Below are positions 1 to 64,000 of a stretch of 64,000 bases of DNA, piece after piece. Under the pieces are notes generated by a model. That model was not told the origin of the DNA. It saw nothing but the letters and a program-made list of their open reading frames with translations, and did no database searches. The stretch is from a virus: positions 1 to 64,000 of the IMG/VR virus record IMGVR_UViG_3300009180_000021. One strand, written 5' to 3'. Position 1 is the stretch's first letter. Each line of letters starts with the position of its first letter. Position numbers and translations under genes: made by a program.

Positions 1-165
1 GGATCGAACGGCAGTCAGGGCGTTCAAGGTACCGTTGGTAGTGCCGGATCGAATGGTAGTCAAGGCGTTCAAGGTACCGTTGGTAGTGCCGGATCGAATG
101 GTAGTCAAGGCGTTCAAGGTACCGTTGGTAGTGCCGGATCGAATGGTAGTCAAGGCACTCAGGGT
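1..165 (+). repeat. 45-base tandem repeat in collagen-like fibre gene
   Basis: Units at 1-45, 46-90 and 91-135 and a partial one from 136 encode GSNGSQGVQGTVGSA. Units 2 and 3 appear identical; unit 1 differs only at synonymous positions. DNA-level identity indicates recent expansion. Confidence 0.85.
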
Positions 166-1380
166 ACTTTAGGTAATACAGGCAGTCAGGGTGTTCAAGG
201 TAATACCGGCTCATCTGGATCAAACGGTAGCCAGGGAGTTCAAGGAGCATTAAATAGTCAGGGTACCCAAGGAACAGTTGGGTCAAACGGATCCAATGGA
301 AGTCAAGGTACTCAAGGTATCGTAGGTTCTTCTGGGTCTAATGGAAGCCAAGGAAATCAAGGAGTTCAGGGATTAATAGGTACGGGAGGTAGTCAGGGTA
401 GTCAAGGCTTAACTGGTACTGGCAGTCAGGGATCATCAGGATCTCAGGGTATTTCCGGTCCTGTTGCTGGTTCAGCAAATCAAATAGTATATAAAGATGG
501 AAGTAATATTGCTACTGGTAGTTCATCTTTAACCTGGGATACCTCAACTCTTAGAGCGAGTAATTTTGAATCCACAAACTCCGCAGGAGATGAAGGAGGA
601 GAAATAAGACTACTTAAAGCGGCTACAAATACTAGTATCAATACATCAGTAACTATCGATATTAATCAAAACAGATTAAGATTCTTTGAAACCGGTGGAA
701 CAAATAGAGGATACTATCTAGATATAACTTCTGGTGGTGCCGGAGTAGCTACTGCCATTGGTTCTGGTAGTGGAGCACAAGGGACTCAAGGTGTTCAAGG
801 TACTCTTGGAACGTCGGGATCTAACGGAAGTCAAGGCTCTCAGGGACTGCAAGGGGTACAAGGAACATTAAATAGTCAGGGTGTTCAAGGCACAGCTGGA
901 CCTGTAGCTGGAAGCGCAAATCAGGTTGTTTATAAAAACTCAGGCAATGTTGCTTCTGGTTCTTCTGATTTTGTATTTGATGGAACAAATTTGGGTGTTG
1001 GAACAGCTTCACCAACTAGCAAAATGCATGTGGTTGGGAATACTAATATTGCAGGAACACTTAGTTTCAATGATTTTACTGAAAGTGTCGTAGCTATAGG
1101 CAACAGTTCTACCTCTAAAACAATCTCTTTAACAAACGGAACTGTTCAAACTTGTACATTAACTGGTAATTGTACATTTACTATGCCAACCGCCACCGCT
1201 GGGAAAAGCTTCACACTATTTTTAAGTACCGGAGCGGGATCATTTACAGCAACTTTTACTAGTGTAAAATGGAGTAGTGGAACAGCTCCTACAATTACTG
1301 TAACAGCTAGTAAAATAGATATATTAAGCTTTATCAGCGATGGAACTTCGTGGTACGGGGCTTTTAGTCAAAACTATTAG
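1..1380 (+). CDS. Collagen-like phage tail fibre protein (5' truncated)
   Basis: The reading frame is open from the first base to the TAG at 1378-1380, so the start lies outside the window. The N-terminal part is a collagen-like Gly-x-y array rich in GSQG, GVQG and GSNG. Its first 135 bases are three near-identical 45-base units. Two copies of a short motif (SANQIVYK at about residue 158, SANQVVYK near residue 307) each follow a Gly-rich stretch and begin compact domains. The C-terminal ~125 residues are a Thr/Ser-rich beta-type domain. Collagen-like repeats in phage fibres form trimeric stalks, so this is probably a trimeric fibre with two inserted domains and a C-terminal tip. It lies 6 bases upstream of another fibre gene. 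The fibre call is firm; the receptor is unknown. Confidence 0.85.
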   Translation, partial: GSNGSQGVQGTVGSAGSNGSQGVQGTVGSAGSNGSQGVQGTVGSAGSNGSQGTQGTLGNTGSQGVQGNTGSSGSNGSQGVQGALNSQGTQGTVGSNGSNGSQGTQGIVGSSGSNGSQGNQGVQGLIGTGGSQGSQGLTGTGSQGSSGSQGISGPVAGSANQIVYKDGSNIATGSSSLTWDTSTLRASNFESTNSAGDEGGEIRLLKAATNTSINTSVTIDINQNRLRFFETGGTNRGYYLDITSGGAGVATAIGSGSGAQGTQGVQGTLGTSGSNGSQGSQGLQGVQGTLNSQGVQGTAGPVAGSANQVVYKNSGNVASGSSDFVFDGTNLGVGTASPTSKMHVVGNTNIAGTLSFNDFTESVVAIGNSSTSKTISLTNGTVQTCTLTGNCTFTMPTATAGKSFTLFLSTGAGSFTATFTSVKWSSGTAPTITVTASKIDILSFISDGTSWYGAFSQNY

Positions 1381-1386
1381 TAATTT

Positions 1387-2028
1387 ATGTTTAGTGCTAA
1401 ATTTAATCATTTTAATAGAAGATCTTTAGTATCATCACCAACACCAACACTAACAAGAACACCAACACCAACACCAACACGAGCAGGTTCTTTTACTCCG
1501 GTTGCTTTTGTAGTAACTACTGGAACTAGTCGATTAGTACCAACAGGAGCCACAAGCATGAAGGCTTGGGTTATTGGGGGCGGTTCTGGTGGAACATATG
1601 ATACTAGTGGATGTCAAGGAACTGATGACGGCTATTATGGAGGAGAAGCAGTTAAAACTTATAGCGTTACCGGAGGAGCAACAGTTGCTTATGTTGTAGG
1701 TGCGGCAGGAGTTCAAGGAGACGGATCTAGTACTTCTGGAGGAAATACTACACTGACTTATGGTGGAGTTACAATAACAGGAGCAGGAGCATTAGGTAAC
1801 TATAGTGTTCCTCCAAGTTATCCTTTAGGAAGCAATGGTGTTGGTTCTGGAGGTGATTTTAATAGAACCTTTTATGCTGGTGGCGTGCTAGACTATCAAG
1901 GAAGAGTGGCCGCTGTAACATTATCTGGTTCAAGTCTTAATGCTGGATTTAAGGGTGTGGCAGGAAATGCCAACGCCAACTCGGCAACAAACGGTTCTCC
2001 AGGCGGTATAGTACTGTATTTTACTTAA
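1387..2028 (+). CDS. Glycine-rich tail fibre / adhesin tip protein
   Basis: The 213-residue product begins with about 16 residues, then a short Thr-Pro linker (residues about 17-32), then a glycine-rich domain with IGGGSGG, YYGGEAV, VTGGATVAYVVGAAG and GGNTTLTYGG. The pattern of an AWVIGGG strand followed by Gly-rich loops and a VTGG..YVVGA strand matches the glycine-rich domains at tips of many phage fibres. It starts 6 bases after the collagen-like fibre and has only a weak ribosome-binding site, so it may be translationally coupled. Its TAA overlaps the stop codon of the convergent lyase-like gene by a few bases. The fibre role is likely; the ligand is unknown. Confidence 0.75.
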   Translation: MFSAKFNHFNRRSLVSSPTPTLTRTPTPTPTRAGSFTPVAFVVTTGTSRLVPTGATSMKAWVIGGGSGGTYDTSGCQGTDDGYYGGEAVKTYSVTGGATVAYVVGAAGVQGDGSSTSGGNTTLTYGGVTITGAGALGNYSVPPSYPLGSNGVGSGGDFNRTFYAGGVLDYQGRVAAVTLSGSSLNAGFKGVAGNANANSATNGSPGGIVLYFT

Positions 2029-3137
2029 TTAGGCAAAGAGATATAATCTGGAACACTAGTAAAATTATAAATCTTAACTTCTCTAAAAACATCTTGTAAG
2101 ATTTGATCATCATAGAGTTCAACACCAGCTTGGAGCCATGATCTTGTCATAGCAGAATTATTAGCTTCATCAGAAGTAGTCCATTCTGTAGGATGGAGAT
2201 AATAATAGGCTAAATATTTCATAGCTTTCTTAATACTTCCTTTACCTTCGCTATCTTCGTAATTCCAAACGTCGATCCCCAAAGATTTTGCTATAGTAGC
2301 TAGATTTACTAGTAGTATTAGATTAAAATTACTATAATGTCTATTTTTTACTCTATTCATTTCTAAGACCTGTTTACCATCTATATCTATTTGAGCAACT
2401 AGCAAAGCTGTTAAATTATTCTCCAGATAGGTTCGTGCCTCAACTTCTTTTCCGCATGCACAAAGATAAGAACATAATTGTTTCATATAAGAGGTTTTAA
2501 TATTATGGCTATAGCTAGCTTGCAAGACTCCTCTAGGATTAGTTTTGAACCAATCGCTTAATGAGTCAAACCATGAAATCATTCCATTGTCTAGTTCAGT
2601 TGTCCAATGAGAACTAGGTTTAAGCAGTTCAATAAAATCTGGTAATACTGATAATATATTACTATCTATAATTGCTCCTCTAATTCGCAGATCATCCATG
2701 CTATCGCCGATAACTAATCCACTATATGTCATACTAGGATTCATTTTAGTATTTTCATTAAGAAAGAAAACTTGAAGAGCTTCCATAGCTTTAATAACAT
2801 AGTCTTCAGACTTAGTGTAGTAGTATAAAGTAGATGCTGAAGCTACTAAAGATAGTATAGAATTTAAGTATGGACTATCAGAACTTTTTCTAGACTCAAG
2901 GTTTCTTGTTCCATCAATTCGGATATAAGGAAATCCCGTTGGAGAGTTTGGGTCTGGGTGATAGTATGGAGCTAAACTTGTAAAATTATTAGCTCCTGTC
3001 TTTTGTTTTAGTTCAGCAGAGTTTGATATAATACTTGGTAGTGGAGCATTAAGAATATCTCCACATTGTTCTTGATAAAATGCTATCTGATCAGGGGCTA
3101 GTTGGTCCATTCTATTCTTATTTAATGTTAATAGCAT
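2025..3137 (-). CDS. Alginate lyase family protein (PL5-like), possible depolymerase
   Basis: The 370-residue product resembles the alginate lyase (alpha/alpha barrel) family by eye. Landmarks are PTGFPYIRIDG (66-76), LNENTKMNP (126-134), the segment around HNIKTSYMKQ (211-220), QIDIDGKQ (249-256), EMNR (259-262) and YSNFN (268-272). In characterised family members the centre is N-N-H plus Arg and Tyr. Here Asn212, Arg262 and Tyr268 fit, but the position expected to be His appears to be Ile213, with a His at 211, so activity is uncertain. No signal peptide is obvious. The start overlaps the stop of the glycosyltransferase gene (TAATG), so the two are translationally coupled. It may cleave an acidic polysaccharide on the host surface, or be a non-catalytic binder. 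Confidence 0.75.
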   Translation of the reverse strand: MLLTLNKNRMDQLAPDQIAFYQEQCGDILNAPLPSIISNSAELKQKTGANNFTSLAPYYHPDPNSPTGFPYIRIDGTRNLESRKSSDSPYLNSILSLVASASTLYYYTKSEDYVIKAMEALQVFFLNENTKMNPSMTYSGLVIGDSMDDLRIRGAIIDSNILSVLPDFIELLKPSSHWTTELDNGMISWFDSLSDWFKTNPRGVLQASYSHNIKTSYMKQLCSYLCACGKEVEARTYLENNLTALLVAQIDIDGKQVLEMNRVKNRHYSNFNLILLVNLATIAKSLGIDVWNYEDSEGKGSIKKAMKYLAYYYLHPTEWTTSDEANNSAMTRSWLQAGVELYDDQILQDVFREVKIYNFTSVPDYISLPN

Positions 3138-3850
3138 TATATTATCTCCTCAGATAGTGTAATCTTTTTAGTAAAATTGTATTCTAAATCACAACTTGTA
3201 AATTTTGTATTTGGATAGTGGATTTTATTCTCTATATTATATTTCATTTTTTCTCCATTCAGATTATTCATAGTTTCCCAATCCATATCACTACCAGTAT
3301 TAAGAGTTGTTTCTTTTTTAGAATTTAAAATAGGACTAATCAGACATGGAATATGTTTGAAATAATAATTAACTAATTTGCATCTAGCCATAAAGTCGAT
3401 GTCATGTTTTCCAGCTGGTAAAAAAGATTCATCATAACCACCCACCATATTAAAAACTCTTCTAGAGCACCCTATTCTACCATAAACCCCACGCTTGAAA
3501 ATATCACAACATACGCCAGTTTTTGTTCCAAGACTTTTAATTTGACTTGTGGCATTTCCAATATAGTTGTCAATATCTAAATTGAACACATAATCCCCAG
3601 AACTCAACCTCACTGCTAAATTCTTAGCAACAGGAATTGAATAACTATGATAATTTAATGTTCTATGATAATGAACTCTATCAGAGATTCCAAACTTCAA
3701 CATATGTTCATGTAATCCATCCTTTGAATCACAATCCACAATAACCCATTCAGTATCTGGATTATTCTTGATATGATTTATATTATGATAGAAAGTTTGT
3801 TGAAATTGATAAAATCTATTCTTAATTTGAGAACAATACGAAATCATCAT
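3137..3850 (-). CDS. Family 2-type glycosyltransferase
   Basis: The 237-residue product has the GT-A nucleotide-sugar transferase pattern. It shows a Rossmann-like EWVIVDCDSKDG near residue 34, a metal-binding D-x-D at DIDN (92-95), and a GGYDESFLPAGKHDIDF segment, which matches the Gly-x-Asp-E and acidic catalytic region of GT2/GT7-type enzymes. No membrane segment is seen, so it is probably cytosolic. It is the first gene of a two-gene minus-strand unit with the lyase-like gene, in the middle of a plus-strand structural block. Likely roles are glycosylation of a virion protein or modification of a host glycan. The family is clear; donor and acceptor are not. Confidence 0.85.
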   Translation of the reverse strand: MMISYCSQIKNRFYQFQQTFYHNINHIKNNPDTEWVIVDCDSKDGLHEHMLKFGISDRVHYHRTLNYHSYSIPVAKNLAVRLSSGDYVFNLDIDNYIGNATSQIKSLGTKTGVCCDIFKRGVYGRIGCSRRVFNMVGGYDESFLPAGKHDIDFMARCKLVNYYFKHIPCLISPILNSKKETTLNTGSDMDWETMNNLNGEKMKYNIENKIHYPNTKFTSCDLEYNFTKKITLSEEII

Positions 3851-3871
3851 TTGTTATCCTGTGTTTATGTC

Positions 3872-3888
3872 ATATAATACACTATAAT
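3872..3888. promoter_or_regulatory. Candidate divergent promoter region
   Basis: This short spacer between the minus-strand glycosyltransferase gene and the plus-strand gene at 3927 holds GTGTATTATAT on the minus strand (3882-3872) and TATAAT on the plus strand (3883-3888). The GTGTA element recurs upstream of several transcription units here. The call rests on position and motif only. Confidence 0.3.
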
Positions 3889-3926
3889 TGAATCTGGTCT
3901 ATTCTTATTATTGAAGGACAATTTAT

Positions 3927-4130
3927 ATGAATCAAGAAATTTTCAAACCAACCAATCCGACTTACTGGATTATTACTAATGGAACAGATTATGGAGATGG
4001 GGTTACAGGAGTTGACCAAGTAACCACAGTTGGTAATGGATGGATAATACATTGGCAAGGAACTAATTATGATGATTATGTTAAAGAATGTCAAATAGTT
4101 AATATAGCCCCAGAAGTACCTGCTCAATAA
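3927..4130 (+). CDS. Small hypothetical protein (67 aa)
   Basis: A good Shine-Dalgarno-like GAAGGAC lies about 8 bases before the ATG. The product has a short polar N-terminus, then YWIITNG, GVDQVTTVGNGWIIHW and a Cys near the C-terminus. Alternating hydrophobic residues suggest a small beta-sheet protein. It is the first plus-strand gene after the antisense cassette and precedes the connector genes. No family is recognised. An overlapping minus-strand frame looks like a shadow because this frame has the ribosome-binding site and fits the operon direction. Confidence 0.6.
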   Translation: MNQEIFKPTNPTYWIITNGTDYGDGVTGVDQVTTVGNGWIIHWQGTNYDDYVKECQIVNIAPEVPAQ

Positions 4131-4171
4131 AACTAATCAATTAATTTTAAATATACCACTAATAACCAGAA

Positions 4172-4186
4172 GGTGTATTAAATATC
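4172..4186 (+). promoter_or_regulatory. Candidate phage promoter (GGTGTA element)
   Basis: GGTGTATTAAATATC lies about 40 bases before the ATG at 4218, at the head of the connector gene run. It shares the GGTGTA core with sites before the tail tube gene and several fibre genes. Confidence 0.25.
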
Positions 4187-4217
4187 GGAGATTATTTACT
4201 CTTAAAAGGGTCAAAAT

Positions 4218-4733
4218 ATGAGCTGGAAAATCGAAATACCCGTTATGGTTAGAACATTAATTAATGATATCTCAGCTACTCCAACGTATTCTGATGAGAG
4301 ACTATTACAAATAATCACAGTAGCAGCTAAATATGTTCAATTCGATGTTGTTTTGGACCATACCTATAAGATTGATGTTGTTGTTCCGGGAATAACTCCA
4401 GATCCAACATCAATTGATGATAGTATTTTTATTAGTTTGGTTTCATTGAAATCAGCTTGCATAGTTGACCAAAGTGTATTACGAACAAAAGCAGCCATGG
4501 AAGGAATAAGAGCAGCACTAGGTCCAGCTCAACTTAGTGTGGGCGGTAGTTTGGCCGGATTAAAGATGATTATTGAAGAAGGTCCATGTGCAGCTTATGA
4601 CGAATTAGTATCTCATTGGGATGTTAAAGAGGCAACCGCTATTCGTGCTGTGCTTAGTCCATTCGTTGGTAATAAATTTGATCCAAGAGCTATTCAGCTC
4701 AATCCATATAGAAGTAGAGATATTTACTCATAA
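4218..4733 (+). CDS. Probable head-tail connector / neck protein
   Basis: The 171-residue product is mostly helical. It contains MVRTLINDIS, an acidic region, then LVSLKSACIVDQSVLRTKAAMEGIRAALGP and a C-terminal HWDVKEATAIRAVLSPFVGNKFDP. AGGG precedes the ATG. Length, helical content and position upstream of the tail-completion and tail-tube genes fit the small adaptor proteins that join portal to tail. The sequence is recalled as similar to conserved virion proteins of environmental phages, but no characterised family is named with certainty. The structural role is likely, the exact neck position inferred. Confidence 0.55.
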   Translation: MSWKIEIPVMVRTLINDISATPTYSDERLLQIITVAAKYVQFDVVLDHTYKIDVVVPGITPDPTSIDDSIFISLVSLKSACIVDQSVLRTKAAMEGIRAALGPAQLSVGGSLAGLKMIIEEGPCAAYDELVSHWDVKEATAIRAVLSPFVGNKFDPRAIQLNPYRSRDIYS

Positions 4734-4748
4734 TTTTAGGATATTTTT

Positions 4749-5675
4749 ATGCCAGCAGCTAATTATAATTTTGTCATAGAACAAGGTTCAGCTTTTAAAA
4801 TAACTTTTTTGTATGCTGATGAGAATGGAAATGCTGTAGATATAAGAGATTACTGTGTATTAATGCAGTGGTTGACAGATACAGGTGATGCTTATATATT
4901 CTCAAATAGATATACTGGTGATGAGTATGATTTTCAAGCAAATTCTGATGGTACCATAGTTCTTCAAATTCCAGCTAGGATCACCAACACTTATACATTT
5001 AATTCGTTTATTTATGACTTAGACTTACAGGAACCAAGAGAACAATACCCTGGAGGAGGATTAACCACATATCGTTTAGCTACGGGATCTGTAGGTATTG
5101 TTAAAAGAAATATCCCAACGACATTACCAGATTGTGCAAATATTAGCGCTTCAATTAATAATTTATTAAAATCTTGTGATAGCCAATGTAATAATTTAGA
5201 TATTTATAGTATAATATATACTGGAAGTGGTTTAAATATTCCTGATAATGACAGCATAGTGGATACAATCTCTATTAGTGATACTAGGCTGATAGATAAT
5301 GTTGAAATTGCAATTAATGGCTTAACCCACAGCAGCCCACAAGATTTAATTTTTATATTAGCTCCTCCTTCTGGGGATAAAATTCTACTATCTGCTAATT
5401 CAAAAATATCAAATTATAAATCTGGATTTAGTTTTATGTTTTCTAATAGAGCATTAAATAATATATATCTAAATAATGTTATTAGTGGTGGTTTATGTCA
5501 AATTAAAGATAAAACAACAACAATAAACTATAATAATGAAACTCTTATTAGTACTATAGATAATCTTATAGGATCTTCAGCTAATGGTAATTGGGATCTC
5601 ATAATTATTGATAGCGATATTGGAGATATTGGAACCATTGATTCGTGGAAATTAATAATTACATATGCAGGATAA
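4749..5675 (+). CDS. Virion protein with Ig-like N-terminus and P-domain C-terminus
   Basis: The 308-residue product starts 13 bases after the connector stop, with AGGATA upstream. Residues 1-120 carry FVIEQGSAFKITFLYADENG, VDIRDYCVLMQW and LQIPARIT, the pattern of a common phage baseplate/tail N-terminal beta-sandwich. Residues about 162-306 match the proprotein-convertase P-domain: a start near NIPDNDSIVDTI, a strand EIAINGLTHSSPQDLIFILAPPS, and NGNWDLIIIDSDIGDIGTIDSWKL close to the end. P-domains are beta jelly-roll modules found beside proteases and as adhesive modules. No protease is present, so here it is probably a binding or structural decoration. Confidence 0.75.
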   Translation: MPAANYNFVIEQGSAFKITFLYADENGNAVDIRDYCVLMQWLTDTGDAYIFSNRYTGDEYDFQANSDGTIVLQIPARITNTYTFNSFIYDLDLQEPREQYPGGGLTTYRLATGSVGIVKRNIPTTLPDCANISASINNLLKSCDSQCNNLDIYSIIYTGSGLNIPDNDSIVDTISISDTRLIDNVEIAINGLTHSSPQDLIFILAPPSGDKILLSANSKISNYKSGFSFMFSNRALNNIYLNNVISGGLCQIKDKTTTINYNNETLISTIDNLIGSSANGNWDLIIIDSDIGDIGTIDSWKLIITYAG

Positions 5676-5677
5676 AA

Positions 5678-5878
5678 ATGGATATAACAAAGATATATAA
5701 TAGTTCATATAATCTATCTGCTGTAATTAATTCGTTAGTTTTGACTAGTATAAATACTATAACAAATACAATAACTATTCAAAAATTAAAAGGTTCTATC
5801 GGAAGCAATGCTGGAACTGGTACAACTATAACAATACAAAAAGATCGTATCTTTACATTTAATGTGAACAAACAATGA
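5678..5878 (+). CDS. Small hypothetical protein (66 aa)
   Basis: The frame is open from further upstream, but the ATG at 5678 lies just after the preceding stop with GCAGGATAAAA in front, so it is preferred over an upstream start inside the previous gene. The product is rich in Ile, Thr and Asn with alternating strands (ITNTITIQKLKG, GTTITIQKDRIFTF). Its stop overlaps the next start (ATGA), indicating translational coupling. No family is recognised; position suggests a minor virion or assembly protein. Confidence 0.6.
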   Translation: MDITKIYNSSYNLSAVINSLVLTSINTITNTITIQKLKGSIGSNAGTGTTITIQKDRIFTFNVNKQ

Positions 5879-6381
5879 ATCCATTCTCTAATATATTAAC
5901 TCTAGAATTTAAACAACTATTTAATAATGCTATAGACGCTATATTATCTGATTCTGGTCTAACAACAGAATGTATTTTAAAATATGGAAATGAATTTAAT
6001 CAACAAAATCTTTGTGATAATTGTATCCTAGATACTATCAGTAGAGTATCCTCCAACATATACAACAACACTGGACCATCTCCTTTTCCTGATGGAGGAG
6101 TATGTCCTGTTTGTTTAGGTATTGGAATGACAAAAACGGTTAAAGAAGAAAGTATTAAATTAGCGGTAATTCTTGATAGTAAAAGCTTTATTAATGTTGG
6201 AGATATTGCTATGGTTGGTAATGGAGTTTTACAGACTATTTGTCGTATAGATTTACTTTCAAAAATTAGCAATGCAAGAACTTTGACAGTTTCTGGCTCA
6301 GAATATAAAAGAGCTGGTGAACCACGAACTTGTGGACTAGCTGAACATCAATATATTGTAACCTTTTGGAGTAATGCTTGA
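5875..6381 (+). CDS. Conserved-type virion protein with four-cysteine zinc-ribbon-like motif
   Basis: The 168-residue product has C47-x2-C50 and C77-x2-C80 (CDNC and CPVC), enclosing a GPSPFPDGG turn, a likely zinc ribbon. A beta-rich C-terminal half (VKEESIKLAVILDSKSF, RTCGLAEHQYIVTFW) follows. It overlaps the preceding gene by 4 bases and the next by 1, so the three are coupled. The position between connector and tail tube and the size fit a head-completion or stopper-type protein. That role is inferred from context; the cysteine motif is directly visible. Confidence 0.6.
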   Translation: MNPFSNILTLEFKQLFNNAIDAILSDSGLTTECILKYGNEFNQQNLCDNCILDTISRVSSNIYNNTGPSPFPDGGVCPVCLGIGMTKTVKEESIKLAVILDSKSFINVGDIAMVGNGVLQTICRIDLLSKISNARTLTVSGSEYKRAGEPRTCGLAEHQYIVTFWSNA

Positions 6382-7025
6382 TGAATCTATCATTAAACAT
6401 ACTAGAAAGTAACAGTACTATCAGAGGACTAATCCTAGACTCACTCAAAGTAGAATTAGACCGTATTATGCAAAAATCAGCTAAATCACTCTCTATAAAG
6501 ATAGTTCCATTAGTATCTGATGCCTTAAAACAAGAACCAGAATATAGCTCTTTAAAATCTGGAAAATTAAGATTTGAATTTGGTATACCAGACAGTAGTG
6601 TTGTTGATGATATAGTTGAAAAAATAGCTAATACTATTACGATCAATAATCTTCCAATTAAAATATCAAACGCTGGATTATCAGGTGGATTTCAGTTGAC
6701 TGGTATCAAAACAGACGATATTAATGGTATTATCAATGATTCTAGTGCAATAGTTGATGATACAACTAGAGGATACTCTTTACCTTGGTTAGAGTGGCTT
6801 TTATTTAAAGGTAGTCAAACCATAGTACAAAATTATAATGTAAAAATTGGACCAAATAGCAATTCTCGTACTGGCAATGCTATTATGGTTAGATCTAATA
6901 GTAACTGGAGAGTTCCTGCTGAATTTGCTGGTACAGCTTCTAGCAACTGGACTACAAGAGCTGTTGATCGTTTGGAGTCAAGTATTTACAAGCTTATACA
7001 AAGTGAAGTAGAAGCTAATATATAA
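6381..7025 (+). CDS. Probable tail-completion / neck protein
   Basis: The ATG at 6381 overlaps the preceding stop (TGATG) and is preferred to a TTG one codon earlier. The 214-residue product has a helical N-terminus (ILDSLKVELDRIMQKSAKSL) and a middle domain. The C-terminal half contains RGYSLPWLEWLLFKGSQ, GNAIMVRSNSNWRVPAEFAGT and a final helix. Helix plus beta fold, size and location are those of gp10/tail-completion-type proteins that attach the tail to the neck. No invariant motif allows a firm family name. Confidence 0.55.
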   Translation: MNLSLNILESNSTIRGLILDSLKVELDRIMQKSAKSLSIKIVPLVSDALKQEPEYSSLKSGKLRFEFGIPDSSVVDDIVEKIANTITINNLPIKISNAGLSGGFQLTGIKTDDINGIINDSSAIVDDTTRGYSLPWLEWLLFKGSQTIVQNYNVKIGPNSNSRTGNAIMVRSNSNWRVPAEFAGTASSNWTTRAVDRLESSIYKLIQSEVEANI

Positions 7026-7046
7026 ACAAAATCAAGGATCTGTAAT

Positions 7047-10000
7047 ATGACTATTAGTAGTGACATATTTATACCAGTATTATCAGATACTGCTATAACA
7101 GGCATACTTGCAGATTGCGATGGAGGTGGTCTTTATCCTCCTTTTAGTATTGATATACATGACTATTATATTAGAGAATCCTCAGTGTCTGGAGTTTCGA
7201 ATATATCATTATTTGTAAATGAAATAGATAGAACATTAGAAGTAATTCCATCAGGATCTGTAAATAAAACTCTATATATAACAGATGATATTCAAGAGTA
7301 TTTCATAAAAATAATACCAAAGGATTTTCCTGTTGCTACTATTTCAGAAAAAACAGCTGATTATATACCCGGATACTACTTAGCTGTTCCAAGCGATGGC
7401 TTCTCAGCTCAAATATATTGTTCTATTTATGACCAATATGGAGTTCCAATTTGGTACGTTAAGTCTCCTTCTCAAACAATTAGTCTCCATAAAGGATACC
7501 AAAATAATAGATTAATAACAAACGCTTGGAATGATCAAGAAAGATATATAATACAATTATCTGAAAATAATCTAGATTTAGTTAATATCATTAATATGAT
7601 AAATCCTGACAGTAGATCAGTCAATCATACTATCGATGTTCATGAAACACAAGAAATAAAAAATCCAATTAATAGACGAGGAAATATAATCTATTTATCT
7701 TATAATAATGGATTTTATATTCAGGAACAGTCACCTAATCATCAAATTGTATGGGAATGGTGGAGTGGTGACAGTTTTAATTCTAATGATCCTGAGTGGT
7801 TTCACGCAAATTCTTTAGATGTTCATCCTATTACAGGTAATATAGTTGTTAGTTGTAGAAATCATAATGTGGTATTCTGTATTGATTATGAAACAAAGGA
7901 TGTTATTTGGGCTATTGATACAAATGGGTCACTTGAAGCTATAACCATACAAACTAATCCAATAAATTTTTTAACAGTAACAGGCGACGAATACAATGGG
8001 TTGGATGCCCAGCATGATGCAAGATGGCAGATGGATATAGAGCCATTGACTAGTGGAAATGATACGGTTTCAATTTTTGATGATGGATCTTTTACTGGTA
8101 CTTTAGCTGGTGGCGTTATATATGAAATAGATCTTACTAATAGTACAGCAATATGTAGATCAAGAATAAAGGGAGATTCTGGCATTCCTTTTCAAGGAAG
8201 TTATACAATAGTAAAGGAATTAGATGATTCTTTTACTCATACTATTAATTATGTAACTTTAAGTCCACGAATGATCGAATATAAAGGAGACTCTAATGGA
8301 CTAGGAACACAAGTACAAACTTTTGCTTTGGATTTTTCAGAAAGTGGACCAAATCCATATGAGTATAGAGTAATAAAAGTTAGAAGTGATTTTTTTGATA
8401 TTAATTACTTAAGGACAACATCTGGTAGAGACATATTTCATTATGAAGATACCACAGTACTTGATATGCATTTTGATGGTAATAATGGTAGTTCAACATT
8501 TATAGATAGTTCACAATATAATAATGTCATTTCTATCGAAGGTTCTCCAGTCATTAGTGACTCTCAAAGCGTTTCTGGAGGAACAAGTTTATATCTTGAT
8601 GGATCTTCTAATCTAAAAATTGCTAATTCACCTATTTTTAACTTATCAAATAGTAAATTCACAATTGATGCTTGGTTCTATCCAACATTAGAGATTGCAC
8701 AAGGATCCATAATAGGCAAAGATCAGCACGGAATTTCTTTATCTTGGGTCGTTTATATTACCGATGATCATATTAGCTTTTATGGTCATAATGGTGGTGA
8801 TGGTCTAATTGGACCAGCATTTATTTCCAGTAATGAATGGCATCATGTTGTGGTAAGTGGAAATCCTTTGTTTGGAGATATGTTTAATATTAAGGTATAT
8901 GTAGATGATATCTTGAGCATAGACGATTCCTATCAAATGACGGATGCAGATAGTATTATTACAATTGGAAGAGTAGGTGGAACAACTGAGCCAGGAGGTT
9001 ATTTTACAGGATATATAGATGAACTAAAAGTTATTAAAAGTCAAAGGGTTTTGCCTAATCAACCAACTCCTACACCAACTCCGACACCAATAATAGGAAA
9101 CACTCCGACCCCTACCCCTAGCTCAACCAACAGTATTGTTACTACTCCAACTCCAAGTTCTAGTCCGAATAATAATCGAAATCGTCGCCCAGCCTCTGCT
9201 GCTTTCAATCTAGTTTCGGATATAGGACATATGGGTCCAGTAGCATCATTAGAAGATAATCTTAAAAGCTTTTTAGATTGGTCATTTTTAAATATTGGAG
9301 CTTTTGTTAATGTTGATATTTCTACTAATAGTCTTGATGGTGGAGATTTTTCTAAACTAAAACCAGTTAGTGGAGATCCAACAGTAGTTTATCCAAGAGT
9401 GTGGGAATCACCAAGAAAAGACTGGATATATGAGACAGGAATATATTATCATAATACCAGCCCATATAATATATCTGGTATAAATCTTAATGGAACATTC
9501 TTGCCTGCTCCAACAGGCAGTGGGGCATATTCATACCATATCAACTATCCATTAGGAAGAGTAACATTCGACAAAAATATATCAGCTAAAAGCAATGTTA
9601 GTTTAGAATATTCTTATAGGTTAGTTCAAGTATATAAATCTAGTGATAGTGTTTGGTGGAAAGAGGTTGTTGAAAATTCTTACAATCCATCAGTACTTCA
9701 GGATAAAACATCCTCTTATAATAAAATCCAACTTCCAGCTATAGTTATAGATATAGCTCCAAGATCAGTATCTATCCCTTATGAGCTTGGAACAACCACA
9801 AACATACTAATACAAGATGTTATGATTCACATATTAACAGAAAGCCCAGTTCAAAGGAATAATCTAATAGATATTTTATTAAAGCAAAAAGATAAGATGC
9901 TTAATCTCTACAATCTGCAAAAACTTATTAAGAATGATAGGCAGTTTACAAATTACAGGGGAGAACCTAACCCTAATAGGCTAAATTATGATCAAATTTA

Positions 10001-10130
10001 CAACGATCAATCTTTTTACTTGGCTAGAGCATATATAAAAAATGCTGTTTTATCAGAATTAAATGTTTTTAGCAACAACCTATATCATGGTGTATTAAGA
10101 TTGAGTATAGAGATTTATCCAACTATATAA
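7047..10130 (+). CDS. Tail/neck structural protein fused to arylsulfotransferase-like and LamG domains
   Basis: The 1027-residue product has four parts. Residues about 90-460 resemble the arylsulfotransferase (ASST) propeller: EWFHANS (250-256), IVVSCRNHN, VIWAID, AQHDARW (321-327) and VSIFDDGS, with His253 and His323 where family histidines occur. Residues about 474-660 are a LamG/concanavalin-like domain (FTIDAWFYP, EWHHVVVSG, GYIDELKV). Residues about 672-712 are a Thr-Pro/Ser linker. Residues about 725-1027 form a structural domain (LEDNLKSFLDWSFLNIGAF, YPLGRVTFD, LPAIVIDIAPR) that looks like the conserved virion core. The first two domains are probably surface decorations. Whether the ASST part is catalytic is unknown. 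Confidence 0.7.
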   Translation: MTISSDIFIPVLSDTAITGILADCDGGGLYPPFSIDIHDYYIRESSVSGVSNISLFVNEIDRTLEVIPSGSVNKTLYITDDIQEYFIKIIPKDFPVATISEKTADYIPGYYLAVPSDGFSAQIYCSIYDQYGVPIWYVKSPSQTISLHKGYQNNRLITNAWNDQERYIIQLSENNLDLVNIINMINPDSRSVNHTIDVHETQEIKNPINRRGNIIYLSYNNGFYIQEQSPNHQIVWEWWSGDSFNSNDPEWFHANSLDVHPITGNIVVSCRNHNVVFCIDYETKDVIWAIDTNGSLEAITIQTNPINFLTVTGDEYNGLDAQHDARWQMDIEPLTSGNDTVSIFDDGSFTGTLAGGVIYEIDLTNSTAICRSRIKGDSGIPFQGSYTIVKELDDSFTHTINYVTLSPRMIEYKGDSNGLGTQVQTFALDFSESGPNPYEYRVIKVRSDFFDINYLRTTSGRDIFHYEDTTVLDMHFDGNNGSSTFIDSSQYNNVISIEGSPVISDSQSVSGGTSLYLDGSSNLKIANSPIFNLSNSKFTIDAWFYPTLEIAQGSIIGKDQHGISLSWVVYITDDHISFYGHNGGDGLIGPAFISSNEWHHVVVSGNPLFGDMFNIKVYVDDILSIDDSYQMTDADSIITIGRVGGTTEPGGYFTGYIDELKVIKSQRVLPNQPTPTPTPTPIIGNTPTPTPSSTNSIVTTPTPSSSPNNNRNRRPASAAFNLVSDIGHMGPVASLEDNLKSFLDWSFLNIGAFVNVDISTNSLDGGDFSKLKPVSGDPTVVYPRVWESPRKDWIYETGIYYHNTSPYNISGINLNGTFLPAPTGSGAYSYHINYPLGRVTFDKNISAKSNVSLEYSYRLVQVYKSSDSVWWKEVVENSYNPSVLQDKTSSYNKIQLPAIVIDIAPRSVSIPYELGTTTNILIQDVMIHILTESPVQRNNLIDILLKQKDKMLNLYNLQKLIKNDRQFTNYRGEPNPNRLNYDQIYNDQSFYLARAYIKNAVLSELNVFSNNLYHGVLRLSIEIYPTI

Positions 10131-10172
10131 AAAGTAATCAAATAATTTTGAGCTCATTTTTACTAAAATTTT

Positions 10173-10188
10173 GGTGTACTTATAATTG
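10173..10188 (+). promoter_or_regulatory. Candidate promoter upstream of tail tube gene
   Basis: GGTGTACTTATAATTG sits in the 111-base gap before the tail tube gene. The TATAAT-like part and the GGTGTA core resemble other gap elements in the window. A separate promoter before an abundant virion protein would make sense. Confidence 0.35.
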
Positions 10189-10241
10189 AAATCTTGATCA
10201 CCAAACAATCTTAAATGATTTTATAACTGGGAGACAAAACC

Positions 10242-11357
10242 ATGCCAGCTAATAACAGAATTTTTTATGCTAGTCAGTCAGTTCAGCTACAACCACAAAA
10301 TGCAGATGGAACAGCATTATATGATGATGGTAGTTCGTGGTATGTTCCACAGGGACTACAAAGCGTTGGTATGACAACAAATTTTGCTCTAACACCAGTT
10401 TTCCAACTCGGTCAATTAGATCTTTATGATAATTTAGAGAATGTTCCAGAGGTTGAAGTAACACTTAATAAAGTTCTTGACGGAACACCAACATTATATG
10501 CTATGTGCATGTGTGGACCAAGTGGTATCGCAGGAGCTAATAATAAAGAACTAGTAGAATTAGTTAATAATAGAGTTAATTTTAGACTAGGTATTTGGCC
10601 AGATACTGTTCCTGCGACCACAGGCACTGCTAGACATTATGTTGATTGCTCTGGTATGTATTTGAGTAGATTCAATTTTACTTTTCCCATCGAAGGAAAC
10701 GCTACAGAAGAAGTTACTCTTGTTGGTAATAATAAGATCTGGAATAGTGGTTCTCCAATGTCAACAAGTGAATTTGATCCATCTGATGAGGGAAAAACTC
10801 CAACAGCTCCTGGTATCGTTCGCAGATATAACTTTAATCCAGGACAAAGTATTCTTCCAACAGGCAAGGCTGGAATCCCAATTCCTTCAGGCAGAGAGAT
10901 TAATCGCCCATACGTACAAAGTGTTACTCTCAGTGCTGACCTTGGTCGTGAAGCTATTTATGAGCTTGGTGCTATGGCCCCATATTTCCGTTATGTTCGC
11001 TTTCCATTAGAAGTTAAATCAGAATTTCAGGTTATTGCTAGTGATGGCGATACGGTTGATGCTAATGACTTTAGTAGTGTTACTGGTTGTGGACAGAACT
11101 ACAGAAACGTTATAGATAAATCTGTTAAGATTGCTGTTTGCGCCGGAACAGGTAATACTTCTGGCTATCTAAGTCTTGATCTTGGTGGTAAGAATAAGCT
11201 AACATCAGTAAATTATACTGGTGGAGATACTGGTGGTGGTAATGCTACTATTTCATATAGCTTTCAGACCTATAATAAGTTTAAGATTAGTAGTAGCGGC
11301 ACTTTCGCTCAAGAAAAATGGTCAGATAATACTGTAGATACTGACTACTATTTTTAA
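10242..11357 (+). CDS. Probable major tail tube protein
   Basis: The 371-residue product is beta-rich and starts with NNRIFYASQSVQLQP. It contains repeated polar strands (VPEVEVTLNKVLDG, FNFTFPIEGNATEEVTLVGNNKIW, RPYVQSVTLSADLGREAIYELG, RYVRFPLEVKSEF). The NxTEExxLVGNxK pattern and a late Gly-rich strand region are typical of tube proteins that stack as hexamers around the tape measure. A strong GGGAG precedes the ATG, and a private 111-base upstream gap suggests high expression. It lies upstream of chaperone-like genes and the tape measure gene, the usual tail order. No sheath gene is adjacent. Confidence 0.75.
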   Translation: MPANNRIFYASQSVQLQPQNADGTALYDDGSSWYVPQGLQSVGMTTNFALTPVFQLGQLDLYDNLENVPEVEVTLNKVLDGTPTLYAMCMCGPSGIAGANNKELVELVNNRVNFRLGIWPDTVPATTGTARHYVDCSGMYLSRFNFTFPIEGNATEEVTLVGNNKIWNSGSPMSTSEFDPSDEGKTPTAPGIVRRYNFNPGQSILPTGKAGIPIPSGREINRPYVQSVTLSADLGREAIYELGAMAPYFRYVRFPLEVKSEFQVIASDGDTVDANDFSSVTGCGQNYRNVIDKSVKIAVCAGTGNTSGYLSLDLGGKNKLTSVNYTGGDTGGGNATISYSFQTYNKFKISSSGTFAQEKWSDNTVDTDYYF

Positions 11358-11422
11358 TAGATAGTTAATAGTTTAGAGGCAAAAGATAAGGGAAAAGGTT
11401 CGAGGAAATAGGAATTATAATA

Positions 11423-11563
11423 ATGGAAGAAATATTTAATATAATAGGACGACTATATGTAGATTCATATAACTCTCAAAAAGTCATTGAGTTACTACAA
11501 CAACAGATAAAAGATAAAGATCAGGAAATTGATTCTCTAAGACAAATTCAGTCTAAGGATTAG
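11423..11563 (+). CDS. Small coiled-coil protein (46 aa)
   Basis: This short frame begins at an ATG preceded by GGAAT and ends with a TAG one base before the next gene's ATG. It encodes a short amphipathic N-terminus (MEEIFNIIGRLYVDS) followed by a charged helix rich in Gln, Lys, Asp and Glu (VIELLQQQIKDKDQEIDSL), a probable coiled coil. Tight spacing to the next gene and the lack of another explanation for the 200-base gap support it. Function is unknown; tail assembly is plausible from position. Confidence 0.6.
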   Translation: MEEIFNIIGRLYVDSYNSQKVIELLQQQIKDKDQEIDSLRQIQSKD

Positions 11564-11564
11564 G

Positions 11565-12605
11565 ATGAGTGATGGAAGTATTGAAAATTTACTATATAGG
11601 ATTTTAAGTGGACAACTTATTTTTTACTATAAGCAGGATAAATATGAACTTAAAAAATTATCCAATTTAGTAAGATATGAGGCAGAAATACTCTATAATA
11701 ATATAATGAATGATGAGAAATATAGCGATTGGATAAGAGAAGAGAATGTAACCAATATAATGATTAATTTGGGACTTTGGACAAAAGAAACCGATAAAAT
11801 AATTAAGCAATTAGAGAAAAGAATTGAAACTAGTAAAGTAGAATTATTTGAAAATTTTATGAGACCTGATAATCAAAAAAGAATAAAAAGAAATTTAGAA
11901 TCATTTAGAGATCAGTTAAATAAGATAACTTCTAAAAAGACTGATTTTTCAGCAAATACTTTAGAAGGATATGCTTCTTCAATTAAAAATGAGTATATGA
12001 TATGTCAAAATCTTTATAAAAACTCAAAAAGAGTATTTAATGATAATGATAGTGATTCTCATTCTTATTCTCAATTTAATGAGTTAGTATTTGAAATAAA
12101 TAAATATACGATATCAATTAATGATTTTAAGAAAATTTCAAGACACTATATTTGGAAATCATACTGGAATGCCCATAAAAATAATCCAATTTTTCCCGGA
12201 CCAATTAGTGAGTGGACAGATGACCAAAGAAGTTTGGTTAGTTTTAGTCAAATGTATGATAGTATCTACGAACATCCAGAAAGTCCTCCGGAAGGCGTTA
12301 TAGAAGATGATGATATGCTTGATGGTTGGATGATAGTTCAAAAACGTAAAGTTGAAAAAGCCAAAAAACAACAAACCGTTGATGAATTAAATCCAAATCT
12401 TAAAAATGCAGGAGAGGTATTCTTGTTTGGTAAAAATACTAATGAAATAGAAGATATTCTTTCATTAAATTCAAAAGAATCAATGCATAGGATGAAAGAA
12501 AAAATTAGCTATATAAATAGTGTAGGGTCAACAGAAGACTATGCTTTACCAGATGTTAAAAGAGATCTTTTAAATCAATCAAGAGAAGCTCTTAAAATAA
12601 GATAG
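11565..12605 (+). CDS. Hypothetical tail-assembly region protein (346 aa)
   Basis: The product is almost entirely charged helix, with many Lys, Glu and Asp and no signal or membrane segment. Recognisable stretches are LLYRILSGQLIFYYKQDKYEL, SSIKNEYMICQNLYKNSKRVF, MYDSIYEHPE and DDDMLDGWMIVQKRKVEK. It lies between tail tube and tape measure, where tail-assembly chaperones are normally coded, and is co-directional with tight spacing. It resembles conserved proteins of other large environmental phages, but no defined function is known. A chaperone or scaffold role is inferred from place and composition. Confidence 0.55.
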   Translation: MSDGSIENLLYRILSGQLIFYYKQDKYELKKLSNLVRYEAEILYNNIMNDEKYSDWIREENVTNIMINLGLWTKETDKIIKQLEKRIETSKVELFENFMRPDNQKRIKRNLESFRDQLNKITSKKTDFSANTLEGYASSIKNEYMICQNLYKNSKRVFNDNDSDSHSYSQFNELVFEINKYTISINDFKKISRHYIWKSYWNAHKNNPIFPGPISEWTDDQRSLVSFSQMYDSIYEHPESPPEGVIEDDDMLDGWMIVQKRKVEKAKKQQTVDELNPNLKNAGEVFLFGKNTNEIEDILSLNSKESMHRMKEKISYINSVGSTEDYALPDVKRDLLNQSREALKIR

Positions 12606-12616
12606 GATAATATAAA

Positions 12617-12913
12617 ATGAATGATAAAGATAAATTATTACAGAATATTGAAAAAAGACTTAAGACTACTATGATTGGCTCCTTGGCTAAGTTTGAAGAA
12701 AATTTTGCATATCTTTGGGAAAATGATACTATAAATAGAGAAGAATACGAAGATCTTTGGGAAGAAACTCGTAACGAAATTTTGAATAATGGAAATCATC
12801 AAATAAGATCAGCCATGAAAGACTTATATCAATATTTATATGGAGAACAAAATAATTTTAACCAGAAATACCACTACAAGTTCTATTTCAAGAATCCAGG
12901 AGAAGAAAGATGA
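12617..12913 (+). CDS. Small hypothetical tail-assembly region protein (98 aa)
   Basis: AGGAT precedes the ATG. The product is acidic and helical (KLLQNIEKRLKTTMIGSLAKF, REEYEDLWEETRNEI) with an aromatic C-terminus (YHYKFYFKN). Its TGA overlaps the ATG of the next gene (ATGA), so the pair is translationally coupled. No family is recognised. Location suggests a small chaperone or tail assembly cofactor. Confidence 0.55.
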   Translation: MNDKDKLLQNIEKRLKTTMIGSLAKFEENFAYLWENDTINREEYEDLWEETRNEILNNGNHQIRSAMKDLYQYLYGEQNNFNQKYHYKFYFKNPGEER

Positions 12914-13812
12914 AAACAAAGACTTTTACTGTTACTTTAGATAATGTTCAGCGCGAAATGTTAGTTAGGAGTCCATCTTTGAATGATCAGAGAGAGGCTC
13001 AAAAGGTTTATAATCAAGCTTTTACAGATGCCATTAAGAGTAAGAGTGTTGTTAGGGCAAAGCTCGATGATCTACTACAAGATCAGGGACTATGGAATGA
13101 TGAAAAACAGGCCAAGTTCAGTGCTCTGCAAAAGGAACTCTTGGATGGAGAAAAGAGACTAGCCAAGGGTGGATTTAGTTTGAACGAGGCCAAAGACCTT
13201 GCAATTAAAATGAAGGGCGTTAGAGAGGAAATCAGAGATCTAATCAGCGTTCGTACATCTCTTGATAACCATAGTGCTGAAGGTCAAGCTGATAATGCTA
13301 GATTTAATTATTTAGTATCAGTATGCTTGGTGTATAATGATACTAAACAGCCATATTTTAATAGTATGGAAGAATATTTGAATAGGGCTGGTGAAGAGGT
13401 ATCTCTATTAGGTGCTCAAAATTTGGCTAACATGCTTTATGGATTGGATAATAATTATGAAAGTAACTTACCAGAAAATAAATTCTTAAAGAAGTATAGA
13501 TTTATTGATGATAAGTTGCGTCTCGTAGATAAGAAGGGCAGACTTATTGATTCTGATGGTAGACTTGTTGATGAGAATGGTAGATTTATTGATGAGAATG
13601 GTAACTTTGTTGATAAGTATGGCAATAAGGTTGATGCTGAGGGAGATTATATTGTTGATACACAACCATTTTTGGACGATGAAGGTAAACCAGTCATCCT
13701 TGATGAAGATAAAAAAGATGAAGAAAAACCAGTTCAACCATCGCCAGCAACACCAACAGAGGAAGTTAAGCCTTCTGAAGGAACTGTTACAGAAGCCAGT
13801 GCTAGCGCATAA
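12910..13812 (+). CDS. Probable tail-assembly chaperone with heptad D/G repeat
   Basis: The 300-residue product has a helical N-terminal domain (KTFTVTLDNVQREMLVRSPS, then long charged helices to about residue 190). Residues 197-248 hold about seven 7-residue units of the form [RN]-[LFK]-[VI]-D-x-x-G (for example RLIDSDG, RLVDENG, RFIDENG). The C-terminus is acidic, Pro- and Ala-rich and probably disordered. It is the last gene before the terminator and the tape measure gene, the normal position of the G/GT-type chaperone. No slippery frameshift product was identified, so the chaperone call is by position. Confidence 0.5.
   Translation: MKTKTFTVTLDNVQREMLVRSPSLNDQREAQKVYNQAFTDAIKSKSVVRAKLDDLLQDQGLWNDEKQAKFSALQKELLDGEKRLAKGGFSLNEAKDLAIKMKGVREEIRDLISVRTSLDNHSAEGQADNARFNYLVSVCLVYNDTKQPYFNSMEEYLNRAGEEVSLLGAQNLANMLYGLDNNYESNLPENKFLKKYRFIDDKLRLVDKKGRLIDSDGRLVDENGRFIDENGNFVDKYGNKVDAEGDYIVDTQPFLDDEGKPVILDEDKKDEEKPVQPSPATPTEEVKPSEGTVTEASASA
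13498..13650 (+). repeat. 21-base repeats encoding D-x-x-G heptads
   Basis: About seven consecutive 21-base units encode a seven-residue pattern with Asp at position 4 and Gly at position 7. Units are diverged at DNA level except the middle two or three. Confidence 0.7.
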
Positions 13813-13842
13813 GGTTTCATTTAATACTACTAATTTACAATT

Positions 13843-13886
13843 AAAATCCCCCACTAGACTTGCTCTGGTTGGGGGTTTTATTTTTT
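13843..13886 (+). terminator. Intrinsic terminator before tape measure gene
   Basis: The stem pairs CCCCCA (13848-13853) with TGGGGG (13870-13875) and extends inward as CTAGA with TCTGG around a short loop. It is followed by TTTTATTTTTT at 13876-13886. It lies after the stop at 13812 and before the ATG at 13918, so it separates the tail tube/chaperone unit from the tape measure gene. Confidence 0.85.
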
Positions 13887-13917
13887 AATCACCAGCATTA
13901 TATAGGACTTTAGAAAT

Positions 13918-16900
13918 ATGGCAGCAGGCTTTAATCTAACGGCACAGCTTAATCTTAAAGGACCAAGTAATGTTTCTGTTATAGTAGCAGACATTAAAAA
14001 GCAATTAGGTACCATTAATGCTTCGGTAAATCTCACTATTGCTCCAGCAGCTACCACAAACTTAAATAGAATAAATGCTGCACTATTAACATTTAACAGA
14101 ACACTATCAACAACAACAGGAAATGCAAATGCTGCTGCTACTGCTATTCGTAATCTTAGTACTTCTATTGGATCGATAAATGCTTCTAACTTACCCCAAG
14201 TACTCAATAGCTCGGCTACTGCTTTAAATAGAGTCGCTCAGGCATCGACCAATAATGCCAAACAACTAAGATCAGCAAGTAGTGAAATGACAGAGTTCGG
14301 TAGACAAGCAGGACTTGCTTTTAGAAGATTTTCTGCAATCACCTCTGTTACTAGTGTTATATACGGATTAACTAATGCTATTAATAATGGTGTTAGAGCA
14401 TATATTGATTATGATAGAGAATTAGTAAAGCTACAACAGGTTACCGGTCAGTCAGCAGCAGGATTGAAGGGCCTTGAAACCACCATCACAAGTCTAGCAA
14501 CAGGTTTGGGCGTTGGATCAGCAGAACTTACTCAAATATCTAGCACACTAGCTCAGGCCGGCTTATCTGCAAGAGATACTGAAAGAGCTCTTAAAGCATT
14601 AGCATTAAGTTCATTAGCCCCGTCATTCGATAGTATGAATGAGACTGTTGAAGGTTCTATTGCTTTGATGAGACAGTTCGGTATTAATGCTGGCGATCTA
14701 GAAAAAGCACTAGGCTCTGTCAACTCTGTTGCTGCTAAATTTGCTGTTGAAGCTGCTGACTTAATTACAGCCATTCAGCGTACTGGTGGTGTGTTCGCCA
14801 CAGCGAGTAAGGGAGTTAGTGAAGGTACAGATGCCCTTAATGAATTCTTAGCCGTATTCACTAGTATACGAGCTACTACTCGTGAAAGCGCAGAAACTAT
14901 TGCTACTGGCTTAAGAACTATCTTTACCAGAATTCAAAGAGGAGACACAATAGAGGCTCTCAAAGAATATGGTGTTAATCTACAAGATCTAGATGGTAAG
15001 TTCGTAGGAGCTTATAAGGCCGTTGAACTATTAAGTAAAGGTCTAGGTAATTTAGATCCAAGAGATTTAAAGTTTTCAAAGATTGTTGAAGAACTTGGTG
15101 GATTCCGACAGATTGGTAAAGTTATTCCTCTTATTCAACAGTTCGCAACAGCACAAGATGCATTGAAGGTGGCTCAAACAGGACAAGGATCATTAGCAGC
15201 AGATGCTGCAAAAGCTCAAGAGTCTTTAGCTGTGCAAATATCCAAAGTTCGTGAGCAATTCTTAGCTTTATTCAGAGATATTGGAAAATCAGATAGTTTT
15301 CAAGCAATTGCTCAAGGAGCATTATCTGTTACTAGTGCTTTAATTAAGGCTGCTGATAGTATTAAAGGAATATTACCAGTTCTAGGTGTTATGCTAGCAT
15401 TTAAAGGTGCCTCGGCAGCCGTACAATTTGGTAGCGGATTTTTAAGTGGAATAAGAGGTTCTGGTGGAGCTAAAGGACTAGGTAATAGATTGGGTGGCGG
15501 TCCAGGTATGAGTTCTGGTGGTCCAGTTAGAAGATTTGCTAGTGGTGGATTAGTTCCTGGAAGCGGAGACACAGACTCTATTGATGCTAAGTTGATGCCA
15601 GGCGAATTTGTGATGAGTAAACCAGCAGTTAAGGCCATAGGGTCACATAACCTTCATAGAATGAATAAGTATACTGAAGGAGGAAAGGTAGGACCAATAG
15701 AGATTAAAACTCTACCACAAGCTGTTTCACTAATCTCTCAAAATCCTAGAGTAGCACAATATATTAATCCTAAACAAGATAGTGCTTCAGCATCTATTCA
15801 ACAGATAACACCGAATATGCTAAGTTTGGATGTTAAGACTATATCAAGAGAAATATATAATGATATGAGAAAAGGACTGCCTATTTCTCAAGCAAATCAA
15901 AAATTTTTATTAGGAAAAAATAAACCCACACCAGTACAATCAAAAAGTTATGCTGGATTGTTGTCTAGAAGAGGACAAGACTTTTTAGCTGGAAAAGAAG
16001 GTCAAAGAAGAGTTGATGAACTAGGTACTCAAAGAGAAAGTCCTAAATGGTCTGAAGCATATGAAAGACTTTTGTCAAATCATATGAGAGATGAATTAAG
16101 AATAAGAAATTATATACCAACTGGTGAAATTGAAAATGTTCCTTATAGGAATAGTTATCCAATTGATTTAATAAGTAAAAATGGAAGATCTATTGGAGAA
16201 GTAAAATTTCGTCCTAGTGGCGTTGTATCTAAAACAGATTATTTAGATAAATTATTAAGAGCAAGAGTGACTAGAAATATAACGCAACCCTTTACTAAAT
16301 TTTCTCCAGAGACAAAAGATATCGGCAATATTGAAGTTTTTGAAATGCCGAATAAAAGCTCGGTTATTGAAGAAATTCGCAGGCTATATAAAAAAGATCA
16401 AACTAATAAAGCTTCTGGCGGTTTTATTCGTAAATTTGCTAATGCGGGTTTAGTGACTCCAACGTCAGGCACAGCAGCTACTTCTACAGAGATATTCAGA
16501 GTTCTTACTTTAGATGAAGTTATTAAAGATACTGGATCAAATGCTGGTGATATACAAAAAATATTAAAGAAAAGAAAATCATTAAGTCCAACAGAACAAG
16601 CTATCAAAGATAAAATTTTAGCAAAATATACAGAAAAAACTTCTGGAATTAAAGCAGCAAATGCTCTGGATATAGAAAAAGCAACCACAGAGGGTCTCTT
16701 ATTTGGTGCTGCTGGATTCAAAGGCAAGGCGTTTGCTACAACTCCCAGAATGGATATTCCAGGATTAAAAAATCCAGTTAAAGTTAGAATTACTAGTGGT
16801 GTTTTAGATTCTGAAATGTCAAAGAAGTTATTAGGTAAGATGACCGTCGGATTAAATGATATAGCTAATAAAACTTCAAGAAACATTATGATTAAGGATA

Positions 16901-19900
16901 TTCTGAAGCAAACAGGTCCACTATATGCTGATTTTGATAGAACATTAGCTTTTGGTGCAGATAAAATCTTAGCCGATCCGAGAAAACCAAAATATAGCGA
17001 ATTCTCTAATAGAGAAAAAGTATCTGGTGCTCTTAAAACAGCTAAACTTAGTGCTTTGGGTAAAGCCATAGCAAATACAGTTAAGCAGACTCCATCTTTT
17101 GCAGATAATCTGCACATTATTTCTGCTAGACCACAATCAACAATGGATCTGATTGCTGGTTGGTTAGCACAACAAGGTATTCCAATTCCTCTTGGTAGAA
17201 TTAAGGGTGTTGGTGGAGAAAATATTACAGCAGAACAAGTTGCTATCCTCAAGGCAGACTTGATGAATCCAGAGGGCGCTTTTATTGATGACGACGATAG
17301 AAATATAGCAGAAGCTGAGAAGAGGGGTATAAGATCATATCTCTATAAAAAGAAAAGAGTAGGACCAACATCTAGGAAAAAGCTTGGCGAAGCCAATGCA
17401 AAAGGATATCTTGCTGAAAGAGTTATCAATGAATTGGGTGGTCCAATAGCAAATAAAGCTGCCACCAATTATGGCATCGATTTCCCAGACGGTCTTCAAA
17501 GTGCTGCTAAATATTTTAATCTTCCTCAAAACATTCCAACAGACGCTAAACTTACTCTTAATGGACCAGCAGAACTAAAAAGTCAGATCGGTAATTATCT
17601 TAAGGCTAGAGGCTATGCATCAGGTGGGCATGTTCAAGCTATGGTTTCTAATGGCGAGGCTTATATACCACCAGAAGCAGCTAAGGAAATTGGATATTCA
17701 AGACTAAATGAAATGAATCAGGCTGACCGTAATGGGATGAGTAAATTTGCCAAAGGTGGCATCGGCGTTTTTAAAGGACCAGGAAACGGTACCAGTGATA
17801 GCATAGGTCCAATAGATTTACCTGTTGGTAGCTTTATACTGAGAGAAAGAGCAACAAAAGCATTAGGTTTGTATGCTAGTGGCGGAAGCGTTGGACTTCA
17901 AACTTTTGCTAGTGGTGGACCTGGATTACCAATAAGACCAGAGACAATACAAAGCTCAACGATAAGAATCAACCAAGAGTCAATTACTTCGTTAAAACAA
18001 CTAGAACAAATTATTCAAGAACTTGGATTAAGTAGTAAAAAAGTTTCATCATTACTACTTAATGAAGGAAGAGTATCATATGCCTCAGCAGAAAAAGCTG
18101 CCAAATCTGAAGTAGATAGAGTCAAGGCGGCTGGTGGTAGTATTAGTCAAATAATAGCAGCTGAAAATGCTTTAGCTACAATTAGAAAATCTAAAAATAA
18201 AGAAGTTGGTAAAAATAATGCATTAGAGAGTGCCTTCAGTGCAGTAAGAGATAGATCTTCCGGTGAAGTTCAACAACAAATTCTATTAGAGTCCAATAAG
18301 CATGCTCAAGATGTCATATCAAGAGCAGAAGAAGCCAGAGCAAAACAGAATAAGAGTCCTTTGACAGAGGAACAAAAAAATAAAATATATGAATCATCTA
18401 CTCTAAGAGCAACATCATCAATAACTGGTGTTAGTAGATCTGATTTAAAATCTCAAGGAATTGTTGGTGAAGACGTAAGAAAATATGCTCAACAAAGCAT
18501 GATGGATCGTAAGTTTCTAGCTCAAATGGATAAAGAATATAGAGTATTACGTACTCAAGAATTAATTTCTTTAGGCAAAGGAGCAGCTGAAGCCAGAGCT
18601 TTAACAGAAAAAGAGTTGGCAGATCGAAGGATTGCTGCTAGGAATATGGCAACAGCAGCAGGATTAGCTGGACCCGGTAGAGACTTAATACCAAGATATA
18701 CTGGTACTGGTCTAGAAAATTTTGGATCTAATTTTGCTGGATTGAGAAAGAGTCTTTCTCCTAAGAATTTACTTGGGACAGGTAATAGGATGATACAATC
18801 CTTGGGTGGATTGGGTACTGGTAATGCTGGATACTTCGCAAGCTTGGGTCTTGGTATAATTGCCGGTCAAGGAAATAATATTGCGGGCATGCTTCCTGGC
18901 GGTGGAGATAAAAAAACCAGATCCAAAGTGGGTGCGGGTATAGAGGCTGGAGTTAGTACCTTTGCTTCTGGCTTAAGCATAGCTTCTAGTGCTGCACTAA
19001 TCCCTGTTGTTGGACCATATATTGCTGCTTTTACCCTAGCTGGTACGGCTCTTTTATCTTTAAAGGAAGGATTCAATGGGGCAACAAAAGCAGTCAAAGA
19101 ATTTGAACAAGCTGAAAGAACCAAAAAAATAGAAGATATTGATGAGAAAATAGCAAAAGGGGTAGAGGCTGCTCAAAAAACAGGAAATAATGATAATCTT
19201 ATTAGACCATTAACGGATAGACTAAAATTAAATGATGATGATTTTGCCATTAAAATTAAAAATGCAGCCGAAAATAAAGCTAATAGCAGAGGAATACTTG
19301 GATCTTTTATGGGTGGTCCGGTACCAAAATTAGATAAAAAAGACATAGACCAACTAGTCTCTGAGCAGTCAAAACAAAATAGCGGTGCGGCAAAAGTTGC
19401 TAGAGATATTATTGAATCTAAAATTAGTAGAGGAAGTACACTATCAGATATCTCCCAAGATCCTGGTTTTGCTGCTTTAGCTGACAGTATATCTAGTGCA
19501 GATAATGAGTTTCTAGCATTTGTAGCAAAAATAAATGATATGGAGGATGCTGCTTTCGCTGCTACTGGCACAACAAAACAAAAAAGAATTCAGGAAGAAC
19601 TAGCATCTCGTAGAATAGCACTATTGAAAGACGAAGTGTTTTTGGCTGCACAAAGGACGGCAGTAACCGCTAAAGCTATGGAAGAATTAGAAAGATCAAC
19701 AAGAAAAGCTACACAAGGATTTGATAGTCTTGGCAGATCTATTCTTTCTGCTGTTTCTAAGGTAGAATTTAATACCAATAACGCTGCTAAAATAAGAAGA
19801 AGTAATTCTGAAGCTCTTACAGGAAAACCAAGAGTAGCCAATGCAGACAGCGAAGAGTTGGATATGTTAAAGAATCCAGAAGCTTATGCCATGGAAAGAG

Positions 19901-22900
19901 ATAGGGTTAAATCTAATTATAGGAAAATCGCATTTGAAATTACCAACCCTAACGCTCAGGGTATTCCGGTAGAAGAAAAAAAATCACGAATCAATCAAGC
20001 TAATTTGATCAGTGATGCATTAGGGTTTGATCAAACTAAAATAGATGAAATACAAGGAAATCTTAATAAACGAATAGCTGATGCTATTAATAGCGATAAG
20101 GGTAATGAAGATTTAACAAAACTAGGACCAAAATTAGAAACTGCACTCGATGAATCTACAAAAGGTTTACCAGATGTTATAAGAAATAATTTAAAACTAG
20201 CATTAAAAAATACTATAGATGAAGTAGATAAATTAAAATTTGATAAACCTGGAGAAAAAGTAGATAAATTATCTGATGAAATAGATAAAAAATTTGGCAA
20301 CTCCATAGGGAATATGACAGACACTTTACGTAAAGGTACCATCGCATTTTTAGAGTTTAAAAATAAAGGTGCAGATAGATTTGTAGAATCTTTAAACAGA
20401 ATTGTAGATTCTGTACTAGCAGCAAATGAAAGTCTTGATAAAGCCAGAAATATTGCAACAGAAACTGATTTGACACTGAAAGAAGCTCTTACTGGGGCTC
20501 CTACCAGTATAAGACAGCGTATAGGTATTAGAGATAATGAAATAAAAAATCAAACGGCAGGAACTAAAGAGGCTAATCAAATAGTAGCAAGAGAAGTTGG
20601 ATTTAATCTTAATAATAGTACTGCTGATCCAAAACTTATAAGACAAAATATCGAGAATCTTGCTGAAGCTAGGAAAAAATTATCAGAAAGAGAATTAAAG
20701 ACACCAGTAACGGACAGGGGTCCAATACAAAGCGATATGGCAAATTTGGATCTGCAGATAATTAAAAATAAAAATGCTTTAGAAAAACTAGCTAATAGTA
20801 GTGATATAGTAACAGCAGCATTTGGTCAGTTGCGAGATGCACAAAAAATGCAAGCTGATAGATTACAAAATCTAGATCAGATATTATCTTCAACGCCACA
20901 AGAACTACAAAAACTGAATGAGTCTTTAATAAGAGTTCAACAAAGAATGATGGGTATCAATCCTGGCCCATCAAGAGCGGCTAAACAAGCATATGATATG
21001 ACTTTTAGACAAACTGGTGGCAATAGATTCTTGGCTATGCAAGCTGGTCAAGCTCAGATGGCTCAAGATAGAGGTATTGACCTTAGAACAATGGAACAGT
21101 ACAAATCTAACTTCATATTAGATATCAAAAATAGAGCAGCTGCTCAAGGAAAAGAATTATCTGATCAAGATGCAGAAATGGAATTTAGGAAACGCAGTGG
21201 TAATCTTAGAGGTCAAATGGCCAACGAGCTTGGATTTATGAATCCTGGAGTAGCTCAGACAATAATGGCTAGTGTTGATCCTACCAGAGACCCCGTTATT
21301 GCACAATTAGCTGATACAATAAAGGTAAATAGTGCTATTCAAGTTAGTGCTAATGAGCAAATAGCTGCTTTATTCAATAAAGACGCAATATCAGAAAATA
21401 CATCTGCCATATTGCTTTTGAAAGAGCAGATCGAAAATTTTTCTGGAGTTTTAGCGGGTTTGCAGAATATTAAATTAGCAGATTTAGGTATTAATAATCC
21501 TCTTAGAAAAGCAGATGGTGGAGTTATTTATGCTTCTGTTGGTGGTAGCTTAGTTAATTTTAGTCCAAAGGGTACTGATACTGTTCCGGCTATGTTAACC
21601 CCCGGAGAGTTTGTCGTCAATGCTAGAGCAACTGCTCAAAATTTATCTTTATTAGAAAGCATTAATAGTGGTAATAGTTTAGTTGGTAATACTGCCATGA
21701 TGAGTAGTGGTGGTGTGGTTTATCTATCAACGGGTGGTAGAACTCGCAAAGATATAGAAGATAAATTAAAACAAGAAAGAATAGAATCAGACAATATAAA
21801 TCAAACTATTAGATCCAGAACAGAAGCTTATAAGGCTCCGGATAGCAAAGAAAGAATGGAAGATGAGAAGAAACAAAAAGAATTACTTGATGAAGAAGCT
21901 AGATTAATGGGGGGTGATTTTGATAAATTTAGAGAAGTATCAGATAGAAGAATAGCTCACGAAACTGAAATGAGAAGAAAAAGTAGTTCTTATAAAACAG
22001 AGGAAGAAAGGAGTCGTCTTGGTAGGATAGAAGTTAATGGTAGTCAGAGATACGCTGCTCAAGCAAATATGGGAGACGAATCTGCAACTACAGATAGAAG
22101 TTTACTTAATGATCTAGATTTAGTCGAAAATAGACCCAATGACAGCAATATGGGAAGAATAGGTGTTAATTCTGTTAATAATGCTTTGAGAGATGCTGGT
22201 ATCCCAGAAAGAGCTCTAGCATTTGGCCCAGGAACTGGATTAGAATTTCATAGCGATGGTATTAATTGGACACAACGTATAGCAGATGAGCAGGCCAAAC
22301 CCGACTTCGGCGCTAGGGTAAGTCAATACTATATAAAAGAGAAAGAAAAAGAAAGAAAGCTTGCTGAAGAAAGACTAAAGAAAGAGAATGTTCAGTACAA
22401 TACAAATCCTGTGAAACCTCCAGTTCCAGCAGGAGCGCCAGTACCGGCGGTTCCTCCAGCAGCACCTCCAGCAAAAGCTCCAGCAGCACCAGCACCAGTA
22501 CCGGCGGTTCCTCCAGCAGCACCTCCAGCAAAAGCTCCAGCAGCACCAGCACCAGTTCCGGCGGCTCCTCCGGCAGCACCAGCGCCTCCAGCAGGAGCAC
22601 CGGCTCCTCCTGCTCGTCCAAAGGTTTTCAGAAAGCCCAATAATATGGGAGAAATTGGGCTATTCAGAGAAGGATTGGCTCGCGGCATGACTATAGATGA
22701 AATTAAAGCTGAAAGACAAAGAAACTTTTTAAAGAAAAAAGGAAAAAGACCGATAGGAGAAAAAGATGCTAGCAAACAAGAACTTGAAGATTTTCGAAAG
22801 ACAAGAGCAAAAAGATTTAGAGATCAATATAGTGATACTTCAGCGGCGGCTGGAGATTATAGGCCATCATTAGTTCCTGGAGATCCTAGAGCACAGATAC

Positions 22901-25900
22901 CTGGCAAACAAAATCTTGACGATTTTTATAGATTAGACGTTAATGAAGACGGAGTATTATCGGGTAAAGAAAGAACAGCATATTCAGAACTAGATACTGA
23001 TAAAAATAAAGAAATTAGCACAGATGAATGGCTAGGAAGAGGATTTGATCCTGGAGATGTTCTTCAAAGACATAAATATGGAATTGATATTTATGATGAA
23101 AAGAAAACTGCTGCTAGAGCTAGGGAATTATCTGAGGCTATGCCATCTTATGAGGAGAAAGCTGCTAATAATGAGCCAATATTCGATATTGAAGGTAATC
23201 CAACCACGTTAGAAGAAAAGAGAAAAGAGCTTGCGACACTACAAGAAACACTAGGATATTATAAAACTCCTAAAAGTCTAATAGCTAGTCAAAGAAATAG
23301 AGATGATGCTGTAGCAAGTAGACTTAATGGTAGATCTTGGGTTGTTGATCGAGCTTTACAGAGAATATATTCAGATAGAAGATATTTTGAAGAAAATAGA
23401 CAAAAGATTCAATCTCAAAATCCTGATGCTGATCCTGATAAAATTTTTAATATGACTGTTGACTCAATTAGAGATCAACAATATGGTATAGGCAGAGATG
23501 AAAATTTCTGGAGATCAATAGGAGTTACATCAACACCCAATTCATATAATGAATCTAGTGCATTAAGTCATATTAGAGACAAAGAAGATTTATCAACTAG
23601 AGACGATCCAACAGGTCAAAAAACTAGAGATTATATAGATGAATATAAATCGTCGCAATCTGCAAGAGAACAAAGTAACAGAGTAGATAGAGGTAATGGA
23701 AGAGATATTGCTGGTCCTGATAGGGCGATAGTTGGTACTCAGGGTCCGGTTGGGAAAATGAATAATCTTATAGATGAACAAGAAAAGGGCAATCCTGCTA
23801 TAAATGATGCTAGACAAAAAGCATATGAGAAACAGCAAGAAAGACGCAGAGTAGAAGGTGAGCGTCAAATGGCTCTAGACGCTAGAGACAAAGAGCTTGG
23901 TATGATCACCAGTGATAGAGGAGGAAATCCGCCCGGATATGATCCAGGATCAGCAGCATCTGCGGGTTTTGAACAACAAAAACAAAGACGAAGAGAACAG
24001 ATTATAGAATCTCAATATAAGTTTACTAATAAGGATGGAACAGCATCAACAACAGGAACTATTGATAACGTAGACTTTAAGGCTGGAACAGTTAGAATAG
24101 CAAAGATTGATCCAAAAACAGGTATGCCTATTACTAGGAAAATACCAATATATGGTAATGGAGAGGTAACAAAGAAACAATTAGAAGCCCAAGGAAGAGA
24201 TCCTGAAAAGTTTGTTACAGGATATAAAGAAGAACAAATCTATACAACGGTACCTCTTGATCAATTAAGCGATCAGTCCAGAACTAAAGTTAGAGCACAT
24301 GCTTTAGAAAAAGAAGTAGATAAAGCTAAAACTGGTGAAAATTTCTTAATAGGTAATGATAGTGGCAAACAGATATCTGGCAGAATATATAGTGTAAATG
24401 AAAAATCGGGATCTGCTGTTATTCAAAGAGCTAATGGAACAAGGTTCACTGTGCCTCTTGATAAGTTGGCTCCTCAATCTAGAAATATAGCTCTTGAACA
24501 GTCTAGAAATGATTCAACAATATCGCAGCTAGAACATAATGAAACTCTTAAAGGTATTAGTGAACAGGTTTCCGCAGATATTAATGCCTCACTACCTTCT
24601 CCACCGATTCCTCTGCCAGAAGTTATACCTACTATTGAAGATCCAATGAAACAACTTGCTATGGAGCAAGATAAGCTTGACGCATTACCAGTTATGCCTC
24701 CAGAACCCAAAAAGTCTGGGGCTAGAGTTGATCCTATAACTGGTAGAGTATTGGATGCACAAAAAGCAACAACTGCTGGTGGTCCTAGTAGAGCACAATT
24801 TTTTAATGGAAATGCAGATAATGCAAAACAAGAAGCTATTGATATCAAAGAACAACAAGCAACAATAGCTATCGAAAGAGAAAAGTCGGAAAAAAGATTT
24901 CAAGAACTTAGATCAAGAGCAATAGGTCAGAGTAAATATGATAGATCTTGGCTAGGGGAATATTGGCCAAAAGAATGGGGAGGAGCTGAAAAGCCAAAGA
25001 AGAGATTAACAGCAAAAGAATATGAAGAATTAGGAACATATGAAGCCGAGAGAGGAATTCCATTTGGAGATAGAAGAGGATCAACCGTATCAGCTAATAC
25101 CATTAGAAGAGAAACTTTAACTATTAATCAGATGAGTCAATTGGATAAACAGAGTCTTCAAGATACTAAAAAGAAATTAGAGATAGCGAGAGACTCAGAA
25201 GGTGGAGAAGCTGTTGGATTGGCTGCTCAAAGAGCAATAGTTCCATTATTAGCTGGTACAGCGGCCATTGCTGGTGCGCCTATTATCTTACCAGCTCTAG
25301 GAGTAACTGGCCTTGCTGCTGCTGGACTTACCATACTTGGAGGAGTTACTGCTAGTTTGACTGCTAATGCATTACAAGACGTGGCATTAGAAGGTACAGA
25401 TTTTGATAAAAGACAAAAAGAATTAGCACAAAAAAGACCAAGGGAAACTGCTGTTGGATCATTATTGACTGGATTATTAACTGGCAATCCATTTACTGGA
25501 TCTTCTACTATTGTTAGATCTTTATTAACAAGAACTGTTAGTGGGTCTACGGAAGCAGCAATAGGAGCTGGTGTTAGAGGAGCAACTAATCGCGGAGATT
25601 TTGGTACTGGTCAAGATGCTTTAATGGATTTTATTTCTGGATTTATTCTTCCATCATCTAATTTTGGAGGTAAGGGAACCAAAAATTATGCTCGTCCAGA
25701 AGGACCAGCAAAGCCAACATCTTTCAACGATATTGCACAAGAATTAAGATTTGAAGACTTTAATCGTATCATGGACAGAAACGATAGATTAGCTGCAATA
25801 GAGAAAAAAAATCAAATAAAAGATAATAAAACACAAATTAGAGATGCTCAAGAAAGAGTAGCAGAAGCTAGAGAGGCTCAAAGAGATCAGAGTATTTTTG

Positions 25901-28900
25901 AATTCATGAGTCCTATTCTTCATTTGGTACCTAATAATGGTTTTGGCATACCTGGAATGAAGGGTGCTCGTATTCCCATGAGCGAAAGCTCTAGTCCAAT
26001 TATGAGGGGGATATCCAGCTTATTATCTGGGATCGATAGTGAGTTTAAATCAGCAGGTGCTGCTTCACAGACAAAAGCACAGATAGATAAAGTTATTGCT
26101 GAAAATCCTTATCTTAATAAAACTCAGCTTGCGGAAAAATTGGTTAAAGATGGAATTGATCCAGCGATAGCTGAAAAAACAGCAACAGCAAGGAACAACA
26201 AATTCTTATCAGATCTTGCTATTGAAAAAGAGGCAAGAAAAGCAGAAGCTAAAGCACGATTTAGTGCTGAATATAAGGAAAAAACCAAAGATATTAAGGA
26301 TCCTAAAGAACGAGCTAAAATTAGAGCTGAAATTAACGAAAAATTAAATAAAGAAGCATCATCTATCAGGTCTGATATTTTTGATAGAACAAAAGCAAAT
26401 GAGGCTGGAATAAGCGTCACTGAATATAGACAACAAAAAATAGATGCTGCTAATGCTAAAGAGCAGGCAGAAGTTGATAAATTGATGGGTGGTATGTTTG
26501 AAGGCTCTTCATCAAGTAAACCAATTAGCACCACAGGAAAGCCCGATGATTATACCACAGAAGCTTGGGCAAATTTAACTCCACAACAGCAACAAACTGT
26601 TATAAATACCAGATCAAACACAAATAATGTGGAAACAGCTAATCCTGCCGTTAGTGCTGCTGAAGAAGCTGCTGGTTCTATTAAGCCGGTTGAAGTTGAA
26701 GCCAGGAGTCCCAAAGATTTATTAGAAAGAGCAAAAGACGACCCGACCGGTATGAAACAGGGTTTGTATAATACAGAAGTTCGCGCGGGCTCATATGAAG
26801 ATACGGGTACTATGCTTAGGTGGTTTAAACCAAAAGAAGTATCTTCTGACTATAGAGAGCCAATAAATACTGGATACAAGCCGAGATTTGCCGTACAGGC
26901 CGGTCAAATGGACGAAATGATATCTCGTATGGCAGCAGATCCAGAATTAGCACAGATGCTTGGTCCGTTTGGTTTCAAGCAGCACTCATTTGAAGATTCT
27001 GTATCGGGTAGGGATAAAAGATTCTTAGTAGCATATGGTAAAAAGGGTACTGCTGAAGAAGCTATTGCTATAACTAAACGTATGGAAGCATTGGGTGATG
27101 ATATTCTTTTTGCTGGCGGAGCAAAGGATTATGGAGACACAGTCTCTTTAGGGAAATTTGGAACCACAAGGTATGATCCTAATATTGATGGGGGACTTGA
27201 TACAATTGATACTCAAAAGTTAACCTCGGCATTAAAAGATTTGCGTAAAAGATGGCTTGCTAAAAGAAAACAAGAAGGTACCGATAAAACTTATGATCCT
27301 AGATTTGATAATTTTGAAGTTCCTCTAATGTCGAGCCTTAGAACCAAGGGAGGGATAGTCAGCGAGATACATACAGCTCTGTACAAGGCAGGCAAATTGG
27401 GTCCTTCGAAAATGATGGATGAATTTTATAGAGATTATCCTGATTTATTTCCAACTTACAAAGGAGATATTAGCTATACTGATAAGGGTGGTCCAGAAGC
27501 CGGTGCAATTCCACAACAAAAAGCATCAGTAGACCAAGCAACCAAAAAGGCAACAGAAACACCAGTCAATCCTTCTTCAATATCAAGAGTTGATCAACTA
27601 GCTTCTGCTGGATTTGGAGTAATTAGTGGAGACCAAGAGGTAGAAAGTGTGATAAGGTCAGCAAGAAGAGGATTTTCTTCGGATCAACCAGGTAAACCAG
27701 CAGCATTATTAACTTCAGCAGAAACATATGACAAGTATAAAGATCAATTATTAGAATTAGAACAATCAGGCAAGTTAAAAATAGGAAGAAGCGCAGGATT
27801 TGTCAAAGGTCAGCCAAATATGTTTGTAGGAAAGCCAGAAAATGTGGACATTCTTACAAAAACTTTTGATGCTGAAGTAGAGAGAAGACGAACAAATGGA
27901 ACAGCAGCATCAGAAGAGTTCCATGATACGGTAGGGAAAGCATTAGGATATAGTAAAGATAGTAGAGAACTATATAGATTAAGAAAAGATTGGGATAAAG
28001 CAGGATTAGATATAAATATTATTCAAGATAGATTAAGAAAAGGCGATAAAGCTTCTGATATGATATCTGAGATCAATGGACTTTCACGAGCAACAAAATC
28101 ATCAGAAGAAATGTCATCATTTTCAACAAGGATTTCGGATTTTGAAAAATCTTTGGATGATCTAATAAACCCTCCTATAAAACCAGCTTCATCTCCTGAA
28201 GTTGTAGCTGCTGGAAGAGTATCGTCAGAAAAGTTGGAACAAAAAAGAAGAGCCTCCAACCCAGAGCTTGCAGCAGTAAAGGATAGATTTAATAAATCGT
28301 GGAAGAAAGCAAAGGCAGCTGGTGATACTGAAGAGATGGCAAGAATAAAGAATGCTGCTGATGCCGAATATCGAACGCTTCTAGAAAAAAAACAGCAATC
28401 AAAAAGCACAAGAATGCTATTAACAGGATTGGGTATGGCTGCTCCTATTGGCGGTACTATTGGATATGGTTTATACAATCTATTATCAGGATCTGTCACC
28501 CCTAAAGATGTTGTTGGCGAAGAAAATACAGAAGGTACGGCAAAAATGCCGATGTTCGATGCTACAAATAATAATGCAGCACCAATGCCGAACATAGATG
28601 CTACAAACAACAATGCTGCTAAAATGCCAGTTATTGATCCTGATAAAAAGAAACGAAAGAATTGGAAAACTCCTAGTGGAGGAACTGGATATGCTACTGG
28701 AGGTTTAGTATATGCTAGTAATGGGGCTTTTATAAATGCTCAACCAATGGGGACCGACACCGTTCCAGCAATGTTAACTCCTGGCGAATTTGTTATCAAT
28801 CGCCAAGCCGCCCAACAACATATGCCAATGTTACAAGCTATTAATAGTGGAGCTTATAGTCAAGGTGGAGTGGTAAAATATTTGGCCGAAGGAGGTATGG

Positions 28901-29316
28901 TTGCTCCTATGGTTGCTCCTCCTATGGTAATGCCAATACATCTATCTGATGGTGGCTCAGTATCCCCCCAATACTTTGCAAAAGGAGGAAATGTAAATAG
29001 TGGTAATATGACATTGGATGCAAAAGAATTTAAAGCAGCTATGCAGGAATTTAGAAGTATAACTAATCAATTTGGTGAACATGCAAGCAATTTCCCTGGA
29101 CAGCTTGCTGTTTCTCAAAGTGTAACACAAACACATCATCATACTGGTCTTGGAGAAATGGGTCAACAGTTACTTGCTCAGGCAGCGGCAAACTCTCAGG
29201 TTATTTCTAACAATACTTCATCGACACTTGTCTATGGTTTACATAAAAATAGCGAGGCTCAAATTACAGCAGGAAATCCAGATGCAATTATGGGTCGCGT
29301 TGGTCATACGGCTTAA
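13918..29316 (+). CDS. Tape measure protein with embedded enzyme-like domains (5132 aa)
   Basis: Residues about 120-500 are a phage tape-measure core: coiled coils, GLAFRRFSAITSV, AEDLITAIQRTGG-type helices, then a hydrophobic Ala/Gly stretch. Gly-rich modules ending in PGEFV occur near 538-575, 2532-2590 and 4925-4980, with related ones at 1237-1330. Between them lie a possible PD-(D/E)XK segment (711-800; D750, E761-x-K763); a HAD phosphatase-like domain (about 990-1165; D1005-x-D1007-x-T1009, S1069, K1112, D1124/D1125); long helices; a Pro/Ala-rich tract (2833-2901); two EF-hand loops (D3007-E3018, D3026-E3037); two SHD1-like segments (about 3368-3461 and 3483-3525); and a hydrophobic stretch near 3774-3825. 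The rule of about 1.5 angstrom per residue gives an upper bound near 770 nm, less if inserted domains stay folded. Confidence 0.9.
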   Translation: MAAGFNLTAQLNLKGPSNVSVIVADIKKQLGTINASVNLTIAPAATTNLNRINAALLTFNRTLSTTTGNANAAATAIRNLSTSIGSINASNLPQVLNSSATALNRVAQASTNNAKQLRSASSEMTEFGRQAGLAFRRFSAITSVTSVIYGLTNAINNGVRAYIDYDRELVKLQQVTGQSAAGLKGLETTITSLATGLGVGSAELTQISSTLAQAGLSARDTERALKALALSSLAPSFDSMNETVEGSIALMRQFGINAGDLEKALGSVNSVAAKFAVEAADLITAIQRTGGVFATASKGVSEGTDALNEFLAVFTSIRATTRESAETIATGLRTIFTRIQRGDTIEALKEYGVNLQDLDGKFVGAYKAVELLSKGLGNLDPRDLKFSKIVEELGGFRQIGKVIPLIQQFATAQDALKVAQTGQGSLAADAAKAQESLAVQISKVREQFLALFRDIGKSDSFQAIAQGALSVTSALIKAADSIKGILPVLGVMLAFKGASAAVQFGSGFLSGIRGSGGAKGLGNRLGGGPGMSSGGPVRRFASGGLVPGSGDTDSIDAKLMPGEFVMSKPAVKAIGSHNLHRMNKYTEGGKVGPIEIKTLPQAVSLISQNPRVAQYINPKQDSASASIQQITPNMLSLDVKTISREIYNDMRKGLPISQANQKFLLGKNKPTPVQSKSYAGLLSRRGQDFLAGKEGQRRVDELGTQRESPKWSEAYERLLSNHMRDELRIRNYIPTGEIENVPYRNSYPIDLISKNGRSIGEVKFRPSGVVSKTDYLDKLLRARVTRNITQPFTKFSPETKDIGNIEVFEMPNKSSVIEEIRRLYKKDQTNKASGGFIRKFANAGLVTPTSGTAATSTEIFRVLTLDEVIKDTGSNAGDIQKILKKRKSLSPTEQAIKDKILAKYTEKTSGIKAANALDIEKATTEGLLFGAAGFKGKAFATTPRMDIPGLKNPVKVRITSGVLDSEMSKKLLGKMTVGLNDIANKTSRNIMIKDILKQTGPLYADFDRTLAFGADKILADPRKPKYSEFSNREKVSGALKTAKLSALGKAIANTVKQTPSFADNLHIISARPQSTMDLIAGWLAQQGIPIPLGRIKGVGGENITAEQVAILKADLMNPEGAFIDDDDRNIAEAEKRGIRSYLYKKKRVGPTSRKKLGEANAKGYLAERVINELGGPIANKAATNYGIDFPDGLQSAAKYFNLPQNIPTDAKLTLNGPAELKSQIGNYLKARGYASGGHVQAMVSNGEAYIPPEAAKEIGYSRLNEMNQADRNGMSKFAKGGIGVFKGPGNGTSDSIGPIDLPVGSFILRERATKALGLYASGGSVGLQTFASGGPGLPIRPETIQSSTIRINQESITSLKQLEQIIQELGLSSKKVSSLLLNEGRVSYASAEKAAKSEVDRVKAAGGSISQIIAAENALATIRKSKNKEVGKNNALESAFSAVRDRSSGEVQQQILLESNKHAQDVISRAEEARAKQNKSPLTEEQKNKIYESSTLRATSSITGVSRSDLKSQGIVGEDVRKYAQQSMMDRKFLAQMDKEYRVLRTQELISLGKGAAEARALTEKELADRRIAARNMATAAGLAGPGRDLIPRYTGTGLENFGSNFAGLRKSLSPKNLLGTGNRMIQSLGGLGTGNAGYFASLGLGIIAGQGNNIAGMLPGGGDKKTRSKVGAGIEAGVSTFASGLSIASSAALIPVVGPYIAAFTLAGTALLSLKEGFNGATKAVKEFEQAERTKKIEDIDEKIAKGVEAAQKTGNNDNLIRPLTDRLKLNDDDFAIKIKNAAENKANSRGILGSFMGGPVPKLDKKDIDQLVSEQSKQNSGAAKVARDIIESKISRGSTLSDISQDPGFAALADSISSADNEFLAFVAKINDMEDAAFAATGTTKQKRIQEELASRRIALLKDEVFLAAQRTAVTAKAMEELERSTRKATQGFDSLGRSILSAVSKVEFNTNNAAKIRRSNSEALTGKPRVANADSEELDMLKNPEAYAMERDRVKSNYRKIAFEITNPNAQGIPVEEKKSRINQANLISDALGFDQTKIDEIQGNLNKRIADAINSDKGNEDLTKLGPKLETALDESTKGLPDVIRNNLKLALKNTIDEVDKLKFDKPGEKVDKLSDEIDKKFGNSIGNMTDTLRKGTIAFLEFKNKGADRFVESLNRIVDSVLAANESLDKARNIATETDLTLKEALTGAPTSIRQRIGIRDNEIKNQTAGTKEANQIVAREVGFNLNNSTADPKLIRQNIENLAEARKKLSERELKTPVTDRGPIQSDMANLDLQIIKNKNALEKLANSSDIVTAAFGQLRDAQKMQADRLQNLDQILSSTPQELQKLNESLIRVQQRMMGINPGPSRAAKQAYDMTFRQTGGNRFLAMQAGQAQMAQDRGIDLRTMEQYKSNFILDIKNRAAAQGKELSDQDAEMEFRKRSGNLRGQMANELGFMNPGVAQTIMASVDPTRDPVIAQLADTIKVNSAIQVSANEQIAALFNKDAISENTSAILLLKEQIENFSGVLAGLQNIKLADLGINNPLRKADGGVIYASVGGSLVNFSPKGTDTVPAMLTPGEFVVNARATAQNLSLLESINSGNSLVGNTAMMSSGGVVYLSTGGRTRKDIEDKLKQERIESDNINQTIRSRTEAYKAPDSKERMEDEKKQKELLDEEARLMGGDFDKFREVSDRRIAHETEMRRKSSSYKTEEERSRLGRIEVNGSQRYAAQANMGDESATTDRSLLNDLDLVENRPNDSNMGRIGVNSVNNALRDAGIPERALAFGPGTGLEFHSDGINWTQRIADEQAKPDFGARVSQYYIKEKEKERKLAEERLKKENVQYNTNPVKPPVPAGAPVPAVPPAAPPAKAPAAPAPVPAVPPAAPPAKAPAAPAPVPAAPPAAPAPPAGAPAPPARPKVFRKPNNMGEIGLFREGLARGMTIDEIKAERQRNFLKKKGKRPIGEKDASKQELEDFRKTRAKRFRDQYSDTSAAAGDYRPSLVPGDPRAQIPGKQNLDDFYRLDVNEDGVLSGKERTAYSELDTDKNKEISTDEWLGRGFDPGDVLQRHKYGIDIYDEKKTAARARELSEAMPSYEEKAANNEPIFDIEGNPTTLEEKRKELATLQETLGYYKTPKSLIASQRNRDDAVASRLNGRSWVVDRALQRIYSDRRYFEENRQKIQSQNPDADPDKIFNMTVDSIRDQQYGIGRDENFWRSIGVTSTPNSYNESSALSHIRDKEDLSTRDDPTGQKTRDYIDEYKSSQSAREQSNRVDRGNGRDIAGPDRAIVGTQGPVGKMNNLIDEQEKGNPAINDARQKAYEKQQERRRVEGERQMALDARDKELGMITSDRGGNPPGYDPGSAASAGFEQQKQRRREQIIESQYKFTNKDGTASTTGTIDNVDFKAGTVRIAKIDPKTGMPITRKIPIYGNGEVTKKQLEAQGRDPEKFVTGYKEEQIYTTVPLDQLSDQSRTKVRAHALEKEVDKAKTGENFLIGNDSGKQISGRIYSVNEKSGSAVIQRANGTRFTVPLDKLAPQSRNIALEQSRNDSTISQLEHNETLKGISEQVSADINASLPSPPIPLPEVIPTIEDPMKQLAMEQDKLDALPVMPPEPKKSGARVDPITGRVLDAQKATTAGGPSRAQFFNGNADNAKQEAIDIKEQQATIAIEREKSEKRFQELRSRAIGQSKYDRSWLGEYWPKEWGGAEKPKKRLTAKEYEELGTYEAERGIPFGDRRGSTVSANTIRRETLTINQMSQLDKQSLQDTKKKLEIARDSEGGEAVGLAAQRAIVPLLAGTAAIAGAPIILPALGVTGLAAAGLTILGGVTASLTANALQDVALEGTDFDKRQKELAQKRPRETAVGSLLTGLLTGNPFTGSSTIVRSLLTRTVSGSTEAAIGAGVRGATNRGDFGTGQDALMDFISGFILPSSNFGGKGTKNYARPEGPAKPTSFNDIAQELRFEDFNRIMDRNDRLAAIEKKNQIKDNKTQIRDAQERVAEAREAQRDQSIFEFMSPILHLVPNNGFGIPGMKGARIPMSESSSPIMRGISSLLSGIDSEFKSAGAASQTKAQIDKVIAENPYLNKTQLAEKLVKDGIDPAIAEKTATARNNKFLSDLAIEKEARKAEAKARFSAEYKEKTKDIKDPKERAKIRAEINEKLNKEASSIRSDIFDRTKANEAGISVTEYRQQKIDAANAKEQAEVDKLMGGMFEGSSSSKPISTTGKPDDYTTEAWANLTPQQQQTVINTRSNTNNVETANPAVSAAEEAAGSIKPVEVEARSPKDLLERAKDDPTGMKQGLYNTEVRAGSYEDTGTMLRWFKPKEVSSDYREPINTGYKPRFAVQAGQMDEMISRMAADPELAQMLGPFGFKQHSFEDSVSGRDKRFLVAYGKKGTAEEAIAITKRMEALGDDILFAGGAKDYGDTVSLGKFGTTRYDPNIDGGLDTIDTQKLTSALKDLRKRWLAKRKQEGTDKTYDPRFDNFEVPLMSSLRTKGGIVSEIHTALYKAGKLGPSKMMDEFYRDYPDLFPTYKGDISYTDKGGPEAGAIPQQKASVDQATKKATETPVNPSSISRVDQLASAGFGVISGDQEVESVIRSARRGFSSDQPGKPAALLTSAETYDKYKDQLLELEQSGKLKIGRSAGFVKGQPNMFVGKPENVDILTKTFDAEVERRRTNGTAASEEFHDTVGKALGYSKDSRELYRLRKDWDKAGLDINIIQDRLRKGDKASDMISEINGLSRATKSSEEMSSFSTRISDFEKSLDDLINPPIKPASSPEVVAAGRVSSEKLEQKRRASNPELAAVKDRFNKSWKKAKAAGDTEEMARIKNAADAEYRTLLEKKQQSKSTRMLLTGLGMAAPIGGTIGYGLYNLLSGSVTPKDVVGEENTEGTAKMPMFDATNNNAAPMPNIDATNNNAAKMPVIDPDKKKRKNWKTPSGGTGYATGGLVYASNGAFINAQPMGTDTVPAMLTPGEFVINRQAAQQHMPMLQAINSGAYSQGGVVKYLAEGGMVAPMVAPPMVMPIHLSDGGSVSPQYFAKGGNVNSGNMTLDAKEFKAAMQEFRSITNQFGEHASNFPGQLAVSQSVTQTHHHTGLGEMGQQLLAQAAANSQVISNNTSSTLVYGLHKNSEAQITAGNPDAIMGRVGHTA
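22441..22600 (+). repeat. 57-base repeats in Pro/Ala-rich linker of tape measure gene
   Basis: The sequence from 22444 recurs almost unchanged at 22501 (offset 57 bases, 19 codons), with a third, diverged copy after it. It encodes VPAVPPAAPPAKAPAAPAP units, a likely extended linker between tape-measure segments. Confidence 0.8.
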
Positions 29317-29320
29317 TATG

Positions 29321-29338
29321 GGTGTATAATAATTATAG
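29321..29338 (+). promoter_or_regulatory. Candidate promoter after tape measure gene
   Basis: GGTGTATAATAATTATAG lies in the 28-base gap before the next gene. If TTATAG acted as the -10 element, transcription would start close to 29345. This favours the second ATG (29357) as the start of the following gene. Confidence 0.35.
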
Positions 29339-29344
29339 TAAAGA

Positions 29345-30790
29345 ATGGAAACAAATATGATTAATTCTCCGATAAAAATTCTAGACAACTCAGGTTGTTC
29401 TTTTACTAGTGAAAATGGTCAAATTATATTGGGCCAACCAGTTAATGGCTTTAGGTCAATAGGATATTCTGATCTGGGATCGACCATATCTTATCTTTGT
29501 AAGAATAAAGATAATTATGAAGTTGGAATAGGTAAAGTTATTAATATTGGCTCTAAAATAGTAATTGATCGCATTAAGGTTTTACAGTCATCAAATAATA
29601 ATCAACCTATAAATTTTAATAAGGACAGTAGTAATACTATTTATTCATTTGCTAACTCTTACAATTTTAAAACTGCCTTCAATAATTTTATCAGCAGAGA
29701 TGATGACTTCCATATCGACCCAGTACATGCAACATATTATGTTGATCTTTCTAAAAAAGATTTATCTGCTTTCTTGCCATCAGTAGTTGATAATCAAAGT
29801 TTATGCCTAGAATTCAAAACTACTAATGGATCTAATAATTTATCTATTAAAGATACTTATGGTAAAGAATTACTAGTACTATCTGCAAATAGATATTCTA
29901 AATTGATTTGCACTGGCGAGGATTGGGTAGAACTAAAGGACGAATCTTCGTCGTTTGATTCTCAAAGCTTTACGTCTTTATCCTATGAGGCATCCTTACC
30001 ATATGAATCATTTCAATATAATCATAGCGGATCATTAACTGGCTCTAGTCTTTATGCTGGTTTAAATAATAAACTCTTACTTGGATCATCTGTAGAAGAA
30101 GAAGCTTATGCTATATTTCCAACCACAGGAACAGATAGCACCATATTTAATAATTTGAGTACAAGTTCTGATTTTATAGTTAGAGGTAGTGGAGATAAAA
30201 GTTTATGGTTTTTGCATACTGGAAAAGTTGGAATAAATGTTCCGACAACAGCACTACCAGAATCTTTATCAACTCTTCATATAGTTAATACTATTTGTGG
30301 AGAAGGTATTAGATTAGAAAATAGAAATCAATGTTCGCCATCAAATATCACTCTTTATAATAAACCACAGCAATTACCTGATGCTGGTTCAATAATAGGC
30401 ACTATTAACTTGTCTGGTAAAAATTCTATTAATAGTCAGATCGAATTTTCTCAAATTATATCAAGAGCAATATCTTCGACAGCAAATGCAACAAGTGGAG
30501 AATTCGCTGTTGTTGTTAATAGAGCTAATACTCAAGTAGAGGTTTTAACAGCTAATCATCAACAAACAAATATTATTGCTGGATCTAATAGAATAAGAGT
30601 ATCAAATATTGGTATAGATTTAATTGGAGATGTTAATATATCATCATTAAAATGGACCCCACCTTCTTCTAGTGGCCAAATACTAACTTGTGACAGTAAC
30701 GGTAATTTAATTTTGACAAATCCTAGTGACACAGCTATAATAAGTTTATTGGATGGCGAAGTTGTTGTATTTACTGGAGTATGTTCATAA
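29345..30790 (+). CDS. Tail fibre/baseplate-like structural protein
   Basis: The product is 481 residues from the first ATG. A second ATG at 29357 (GGAA just upstream) may be the true start. The N-terminal ~130 residues (GFRSIGYSDLGSTISYLCKNKDNYEVG) are beta-rich. The middle has a strand-rich stretch (ATYYVDLSKKDLSAFLPSVVD, LLVLSANRYSKLICTGEDW). The C-terminal part (SLWFLHTGKVGINVPTTALPESLSTLHIV through SSGQILTCDSNGNLILT) resembles fibre chaperone/knob regions that use GKVGIN...LHIV repeats. It is the first gene after the tape measure, the usual place for distal tail proteins, and overlaps the next gene's start by one base. Confidence 0.6.
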   Translation: METNMINSPIKILDNSGCSFTSENGQIILGQPVNGFRSIGYSDLGSTISYLCKNKDNYEVGIGKVINIGSKIVIDRIKVLQSSNNNQPINFNKDSSNTIYSFANSYNFKTAFNNFISRDDDFHIDPVHATYYVDLSKKDLSAFLPSVVDNQSLCLEFKTTNGSNNLSIKDTYGKELLVLSANRYSKLICTGEDWVELKDESSSFDSQSFTSLSYEASLPYESFQYNHSGSLTGSSLYAGLNNKLLLGSSVEEEAYAIFPTTGTDSTIFNNLSTSSDFIVRGSGDKSLWFLHTGKVGINVPTTALPESLSTLHIVNTICGEGIRLENRNQCSPSNITLYNKPQQLPDAGSIIGTINLSGKNSINSQIEFSQIISRAISSTANATSGEFAVVVNRANTQVEVLTANHQQTNIIAGSNRIRVSNIGIDLIGDVNISSLKWTPPSSSGQILTCDSNGNLILTNPSDTAIISLLDGEVVVFTGVCS

Positions 30791-31302
30791 TGAAACTTAA
30801 AAGAGACATATCATCAAGTTCCTCACCAGCATCAGATCAGGTAGAGGTTGGCGAATTAGTCATTAATGCTAATACTGGAATATTATATACCAAAAAGGTT
30901 GATGGAACCATAGTTAAATGGGTTCCAAACCAATTATGTGATACAACTTATGGTAATGGTATGTCAGCTCTACCAATTATCTCTTTTGAAAACATTGCTT
31001 CGGTATGCTGCAATGGTGGAGCAGTAACTATTATTGTTAATAATCTGATTTATGACGATAGATATAGATTAACTATTACTGATTTAAATCCTTCAGCTAA
31101 TGTTATTGTTAGCTCTTACTCTTCTGAGTTATTACCAGCTAATAGTTCTCAAAGATCTATTACTTTGAATTTAAATATACCTTCTGATACATCGATAGTA
31201 ATTCTGAAAATAAGTATTTCTAAAATAGTTACAATAGATACTATAGATACAGATATACTACTATCAGAAAGTATTCTAAACACCACCTGTAATAATTGTT
31301 AG
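30790..31302 (+). CDS. Fibre-attachment-type protein (170 aa)
   Basis: The ATG at 30790 overlaps the preceding TAA (TAATG) with GGAG 9 bases upstream. An ATG nine bases earlier is also in frame. The N-terminus (KLKRDISSSSSPASDQVEVGELVINANTGILYTKK) matches the common phage fibre N-terminal pattern ELAINTxxGxLYxKK, which attaches fibres to the tail. The rest is an Ig-like beta domain (VTIIVNNLIYDDRYRLTITDLNP) with a CNNC end. It is probably a short fibre or adaptor for the adhesins coded downstream. Confidence 0.6.
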   Translation: MKLKRDISSSSSPASDQVEVGELVINANTGILYTKKVDGTIVKWVPNQLCDTTYGNGMSALPIISFENIASVCCNGGAVTIIVNNLIYDDRYRLTITDLNPSANVIVSSYSSELLPANSSQRSITLNLNIPSDTSIVILKISISKIVTIDTIDTDILLSESILNTTCNNC

Positions 31303-31309
31303 GATAAAT

Positions 31310-32092
31310 ATGTCTACTAGTAAAACTTATTCTGGAAATGAATGTGGTAGTGGAGTACTAGTATCCTTTGATGGCGTTAAATTAAATATTGGTGAAAACT
31401 ATACTGTAGTTTTTAGTTGTGTTAGCAGGATGCCAGAAGGAGCATATCAGATAATACCTACTGGGTTCAATATCAGACCATCAAATAGCAATAACACATT
31501 ATCAGCTATTTTTTCTGCTAACAATGCATATACTATGTATAACAGCAGTTCAAATATAATTAAATTATCAATTTTTGATAATAATAATTCTGAAGTACAT
31601 AGAGATTATACAGCTATTTATTGTGGTAATTTATCACAAGACCCAGTAATGCCATCGGTAACACCTACTCCTACTGCAACCTCAACTCCACGACCAACAA
31701 AAACTCCAGCTATAACTCCAACGCCTTCTATAACACCAACAAATACAGTTACAGTCACTCCATCAAGAACGCCACCGCTAGGATTTTCTGCATTATTTCC
31801 TCAGTTGGTAACAAGGATGAATAATTGCGGCGAAGTTACAATATATGGAACGGCCAAAGGCAAAATAGGTCAATCTTATACTTATCATTTTAGTACAGAT
31901 ATGAATCAAGGAATAGAATTTTCTAATCCTACTGGAATTATAACTATTAGTAATAGTAGTTTATCTCATGATATTTATACTAGCGTAACTATGAAAAATC
32001 CTTGTGAAAATTATTCTATAAAATTTGGTATATCAAATGGCCAAAAAACCGTAGAGTCTATAGGCTTTTTTGTCTGCGGAAATTGTCCATAA
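31310..32092 (+). CDS. Two-domain Ig-like fibre protein with Thr-Pro linker
   Basis: The 260-residue product begins 7 bases after the previous stop with AGGATA in front of the ATG. Residues 1-110 and 160-260 are similar beta-sandwich domains with Cys at the ends (NECGSGV...IYCGN and NNCGEV...FVCGNC), probably disulphide-bonded or metal-binding. They are joined by a Thr-Pro linker (TPTPTATSTPRPTKTP...). The same Ig-like type recurs in the genes at 32146, 37580 and 38295, so this belongs to a family of paralogous fibre domains. The ligand is unknown. Confidence 0.6.
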   Translation: MSTSKTYSGNECGSGVLVSFDGVKLNIGENYTVVFSCVSRMPEGAYQIIPTGFNIRPSNSNNTLSAIFSANNAYTMYNSSSNIIKLSIFDNNNSEVHRDYTAIYCGNLSQDPVMPSVTPTPTATSTPRPTKTPAITPTPSITPTNTVTVTPSRTPPLGFSALFPQLVTRMNNCGEVTIYGTAKGKIGQSYTYHFSTDMNQGIEFSNPTGIITISNSSLSHDIYTSVTMKNPCENYSIKFGISNGQKTVESIGFFVCGNCP

Positions 32093-32104
32093 GCTTTATA
32101 TATA

Positions 32105-32122
32105 GTGTATTTCATCTTATAG
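32105..32122 (+). promoter_or_regulatory. Candidate promoter before GSGY-repeat fibre gene
   Basis: GTGTATTTCATCTTATAG lies 24 bases before the ATG at 32146. It shows the same GTGTA and TTATAG halves, 7 bases apart, as the site before the gene at 44277. Confidence 0.35.
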
Positions 32123-32145
32123 TACTGGAATTTTAGGAAATATTT

Positions 32146-35100
32146 ATGTCAACACCAGCAACAATCACTTTCGATTTTTCTTATTATCTACCCGGACAAG
32201 GAACAGGTCTGGGGATATATAAGCTACCGGCCGGACAATGCATAAATAACAACTTTATCCTATCGGTCATATGCGATAACTTAATTCCTGGAAATAGCTA
32301 TCAGATAACTTATCAAATATTGAATCCAAACTCAAATCCAGGAAATAGAGTCAATATATTCAATCCTGCAGTAGAGTCTATCTATGCATCATTTTCAACA
32401 CAAACATTTGCAACTCTTGTTGATTTAGATGTTGCTGGAGACTATGTTCTACAAGCAACTTTATATGATCAAGAAAATGATGTTAGATCTTCTGCTATGT
32501 GCACATTAAAGTGTGGAGATGATATAGTCCCATCACCTTCTCCTACACAAACTCCTACACTAACACCAAGTGCATTTTCTAGACAAAATAGGGTTATTGT
32601 CGAGCTTGTTGATCCTGGATATACTACCATCAATGATGGTATCATAGTTCTACCTTCTGGTACTACAGAATTTCCTTTGGTTGGTTTAGCTAAAAATACA
32701 ATTATAGGCTATAAATATAACTACGAATTTTTTGATGTTCCGCCTAATTCCGTATCATTTGAAAAGAAAAGTGGCGAATTCTTTTCTGGAGAAAGCACCC
32801 AAAACTTTAATAGTAAAATAACATTTCCCAACAACGAAGGAAAGTTCATCTACCTGTACGCATCTGTAACAGATTCTGAAAATAATATAACAAAATTAAG
32901 CGATCCAATATTATTTAAACATATTAGTACAACAATGAATGATATTAATTTGCCATCAGGAATTGATTTGGCAATAGGTGCTCCTGCTTTTAGAAGTTGT
33001 GCATTAAGGGGATTAACTAATGATTCGATATCTGATATCAGTGGAGGAAAAGGATTCAGAATTGGAGATAAGTTGTCACCGAATGGCGGTGGAGGCTATG
33101 GTGCTTCATTGACGGTTGTGGCAGGAGGAATAACTACTGATTCATTCACTGCTTTTAGTGGTGGAAATGGATATAATATAGGAGACTATATTTCTGTTAC
33201 AGGTGGTGGTGGTGTTGGTGGACTAATACAAATTACTAGCGGTGGCTTAACAAACGATTCTGTAAACATAAATACAATCGGTGGATGTACTGGATTTTCA
33301 ATTGGAGACTTGTTAACAACTACTGGCGGTGGAGGTAAAGATGCTGTTCTAGAAGTTACTAACACTGGTGCTGGTGGGACAATAACGAGTATAAATGTTC
33401 TTAATCCAGGACATGGATATACTTATGCTCCTAATGGTCTAGTATCTTTGAATAGCTCAGGATCTTGTACTAATATTGTTTTTAATGCTGATAATTTTAC
33501 TATTCCTGCTGCTGGAGGAATATCTAGTGATTCGATAAAATTACAAGGAGGTACAGGATATAATATAGGAGAAATAGTTGATATAATTGGTGGTGGTGGT
33601 TCAGGAGCTCAAGTAAAGATTACGTCTGGTTCTATTACTAAAGAAACTATTGATGGAACATTACCCGCTGGATCTGGATTTACTGTTGGAGATCTATTAA
33701 CAACAACAGGAGGAGACGGAAGTGATGTTGTTATTAGAGTTACAGAAATTAACGAACTTACAGGAGCCATAACTGATTGGGAAGTAATAAATGGTGGTTA
33801 TGGATTTACTGTTCCTCCCACAGCATTATCGGTATTAAAATGCTCTTCTGAAAATTGTTCACAACCGGCAATATCTGCAAATTCCGATAATTTTGGTATT
33901 CCTGCTGCTGGATCAATTACTAAGTCTTCTATCTCTAGTTTTATTAATACTGGTACTGGTTATGATGTTGGAGACACTTTATTAATTACAGGAGGCAATG
34001 GAACTGGAGCAACCATAGAAATTCTATCTGTCGATGGTTCAGGAAAAATATTAGATTTTGTTATAACTTCAGGAGGCTCAGGATATACTTCCATCCCCAT
34101 AGTATTAAATAGTTCTGGTGGTGTTGTCACTAATACTCCAGCTTTTGATACTTCTAAGTTTACTAAAACTAGTTTTGCTATTATTGATGCTGGATCAGGT
34201 TACTATAATGCTCCTTCGCAATTTAGTTCAGATGGAGATGGCGCTGGTTTAGTCGCTACTTTTAACTCTAATAATTTTACAGATCCTAGTTTCACCGTTA
34301 TTAACTCTGGTAGCGGATATACAGGAGCTCCTACTGGATTACAATCATTAACAGGAGATGGACAAGGAGTATCTGCTTCCTTCAACAATGATCATTTTAC
34401 TATTCCTGCTCTTGGAGGAATAACGTCGGAATCGATTACTGTTTCTGGTGGTAATCATTACAATATAGGAGAAACATTAAATGTTGTTGGTGGTAGAGGC
34501 TCTGGAGCTCAGATAAAAATAGTTTCGGGATCAATGACTCTTAGTTCTATAACATCATTAACCGGAGGCTACGGATATGCTCCAAATGACTTGTTAACAA
34601 CAACCGGTGGTGGTGGTTCTGATGTTGTTATTAAAATATTAACTGTTGATTCATATGGTGATATTTTAACATACGAAGTTCTAAATGGGGGTTATGGTTT
34701 CACTAGTGCTCCAACAGGACTAGTAACATTAACAGGAAATGGAACAGCAGCAACATTAGTTGCTAATTCTAATAATTTTGCTATTTCAAAAGAAAATGGA
34801 ATAACAAATAGTTCTATATCATCGCTCATAGGAACTAATACTACAGTTGTTGTTGCTGGAGATATTATTTCTTTAACTGGTGGCGGAGGTACTGGGGCCG
34901 AGATACTTGTTACTTCGGTGGATCAATCCGGAGTTATCATATCATATATTGTAATAAATTCTGGATCAGGATATAAAACTGCTCCATCTCTAGTAGATCA
35001 CAATGAAATTCCATTAACAACAGGTATAGTATTTGATATAAATCAATTTACGGATAAACCATATGTTGTAGTTAATGCTGGATCAGGATATTCTTCATAT

Positions 35101-36063
35101 CCACCATCAATAGTTTCTTCTAATGGAGACGGAAGTGGAGCATCTATAAATTCAGATCCAAATAAATTTTCTCAATTAGCTGTAAATATCACAGATCCTG
35201 GGAGTGGATATCTCGACTCTCCGATATCCGTTACTGTTTTAACTGGATATGGAGATGTAAATAATTTAAATAGTAAATTTAATGCTGAAAATTTTGTAGA
35301 GATTATCGGAGTATTACCTAGTCCAACACCAACATCTAGTATCACTCCAACTCCGACCATATCTCAACCAGTACCTTGTAACGATCTACAGAGTGCTGGC
35401 GGGCAAAATCCAATATACATATTGAATGTGGTCATACCAGCAGTATCCGGACAAAACTATATCGTAGTTGATAATGTACCAACAACAGCTTTGCAATATT
35501 CTATATTGAGATCAGATGGATTAGACGAAGATACACACGCAGTATCTGTAGAAGATTATTTCAGAAGCATAGATGATACTGCTGGTTTTAAGAAAATAAC
35601 ATTGAATAATAATATTATCGAGAATATTCCTATTGAAACAGAAGTAACTCTTTATACTGTAGATACAAGAGTGATTCAGACATCATTTTGGCCTGGAACT
35701 ATGACATTCTATTATGAAGCTTATACTATTCCTGATAGATTCAAGGTTATAGGTATTCCTGTCGATAAGACAAAACCAGAAGTATTACTATTTGATAGTG
35801 GTTTTAGGGGAAGTAGCCCTTGCGGTTATGCAACAGGTTTGAGTGGTACTGGAGCTGGTAGTTATCAGATAGAGAAACCAGACGGAATGATATATATTAA
35901 GGTTGTAGTTGAGGCTCCATGCGCATCAACTGCTTGGACTTATTTATTGACTTGTCCAGTAAGAACATACCCTTTTACTAGTCCAACCCCAACTCCGACA
36001 CCGACTATCACAGTAACAAAAACTAATACTTTGACTCCAACTCCAACTAGAACCCCAATCTGA
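32146..36063 (+). CDS. GSGY-repeat fibre protein with Ig-like N-terminus
   Basis: The 1305-residue product has an Ig-like N-terminal domain (ITFDFSYYLPGQGTG...CTLKCGDD) related to that of the gene at 37580. A Thr-Pro linker and a second Ig-like domain follow. From nt 32990 to 35310 come about a dozen related units with patterns GGxGYxIGDxL, TGGGGxGAxI and SGSGYxxAP. Such Gly-rich units are known from phage and bacterial surface proteins and probably form a beta-solenoid or string of small sheets. A Thr-Pro linker, a C-terminal beta domain (nt 35380-35970) and a Thr-Pro tail end the protein. AGGAAA precedes the start. It is probably an adhesin. Confidence 0.7.
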   Translation: MSTPATITFDFSYYLPGQGTGLGIYKLPAGQCINNNFILSVICDNLIPGNSYQITYQILNPNSNPGNRVNIFNPAVESIYASFSTQTFATLVDLDVAGDYVLQATLYDQENDVRSSAMCTLKCGDDIVPSPSPTQTPTLTPSAFSRQNRVIVELVDPGYTTINDGIIVLPSGTTEFPLVGLAKNTIIGYKYNYEFFDVPPNSVSFEKKSGEFFSGESTQNFNSKITFPNNEGKFIYLYASVTDSENNITKLSDPILFKHISTTMNDINLPSGIDLAIGAPAFRSCALRGLTNDSISDISGGKGFRIGDKLSPNGGGGYGASLTVVAGGITTDSFTAFSGGNGYNIGDYISVTGGGGVGGLIQITSGGLTNDSVNINTIGGCTGFSIGDLLTTTGGGGKDAVLEVTNTGAGGTITSINVLNPGHGYTYAPNGLVSLNSSGSCTNIVFNADNFTIPAAGGISSDSIKLQGGTGYNIGEIVDIIGGGGSGAQVKITSGSITKETIDGTLPAGSGFTVGDLLTTTGGDGSDVVIRVTEINELTGAITDWEVINGGYGFTVPPTALSVLKCSSENCSQPAISANSDNFGIPAAGSITKSSISSFINTGTGYDVGDTLLITGGNGTGATIEILSVDGSGKILDFVITSGGSGYTSIPIVLNSSGGVVTNTPAFDTSKFTKTSFAIIDAGSGYYNAPSQFSSDGDGAGLVATFNSNNFTDPSFTVINSGSGYTGAPTGLQSLTGDGQGVSASFNNDHFTIPALGGITSESITVSGGNHYNIGETLNVVGGRGSGAQIKIVSGSMTLSSITSLTGGYGYAPNDLLTTTGGGGSDVVIKILTVDSYGDILTYEVLNGGYGFTSAPTGLVTLTGNGTAATLVANSNNFAISKENGITNSSISSLIGTNTTVVVAGDIISLTGGGGTGAEILVTSVDQSGVIISYIVINSGSGYKTAPSLVDHNEIPLTTGIVFDINQFTDKPYVVVNAGSGYSSYPPSIVSSNGDGSGASINSDPNKFSQLAVNITDPGSGYLDSPISVTVLTGYGDVNNLNSKFNAENFVEIIGVLPSPTPTSSITPTPTISQPVPCNDLQSAGGQNPIYILNVVIPAVSGQNYIVVDNVPTTALQYSILRSDGLDEDTHAVSVEDYFRSIDDTAGFKKITLNNNIIENIPIETEVTLYTVDTRVIQTSFWPGTMTFYYEAYTIPDRFKVIGIPVDKTKPEVLLFDSGFRGSSPCGYATGLSGTGAGSYQIEKPDGMIYIKVVVEAPCASTAWTYLLTCPVRTYPFTSPTPTPTPTITVTKTNTLTPTPTRTPI
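32990..35310 (+). repeat. GSGY / GGGGxGA protein repeat array
   Basis: Related units of about 60-90 residues contain SGSGYxxAP or GGxGYxIGDxL followed by GGGGSGA. They are diverged at DNA level, suggesting older duplication than in the Thr-Pro stalks. Confidence 0.65.
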
Positions 36064-36072
36064 GTATAATAT

Positions 36073-36534
36073 ATGAGCAATAATTATCTATTACTTAAAG
36101 TATCAGCCGTAGAACACGTATCGCCTAGCGAACCATGCAGAATAGTAGAAGATATATTGACAATTATATGTAATGAAAATACTGTAGGACAACAGCCTTC
36201 ACCAACACCGGCCACTACCCCAACACCAACCCCAACACCTCTATCAACTTTTGATACAAGCATAACTATAGCTGGTACAAATAATACTATTGGAACATAT
36301 AGCTCTGATGGATTAACATTTACTTGCACGGGTGGTGCAACTCTCAACTTCAATAAGAAGGCAGCCTCAGCTACTATTGGAATTTCCTCTATAAGAAAAG
36401 GAAATATTCAGAATTCCGTAGAAATTGCCAGAATAGTATTTGTTGATTCTTATTTAAATACACAATACAGACTTAGTATTGGGGGAATAAACTATTCAGG
36501 AGTATTCACTAACGACACGACATACTTCGCATAA
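36073..36534 (+). CDS. Small fibre protein with Thr-Pro linker
   Basis: The 153-residue product has a short N-terminal strand domain with two Cys (EPCRIVEDILTIIC), a Thr-Pro linker (residues about 42-58) and a beta-rich C-terminal domain (TFDTSITIAGTNNTIG...TYFA). The C-terminal domain is clearly similar to the end of the gene at 38295: both have a T-x-I-T/S-I start, a SSDG.TF turn and a YSGVF/YYGVF end. It begins 10 bases after the previous stop. A modular fibre piece; the ligand is unknown. Confidence 0.55.
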   Translation: MSNNYLLLKVSAVEHVSPSEPCRIVEDILTIICNENTVGQQPSPTPATTPTPTPTPLSTFDTSITIAGTNNTIGTYSSDGLTFTCTGGATLNFNKKAASATIGISSIRKGNIQNSVEIARIVFVDSYLNTQYRLSIGGINYSGVFTNDTTYFA

Positions 36535-36545
36535 GGATATAGTTA

Positions 36546-37547
36546 ATGGGATTAATCATAAATAAAAAATTTCAACTTATAGAATATTTAGGTACTACAA
36601 GACCCATATCAGAACTTACAAGTACATCTAATATCGATTATATCTTATCTATTAATACTGATGGATCATCTTTTCTCTCCTGGTCTTCTTCATCAATATT
36701 TAATTCTCTTTCTACTATCACTAATGGCAGTGGATATCTCATAGTTAGCAAATTAAATAATCCGAACTATTCATTGTATAGCGAAGTAGACTCTGGAAAG
36801 AACACAACCAGTAAAAGATTAACAAAAACTTTAGAGATAGCTTCATTTACATCAAGTGCTAACTCTTCACTGATATCATCAATATCTTCAATATCTAATA
36901 TAGATCAAATTTTTGGTTTTAGTAATGATGGTCTAAATCCATTATCCTGGTCTAAAAATTCTACTATGAATAGTCTAATATCTTTACAAAATGGTGTTTC
37001 ATATCTAGTACAAAGTAATTCTGTTCCTTATGATCTTTGGTCTTTTTTACCTCCTTCACCGACACCGGCGGTAACATCAACGCCAACACTAACGCCAACA
37101 GTAACCACAAGCATTACTCCAACAGCAACGCCAGCAAATACTTCTACCCCAGTAGTAACGGCTACACCAACCATCACCCCTTCACATACGCCAATGCCGC
37201 AAGATGCAGCATTTGGAGCTGCGTTTGATCAACAAGTATACAATATACCAATAAGAGATAATAACTCCAATAATTCTTATCTTGTATCAGTATCCATTAA
37301 TGGTCAAGCTAATAAAAACTATTCTTATCTTTTTGACTCAGAATCAGACACTGCTAATCTTATATTTGACAATAAGAGTGGAATTTTATCATTAAATCCG
37401 AATAGTTCAAATACATCATATATTGGCAAAGTATTTTCTAATTTATCTATACAGGCAGAAACTGGCCAAGCTATAGTCAAATGTACTTTAACTGATGAAA
37501 ATCTTAATTCTATAGATGCTTTAGCCATAGTTATTTTAGACGAATAG
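36546..37547 (+). CDS. Fibre protein with two YLI modules and Ig-like tail
   Basis: AAGGATA precedes the ATG. The 333-residue product has two copies of a recurring ~65-residue module (residues about 5-75 and 94-160). The first runs FQLIEYLG ... NIDYILSINTDG-x-SFLSW ... FNSLSTI ... GYLIVS; the second ends GVSYLVQS. A Thr-Pro linker (residues about 170-218) and a C-terminal Ig-like domain (FGAAFDQQVYNIP...VILDE) follow. It is probably a small adhesin or a spacer subunit of the fibre set. The module is described further in the findings. Confidence 0.6.
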   Translation: MGLIINKKFQLIEYLGTTRPISELTSTSNIDYILSINTDGSSFLSWSSSSIFNSLSTITNGSGYLIVSKLNNPNYSLYSEVDSGKNTTSKRLTKTLEIASFTSSANSSLISSISSISNIDQIFGFSNDGLNPLSWSKNSTMNSLISLQNGVSYLVQSNSVPYDLWSFLPPSPTPAVTSTPTLTPTVTTSITPTATPANTSTPVVTATPTITPSHTPMPQDAAFGAAFDQQVYNIPIRDNNSNNSYLVSVSINGQANKNYSYLFDSESDTANLIFDNKSGILSLNPNSSNTSYIGKVFSNLSIQAETGQAIVKCTLTDENLNSIDALAIVILDE

Positions 37548-37565
37548 TGTATATATTAATAACCA
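37547..37565 (+). promoter_or_regulatory. Candidate promoter (GTGTA element) before Ig-like gene
   Basis: GTGTATATATTAATAACCA lies between the stop at 37547 and the ATG at 37580. The GTGTA core and following TATATT suggest a promoter, but the stretch is so AT-rich that chance is possible. Confidence 0.25.
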
Positions 37566-37579
37566 TGGGATACTAACTT

Positions 37580-38266
37580 ATGCCTACTACTAGCATTAAT
37601 TTTAATTTAGACTATTATTCTCCTCAAAAACCCAGAGATAATATCATTGTATTGGCCTATAAAAACTGCGAGTGCAGAGAAATTATAGTCTCGTTAGATA
37701 TTAATAATCTTATTATTGGTCAATCATACTCCATCAACTACTCCACTTTGAATAATACTGCTTCATTTTCTCCAACAAATCAAATTATTAGAGCTAGTGC
37801 CAATTCTCAAAAGCTATCTACTCTAATGAGAATTGATCCAACAAAAATTCATATAGTTAAAGCAGAGATTAGTGGCATAAATATTACAGCATCTCAGATG
37901 TGTGTTGTCAAATGTGGTACTCTTAGTGATTGTGAAGTAAATGATGGATCTGATATAGTTTTAAGCGTATATAATAATTGGGAATATAAAGTTGATCAAT
38001 TACCTATTTTTAAGTTTATTCCATATAGCAATCAGTATAGAGATACTGTTATATCTATAGGTAATATACAAGAGATATCTTCAAAAATAGGCTTATTAAA
38101 GTCAATTTCACCACTGATTAATACTTCTTCGGATGTCAAAATTCTAGGTGTAAAAATTGGCACATTGGTATATTTATCTAATTTTATTAACCAAAGTATT
38201 AGTGTTACAAGCAATAATCAAAAGTACGATTCCTCTATAGATCAGGGTGTATTAGATCTTACATAA
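37580..38266 (+). CDS. Ig-like fibre protein, paralogue of 32146 N-terminus
   Basis: The 228-residue product opens with INFNLDYYSPQKPRDN and has a CECREIIVSLDINNLIIGQSYSINY segment. It ends the first domain with MCVVKCGT, matching the N-terminal domain of the gene at 32146 (ITFDFSYYLPGQGTG...CTLKCGD). The second half (DIVLSVYNNWEYKVDQLPIFK onward) is different and has no repeat. Cys positions are conserved between the two paralogues, consistent with a disulphide. Probably an adhesin subunit. Confidence 0.5.
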   Translation: MPTTSINFNLDYYSPQKPRDNIIVLAYKNCECREIIVSLDINNLIIGQSYSINYSTLNNTASFSPTNQIIRASANSQKLSTLMRIDPTKIHIVKAEISGINITASQMCVVKCGTLSDCEVNDGSDIVLSVYNNWEYKVDQLPIFKFIPYSNQYRDTVISIGNIQEISSKIGLLKSISPLINTSSDVKILGVKIGTLVYLSNFINQSISVTSNNQKYDSSIDQGVLDLT

Positions 38267-38294
38267 CCAATAAAACCATCAATACGAGGGTAAA

Positions 38295-40244
38295 ATGATC
38301 ATTGATTCTCAATTTACAATTACGCGCTACGATGGTAAGGCTAATTTACCCTTAAGCTCATCTACTCCGGCAGGAATTACTAGTGGATCAATAGAGGAGT
38401 CAAAATATAAAAGATTTATAGATAGTGTTAAGGCTATTTATGGATCACAAAGAGAAGATAGTAGCATCCCCGTTTTCTTTAAAAATTCTGATAATACCAT
38501 ATCGACAGCATCTACTTTGACCGAATTAGAATCTAGCCACTCGTACTATGTTATTTCCCATATGGTACATCCGGTTAGTGGAACAAGAATAATATTCCCT
38601 TATTCTGCCCCAACTATTAGTGGATCACTTAGTAGTAGTGTTGATAAAGTATCTGTTAATTTTGACATGGCCGATATCACATACATAGCAGACTCTGCTT
38701 GCTCTAATCCACTACCAATAATAGCTACTGTTAGAGATGCTGAAAATGGTTATCCGTATACTTATTCGATAAGTGCTGTTGGCGCTGGTGGAGTTCCATC
38801 AGTATCGCCACAATCTGGAACTATAATCAGTAATAATAACTTACCAGCAACTATACCACTAACAGTACTATTTAATGATACAAATAATATAATCCTAAAT
38901 ATTAACTTATTCAAAGATAATAATTTAGTCTGTGGTGACTCAATAGCTTTCATATGCGGAGATCAAGTTCTTGGCGGAAGATTATTTACACCACTATCTA
39001 TACCATCGGCTGATATTCAGAACGCCATATCAGAACAATCAATTTCAGTTAATCCTGATTCAACATATTCTACTGCACGTAAGCCAAACATTAGTATAAT
39101 TGGAAGAGATAAAATAACAAGATTAACAGATTCTGATTTAGAGAACGCCATCCCAATCAACGTATCTGTATCAAATACAAAAAGAGATAATTACGAATAT
39201 ACATATAGATTCAGAGTCAGTAGTGATACTGGTAGCCCGATGATGGTTCCAAGCTCAGGATCTCTATATACAGTAAATAGTCTTGGTGATTGTTTATCAA
39301 TGCTATCAATGGATACTGCAAAAAATGTTATTGTTAATGTTGATTTGCTAGATAAGAATGTTGTTCTAGATACTGATTCTGTCCATCTTATCTATAATCA
39401 AGCAAATAATCATACAGATTATTCCACATATGTTAATTGCCCAATAATAGATGACGCTAATAGCACAATCGCTCTTAATACTCAAAATGTCAATAGTACA
39501 ACCATATCCACAACAATCTCAGACTTAACTATTGGTAGAAAATATAATTACTCTTTTGAATCAGTTTCCTCAAACTGGCCATGTAATATATATCCAAGAA
39601 GTGGATCTTTTTATCCTGATACTACTGCTGTTACTATTGCTAATATGTTTTATTTTGATAATGATCTTAGTTGTGATGACTGCTTTGAATATAATGATAC
39701 CGGAGTAGCTTTCTCTGAGAATATCAAGAATACAAAATTCAATATCTTAAAATTAACAGTCTATCCAGAAGATCCAGGATGTTCTGCTGGGACCAATAAA
39801 CTTATCAATATATATTGCAATGATTGTTTATTACAACCAACTCCTACTCCAACCTTAACAAGAACAGCAGCTGTAACACCTACTATTTCAGTAACTCCAA
39901 CAGTAACAGCAACTCCAGCAGTAACTCAAACTGCGACCCCTTCTCCAACACCATCACCAGCTTATGATACAACTTTATCTATAACTGTTAATACTACTAC
40001 TGCTGGAGAATCTTCTGATGGAGTAACATTCAAAGGCAGTGTTGGGGACGTATTCTCTTTTAATGCATTATCACCAGATGATATGCCTCAAATTATGAGA
40101 TTGATTGTTAATAGTGTACAAGTGGCTCAAGTGACTTTCTCCAATAGCACCTATGTTGATGAGCCATTCGTTTTCACTAAAGCATCACTCAACAATAAGA
40201 GATACTATGGAGTATTTAAAGCTGGCGATGTTATATTGGGATAA
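38295..40244 (+). CDS. Multi-Ig-like fibre protein with Thr-Pro linker and C-terminal knob
   Basis: GAGGG precedes the ATG. The 649-residue product begins with a small domain (SQFTITRYDGKANL) and a second unit with THSSYYVISHMV-like strands. Three Ig-like domains follow in which Cys-flanked strands recur (NPLPIIATVRDAENGYPYTYSIS; NAIPINVSVSNTKRDNYEYTYRF; then a shorter one ending in CNDC). A Thr-Pro linker (nt about 39835-39960) leads to a C-terminal domain shared with the gene at 36073. Modular adhesin; ligand unknown. A stem-loop without a T-run follows the stop. Confidence 0.6.
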   Translation: MIIDSQFTITRYDGKANLPLSSSTPAGITSGSIEESKYKRFIDSVKAIYGSQREDSSIPVFFKNSDNTISTASTLTELESSHSYYVISHMVHPVSGTRIIFPYSAPTISGSLSSSVDKVSVNFDMADITYIADSACSNPLPIIATVRDAENGYPYTYSISAVGAGGVPSVSPQSGTIISNNNLPATIPLTVLFNDTNNIILNINLFKDNNLVCGDSIAFICGDQVLGGRLFTPLSIPSADIQNAISEQSISVNPDSTYSTARKPNISIIGRDKITRLTDSDLENAIPINVSVSNTKRDNYEYTYRFRVSSDTGSPMMVPSSGSLYTVNSLGDCLSMLSMDTAKNVIVNVDLLDKNVVLDTDSVHLIYNQANNHTDYSTYVNCPIIDDANSTIALNTQNVNSTTISTTISDLTIGRKYNYSFESVSSNWPCNIYPRSGSFYPDTTAVTIANMFYFDNDLSCDDCFEYNDTGVAFSENIKNTKFNILKLTVYPEDPGCSAGTNKLINIYCNDCLLQPTPTPTLTRTAAVTPTISVTPTVTATPAVTQTATPSPTPSPAYDTTLSITVNTTTAGESSDGVTFKGSVGDVFSFNALSPDDMPQIMRLIVNSVQVAQVTFSNSTYVDEPFVFTKASLNNKRYYGVFKAGDVILG

Positions 40245-40334
40245 TGTTTTAATTTTACAGAATACTCCTCTTTATGACCATTGAGGAATAACAATCATTT
40301 AAATAAGATCTTAGGACTAAAGATATAAAATATT

Positions 40335-43322
40335 ATGAATATGATCAATGGTAATAGCATTAATATCACAAAACAGCTATCTTTTATAGAATATTTAGGA
40401 GATAATCTATCTTTAGATAGTCTTGATAATAATGTTAAATCAGAAATATCTACTATTTTTACAGTTGGTGAAGACGGAGATCATTATGTCTATTATCAAC
40501 CTAGTGGTATTTTTAATAGTCTTACAAGTTTAGAAACAAATAAAAACTACATAATAGTAAGCTCACAAAAATATCCTGAGTATTCTTTTGGGCCAGTAAC
40601 AGCAGACGTTCTACCAACATCTTCTATAATACTACAAAATAAAATTTCATTAGTAACATATAAGAATACAGAAAATTTAAATATTACAAGCAGAACATTT
40701 CCTTTTATAGAAAAAATTTATGGAGTTAGTAGTAATGGTTCTTCTTTTATTTCATGGACTAAAGATAGTCAGTTTAATACTTTAACCTATCTATCTCCTA
40801 ATAAAATGTATTTGATCATTACTAATGGTACTCCTTTCGTTCTATGGGAAAAACCACCGGTTATGGCTGGTTTTAATGCTGTTAATTACAACAATACTGG
40901 AGGATGGAATGCTCAAACAGGCAATGTAACCGTTGTTGGAACTAATGGTGGTGCTAGCCATTACGGTTGTTATGATATGAATGGAAATGTTGATGAGTGG
41001 ACTGATAATATTCTTAATAATTTTTCCAGAAGCTTTAGAGGAGGAAATTGGTCTTCATCATCTTCCAGTTTAGCTAAAAGTGCTCGAACAATATACTCTC
41101 CTTCTGGATCTTTGAATACTTTAGGATTTAGATTAGCTTCTTGGTCAAATCCTTCAAATTATAATTTTTTTATCCCGATATTAGACGAGGACAATGAACC
41201 AGATGCTGTTACAGGATATGGGTCTGTACCATATCAGTATATGATACAAAAATATACTGTAACAAATGATCAGTATGTTGATTTTTTAAATGCTACGGCA
41301 GTAGTAGATACTTATGGACTATACGATACTGCTACAATTAATGATATTAGAGCCGGAATAATCAGAACTGGATCTAATGGTTCGTATTCTTACTATAGTA
41401 AGCCATGTATGGGAAATAAACCAGTTGTTTATGTCAGCTGGTATAATGCCGCAAGATACGCTAACTGGCTCCATAACGGCAAAATAGTATCAGGAGCACC
41501 AACTGCCAACAGCACAGAAACTGGTGCATACGATATATATGGAGCAAATCAAGGAATCATACCAAAAAATAATGGCGCTAAATATTGGATTCCAACAGAA
41601 GATGAGTGGGTTAAGGCAGCATACTATAAAAATCCAAGCTATTTCAATTATGCAACTCAGAGTAATAGTACTCCAGTATCGATTAGTGCTGGATCTTGTG
41701 GTAGTGGTCCGTATTGTGCTTACAATGCCGATAATGTTTGTACTCCAACAATAACAGTAAGTCCTACTAATACTCCAACACTTACTAGAACTCCAGTAAT
41801 TACAAATTCACCAACGGCTACGCCAACACAAACAATATCATCAACTGTTACAGTAACACCAACCTTAACAATAAGCCCTACGCTAACTCAAACTCCTACG
41901 CCAACTGTTACGCTAACTCAAACTATAACACCAACTCAAACCATAACACCAACCGAAACTCTTACTCCAACAGTAACGGCAACTCCAACAAATACTGTAA
42001 CTCCAACAGTAACAGAGACTTTAACTCCAACTCTAACGCCAACAGAAACACTAACACCAACGCTAACTCCAACAAATACTCTAACTCCAACTCTCACCCC
42101 AACAGAAACTCCAACATTAACGCCTAGTACAACAGCAACTCCGACTTTAACCATAACTGTTACAGAAACCACGACCTTAACTCCAACACCTACAGAAACA
42201 ACAACACCGACTCCTACATTAACATTAAGTCCAACAGTAACTCCTAGCATTACAGAAACTCCAACTGTTACTCCAACTTCAACAGTAACGCCAACAGCGA
42301 CTCAGGTAGTATTTCCTACTTTGGCATATAAGAACTTACAAAGTCTATATCGTCGTCATAAATTTACAGATATAGGAGTTGGAGGTAATAGTAATTTTAT
42401 TTACTGTTTAGTTGATTATGATACTTCTTTTCAATCTATATATAAGTTTGACTCATATTCATCTAGTTTAGATGTTCTAGATGCTCTTCATTTACAAAAT
42501 AGTTCTATGACAATAGCAACATGTCCAATGACAATTGGTGAAGATGAAAGAATCTATCTTGGATCAAATAATAAAATAGGTGTTTATGATTTAGATAATC
42601 TTAATTCTGTTATTAGTATATCTGGTTCTCTTGGATCTTTTGGTTTTATTAAGTACGATAGTTCATCTAATCGTTTATATGGTATTATAGGAGGTATGTT
42701 AAAGACCTATAGTACATCTACCTCTACTTCTCTTACTGAAATATCTAGCTTAACTTTAGCTGTTGGTACTAATGTCAAAAATATATTAGTCAATTCAACG
42801 GATGATAGGCTATATTTGATTACTGATACCTCAATAATTGTTATAGATACTGATGGAAATACCGAAGTAACTTCGATAACTTTACCAGCGGAATTTGGAA
42901 GTATTACCAATATTAGCTCTTCTAACTCTTTCCTAGATAATACAAACCATAAACTATATATTCCATTACCAAGTTTTGGAAATGGTCAAGCCTGTTTACT
43001 AGTAATTAATACCTCTAATAATACTATAAGCAATACAATATCGTTGCCTGTGGGTATTAACTTTATTCAAGCTAATATTGCTGTTGACGTTGCTCATGAC
43101 ATAGCCTATATCAATTGTAACAATTCTAGTACTAGTAATTCATCCAACAGACTAGTAGGATTAGATATTGCTGCTTCGATAGATAATGACGATATAGGTA
43201 TACTTACAAAAAATTTCTGTGTTGGAGTTCCAAGATTAGGAACGATCTATCTATCAAATAGATTAGCTCTTGGTGGATATTCTAATACCAACCCATCAAT
43301 AGTAATATACGACGCTACATAA
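40335..43322 (+). CDS. Large adhesin: two YLI modules, permuted FGE domain, stalk and propeller
   Basis: The 995-residue product has, in order: YLI module 1 (nt about 40365-40580), YLI module 2 (40645-40855), one circularly permuted FGE/C-type-lectin-like domain (40866-41745), a long Thr-Pro stalk (41746-42306), and a C-terminal repeat domain of about 330 residues ([15 protein letters not shown]...) that resembles a beta-propeller. The propeller is paralogous to the end of the gene at 44277. Blocks of [17 protein letters not shown] type alternate with strands. The start has a weak ribosome-binding site. No signal peptide; the protein presumably folds on the virion. A multi-head adhesin is the best guess. 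Confidence 0.65.
40866..41745 (+). other. Permuted FGE-like domain copy 1 (in 40335 gene)
   Basis: Runs from [11 protein letters not shown] through GNVDEW, RGGNW and GFRLAS, then [27 protein letters not shown] and YATQS. It is preceded by YLI modules and followed by a stalk, so no other FGE half is present in the gene. Confidence 0.75.
41746..42306 (+). repeat. Thr-Pro stalk, gene at 40335
   Basis: Thr occurs at nearly every second residue, often with Pro or Val between. The coding strand has almost no G, giving a strong strand bias. Confidence 0.85.
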
Positions 43323-43336
43323 AATAAGGAAATATT

Positions 43337-43540
43337 ATGCAAACACTAACTTTAACAAAATATATTGTAAATGTATATGGTAATACATCAGTTAATTTAG
43401 ATAGTATACTATCTGTATTGGATGATAAAAAATATCCTAGAGGAATAATGGAATTATTAGAAAATACAGAGGGTTTAGAAAAAATAGAGATATATAATAA
43501 AGAATCAAATGAATTGCTATTGACTACTGTTATTCTATAA
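43337..43540 (+). CDS. Small hypothetical protein (67 aa)
   Basis: AAGGA lies 8 bases before the ATG. The product starts with a beta strand (TLTLTKYIVNVYG), a short helix with many Asp and Lys, then LLENTEGLEKIEIYNKESNELLLTT. It lies between two fibre genes with 14-base and 12-base gaps. Similar lengths are seen for small chaperones and fibre assembly factors, but no family is recognised. Confidence 0.5.
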   Translation: MQTLTLTKYIVNVYGNTSVNLDSILSVLDDKKYPRGIMELLENTEGLEKIEIYNKESNELLLTTVIL

Positions 43541-43552
43541 TAATGTGATCAA

Positions 43553-44182
43553 ATGAAAAATGTAAAAATTTCTAAAAAATATTCATTTATAGAGTATACC
43601 GGTTATAATGTGCCGATATCAAATTTAACAAATGAAGCATTAGATAATCTTAGTAAAGTAATTGGAATTAGTGAAGATAATGATCATTTAGTAGAATTTT
43701 CTCCAAATGGAAAATTTAATACATTAACTGATTTTGAGACAAATAAAAAATACTTAATTATAGGTAATATAGACAATCCAAACTTTACTCTATATTCTTA
43801 CTTGGAGACGATCCCTCCTACTATGATACTATCTTTGTCTCTAACAGGAACCTGGGATGCTGGTGGTAGCGGAGCATCAGAAGAAACCGCTTATACAAAA
43901 AATTCATGGACTACTACTGAACAACTTAAGGTTACAGCATTAGTTTCAGGAACCATTCATGTATCATGGACATCAGTATCAGCATATGGAGATCCAAATT
44001 ATGGAGAAGCTTCAATATGGAAAAATACTGGGCCCGATGTTGGTAGTCCTGTAGTGGAACTTCAAATAGGATCGTCTGGTTCTGGATCATATTCTACTCA
44101 TTTGGATCAAGGACAATATCTAACACTCCTAAGAAGAGATGCTGCATATTGGGATGGCATAAAGGTTTGGTTAACAACATAA
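43553..44182 (+). CDS. YLI-module protein with C-terminal beta domain
   Basis: The 209-residue product has one YLI module (nt about 43565-43800: SFIEYTGYNVPI, GISEDNDHLVEFSPNGKFN, KKYLIIGN). A beta domain follows with Trp-rich strands (LSLTGTWDAGGSG, TTTEQLKVTALVSGTIHVSW, WDGIKVWLTT), perhaps a carbohydrate-binding or C2-like sandwich. No stalk is present, unlike its neighbours. It lies before the 2439-residue fibre gene and may be a cap or adaptor. Confidence 0.5.
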   Translation: MKNVKISKKYSFIEYTGYNVPISNLTNEALDNLSKVIGISEDNDHLVEFSPNGKFNTLTDFETNKKYLIIGNIDNPNFTLYSYLETIPPTMILSLSLTGTWDAGGSGASEETAYTKNSWTTTEQLKVTALVSGTIHVSWTSVSAYGDPNYGEASIWKNTGPDVGSPVVELQIGSSGSGSYSTHLDQGQYLTLLRRDAAYWDGIKVWLTT

Positions 44183-44216
44183 ATTATATTTCTGGCTAAA
44201 TTCATTGTACTTGTTG

Positions 44217-44235
44217 GGTGTATACTATGTTATAG
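44217..44235 (+). promoter_or_regulatory. Candidate promoter before giant fibre gene
   Basis: GGTGTATACTATGTTATAG lies about 42 bases before the ATG at 44277. GTGTA and TTATAG halves are 7 bases apart, as before the gene at 32146. Confidence 0.35.
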
Positions 44236-44276
44236 GACAAGGCTAATATTATCAATTCATATGAAATTTTTATCTA

Positions 44277-47200
44277 ATGATAGACAATCTCTGCATCATC
44301 ACCCAGGCAACGGAAATAGTCAAATATACTGGATTAACCAGTTTAACTATTGATGATGCTCCATTTAAATCTAGGATAAAAAAAGTATTAGGAATATCCT
44401 ATGATGGACTAGAGATGTATTCTTGGGTACCAGGATCAAGCTTTAATAACCTTCTTAAATTACAGCCTGATAGGTATTATTTAATTTTTAGTGATGCTAC
44501 TACAGATAATCCTATTATATTAGCTAGGATAACTGGATTCAATACGGCCAACTATAATAATTTTGCAATTTGGAATATTACTGGTCAAGGTAACACAACG
44601 TCGGTAGGAACTAATGGCGGACCAAGCTATTATGACTGCTATGATATGGACGGTAATGCTAGTGAATGGAATGATACTATTAGTGGAAACTCTATTAAGA
44701 GAGTTTATAGGGGTGGAAACTGGTCAACAACAAGTTCGTCTTCTCTTAAAGATAGAACACTTGCTGATCCATCATATATTTCGGATAAGTTAGGATTTAG
44801 ACCATGTTCATGTGATTTTGAAAATAATAGATTTGTTGTTATTGAAGATATCAATAATTCTAATGATTCTAATGGATATGGAAGCGTTAGCTATAAGTAT
44901 GCTATTAGCAAGTATGAAATTACTAACGATGAGTATGTTGATTTTTTAAATAGCACAGCAAAATATGATTATTATAATGCTTATAATCCCCTAATGTCCT
45001 CTGATCCTAGAGGAGGAATACAAAGATCAACAAGCTATGGAATATATGATTATATATCAAGATCATATATGGGTAATAAACCGGTAGTTTTTATCAGCTG
45101 GTATAATGCAGCAAGATACTGCAACTGGTTACATAACGGAAAACCAAATACTGGATTACAAGATAGATCTACCACAGAAGACGGAGCATATTTTTTGGAT
45201 GGTGCTAACTATGGAATTTATCCAAAAGAAGATGGGGCAAAATATTGGATACCAACAGAAGATGAGTGGATTAAAGCTGGATATTATAAGGGATATGGTA
45301 TTAATGAAGGATATTGGACATATGCTACTCAGAGTGATGTAGCACCTGCTTTTATTAGTGCTTTTGCTAATGGCAGTGGTCCTTATTGCTCATATAATCC
45401 TGATAATCTTTGTACTCCAACAGTTACTGTAAGTAATACTGCAACAAGCACATTAACTCCAACAGTAACTCCAACGGTTAGTGCAACAGTTACTAAAACA
45501 ACAACATTGACTCCAACACTAACTCCAACAAAAACATTAACTCCAACATTAACAGCAACTCCAACATTAACAAAAACAATAACGTCAACAGTAACTCCAA
45601 CAAAAACACCAACAAATACAGTATCACCAACACTAACAAAAACTCCCACAGTAACACCAACAGTCACTCCAACTAAAACATTGACGCCAACTGTTACTCC
45701 AACTAAAACATTGACGCCAACTGTTACTCCAACAAAAACATTAACCCCGACATTAACTCCATCGACCTGTCCTGTTGGTAGTGCCGATACATTTAGCAAC
45801 AATGTTTCATTATTATTACACTTTAATGGATCTAATAATTCACAAGTATTTACTGATAGTAGTTCAAATTCTAGTACAAATACTATTTCTTATGTTGGAG
45901 ATGCTAAAATATCAACTGATGACTATAGATTTAATAATAGTAGTTTGTATATAGATGGAGTAGGAGACTATTTACAAATACCAGCAAATAGTACTCTTTT
46001 TGGTTTTGGCTCAGGAGACTTTACTGTAGAAGCGTGGATTAAAATTATTGCTTATGGAACTTATGATACTCAGCTATTTACAACGACTGGAATATCAACA
46101 AATTTTAGCTTTTCAGTTAGAAATAACGGTATTTTGAATTTCTGGAACGGATCAGCTTCTACATCATTCGGGACAACAGCTGTTCCATTAAATCAGTGGA
46201 CCCACGTAGCATTTTCAAGGGCCGCTGGGCAAATTAGAGCATATATTAATGGTTCAGAGGTCGGGCTCGCGTCAATCCCAACACTTTTATCTAATACTTT
46301 ACCAGTTTGCATAGGGGCTACTCCAAACTATCCAAATAGCAACACTTGTTATATTGACGAGCTTAGAGTGACTAAGGGGATTGCAAGATATACTACACAG
46401 AATTTTACATATCATTGTCCAAGTCCTGACCCATCACCTACCCCTACAAATACATTAACAGCAACTACAACAAAAACACCAACTAATACAAGTACCTTAA
46501 CGGTAACTCCAACAAAAACCCCCACAGTAACACCAACGCCAACAATAACAAAAACCATAACAGCTACGGCAACTAAAACTCCGACACCAACGGTTACTCC
46601 AACCCAACAAGTATTTATTACTCAGCGTTCTACTACGAATCAAAGTCTTGATGTTTCTATAAATGACTTAGGACTTGGTAGTGTTTCTAGTCCTATTGAT
46701 ATTGCGATACTTGGTAGTGATTATATCACAGTTGGTAAAGGATTTCCTGCCATTATACTGACTAACGGTGGATCTATATATCTAAACGATAATATAGATA
46801 ATCAAAACGGATGGATTCTCGGGCCAGATTTATCGTCATTACCAGGATCTAATTCGGGACCATCATATTATTCTGGAATTTCATCCATAACATATAATCC
46901 TATATCTGGTATGCTTATAATTTTGCCTTCAGCAAGAAAGACTAGTAGAGATTATAATGCTTCTGTGCTACCAAGTAATAAATATTATTATAGCTATGAT
47001 AAAGGATACTCCTGGGAAGTTGGAACCATTCCTTATGGTTTTTGGCAATCGATAGCCTATGGTAATGGAATGTTTGTTGCTGTTGCCTCTCATAGTACTC
47101 AGGTAGTTGAAAACTTAACATATCCAGCATTATCGCCACATCTTTATATTACTAGTACAGACGGAATAAACTGGACAGCAAGAACATTACCCTCTCCAAC

Positions 47201-50200
47201 TAGCAGCTACTTTAATACTTATTATGCTGGTTATTCAAGGATTAGTTTTCTTAATAATACCTTTGTGGTTAGTCCGTCGAATAAAGCTATTGTTCCTGGA
47301 GGATATTATGTTGGAAATGGAGATTGTGTTCTTTTTAGTTCCGATGGGTTAAATTGGACTAAAAGAAATATTAATGGAATTGGTGGTATGTCCATAACTT
47401 ATGGAGAGTCAAAATGGATTGCAGTATCTGATTCGATATTTAATAGTGCTTCAGTAAAATATAGCTATGACACTATAAATTGGACTAATGCTAGCCTAGA
47501 CAGTTCTGCACCAGCATCTAGTTCCATAGCATATGGAGATCATACTTTCATATTTGCTGGATATGGCATTACTGGAGAAAATCGTTATGGAGTAAGTATT
47601 GATGGTATTAATTGGAGAATAAAAAATGATTTACCTCTTGGCTGGGGTGGGTACGGTGGTCAAACTTATTATACCAAGATAGTTTATTTAAACAATGGCC
47701 GTTTTATGATGTTGGCTAGAGACCCAGAAACCTTCTCTTTTAGCACCAGAGCTTTATCTGTATCATCTTTTATTTTTAGTATTGGAAGTAATTCTGCTAA
47801 TTTTAGTAATTGTGCTGATTGGGGAGGTAATGACGGAGATCTTACTACTGTTGGAAGTAATGGTGGACCAAGCGCTTACGGAACATATGATCAAAGCGGA
47901 AATATCTTTGAGTGGAATGATTTGAATGGTGTTGGTGGCCCAGGAGCATTGAGTCAAGGCGTTTATCGTCAATTAAGAGGTGGTGCTTTTAATGAGTTTA
48001 CAATAAGTTATATTGGAGCAGGAAATAATAGGAGTCATATTCCTAGTGATGTTAGTAATAGCTTCGGCTTTAGAGTTGCTTCGTCTTATTCTACGCTTAA
48101 TCCTTTAGGTCTTTCAAACTTTGTTACTGTTGGAGATATTAATAACGCTAACGATACTTATACCACCAAAGGCGCTGTTTCATACATATATAATATAGGA
48201 AAGTATGCAGTGACTAATAGTGAGTATACTGAATTCTTAAATTCTATAGCAATAACCGACACGTATAATCTATATCATCCTAATATGGGATCTAATGGTA
48301 TTGGTCAAGTGGGAGGCATAGTACAGTCAGGAAGTAGCGGAAGTTACTCATACTCCGTTAAAGTAAATCATGGAAATAAGCCCGTTAATTGGATTAGTTG
48401 GTTTGATGCCGCAAGATATTGCAATTGGCTCCATAATGGTAAGCCAAGTGGAATTCAAAATAATAGTACCACCGAAGATGGTGCTTATTCATTAAATGGA
48501 CTTTTTAATGGAAACGCTGTATCTAGAAAAGTCGGCGCAAAATACCATATACCCACTGAAAATGAGTGGTACAAAGCTGCTTATTATAAAGGATATGGAG
48601 TTAATTCTGGCTACTGGAGATATGCTACTCAGAATGATAGTGATCCAGTTTGTGTTAGTGCTGATATTTCAGGAGATGGAATGATTCCATCGCCAACACC
48701 AACACCAACAGTAACGCCCACCAACACACCAGCAATAACAAAAACTCCAACAATAACCCCAACGATAACGGTCACTTCAACAATTACTCCAACAAGAACT
48801 CCCACAAAGACATTAACACCAACAGTAACATCAACTTTAACAGTTACTCCAACAAGAACCCCACCCCCAACTTCTACTCCAGTTAGATATGCTCTGCCGG
48901 CAGGAGCTAATACTGCTAATTTTAACTATTGTGCTGATTGGGATAGCATAGATGGTAATGTTACTACTGTTGGCACTAATGGTGGACCAAGTGCTTATGG
49001 AACTTATGATATGAACGGTAATGTTTTTGAATGGATTGATGATGTACCTGGCGTTGGCTCTTACAATTATGTGGGTGGTAGCTATTTAAGCTCTTTGTCA
49101 GAGTTCGGCGATGATGTAGGAATATATGGGCGTGCCTCGTGGGGCCTCGGCGATTATATAGGTTTTCGTCTAGCAACTTTAACTAATCCTAATAATTATT
49201 CTAATTTTGTATCCGTTGGAGATCCTAATAATCAGTCTAATACTAAACCTTCCAGAAAAGGAAATGTCTCATATACATATATGATTCAAAAATATCCAGT
49301 AACTAATAATGAATATAGGGATTTTTTGAATGCTGTAGCTACAACAGATACGTACGAGCTGTATTACGCAAATATGGGTATAAGTAGAGGAGGTATAATA
49401 AGATCAGGAACTAACGGTAGCTATTCCTACTCAACTAAAACAAATTATGATGATAAGCCGATTAATCTTGTTAGTTGGCTCAGTACCGCGAGATATTGCA
49501 ATTGGTTGCACAACAATAAACCAACTGGACTTCAAGATAGTAGTACTACTGAGGATGGAGCATACAATCTAAGTGGCGCAATTTCTGGAAATATATCAAG
49601 AAATACTATAGCAAAATATTTTATTCCCAATTTTAATGAATGGTATAAGGCCGCTTACTACAAGGGTGATGGAACTAATTCTGGTTATTGGAAATACGCC
49701 ACCCAAAGTGATACGGCCCCTACCTGTATTAGCTCCAACAGTATAGGATACGGACCATTAGCAACTCCAACTCCAACTCCAACCAGAACACCAGCAGTAA
49801 CTCAAACTCCAACGATAACTGCTACTAGTACAACAACTCCGACTCCTACTACAACTCCTCTTCCATTAGTTCCTACACTGGTATCTGTAAGTACTTCCTC
49901 GTTTGCTGTTATATTTAATGTCAATGATTTTCAGGTAGCTTTTGAACTAAACTCTTCTTCGGATGGAGGATCTAATTGGATATTAGAAGGAAATGGAACA
50001 GTTTCATCTAACAGCAATAACACATCTTATATTACGTATTCTGAATCAAAAATATGGAGAGTAAAATGCTGGAAAAGTATTACTCCAGATATTGTTAGTC
50101 CTTGGTCAAATACTCATACTTATATTAATCCAGAAAATCTTATCCCACCATCAATAACTAATATAACAGCTAATAGCATAACAATAACGAATATGGACCG

Positions 50201-51596
50201 AAGAACAGATGGATATGGATACTATATATTAGAGTTTTCAACTGACAATATCAAATGGAAACTATTTGACTATAATCCTATTAGTTATGCAATTCCACTT
50301 ATTCGTGGTCACTCTAATGGTATTGTCTCTTGGAGAATTAGACTTTTGAATTATGGTACCGGTATTTCGGTTAGTGATTGGAACACCATAACGGTTGCTC
50401 CAACCCCGACACCAACAGTAACTCAAACATTAACTCCATCGTTAACAGTTACACCAACTATAACTAGTACAATTACTCCCACAAAAACTTTAACTCTAAC
50501 TCCAACCATTACCCCAACCATTACTTCAACAATAACCTCAACAATCACTCCCACAAAGACACCAACACCAACATTAACAGCAACACCAACATCAACACAA
50601 ACGGTTTTTACTCAGGTGGCACCATATGCATACTTTCCAGGATATGGTATTCAATCTCTTGTTTTTGAAGGAAATTCCAACAGAGTACATGGATTAGCCG
50701 GAGCAACAGGAGGAGTATTATTTTGTCTGGATGTATCATCAAACATATTCAGCATAAGATCAATTGGATTAGGAACCGGGATTTCATGTCCTATAACTGT
50801 CGGAACGAATGGATCCGTATTTATTGCTAAAGATAATTTTATTATTCATTGTATTGGTAGTTCAACATCATATTCAAATTATACTACCTCTTTTTCAGGT
50901 TTGGGAACTTTTGATTTTATCAAATATGATAGCAATTCTAGTAAATTATATGCTAGTGTTGGAGGATTTATTAAGTCCTATGATGTATCTGCATTTTTTA
51001 ATACTCCGCTAACTGAGTCAGCTAGTTTAAATCTAGGAGTATCTGCTAGAAATATAGTCAAATTCGGATTGAAGCTATATATTTTAGGAGATGGAGTAGT
51101 ATATGTTTACGATATAAACTCTAATACTATAACTAAATTTATTAATCTGCCAACTGGTTTATTCAATTATCCTAGCTTAATTAGTCATTCAAATATGTTT
51201 TTAGATACTAATAATAGACTATTTATTCCAATGCCAAATTATAGTATGGGTCAATCAGGATTGGTCATAATAAATACAGCTACCGATACTATTAGTAATA
51301 CTATTACACTACCTGTTGGATGCGAATTTATCGCTGCTGGAATACATGTTAATACTATTTATGATAGAGCATATATGAATCTTTATAATTCATCAGTAAA
51401 TAATTCAACTAATAAATTAATATCGATTGATATTACAGACTCTATCTCTAATGGAAATGTTGGAGTTATAGCAAAAAGTATAAGTACAATAGCTCCCAGA
51501 TTTGGATTGATTTCAAATGGAAGTAAATTAATCGTTGGAGGAGGAGGATACGATGACTATCTTGTATCGTATACCGATATTGGGCCATTTATATGA
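44277..51596 (+). CDS. Giant modular adhesin with three permuted FGE domains, LamG and propeller
   Basis: The 2439-residue product is read from the only in-frame start after an upstream stop; the ribosome-binding site is weak. In order: a YLI module (nt 44305-44530), permuted FGE domain 1 (44535-45411), a stalk, a LamG domain (45770-46430; DFTVEAWIKI, QWTHVAFSR, CYIDELRVTKG), a short stalk, a BNR/sialidase-like repeat domain (46609-47775; YSYDKGYSWEVG, STDGINWT, SSDGLNWT), FGE domains 2 and 3, two FN3-like domains (about 49860-50400), a stalk, and a C-terminal propeller paralogous to that of the gene at 40335. All parts are sugar- or protein-binding folds, which suggests a multivalent receptor-binding fibre. 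Confidence 0.75.
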   Translation: MIDNLCIITQATEIVKYTGLTSLTIDDAPFKSRIKKVLGISYDGLEMYSWVPGSSFNNLLKLQPDRYYLIFSDATTDNPIILARITGFNTANYNNFAIWNITGQGNTTSVGTNGGPSYYDCYDMDGNASEWNDTISGNSIKRVYRGGNWSTTSSSSLKDRTLADPSYISDKLGFRPCSCDFENNRFVVIEDINNSNDSNGYGSVSYKYAISKYEITNDEYVDFLNSTAKYDYYNAYNPLMSSDPRGGIQRSTSYGIYDYISRSYMGNKPVVFISWYNAARYCNWLHNGKPNTGLQDRSTTEDGAYFLDGANYGIYPKEDGAKYWIPTEDEWIKAGYYKGYGINEGYWTYATQSDVAPAFISAFANGSGPYCSYNPDNLCTPTVTVSNTATSTLTPTVTPTVSATVTKTTTLTPTLTPTKTLTPTLTATPTLTKTITSTVTPTKTPTNTVSPTLTKTPTVTPTVTPTKTLTPTVTPTKTLTPTVTPTKTLTPTLTPSTCPVGSADTFSNNVSLLLHFNGSNNSQVFTDSSSNSSTNTISYVGDAKISTDDYRFNNSSLYIDGVGDYLQIPANSTLFGFGSGDFTVEAWIKIIAYGTYDTQLFTTTGISTNFSFSVRNNGILNFWNGSASTSFGTTAVPLNQWTHVAFSRAAGQIRAYINGSEVGLASIPTLLSNTLPVCIGATPNYPNSNTCYIDELRVTKGIARYTTQNFTYHCPSPDPSPTPTNTLTATTTKTPTNTSTLTVTPTKTPTVTPTPTITKTITATATKTPTPTVTPTQQVFITQRSTTNQSLDVSINDLGLGSVSSPIDIAILGSDYITVGKGFPAIILTNGGSIYLNDNIDNQNGWILGPDLSSLPGSNSGPSYYSGISSITYNPISGMLIILPSARKTSRDYNASVLPSNKYYYSYDKGYSWEVGTIPYGFWQSIAYGNGMFVAVASHSTQVVENLTYPALSPHLYITSTDGINWTARTLPSPTSSYFNTYYAGYSRISFLNNTFVVSPSNKAIVPGGYYVGNGDCVLFSSDGLNWTKRNINGIGGMSITYGESKWIAVSDSIFNSASVKYSYDTINWTNASLDSSAPASSSIAYGDHTFIFAGYGITGENRYGVSIDGINWRIKNDLPLGWGGYGGQTYYTKIVYLNNGRFMMLARDPETFSFSTRALSVSSFIFSIGSNSANFSNCADWGGNDGDLTTVGSNGGPSAYGTYDQSGNIFEWNDLNGVGGPGALSQGVYRQLRGGAFNEFTISYIGAGNNRSHIPSDVSNSFGFRVASSYSTLNPLGLSNFVTVGDINNANDTYTTKGAVSYIYNIGKYAVTNSEYTEFLNSIAITDTYNLYHPNMGSNGIGQVGGIVQSGSSGSYSYSVKVNHGNKPVNWISWFDAARYCNWLHNGKPSGIQNNSTTEDGAYSLNGLFNGNAVSRKVGAKYHIPTENEWYKAAYYKGYGVNSGYWRYATQNDSDPVCVSADISGDGMIPSPTPTPTVTPTNTPAITKTPTITPTITVTSTITPTRTPTKTLTPTVTSTLTVTPTRTPPPTSTPVRYALPAGANTANFNYCADWDSIDGNVTTVGTNGGPSAYGTYDMNGNVFEWIDDVPGVGSYNYVGGSYLSSLSEFGDDVGIYGRASWGLGDYIGFRLATLTNPNNYSNFVSVGDPNNQSNTKPSRKGNVSYTYMIQKYPVTNNEYRDFLNAVATTDTYELYYANMGISRGGIIRSGTNGSYSYSTKTNYDDKPINLVSWLSTARYCNWLHNNKPTGLQDSSTTEDGAYNLSGAISGNISRNTIAKYFIPNFNEWYKAAYYKGDGTNSGYWKYATQSDTAPTCISSNSIGYGPLATPTPTPTRTPAVTQTPTITATSTTTPTPTTTPLPLVPTLVSVSTSSFAVIFNVNDFQVAFELNSSSDGGSNWILEGNGTVSSNSNNTSYITYSESKIWRVKCWKSITPDIVSPWSNTHTYINPENLIPPSITNITANSITITNMDRRTDGYGYYILEFSTDNIKWKLFDYNPISYAIPLIRGHSNGIVSWRIRLLNYGTGISVSDWNTITVAPTPTPTVTQTLTPSLTVTPTITSTITPTKTLTLTPTITPTITSTITSTITPTKTPTPTLTATPTSTQTVFTQVAPYAYFPGYGIQSLVFEGNSNRVHGLAGATGGVLFCLDVSSNIFSIRSIGLGTGISCPITVGTNGSVFIAKDNFIIHCIGSSTSYSNYTTSFSGLGTFDFIKYDSNSSKLYASVGGFIKSYDVSAFFNTPLTESASLNLGVSARNIVKFGLKLYILGDGVVYVYDINSNTITKFINLPTGLFNYPSLISHSNMFLDTNNRLFIPMPNYSMGQSGLVIINTATDTISNTITLPVGCEFIAAGIHVNTIYDRAYMNLYNSSVNNSTNKLISIDITDSISNGNVGVIAKSISTIAPRFGLISNGSKLIVGGGGYDDYLVSYTDIGPFI
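44535..45411 (+). other. Permuted FGE-like domain copy 2
   Basis: Contains YDMDGNASEW, YRGGNW, GFRPCS (Cys in place of Ala), then [27 protein letters not shown] and PTEDEW. The GNAxEW replaces the usual GNVxEW. Confidence 0.75.
45412..45765 (+). repeat. Thr-Pro stalk after FGE domain, gene at 44277
   Basis: Alternating Thr with Pro, Val, Lys or Leu. The motif [10 protein letters not shown] is repeated three times with almost identical DNA from about 45660. Confidence 0.8.
47780..48690 (+). other. Permuted FGE-like domain copy 3
   Basis: Contains NSANFSNCADW, YDQSGNIFEW, LRGGAF, GFRVAS, then [27 protein letters not shown] and PTENEW. The variable segment between RGGAF and GFR is about 25 residues. 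Confidence 0.75.
48894..49764 (+). other. Permuted FGE-like domain copy 4
   Basis: Contains ANTANFNYCADW, GNVFEW, VGGSY (Val in place of Arg), GFRLAT, then [27 protein letters not shown] and a less typical IPNFNEW. Confidence 0.75.
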
Positions 51597-51622
51597 TAAA
51601 AATACAATTTTACCAATTTGCA

Positions 51623-51630
51623 TATAAATA
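51623..51630 (+). promoter_or_regulatory. T4-late-promoter-like octamer
   Basis: TATAAATA is the T4 late promoter consensus and lies about 42 bases before the preferred ATG at 51673. A similar CATAAATA lies before the gene at 62930. AT-rich context makes chance likely. Confidence 0.25.
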
Positions 51631-51672
51631 TAAAGAGCTTATTATGAATAATGCATGGAGAGATACTGTAAA

Positions 51673-54600
51673 ATGACCGATAATAATTATATATCCAACG
51701 CAATAGTAATTAATCCCGATAGAGGATTTAATAATGCTAACTTCAATAATTGTGGAGGATATGTAAGCACGGTCGGAACTAATGGTGGTCCAAGCTATTA
51801 TGGCACTTATGACCAAAATGGAAATATTGATGAATGGACAGATACAACAGTATCTTACTTTAATAAGACGTATATTGGAGGTAATTATACCTCATCATTA
51901 GCTAATCTAAAAAATAGACCATATTCAACCCCATCATCAATATCATCAACGCTTGGATTCAGAGTATGTTCAAATTTAGATAGTGTTAATAATTTTGTTG
52001 AGATAAACGATATTGAAAATTCTCCAGATAACGAAGGTTTAGGAAGCATAGGTTATTTTTATCTAATAAGCAAATATGCTATAACTAATTATGAATATTC
52101 GGTCTTTTTAAACTCTGTTGCCAGCGCATCGGACACATACTATTTATATAGTACTAATATGGCTGGAACTTATGGGGGAATACAAAGAACTATAGATAAT
52201 GGACTTTATGTATATTCTGTTGGAGATTTTGGTAATAAGCCTGTTAACTATATCAGTTGGTATAGTGCCGCTAGATATTGTAACTGGCTTCATAATAATA
52301 AGCCATCTGGATCTCAAAATAATAGCACAACAGAAGATGGTTCGTATTCTTTATATGGCGCTAGTAATGGCATAATATCTAAGAATGATAGTGCTAAGTA
52401 TTGGATACCAACTGTAGATGAATGGATTAAGGCTGCTTACTATAAAGGTAACGGAAGAAATAGCGGATATTGGAAATATGCTACGCAGTACAATGAAGAT
52501 CCAGTTTGTGTCTCATTATCTTCAAATAGAAGTGGACCATATTGTTATTATAACCAAGATAATCTTTGCACACCAACTGCTACTCTAACTCCAACTAAAA
52601 CAGTTACCCCAACAGTAACTTCAACAAACACACCAACACCCACATTAACACAAACATTAACTCCAACTATAAGCCCCACGTCTACTGTAACACCAACATT
52701 AACAGTAACGGTCACTAAAACACCCACAGAAACATTAACTGTTACTCCAACATCTACAGCCACACTAACAATAACTCCAACCATTACTCCAACCTCTACA
52801 TTAACTCCAACCGTTAGTGAAACCTCTACAGTAACACCCACTATAACTAAAAGTTCTACAGTTACACCAACTCTTACTCAAAGCAATACTCCCACTTTTA
52901 CTCCTACTAATAGTTGTACGCTTACTCCGACAGCATCAGTCACTCCAACAAATACAAATACTCCAACAGAAACTTGTACCTTAACACCCACCAATACTTG
53001 CACAATAACGCAAACTATTAGCCAGACTGCTTCATGCACACTAACTCCAACAGCCACAGTTACCCCAACACCAGCAGTAATTCCAGACGCTCCTATTCAT
53101 TTAACAGCAACTTCAGCCACCCACGAATTAGCATTATCTTGGGATGCTCCAAGTTTTACTGGCGGTTTACCAATTACTAATTATGTTATTGAATACGAAG
53201 AACTACTATCATTTTTATATGGAGTAGATAATAATGGTATTATATGGCAGATAAATACAGCAGATAGAACTTATATTCCAGTATTTGATACCGGTTTTAC
53301 TTCTGCTAATTCTATGTCTTTTGATCCAATAAGAAAACATTTATTCATGTTCAAGCCAGGTAATACTGGAGAACTATACTTTTGGAATTTGGATAATAAA
53401 TTTGTATCTTTAGGCAATGTAAGCACTCTTGGATCATTAGGTATGACAGTGGGTCCATCTGGCGCTTGTTACTATGATGACTCAGTATTCTTTTTTATGG
53501 GTGCTACTAGTGTTTCTTATTACGATAGAACAACCCTAATCAGAGTTCGTTTTGATTATTCATCAGAAATTCCTACCATACTCTCAATAGAGGCAATAAA
53601 TACTAATATAAGTATTGGTGCCGATAATACTTTTGGTGATATTTCTATTAATCAAGATACTGGAATACTTTATGCAAATGTGAATACTGGATATTTTTAT
53701 TCATTAGACATTAATAATCCGAGGTCTTCTTTCAATATAATCAAAAGCTCAATGGGTGTTAGACTACAAAATTCTTTTGATTGCACCAATTCTATACTTT
53801 ATACTTCATCATTTGAAACCGGGCAATGGTATACCATATCTTTAATCACGGGACAATTAACTACAGTTGATTTAGTAACAAGTATTACTCCCGAAAACCC
53901 TCTTGGGGTTGGCTTTAGAGATCTATGTGGTCCAAATAATATTCCTTTACCATATATAAAAGGCTCAAATACTGCTAATTTTAATAGATGTGCTAATTGG
54001 GATGATAGAAATGGAAACGTTATTACCGTTGGTAGTGCTGGTGGAGCTAGTGCTTATGGCGTTTTTGATATGAGTGGTAATACATTAGAATGGAAAAATG
54101 ATTCTTCAATAAAATCTGGAGGAGCTAATTGGTCTAGTAATGCTAGTACTATAAATTCATTATATCGTGGAGCTCTAGTTCATCCTAATTATGATAGTGG
54201 AAATACAGGATTTCGTGTTGCTAGTAAATCTAATCCCTATTTATTTAATGATTTTGTGGACGTTAATAGCTCTGGTAATCTTGCAGATTTGACAGGATTT
54301 GGATCAGTAAATTATGACTATAAGATTAAAAAATACGAAACCACCAACGATGAGTATATTGAGTTTTTAAATGCTATAGCATCAGATGATACTTATTCAG
54401 TATATAATACTAATATGGGTGTGTCATATCCAAGTAATAATTATGCTGTTGGTGGAATAACAAGAACCGGAACGTCCGGGAATTATTCATACGCTGAAAG
54501 AACCACCAGACTCCATGCGGAACATGCATCAAGTATCACAATATCAAACTATGGAAATAAGCCGGTTATTTGGACAAATTGGTTTGACGCTGCAAGATAC

Positions 54601-57600
54601 TGCAATTGGCTACATAACGGTAAGCCAAGTGGAATTCAAGACGAGACCACCACAGAAGATGGAGCATACTCTCTTTTTGGTGCTACTGATGGAGATTTCA
54701 TTGATTTAAATCCAAATGCAAGATATAATCTTCCAACAGAAGACGAATGGTACAAAGCAGCATATTACAAGGTGTCAGGAACAGATGCTGGATACTGGCT
54801 GTATGCTACTCAGAGTGATATTGTTCCGGAGCCTATTTGTGCTAGTTTATCTGGCAATGGATCAGATTGTGCTACTAATGGAATTCTTTATACGGTTTCT
54901 TCGGTTTCTACAAATTCTGCTGACGGTTTGATTGTACATAAAGGAAGAAGAATTGGCTCATGGTTTTTAAACGATTTAGATTGGAATATTGTTGATATCA
55001 AAGCTGGACAACCAACTCCGGCCCAAGATATTACTCTTGAAGTATCTAACTTACAGAATCCAAGATATCCTAATATTGGATTATCTGTGGTTATGAAGAT
55101 GTCTACTCCTGGCTATGACACAACAAGGTATGGATTTAGTAGATTTTCCTATACTGTTTCTGGTTCTATTGATCCTGAATTTTCTTCTATATTTAATTTA
55201 CAAGGACTTCAGATATTTGGTGCTGGTAATGAGAGGAACATAGGACCAGGAAACCGAACTTCTATTGATCCTGATCTTAGTAATGGAACTTATCCGGCTG
55301 GATCCTTAGTATTTTCAGATTTTAGTGGTAGCGGAACACTATATAATCCAAGCGGAGTTTTGAGTTCCTCTAATGGATCTCAGTTTAGTTCTGGACAAGA
55401 TATCGGAGGATATAATGAGGGAGATTTAAATGGTTTTGGAAGCTGGACTTATGAGAGCGTTAATTGGAAATTTACGACAACCCAAGGATCAAAAATATCT
55501 GTTTCTGCTGATTATGGAACTAGAAATGCCGGAGATGAGAGTAGTGGATTTGCTTTTAATATTGGAGATATGTATACACTAACCCCAACTGTTACTAGAA
55601 CACAGACCTTAACTCCAACACCAACTATTACCACCACTAAGACACAAACATTAACGCCAAGTCCAACAACTACAGTGACACCAACCGTTACTGCTACATC
55701 TACAGTCACACCAACACTAACTCCTACTATTACGGAAAGCCAAACTGCTACCCCAACAGTTACGGCAACTTCAACGGTAACTCCTACTCCTACTATTACA
55801 GAAACAGAAACTCCTACTCCAACAGTAACGCCAACTGAAACGGTTACTCCAACAATAACGGCGACTACAACAGTAACCCCAACAGTTACAGTAACAGTCA
55901 CTGAAACATTGACTGCTACTCCAACAGTAACACCAACACTAACTCCTACTATTACGGAAAGCCAAACTGCTACCCCAACAGTTACGGCAACTTCAACGGT
56001 AACTCCTACTCCTACTATTACAGAAACAGAAACTCCTACTCCAACCGTAACCTCTACGGTAACTCCAACAATTACAGAAAGCCCAACAGCTACAGTAACC
56101 CCAACAGTTACAGTAACAGTCACTAAAACATTGACTGCTACTCCAACAGTAACACCAACTGAAACTGTTACTCCAACAGTAACGCCAACTGAAACGGTTA
56201 CTCCAACAATAACGGCGACTACAACAGTAACACCAACAGTTGGATCAACATCAACACCAACCCCTACTTCTACAATTACTCCCACAGTAACATCAACATC
56301 TACATTAACTCCCACAATAACACCAACCAATACCATAAGTCCAACCTTTACTCCAACGAATACATTAACATCAACGGTTACGCCAACAAAAACATTAACA
56401 TCAACGGTTACGCCAACAAAAACATTAACGTCAACAGCAACACCAACCATTACAGCAACTTCAACACTAACACCAACGATTACCAAAACAGCAACAATTA
56501 CTCCAACATTAACTTCAACACCAACACCAACTCCACGTATTATAGGAGCTAATACTGCTAATACATATAACTCAGCAGTTTGGGATGGTAGAAATGGAAA
56601 CGTAACTACTGTTGGAAGTAACGGTGGTCCCAGCGCTTATGGGGCTTATGATATGAACGGAAATGTTCAGGAATGGAGCGAAGGTATTTTTAATACCTAT
56701 CTTCGTACAATACTTGGTGGTGATTTTATTAATATTTTATCAGCAAATAATCAAACTACTATATCAGAAAATCCAGCAAATAGCCAACAATATATAGGTT
56801 TTCGTTTAACAAGTTTGAGTAATCCCTATAATTATTCAAATTTTTTGAGTATTGAAGACATTAATAATAGTCCAGATATTTATACTAACAATGGAACTGT
56901 TTCATATCAATATTATATACAGAAATACGAAGTAACAAATAGTGAATATGCTGAATTTTTGAACGCAGTTGCAACAACTGATACATATGGACTATATGAT
57001 ATTAATATGGCAGCTGCTGGTGGAGGCATATTGCGATCAGGAATTAGTGGCAGTTATACTTATTCAACTAAAAATAATTATGAAAATAAACCCGTTAATT
57101 ATGTTAGTTGGTTTGATACTGCTCGCTATGCAAACTGGTTGCACAACAACAAACCAAATGGAATTCAAGATAGCAGCACCACTGAAGATGGAGCTTATGC
57201 TCTAAATGGAATAGGTAGTGGAACTAGTACAACGAGAAAAGTTGGAGCAAAATACTGTATACCAACTAAAAATGAATGGTTTAAAGCAGCTTACTATAAA
57301 GGAGGAGGTACCGACGCTGGCTATTGGCAGTATGCTACTCAGAGTAATAGTGCTCCATATGGGATAAATGTAAATAATATAGGTTATGGTCCATTAGCAA
57401 GTCCAACCCCCACACCAACCAATACAACAACTCCAACAAGAACACCAACTTCAACATCAACTCCTGCGGCTACTAAAACTCCGACAGTAACTCCAACAAT
57501 TACGCCAACAGTAACGGTCAGTTCAACGGTTACTCCAACGATAACTCCAACTTTTACGCCAACAAACTCAATAACACCAACTAATACAGCAACTTCCACA

Positions 57601-60600
57601 ATAACGCCAACAGTTACGGCAACTACAACAATAACACCAACTAACAAAGAAACTCCCACATTAACTCCGACTAACACAGTAACTCCGACATTAACTCCAA
57701 CCAATACAGTAACATCAACAATAACGCCAACATTAACAGTAACCCCAACTAACACAGTAACATCAACCGTAACTCCAACTACTACAGTAACATCAACAGT
57801 AACCCAAACGGTTACTCAATCACTAACCGCTACCTCAACTGTTACTCCATCTATAACATCAACAATAACGCCCACCAATACTGTGAGTCCAACATTTACT
57901 CCAACAGTAACAATAACAGCAACATCAACCGTAACTCCAACTAACACAGTAACATCAACAGCAACTCCAACTGTTACAACAACCTCAACGGTAACTCAAA
58001 CTGTTACTCAATCACTAACGCCTACTTCAACTGTTACTCCGTCTATAACATCAACAATAACGCCCACCAATACTGTGAGTCCAACATTTACTCCAACAGT
58101 AACAAGAACAGCAACAACAACCGTAACTCCAACTAACACAGTAACATCAACAGCAACTAGAACCCTCACTCCAACTGTTACTCCAACTGTTACAGCTACT
58201 CCAATTAGCCCAACACCAACGTCCACTCAGACAGTTACTCCAACCGTTACGTCAACTATCACAGCTACTCCAATTAGTCCAACTCCAACTCTCACTCAAA
58301 CTGTTACTCCAACCATTACATCCACAGTTACTACAACCATAACCCAAACTAATACTATTAGTCCAACAAGAACCCAAACAATAACACCAACAACCACTCC
58401 TACGATAACAAAAACTACTACTCCAACATTAACCTCTACTCCCACTCTTACTTCAACGATAACGCCAACAATTACCTCTACGACAACTCCCACAAACACT
58501 CAGACAATAACAAAAACCATTACTCGAACATTAACGGTTACTCCAACCCTTACTTCAACAGTAACATCAACAATAACCCCAACAGTCACAGCCACACAAA
58601 CAGCTACTATAACAGCTACAAAAACATCAACGATCACCCCAACAGTGACATTAACACCAACCAATACAGTAACTCCAACAACGACTCAGACACCTGCTAT
58701 AACACCCACTATAACGCCAACAATTAGTCAAACAAAAACACCTACGCCAACACCAACATCGCGTATTTTTGGTGCTAATACTGCTAACTACAACAATTAT
58801 GTAGTTTGGGATAATAAAAATGGAAATGTATCTTCGGTTGGAAGCAATGGTGGACCAAGCGCTTATGGCACTTATGATATGGACGGCAATGTTCAAGAAT
58901 GGAACGATTATGACGGCACCAATACATATGCCGATAAGCAGATAAGGGGTGGAGCATTTAATATTACTATTCCTTTCACATCATCTTACGGAGGAGGATT
59001 CGATAATCCAGTTTCAAAGACCAGTCAGTATGGTTTTCGTATCTCAAGCTCTAATAATCCTTATAATTATTCTAATTTTGTAGTCGTTGGAGACGCTAAT
59101 AATCTTGCTGATACTTTGAATACGTATGGAAGTATTGGTAGGGGAGCAGTAGCATATGAGTATCATATAGGTAAATATGAAATTACTAATAGTGAGTATG
59201 CTGAATTTTTAAATGCTATTGCTGCAACTGATACATATCAATTGTATTTTTATCTGATGGGTTATGCTAGTACTCCAGGAGGGATAATCCAATCAGGAGC
59301 TAGTGGAAGCTTTTCTTATACTGTAAAAAATAATTACGGCAACAAGCCGGTAAACTATGTGAATTGGTTTGATGCTGCTCGTTACTGCAATTGGTTGCAT
59401 AATGGTAAACCATCTGGACTTCAAAATAGTAGTACCACTGAAGATGGAGCATACGCTTTAAATGGTAAAACAGCACGAACAGACACTGTATCAAGAAAAA
59501 TTGGAGCAAAATATTATATTCCAACCGAAAATGAATGGTACAAGGCCGCGTATTATAAAGGAGGCAGTACCAATGCGGGATATTGGACTTATGCTACACA
59601 GAGCAATAGTCAGCCAGATCGGATAATATCTAATAGTATTGGAGATGGTTCATTTGCAACGCCAACACCAACTCCAACCAGAACATCAACAGCAACTCAA
59701 ACTCCAACAAAAACACCAACAGTAACGTCAACAACAACAGTAACTCAGACACAAACTTCAGCTATAACATCTACGCCTACCGTAACTTCAACACCGACAC
59801 GAACGCCAGCATCAACGCCAACAATAACTCCAACACTAACTCCGCGTATAATTGGAGCTAATAGTATAAACTGGAGTCGCTGTGCTATTTGGAATGGCAC
59901 AAGCGGAAATCTAACTACTGTTGGAACTAACGGCGGACCAAGTGCTTATGGCGTTTACGATATGGATGGTAATATAGATGAATGGATCGATGAATCGCCT
60001 AGTATTGGCTCATATTGTTATACTGGGGGTAATTATTCAGACACTTCAATTAATAATAAAAACTTAATATCTGGCACCGGATCTAATGATAGACGTTCTT
60101 ATATAGGCTTTCGTTTAGCAACTTTAACTAATCCTAATAATTATTCTAATTTTATGTCCGTTGGAGATCCAAATAATGCTCCTGATACTACAGGATTCAG
60201 AAAAGGAAGCGTTCCATATTCATATATGATACAAAAATATGAGATTACTAATAGCGAATATGTTCAATTCTTGAATGCTATTGCAATCACAGACTTATAT
60301 GGAGTATACGATACCAATATGTCTGGATCATTAGGAGGTATAAACCGATCAGGAGGCGATGGAAGCTACTCATATTCGACTAAAACAAACTATGGTAATA
60401 AACCTGTTAATTTTGTTAGCTGGCTTAGTGCTGCAAGATACGCAAACTGGTTGCATAATAGCAAACCAATAGGACCTCAGAATAATAGTACCACTGAGAC
60501 TGGAGCATACAGTATAAGTGGTGCAACATCTGGTAATAGATCCAGAAATACCACAGCAAAATATTATATTCCTACCTGGAATGAATGGTATAAAGCAGCA

Positions 60601-62916
60601 TATTATAAAGCAATAGGTACCGACGCTGGCTATTGGTCTTATGCCACTCAGACCGATGATATTCCATATTGCGTAAGTGCTAATGCGGTAGGAGATGGTA
60701 CGTCCAGAATAGTAGCAACCTTACCACCAACCAAAACACCAACGCCATATCCAACACCAAGTCCTTCTCCAACCCCAATAAATATTACTCAATTTTCATT
60801 AAGAGGAATTATAAATGTTAGTGGTGGTGTTCAAGCGATAGCTTCCGATAAACACCTTTCAAGCTATGTTGGTGTACCGGATAATCATCTTTTAAACTTT
60901 AGTCCTAAATATGGTCGAGGATTATTAAGGTGTGAAATTAAAGATGTAATAAAATTTAATAATGCATATAGAATAAATAATAGTCTATATATAGGTTCTT
61001 ATTATGGACTAACGGAAAAGAAAATACACAGATTGACCTCTGCTAAATTTTTTGACGAAACTGGTTCGACATCATATGGATTACTTTATGGTACTACTGA
61101 CCCAACATTTTTTTCTTCAACTGGTGGATACACTAAAAACAAAGGAACAAATTTCATTGGAATAAGTGCACCATACGGTTCTAATTCTTTCGATATTAGT
61201 AATCTAGAAGACTCCAGATTCCCAACCGGGCAATATCATAATGCAGGCTACGTAGGAATTGCTCTTCAACAAACAATGATGGGAACAAATAATAAAACTG
61301 TAGGACTAAGTTTGGATCGACAATATTGGCTACCAGGAGAATCTGCTTTCTGTTCCAGCAATAATACCAGTAATGACTGCAGAATAGACTATGGATCTTT
61401 TTTCTACTCTAACGATCCAGAAAGACCATTTACTAATAGTGAGTTTTTCAAAACTAATATAAGAAATACTATTGGTGGTACTTATGCTAGGGGTTTGGAC
61501 TATAGTTCAACCGCGGGATGTGTTTATGTTGCTGCTCTTGTAAGAGCATTTTTTGCTCAACCAGATCTTACAAAAATATGGAAACTTGTACCAGTTATTT
61601 TTATATATGGAACAAATGCTATATCTAATAGGTATTGCATGTTGCCAGAAGGTAGTGAACCAGGCCAAGTTCTTTGTCCGAATAATAATGCAAAATATTT
61701 CTATGGTAATAATTCTTCGTATATGAGAACTAACGGAAAAGTATATATATCTGATATAGGAGATAATCCAGGCGTTCATGTACTATCAGAGACCGCCAAT
61801 CAAAATAATACTCAAGAAGTTTTTGTAGAGAACTGGGTTGCTAATAGCTTATATCGTGTACCTTTCGCAGATAATGCAAAACCAGTTGCTATGGAATACC
61901 ATAAAAATATACTATATGTTTTATTAGACACCAATAAAGTAGCATGCATCAATACAGATTCTGATCAAATAGTTAATATCATAAATCTAAATATTCCAGG
62001 TAAAATAGTAACGTCTATAGCAATAGCGTCTGAGAAGAATTGTAATACTTGTAATTTGGAAGATAATCTATTTGTTGGTTACTATGATTCGGTGGGTAAT
62101 AATGGAGGTATAGTTGTTTTACAAATATTTGACGACATATCAAATACAATGCCTGTTGAGTTAGTTGTAGACTATCTAAATGTACCAACACCAACCCCAT
62201 CTCTATCTCAAACACCATATCCAACACCATCTGTTTCTCCAACACCACCATTCACGCCAACGCCAGCAATAACATCAACCCCAACACGCACTCCAAGACC
62301 TTATATTGTTAATGAATATTTTTATCAGAAGAGTTTTAGTTTTGGTGTTCGTGTTCCTATCTACAGAGTAGCCCCGCCCTACTACCCCACCCCCTATTAT
62401 TTAGATAATTTTGGACAACCAATAATAGACGGATATGGTTGGAGCAGTGTTGAATCGAACTATCCAGATATGTCTAGAGCATCTGTTGTCAACCAAACAA
62501 CATATCCTCCATTATTGAGTTTCTTAAATGACAATACTAGATACAGATATTTATCTACTCAAGATTATAATACATATATAAATACTCACACAGAAAGAGA
62601 CGGTTTTAAGATATCTGTTGTTTTCCCTGTTTGGACTCCTATAAGAGGCTTTAAGTATGCTTTTGGTCCTCTTACCACAGGATGGCAAGATGCAGTAAAT
62701 GGTGGCCAGTCAATATATGTAAATACTTTTAGTGGAGGTTTTTATATATCACAATCTCAACTAACAATTAGTACAACATCAAGGGAGTTCTATTTTGACA
62801 CATTAAATCGTTATCCTACTATGATAAATAGAATATCTCTTTATGGATCAAATTCTCCTGGAATAGGTCTATTTGCAAATACCTTCTCAATGATACAGTT
62901 TGAGCCAATATACTAG
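51673..62916 (+). CDS. Giant modular adhesin with five permuted FGE domains and long Thr-Pro stalks
   Basis: The preferred ATG at 51673 has GGAGAG 10 bases upstream; an ATG at 51655 is also in frame but lacks one. The product has about 3747 residues. In order: FGE domain 5 (51712-52569), a stalk, an FN3 domain and a propeller-like repeat region (53085-53940), FGE domain 6 (53950-54868), a beta domain (54880-55575), a very long stalk (55579-56536), FGE domain 7, another very long stalk (57400-58761), FGE domains 8 and 9 separated by a shorter stalk, a propeller-like region (60790-62185), a Thr-Pro linker and a ~200-residue C-terminal domain. Each FGE head is held on its own extended stalk, suggesting a long flexible multi-head fibre. 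Confidence 0.75.
51712..52569 (+). other. Permuted FGE-like domain copy 5
   Basis: Near the N-terminus of the protein. Contains [32 protein letters not shown], then [28 protein letters not shown] and PTVDEW. The first half therefore starts the protein without any preceding FGE half. Confidence 0.75.
52570..53082 (+). repeat. Thr-Pro stalk 1, gene at 51673
   Basis: Similar period-2 threonine pattern, with some Cys-containing segments ([21 protein letters not shown]) that could allow disulphides between chains. Followed directly by the FN3 domain. Confidence 0.8.
53950..54868 (+). other. Permuted FGE-like domain copy 6
   Basis: Contains [28 protein letters not shown], then [27 protein letters not shown] and PTEDEW. 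It carries an insertion of about 15-25 residues before the YGNKP motif. Confidence 0.7.
55579..56536 (+). repeat. Thr-Pro stalk 2 with internal DNA duplication, gene at 51673
   Basis: About 320 residues of near-continuous T-x-T-x. A 115-base segment is duplicated exactly (55709-55823 and 55931-56045, offset 222 bases), and other blocks repeat at an offset of 354 bases. Confidence 0.9.
56542..57396 (+). other. Permuted FGE-like domain copy 7
   Basis: Contains [29 protein letters not shown], then [27 protein letters not shown] and PTKNEW. Confidence 0.75.
57400..58761 (+). repeat. Thr-Pro stalk 3, gene at 51673
   Basis: About 450 residues. A block near 57837-57970 recurs near 58029-58160 (offset 192 bases, 64 codons) with scattered base changes, so it is somewhat older than the 222-base duplication. 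Confidence 0.85.
58762..59658 (+). other. Permuted FGE-like domain copy 8
   Basis: Contains [29 protein letters not shown], then [27 protein letters not shown] and PTENEW. VNW replaces the usual VSW. Confidence 0.75.
59851..60714 (+). other. Permuted FGE-like domain copy 9
   Basis: Contains [29 protein letters not shown], then [27 protein letters not shown] and PTWNEW. It is followed by a stalk and the propeller region. Confidence 0.75.
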
Positions 62917-62929
62917 AGACATAAATATT

Positions 62930-64000
62930 ATGAATAATTGCTTTTATCCAAAACCATTACTAATTAATAGCAAATATTGTTTTTTTACTTATACTGGTAA
63001 TACTGATCCATATTATTCTCAAGTTGCTTTATTATTAAGTGGAAATTCGCTTACTGATTCATCAATATATAATCGTTCTGTTACGGCTAATTCTACAGCA
63101 GGTATATCTTCATCTGATAAGGTATTTGGTTCTGGAAGTTTTTATAATCCTAATCTTGGACCTTATTCAAATGGATACTTTACATTAAATGGAACACAAT
63201 CAGTATCTTTAACTGGAGATTTTGCTATCGAATGGTGGATGAAGAAGGCGGACTTTACAGATAGTGGATATATTCTAAAGCCAATATCAGGATCTGATAA
63301 TGGTATTTATTTAAATTGTTCATCAGGAGAATTGAAACTAGGTGCTGGAATAGTAAATTATCAATTAAGTTTTACAAATCTAAACAGCTATTTATTAAAT
63401 AATAAGTGGCAGCACTTTGCTATTTCCAGATCAGGATCATCAAATAGACTTTATATTGATGGTATAAAAAGAAGCAATACAATAATTGATAATACTGAAT
63501 ATTCTTTTGATCAATCGATGGGTTTTATGACTTATTATTTTGGTGCTAATGCTTATTTTAAAGGTTATATCGATGATTTTAGAATAACTAATGGATTTAG
63601 TAGAGGGTATACTAATTCAACTATCGACATTCCGACAGAAGCATATCCATCATCATCAAGCATAGAGTCTATAAATATTGATAGTTTAGGAGGTAATGTA
63701 TTATCTCAAATAGAAAAAATAATTGGAATATCAGAAGATGGAAAAGGATATGTCGAGTATGATCCAGATATTCAATCTAATTCATTAGAGATTTTAGAAC
63801 CCCACAAAAACTATCTTGTTATTAGCAAAAGCGAAAGACCAGATTATGTCTTATTACAGCAAACAGCTCCATACTCTAATAATTCGTCAGTAATTTTAAA
63901 TAAACCAATTAGTATTATCAAATATACTGGACCGAATATTGATTTAAATCCGGCAGATTGGATTAATAGCGTTTCATGTATTCATGGTCTTAATAAAAAT
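62930..64000 (+). CDS. LamG fibre protein with YLI modules (3' truncated)
   Basis: The frame is open from ATG 62930 to the last base (357 codons). The N-terminal ~240 residues are a LamG/jelly-roll domain (SQVALLLSG, FAIEWWMKK, KWQHFAISRSG, RLYIDGIKR, GYIDDFRITNG). Two YLI-type modules follow: the first at about 63660-63835 (IIGISEDGKGYVEYDPD, NYLVISKSE), the second starting near 63900 (ISIIKYTGPN) and cut by the window edge. The start has a weak ribosome-binding site (AGAGAC). Presumably another adhesin of the same kind as its neighbours. Confidence 0.7.
   Translation, partial: MNNCFYPKPLLINSKYCFFTYTGNTDPYYSQVALLLSGNSLTDSSIYNRSVTANSTAGISSSDKVFGSGSFYNPNLGPYSNGYFTLNGTQSVSLTGDFAIEWWMKKADFTDSGYILKPISGSDNGIYLNCSSGELKLGAGIVNYQLSFTNLNSYLLNNKWQHFAISRSGSSNRLYIDGIKRSNTIIDNTEYSFDQSMGFMTYYFGANAYFKGYIDDFRITNGFSRGYTNSTIDIPTEAYPSSSSIESINIDSLGGNVLSQIEKIIGISEDGKGYVEYDPDIQSNSLEILEPHKNYLVISKSERPDYVLLQQTAPYSNNSSVILNKPISIIKYTGPNIDLNPADWINSVSCIHGLNKN

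Follow-up and report, generated by a model that had tools for sequence, protein, structure and literature searches.

The active site of the Escherichia coli arylsulfotransferase (ASST) EcAST comprises His252, His356, Asn358, Arg374, Thr501 and His436, the last of which is the histidine that becomes transiently sulfated (PMC13426309). The natural substrates of ASSTs have escaped identification for more than 40 years, according to the same 2026 review (PMC13426309). Among tailed phages, the terminator of T5 consists of a four-stranded sheet with two helices and assembles into a hexameric ring (PMC11784142), and carbohydrate-binding modules whose host binding has been shown are carried on the siphophage neck of the 936 lactococcal phages (PMC6669499).

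The window analyzed here is the first 64 kb (positions 1–64,000) of the 151,782-base IMG/VR record IMGVR_UViG_3300009180_000021. It contains a real and modular ORF of 1027 residues, consisting of an ASST domain, a LamG domain, a Pro/Thr linker and a tail terminator:

7047..10130, + strand: ASST-LamG-linker-terminator ORF in a single frame, ATG at 7047, stop at 10130, 1027 aa (Pfam, Foldseek)
7095..8432, + strand: ASST-family domain, residues ~17–462 (PF05935, leave-one-out profile, alignments, 4p07 fold match)
8442..9047, + strand: LamG or concanavalin A-like lectin domain, residues ~466–667 (PF13385, tblastn)
9048..9200, + strand: Pro/Thr/Ser-rich linker (TPTPTPTP...), residues ~668–718 (sequence)
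9207..10130, + strand: tail terminator domain, residues 721–1027 (alignment A3, AF2 and Foldseek, stand-alone gene in 38 relatives)

The G+C content of the gene, 0.30–0.34 per kb, is similar to that of the flanking DNA, which, together with the uninterrupted frame, argues against an assembly chimera. The protein has no signal peptide. Searches with NCBIfam and PADLOC returned no match, and a single-sequence search of the full protein against the PDB returned no significant one. Pfam identified Arylsulfotrans (PF05935; 35.1 bits, E=9.8e-9, curated cut-off 24.2) at residues 235–350 and Laminin_G_3 (PF13385; 44.7 bits, E=2.1e-11, curated cut-off 27.6) at residues 519–664. With both families above their cut-offs, the original assignment of the N-terminal ~660 residues to ASST and LamG is supported.

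Profile and alignment comparisons identify the N-terminal part as a full-length ASST-family domain, in which an N-terminal segment (residues ~17–95) precedes a predicted β-propeller (residues ~95–462). A profile derived from 17 cellular ASSTs, with the phage sequence left out, matched residues 61–455 with 125 bits (E=1.6e-34 at Z=1e6) and reported none of 200 shuffled phage sequences; thus, the match is more than chance. The N-terminal segment, IHDYYIR ... KIIPKDFP, resembles the YxxRCLPxDFP type of cellular ASSTs, as exemplified by the alignment of phage IHDYYIR...EYFIKIIPKDFP with VHDYAVYC...DYWLRCLPHDFP of the cellular protein L231. A genome scan for sequences of the QHDAxW...FNNG type gave 118 cellular stretches, and 53 proteins extracted from them constitute, with the phage sequence, the 54-member profile A2, which picks up E. 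coli AssT (3elq) with E=1e-10. Further genome searches revealed closer, collinear homologues in Bacteroidota and in the phyla of G031 and G032, which we take, from the type of sequence, to be Actinomycetota and the Proteobacteria/Myxococcota type, respectively. The phage domain is ~20–25% identical overall to its cellular homologues, with best identities of ~25–39% over aligned pieces. Structure prediction, which had been put forward as a check, did return an ASST as the best PDB fold match (4p07, E. coli type), from a weak AF2 model with a pLDDT of 56 and TM ≤ 0.37 for ASST matches; the low confidence arises partly because the model was built from A2, in which the first blades are misplaced. 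The six-bladed propeller and N-terminal β-sandwich of the family are attributed to the phage domain tentatively on this model. When viral structures were searched by fold, no match with an informative name emerged. The phage retains 26 of the 66 positions that are at least 90% conserved in the 53 homologues (the first blades of that alignment being misregistered). It lacks the WxLGG motif, has FDDG in place of FDNG, and carries Ser243 where many homologues have a histidine.

Five of the six EcAST active-site residues (His252, His356, Asn358, Arg374 and His436) align with phage residues (His199, His253, Asn255, Arg271 and His323, respectively), the chain numbering of 3elq being in agreement with the published residue list (PMC13426309):

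7641..7643, + strand: His199, equivalent to EcAST His252, in a D-x-H-E/D motif (alignments; invariant in A5)
7803..7811, + strand: His253-Ala-Asn255 (EWFHANS), equivalent to EcAST His356-x-Asn358 (alignments; both invariant in A5)
7857..7859, + strand: Arg271, equivalent to EcAST Arg374 (alignments; at least 90% conserved in A5)
8013..8015, + strand: His323 (AQHDARW), equivalent to EcAST His436 (alignments; invariant in A5)

Arg271 is located 18 residues from the histidine of the H-x-N motif, a spacing equal to that of EcAST. The position of Thr501 is occupied by Tyr386 in the alignment; as this position also varies among the homologues, Thr501 is not family-defining. Alignment A5 (15 sequences) has only eight invariant columns (His199, Gly222, Trp238, His253, Asn255, Trp288, His323 and Asp345), with Arg271, Ser269 and Gln322 conserved at 90% or more, and has no stretch conserved enough for scanning. 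Judged from these alignments, the most conserved positions of the family are largely catalytic, and the phage keeps them at an overall identity of ~20–25%. His148/Lys149 had been considered as the counterpart of EcAST His252 and was dropped, since the closer homologues show a collinear D-x-H-E motif at His199. His253 and His323 had been recognized in the original prediction as part of ASST-typical patterns, and they indeed map to EcAST His356 and His436; the comparison that it proposed with the active-site histidines and arginine of AssT extends the correspondence to His199 and Arg271, and to Asn255 as well.

By tblastn, structural proteins of cyanophage and Rhizobium phage origin have LamG regions that match this domain. 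Linkers similar to residues 668–718 are present in other exposed proteins of the window phage and in neck-region genes of its relatives; in the tail-fibre-like proteins of the window phage, Pro/Thr linkers separate repeated FGE-sulfatase-type domains. The region of the window at 40335–62916 contains at least nine such domains (PF03781), spaced by long Pro/Thr-rich linkers within three very long ORFs, and one LamG. A search of the virus record for a reverse transcriptase (PF00078) found none and, thus, nothing points to a diversity-generating retroelement.

The C-terminal ~307 residues have no Pfam or informative PHROG match. Their family alignment (A3) has 27 members, the others being 37–57% identical to the domain of the window phage. 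With an AF2 model derived from these 27 sequences (pLDDT 66), the best Foldseek matches in the PDB were the P74-26 neck protein, T4 gp15, T5 p142 and lambda gpU, and nearly all matches, with E values reaching 2e-4 and probability 1.00, were to tail terminators or tail caps; TM is low because the model is partly disordered. The second half is predicted to fold as strand-strand-helix-strand followed by two long strands. Based on predicted fold and synteny, the C-terminal part is assigned as a tail terminator, which puts the protein at the tail top, or neck, where, by analogy with T5 and lambda, it would form a hexameric ring. The neighboring genes are as follows:

6378..7025, + strand: conserved partner gene of 215 aa, directly upstream; its position fits a neck or tail-completion protein
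10242..11357, + strand: gene of 371 aa, directly downstream, probable major tail protein (synteny, function judged from position)
13918..29316, + strand: ORF of 5132 aa, probable tape measure protein (judged from position and size)

At 5132 residues, an ORF in the tape measure position would mean an uncommonly long tail, similar to that of P74-26, the phage whose neck protein is the best fold match of the terminator domain. The order of genes at the locus is mostly kept (~170, ~310–340, ~177, ~215, terminator, ~370, ~345, ~100 and ~300 aa, then the giant ORF), with the counterpart of the 215-aa gene measuring 213–225 aa in most relatives; downstream, the order differs in some loci (L161, L165 and L169–L180). 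The terminator gene follows the neck genes and is followed by those for the probable major tail protein, the chaperones and the tape measure, as these neighbors are judged by position. The predicted neck location is therefore well founded by homology and synteny, and the C-terminal ~300 residues, originally described as a conserved virion protein, prove to be a 27-member family with a terminator fold that is encoded by a separate gene in 38 loci.

Two other genes of the window near this locus deserve mention. A 308-aa gene (4749–5675) has a C-terminal proprotein-convertase P-domain and is another candidate for neck-region decoration. An alginate lyase (2025–3137, − strand; PF05426, E=1e-48), with no obvious signal peptide, is located antisense within the structural module and adjoins a glycosyltransferase gene. 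Its cellular relatives (~35% identical) are from Bacteroidota, and the sole match in what is likely a true phage record is a distant one.

An alignment was used to scan IMG/VR for the terminator and gave 41 loci; 38 of them were examined. In every one of these (38/38), the terminator is a stand-alone gene without an N-terminal extension, so that versions lacking the fusion, which the original prediction had suggested looking for, do exist in related phages. The relatives' terminators are usually ~307–330 aa long, and the whole open frame starts no more than ~40 residues from the homologous region; that of L149 has a C-terminal extension (429 aa), and that of L158 is truncated where its contig ends. 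The phage is long-tailed and belongs to an uncultured lineage, the 50,697 phage records containing no relative of either the terminator or the gene after it, and the fusion is known from a single virus record. Searches for other viral ASSTs, with patterns from the phage protein, a QHDA...FD[ND]G DNA pattern (checked with PF05935), ASST alignments and one closer homologue, found none in IMG/VR or the 50,697 phage records; these searches are sensitive to fairly close relatives only, and records very near the window phage may be missing from them. PF05935 was not found in the records of five relatives, and a literature search found no paper on a virion ASST. Apparent ASST matches in the phage collection were rejected, as they traced to chromosome contigs of Salmonella or E. 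coli, or to short fragments lacking annotation, that had been entered as phages. Bacterial contigs or fragments listed as phages (AFYI01000003-5, AGRM01000002-3, OR845xxx and OR850xxx-OR851xxx) give false matches to both ASST and alginate lyase.

Some of the relatives have an extra gene in the neck region (L147:3109-4368, L150:2153-3691, L152:3054-4376 and L164:2715-4355), which encodes a BNR-like β-propeller with SSDGITWTQR repeats behind a short anchor and a Pro/Thr linker, and some carry P-domains there instead. Tethering of exposed β domains through Pro/Thr linkers is a habit of this phage group. The ASST as neck cargo, fused to the terminator, is unique to one record in the data searched. 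Neck decoration itself is known; the enzyme family is new on virions as far as we have searched. Two further loci are of separate note. DNA polymerase III alpha is split over two neighboring genes (L187:8810-10435 and L187:11299-13116) into a PHP and NTPase part and a finger/HHH/OB part, and is accompanied by a DnaB helicase. L189:5254-19402 contains glycan-modification genes, namely a GlcNAc transferase (E=2e-75), a Fringe-like transferase, HtrL/YibB and UDP-galactopyranose mutase.

A device that transfers or binds sulfate is probably present at the neck of the virion; the original prediction had raised both sulfate transfer and the binding of sulfated glycans as possibilities. The explanation that best fits the whole, to which we assign a probability of about 0.5, is that the terminator ring displays LamG and ASST arms that serve in glycan attachment and, most likely, sulfuryl transfer. 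A hexameric ring at the head-tail junction would present up to six copies of LamG and ASST via the flexible linker, presumably outwards because the cargo cannot fit inside the tube. LamG, and perhaps the propeller too, would reversibly attach the virion to extracellular or cell-surface glycans, with the basic pocket of the ASST engaging sulfated small molecules or sulfated glycans. Most likely, His323 would take a sulfuryl group from an environmental aryl sulfate, which would then be passed to a hydroxyl of a host surface, matrix or virion glycan. Counted against this explanation are the missing WxLGG, the FDDG and Ser243 substitutions, the 26/66 retained positions, the weak model, the single record, and the use by relatives of other, apparently non-enzymatic propellers nearby. 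Its enzymatic component, in which an active PAPS-independent sulfotransferase on the neck sulfates host-surface, matrix or virion glycans, or phenolics, before or during adsorption, is put forward tentatively; it would be a virion-borne chemistry not previously described. No sulfatase was found in the virus record, which, thus, gives no sign of a wider sulfate pathway.

Catalysis and binding alone are both live readings, with catalysis seemingly slightly ahead, as the pocket residues are retained as a set. The close second is that the ASST propeller now serves as a lectin-like module that, together with LamG, raises local adsorption, with catalysis lost or irrelevant; the ligands would be sulfated or other anionic glycans, or aryl sulfates. 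This is a serious, if not the favored, possibility. The non-enzymatic-looking propellers in the neck region of relatives make a pure binding role plausible, as they are Pro/Thr-linked and occur, like the P-domains, in the same genomic neighborhood. LamG is a binding fold, carbohydrate-binding modules are known from the neck of the 936 lactococcal phages (PMC6669499), and several structural motifs of ASSTs have eroded outside the pocket. However, the five mapped basic and Asn residues of the active site have been retained amid drift at most other conserved positions, and the catalytic His in particular would be dispensable for a binder, although these residues could also make up a site for anions.

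That the ASST is instead a passenger enzyme, which acts inside the infected cell or at lysis to modify host metabolites or glycans, or to detoxify phenolics, rather than in adsorption, with the fusion as a means of expressing or packaging it, is improbable. The genome encodes GlcNAc and Fringe-like glycosyltransferases and UDP-galactopyranose mutase, so that modification of virion or host glycans is within the repertoire of the phage, but a free enzyme would need no fusion to the terminator, and this one is joined to the virion part by a flexible linker, is accompanied by a lectin domain and lacks a signal peptide, whereas cellular ASSTs are generally exported. Least credible is an assembly chimera, or a recent non-functional insertion of an unrelated bacterial ASST gene at the terminator, since, despite the occurrence in one record only, the 38/38 relatives without the fusion and the lack of an ASST in any other virus searched, the 1027 open codons, even G+C, missing signal peptide, Pro/Thr linker of a type found elsewhere in this genome and distance from cellular relatives (at best ~25–39% over aligned pieces) indicate that the ASST part is old in the phage, not a fresh bacterial piece.

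To our knowledge, the virion enzymes known so far mostly cut (depolymerases, lysins, sialidases and alginate lyases). If the display of LamG and ASST arms by the terminator ring is correct, a member of a sulfuryl-transfer family on the terminator would add a group-transfer chemistry to the virion, and the terminator ring would be shown to be able to carry large cargo. It would also offer a testable case for natural ASST substrates.

Compared with known systems, the phage domain is closest in the PDB, both by fold and by the A2 profile, to the PAPS-independent E. coli AssT (EcAST; 3ELQ, 4P07; PF05935), with which it shares the matched His252, His356, Asn358, Arg374 and His436 and, as predicted, a β-propeller. 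EcAST is a homodimeric bacterial enzyme, whereas the phage counterpart lacks a signal peptide, is joined to LamG and a virion protein, and has a tyrosine at the position of Thr501. PDB 9KF4, deposited under the name 'Sulfotransferase' and with nothing in its entry to suggest a phage protein, belongs to the same family by profile, with aligned HINS, SGR and QHD motifs. The secreted ASST-like proteins of Bacteroidota, Actinomycetota-type and Proteobacteria/Myxococcota-type origin (such as L196, L219, L223 and L231) are collinear with the phage protein over residues ~61–455 and share the YxxRCLPxDFP-type segment and the D-x-H-E/D, H-x-N-S, S-x-R and QHDAR motifs. In contrast to these cellular proteins, which have no terminator, the phage protein lacks WxLGG, has FDDG, and has a shorter stretch between His199 and WEW. 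The C-terminal domain resembles the P74-26 neck protein, T4 gp15, T5 p142 and lambda gpU in fold, its gene being located between the neck and probable major tail protein genes, but it shows no detectable sequence similarity in 50,697 phage records and is preceded by ~720 extra N-terminal residues. As in the 936 lactococcal phages, where such domains have been proposed to help in host binding, sugar-binding-type domains would surround the neck, here as judged by sequence architecture only. However, the 936 phages use a separate neck passage protein to carry a binding module, whereas in the window phage the terminator itself serves as carrier and its cargo includes a domain from an enzyme family, with its active site intact.
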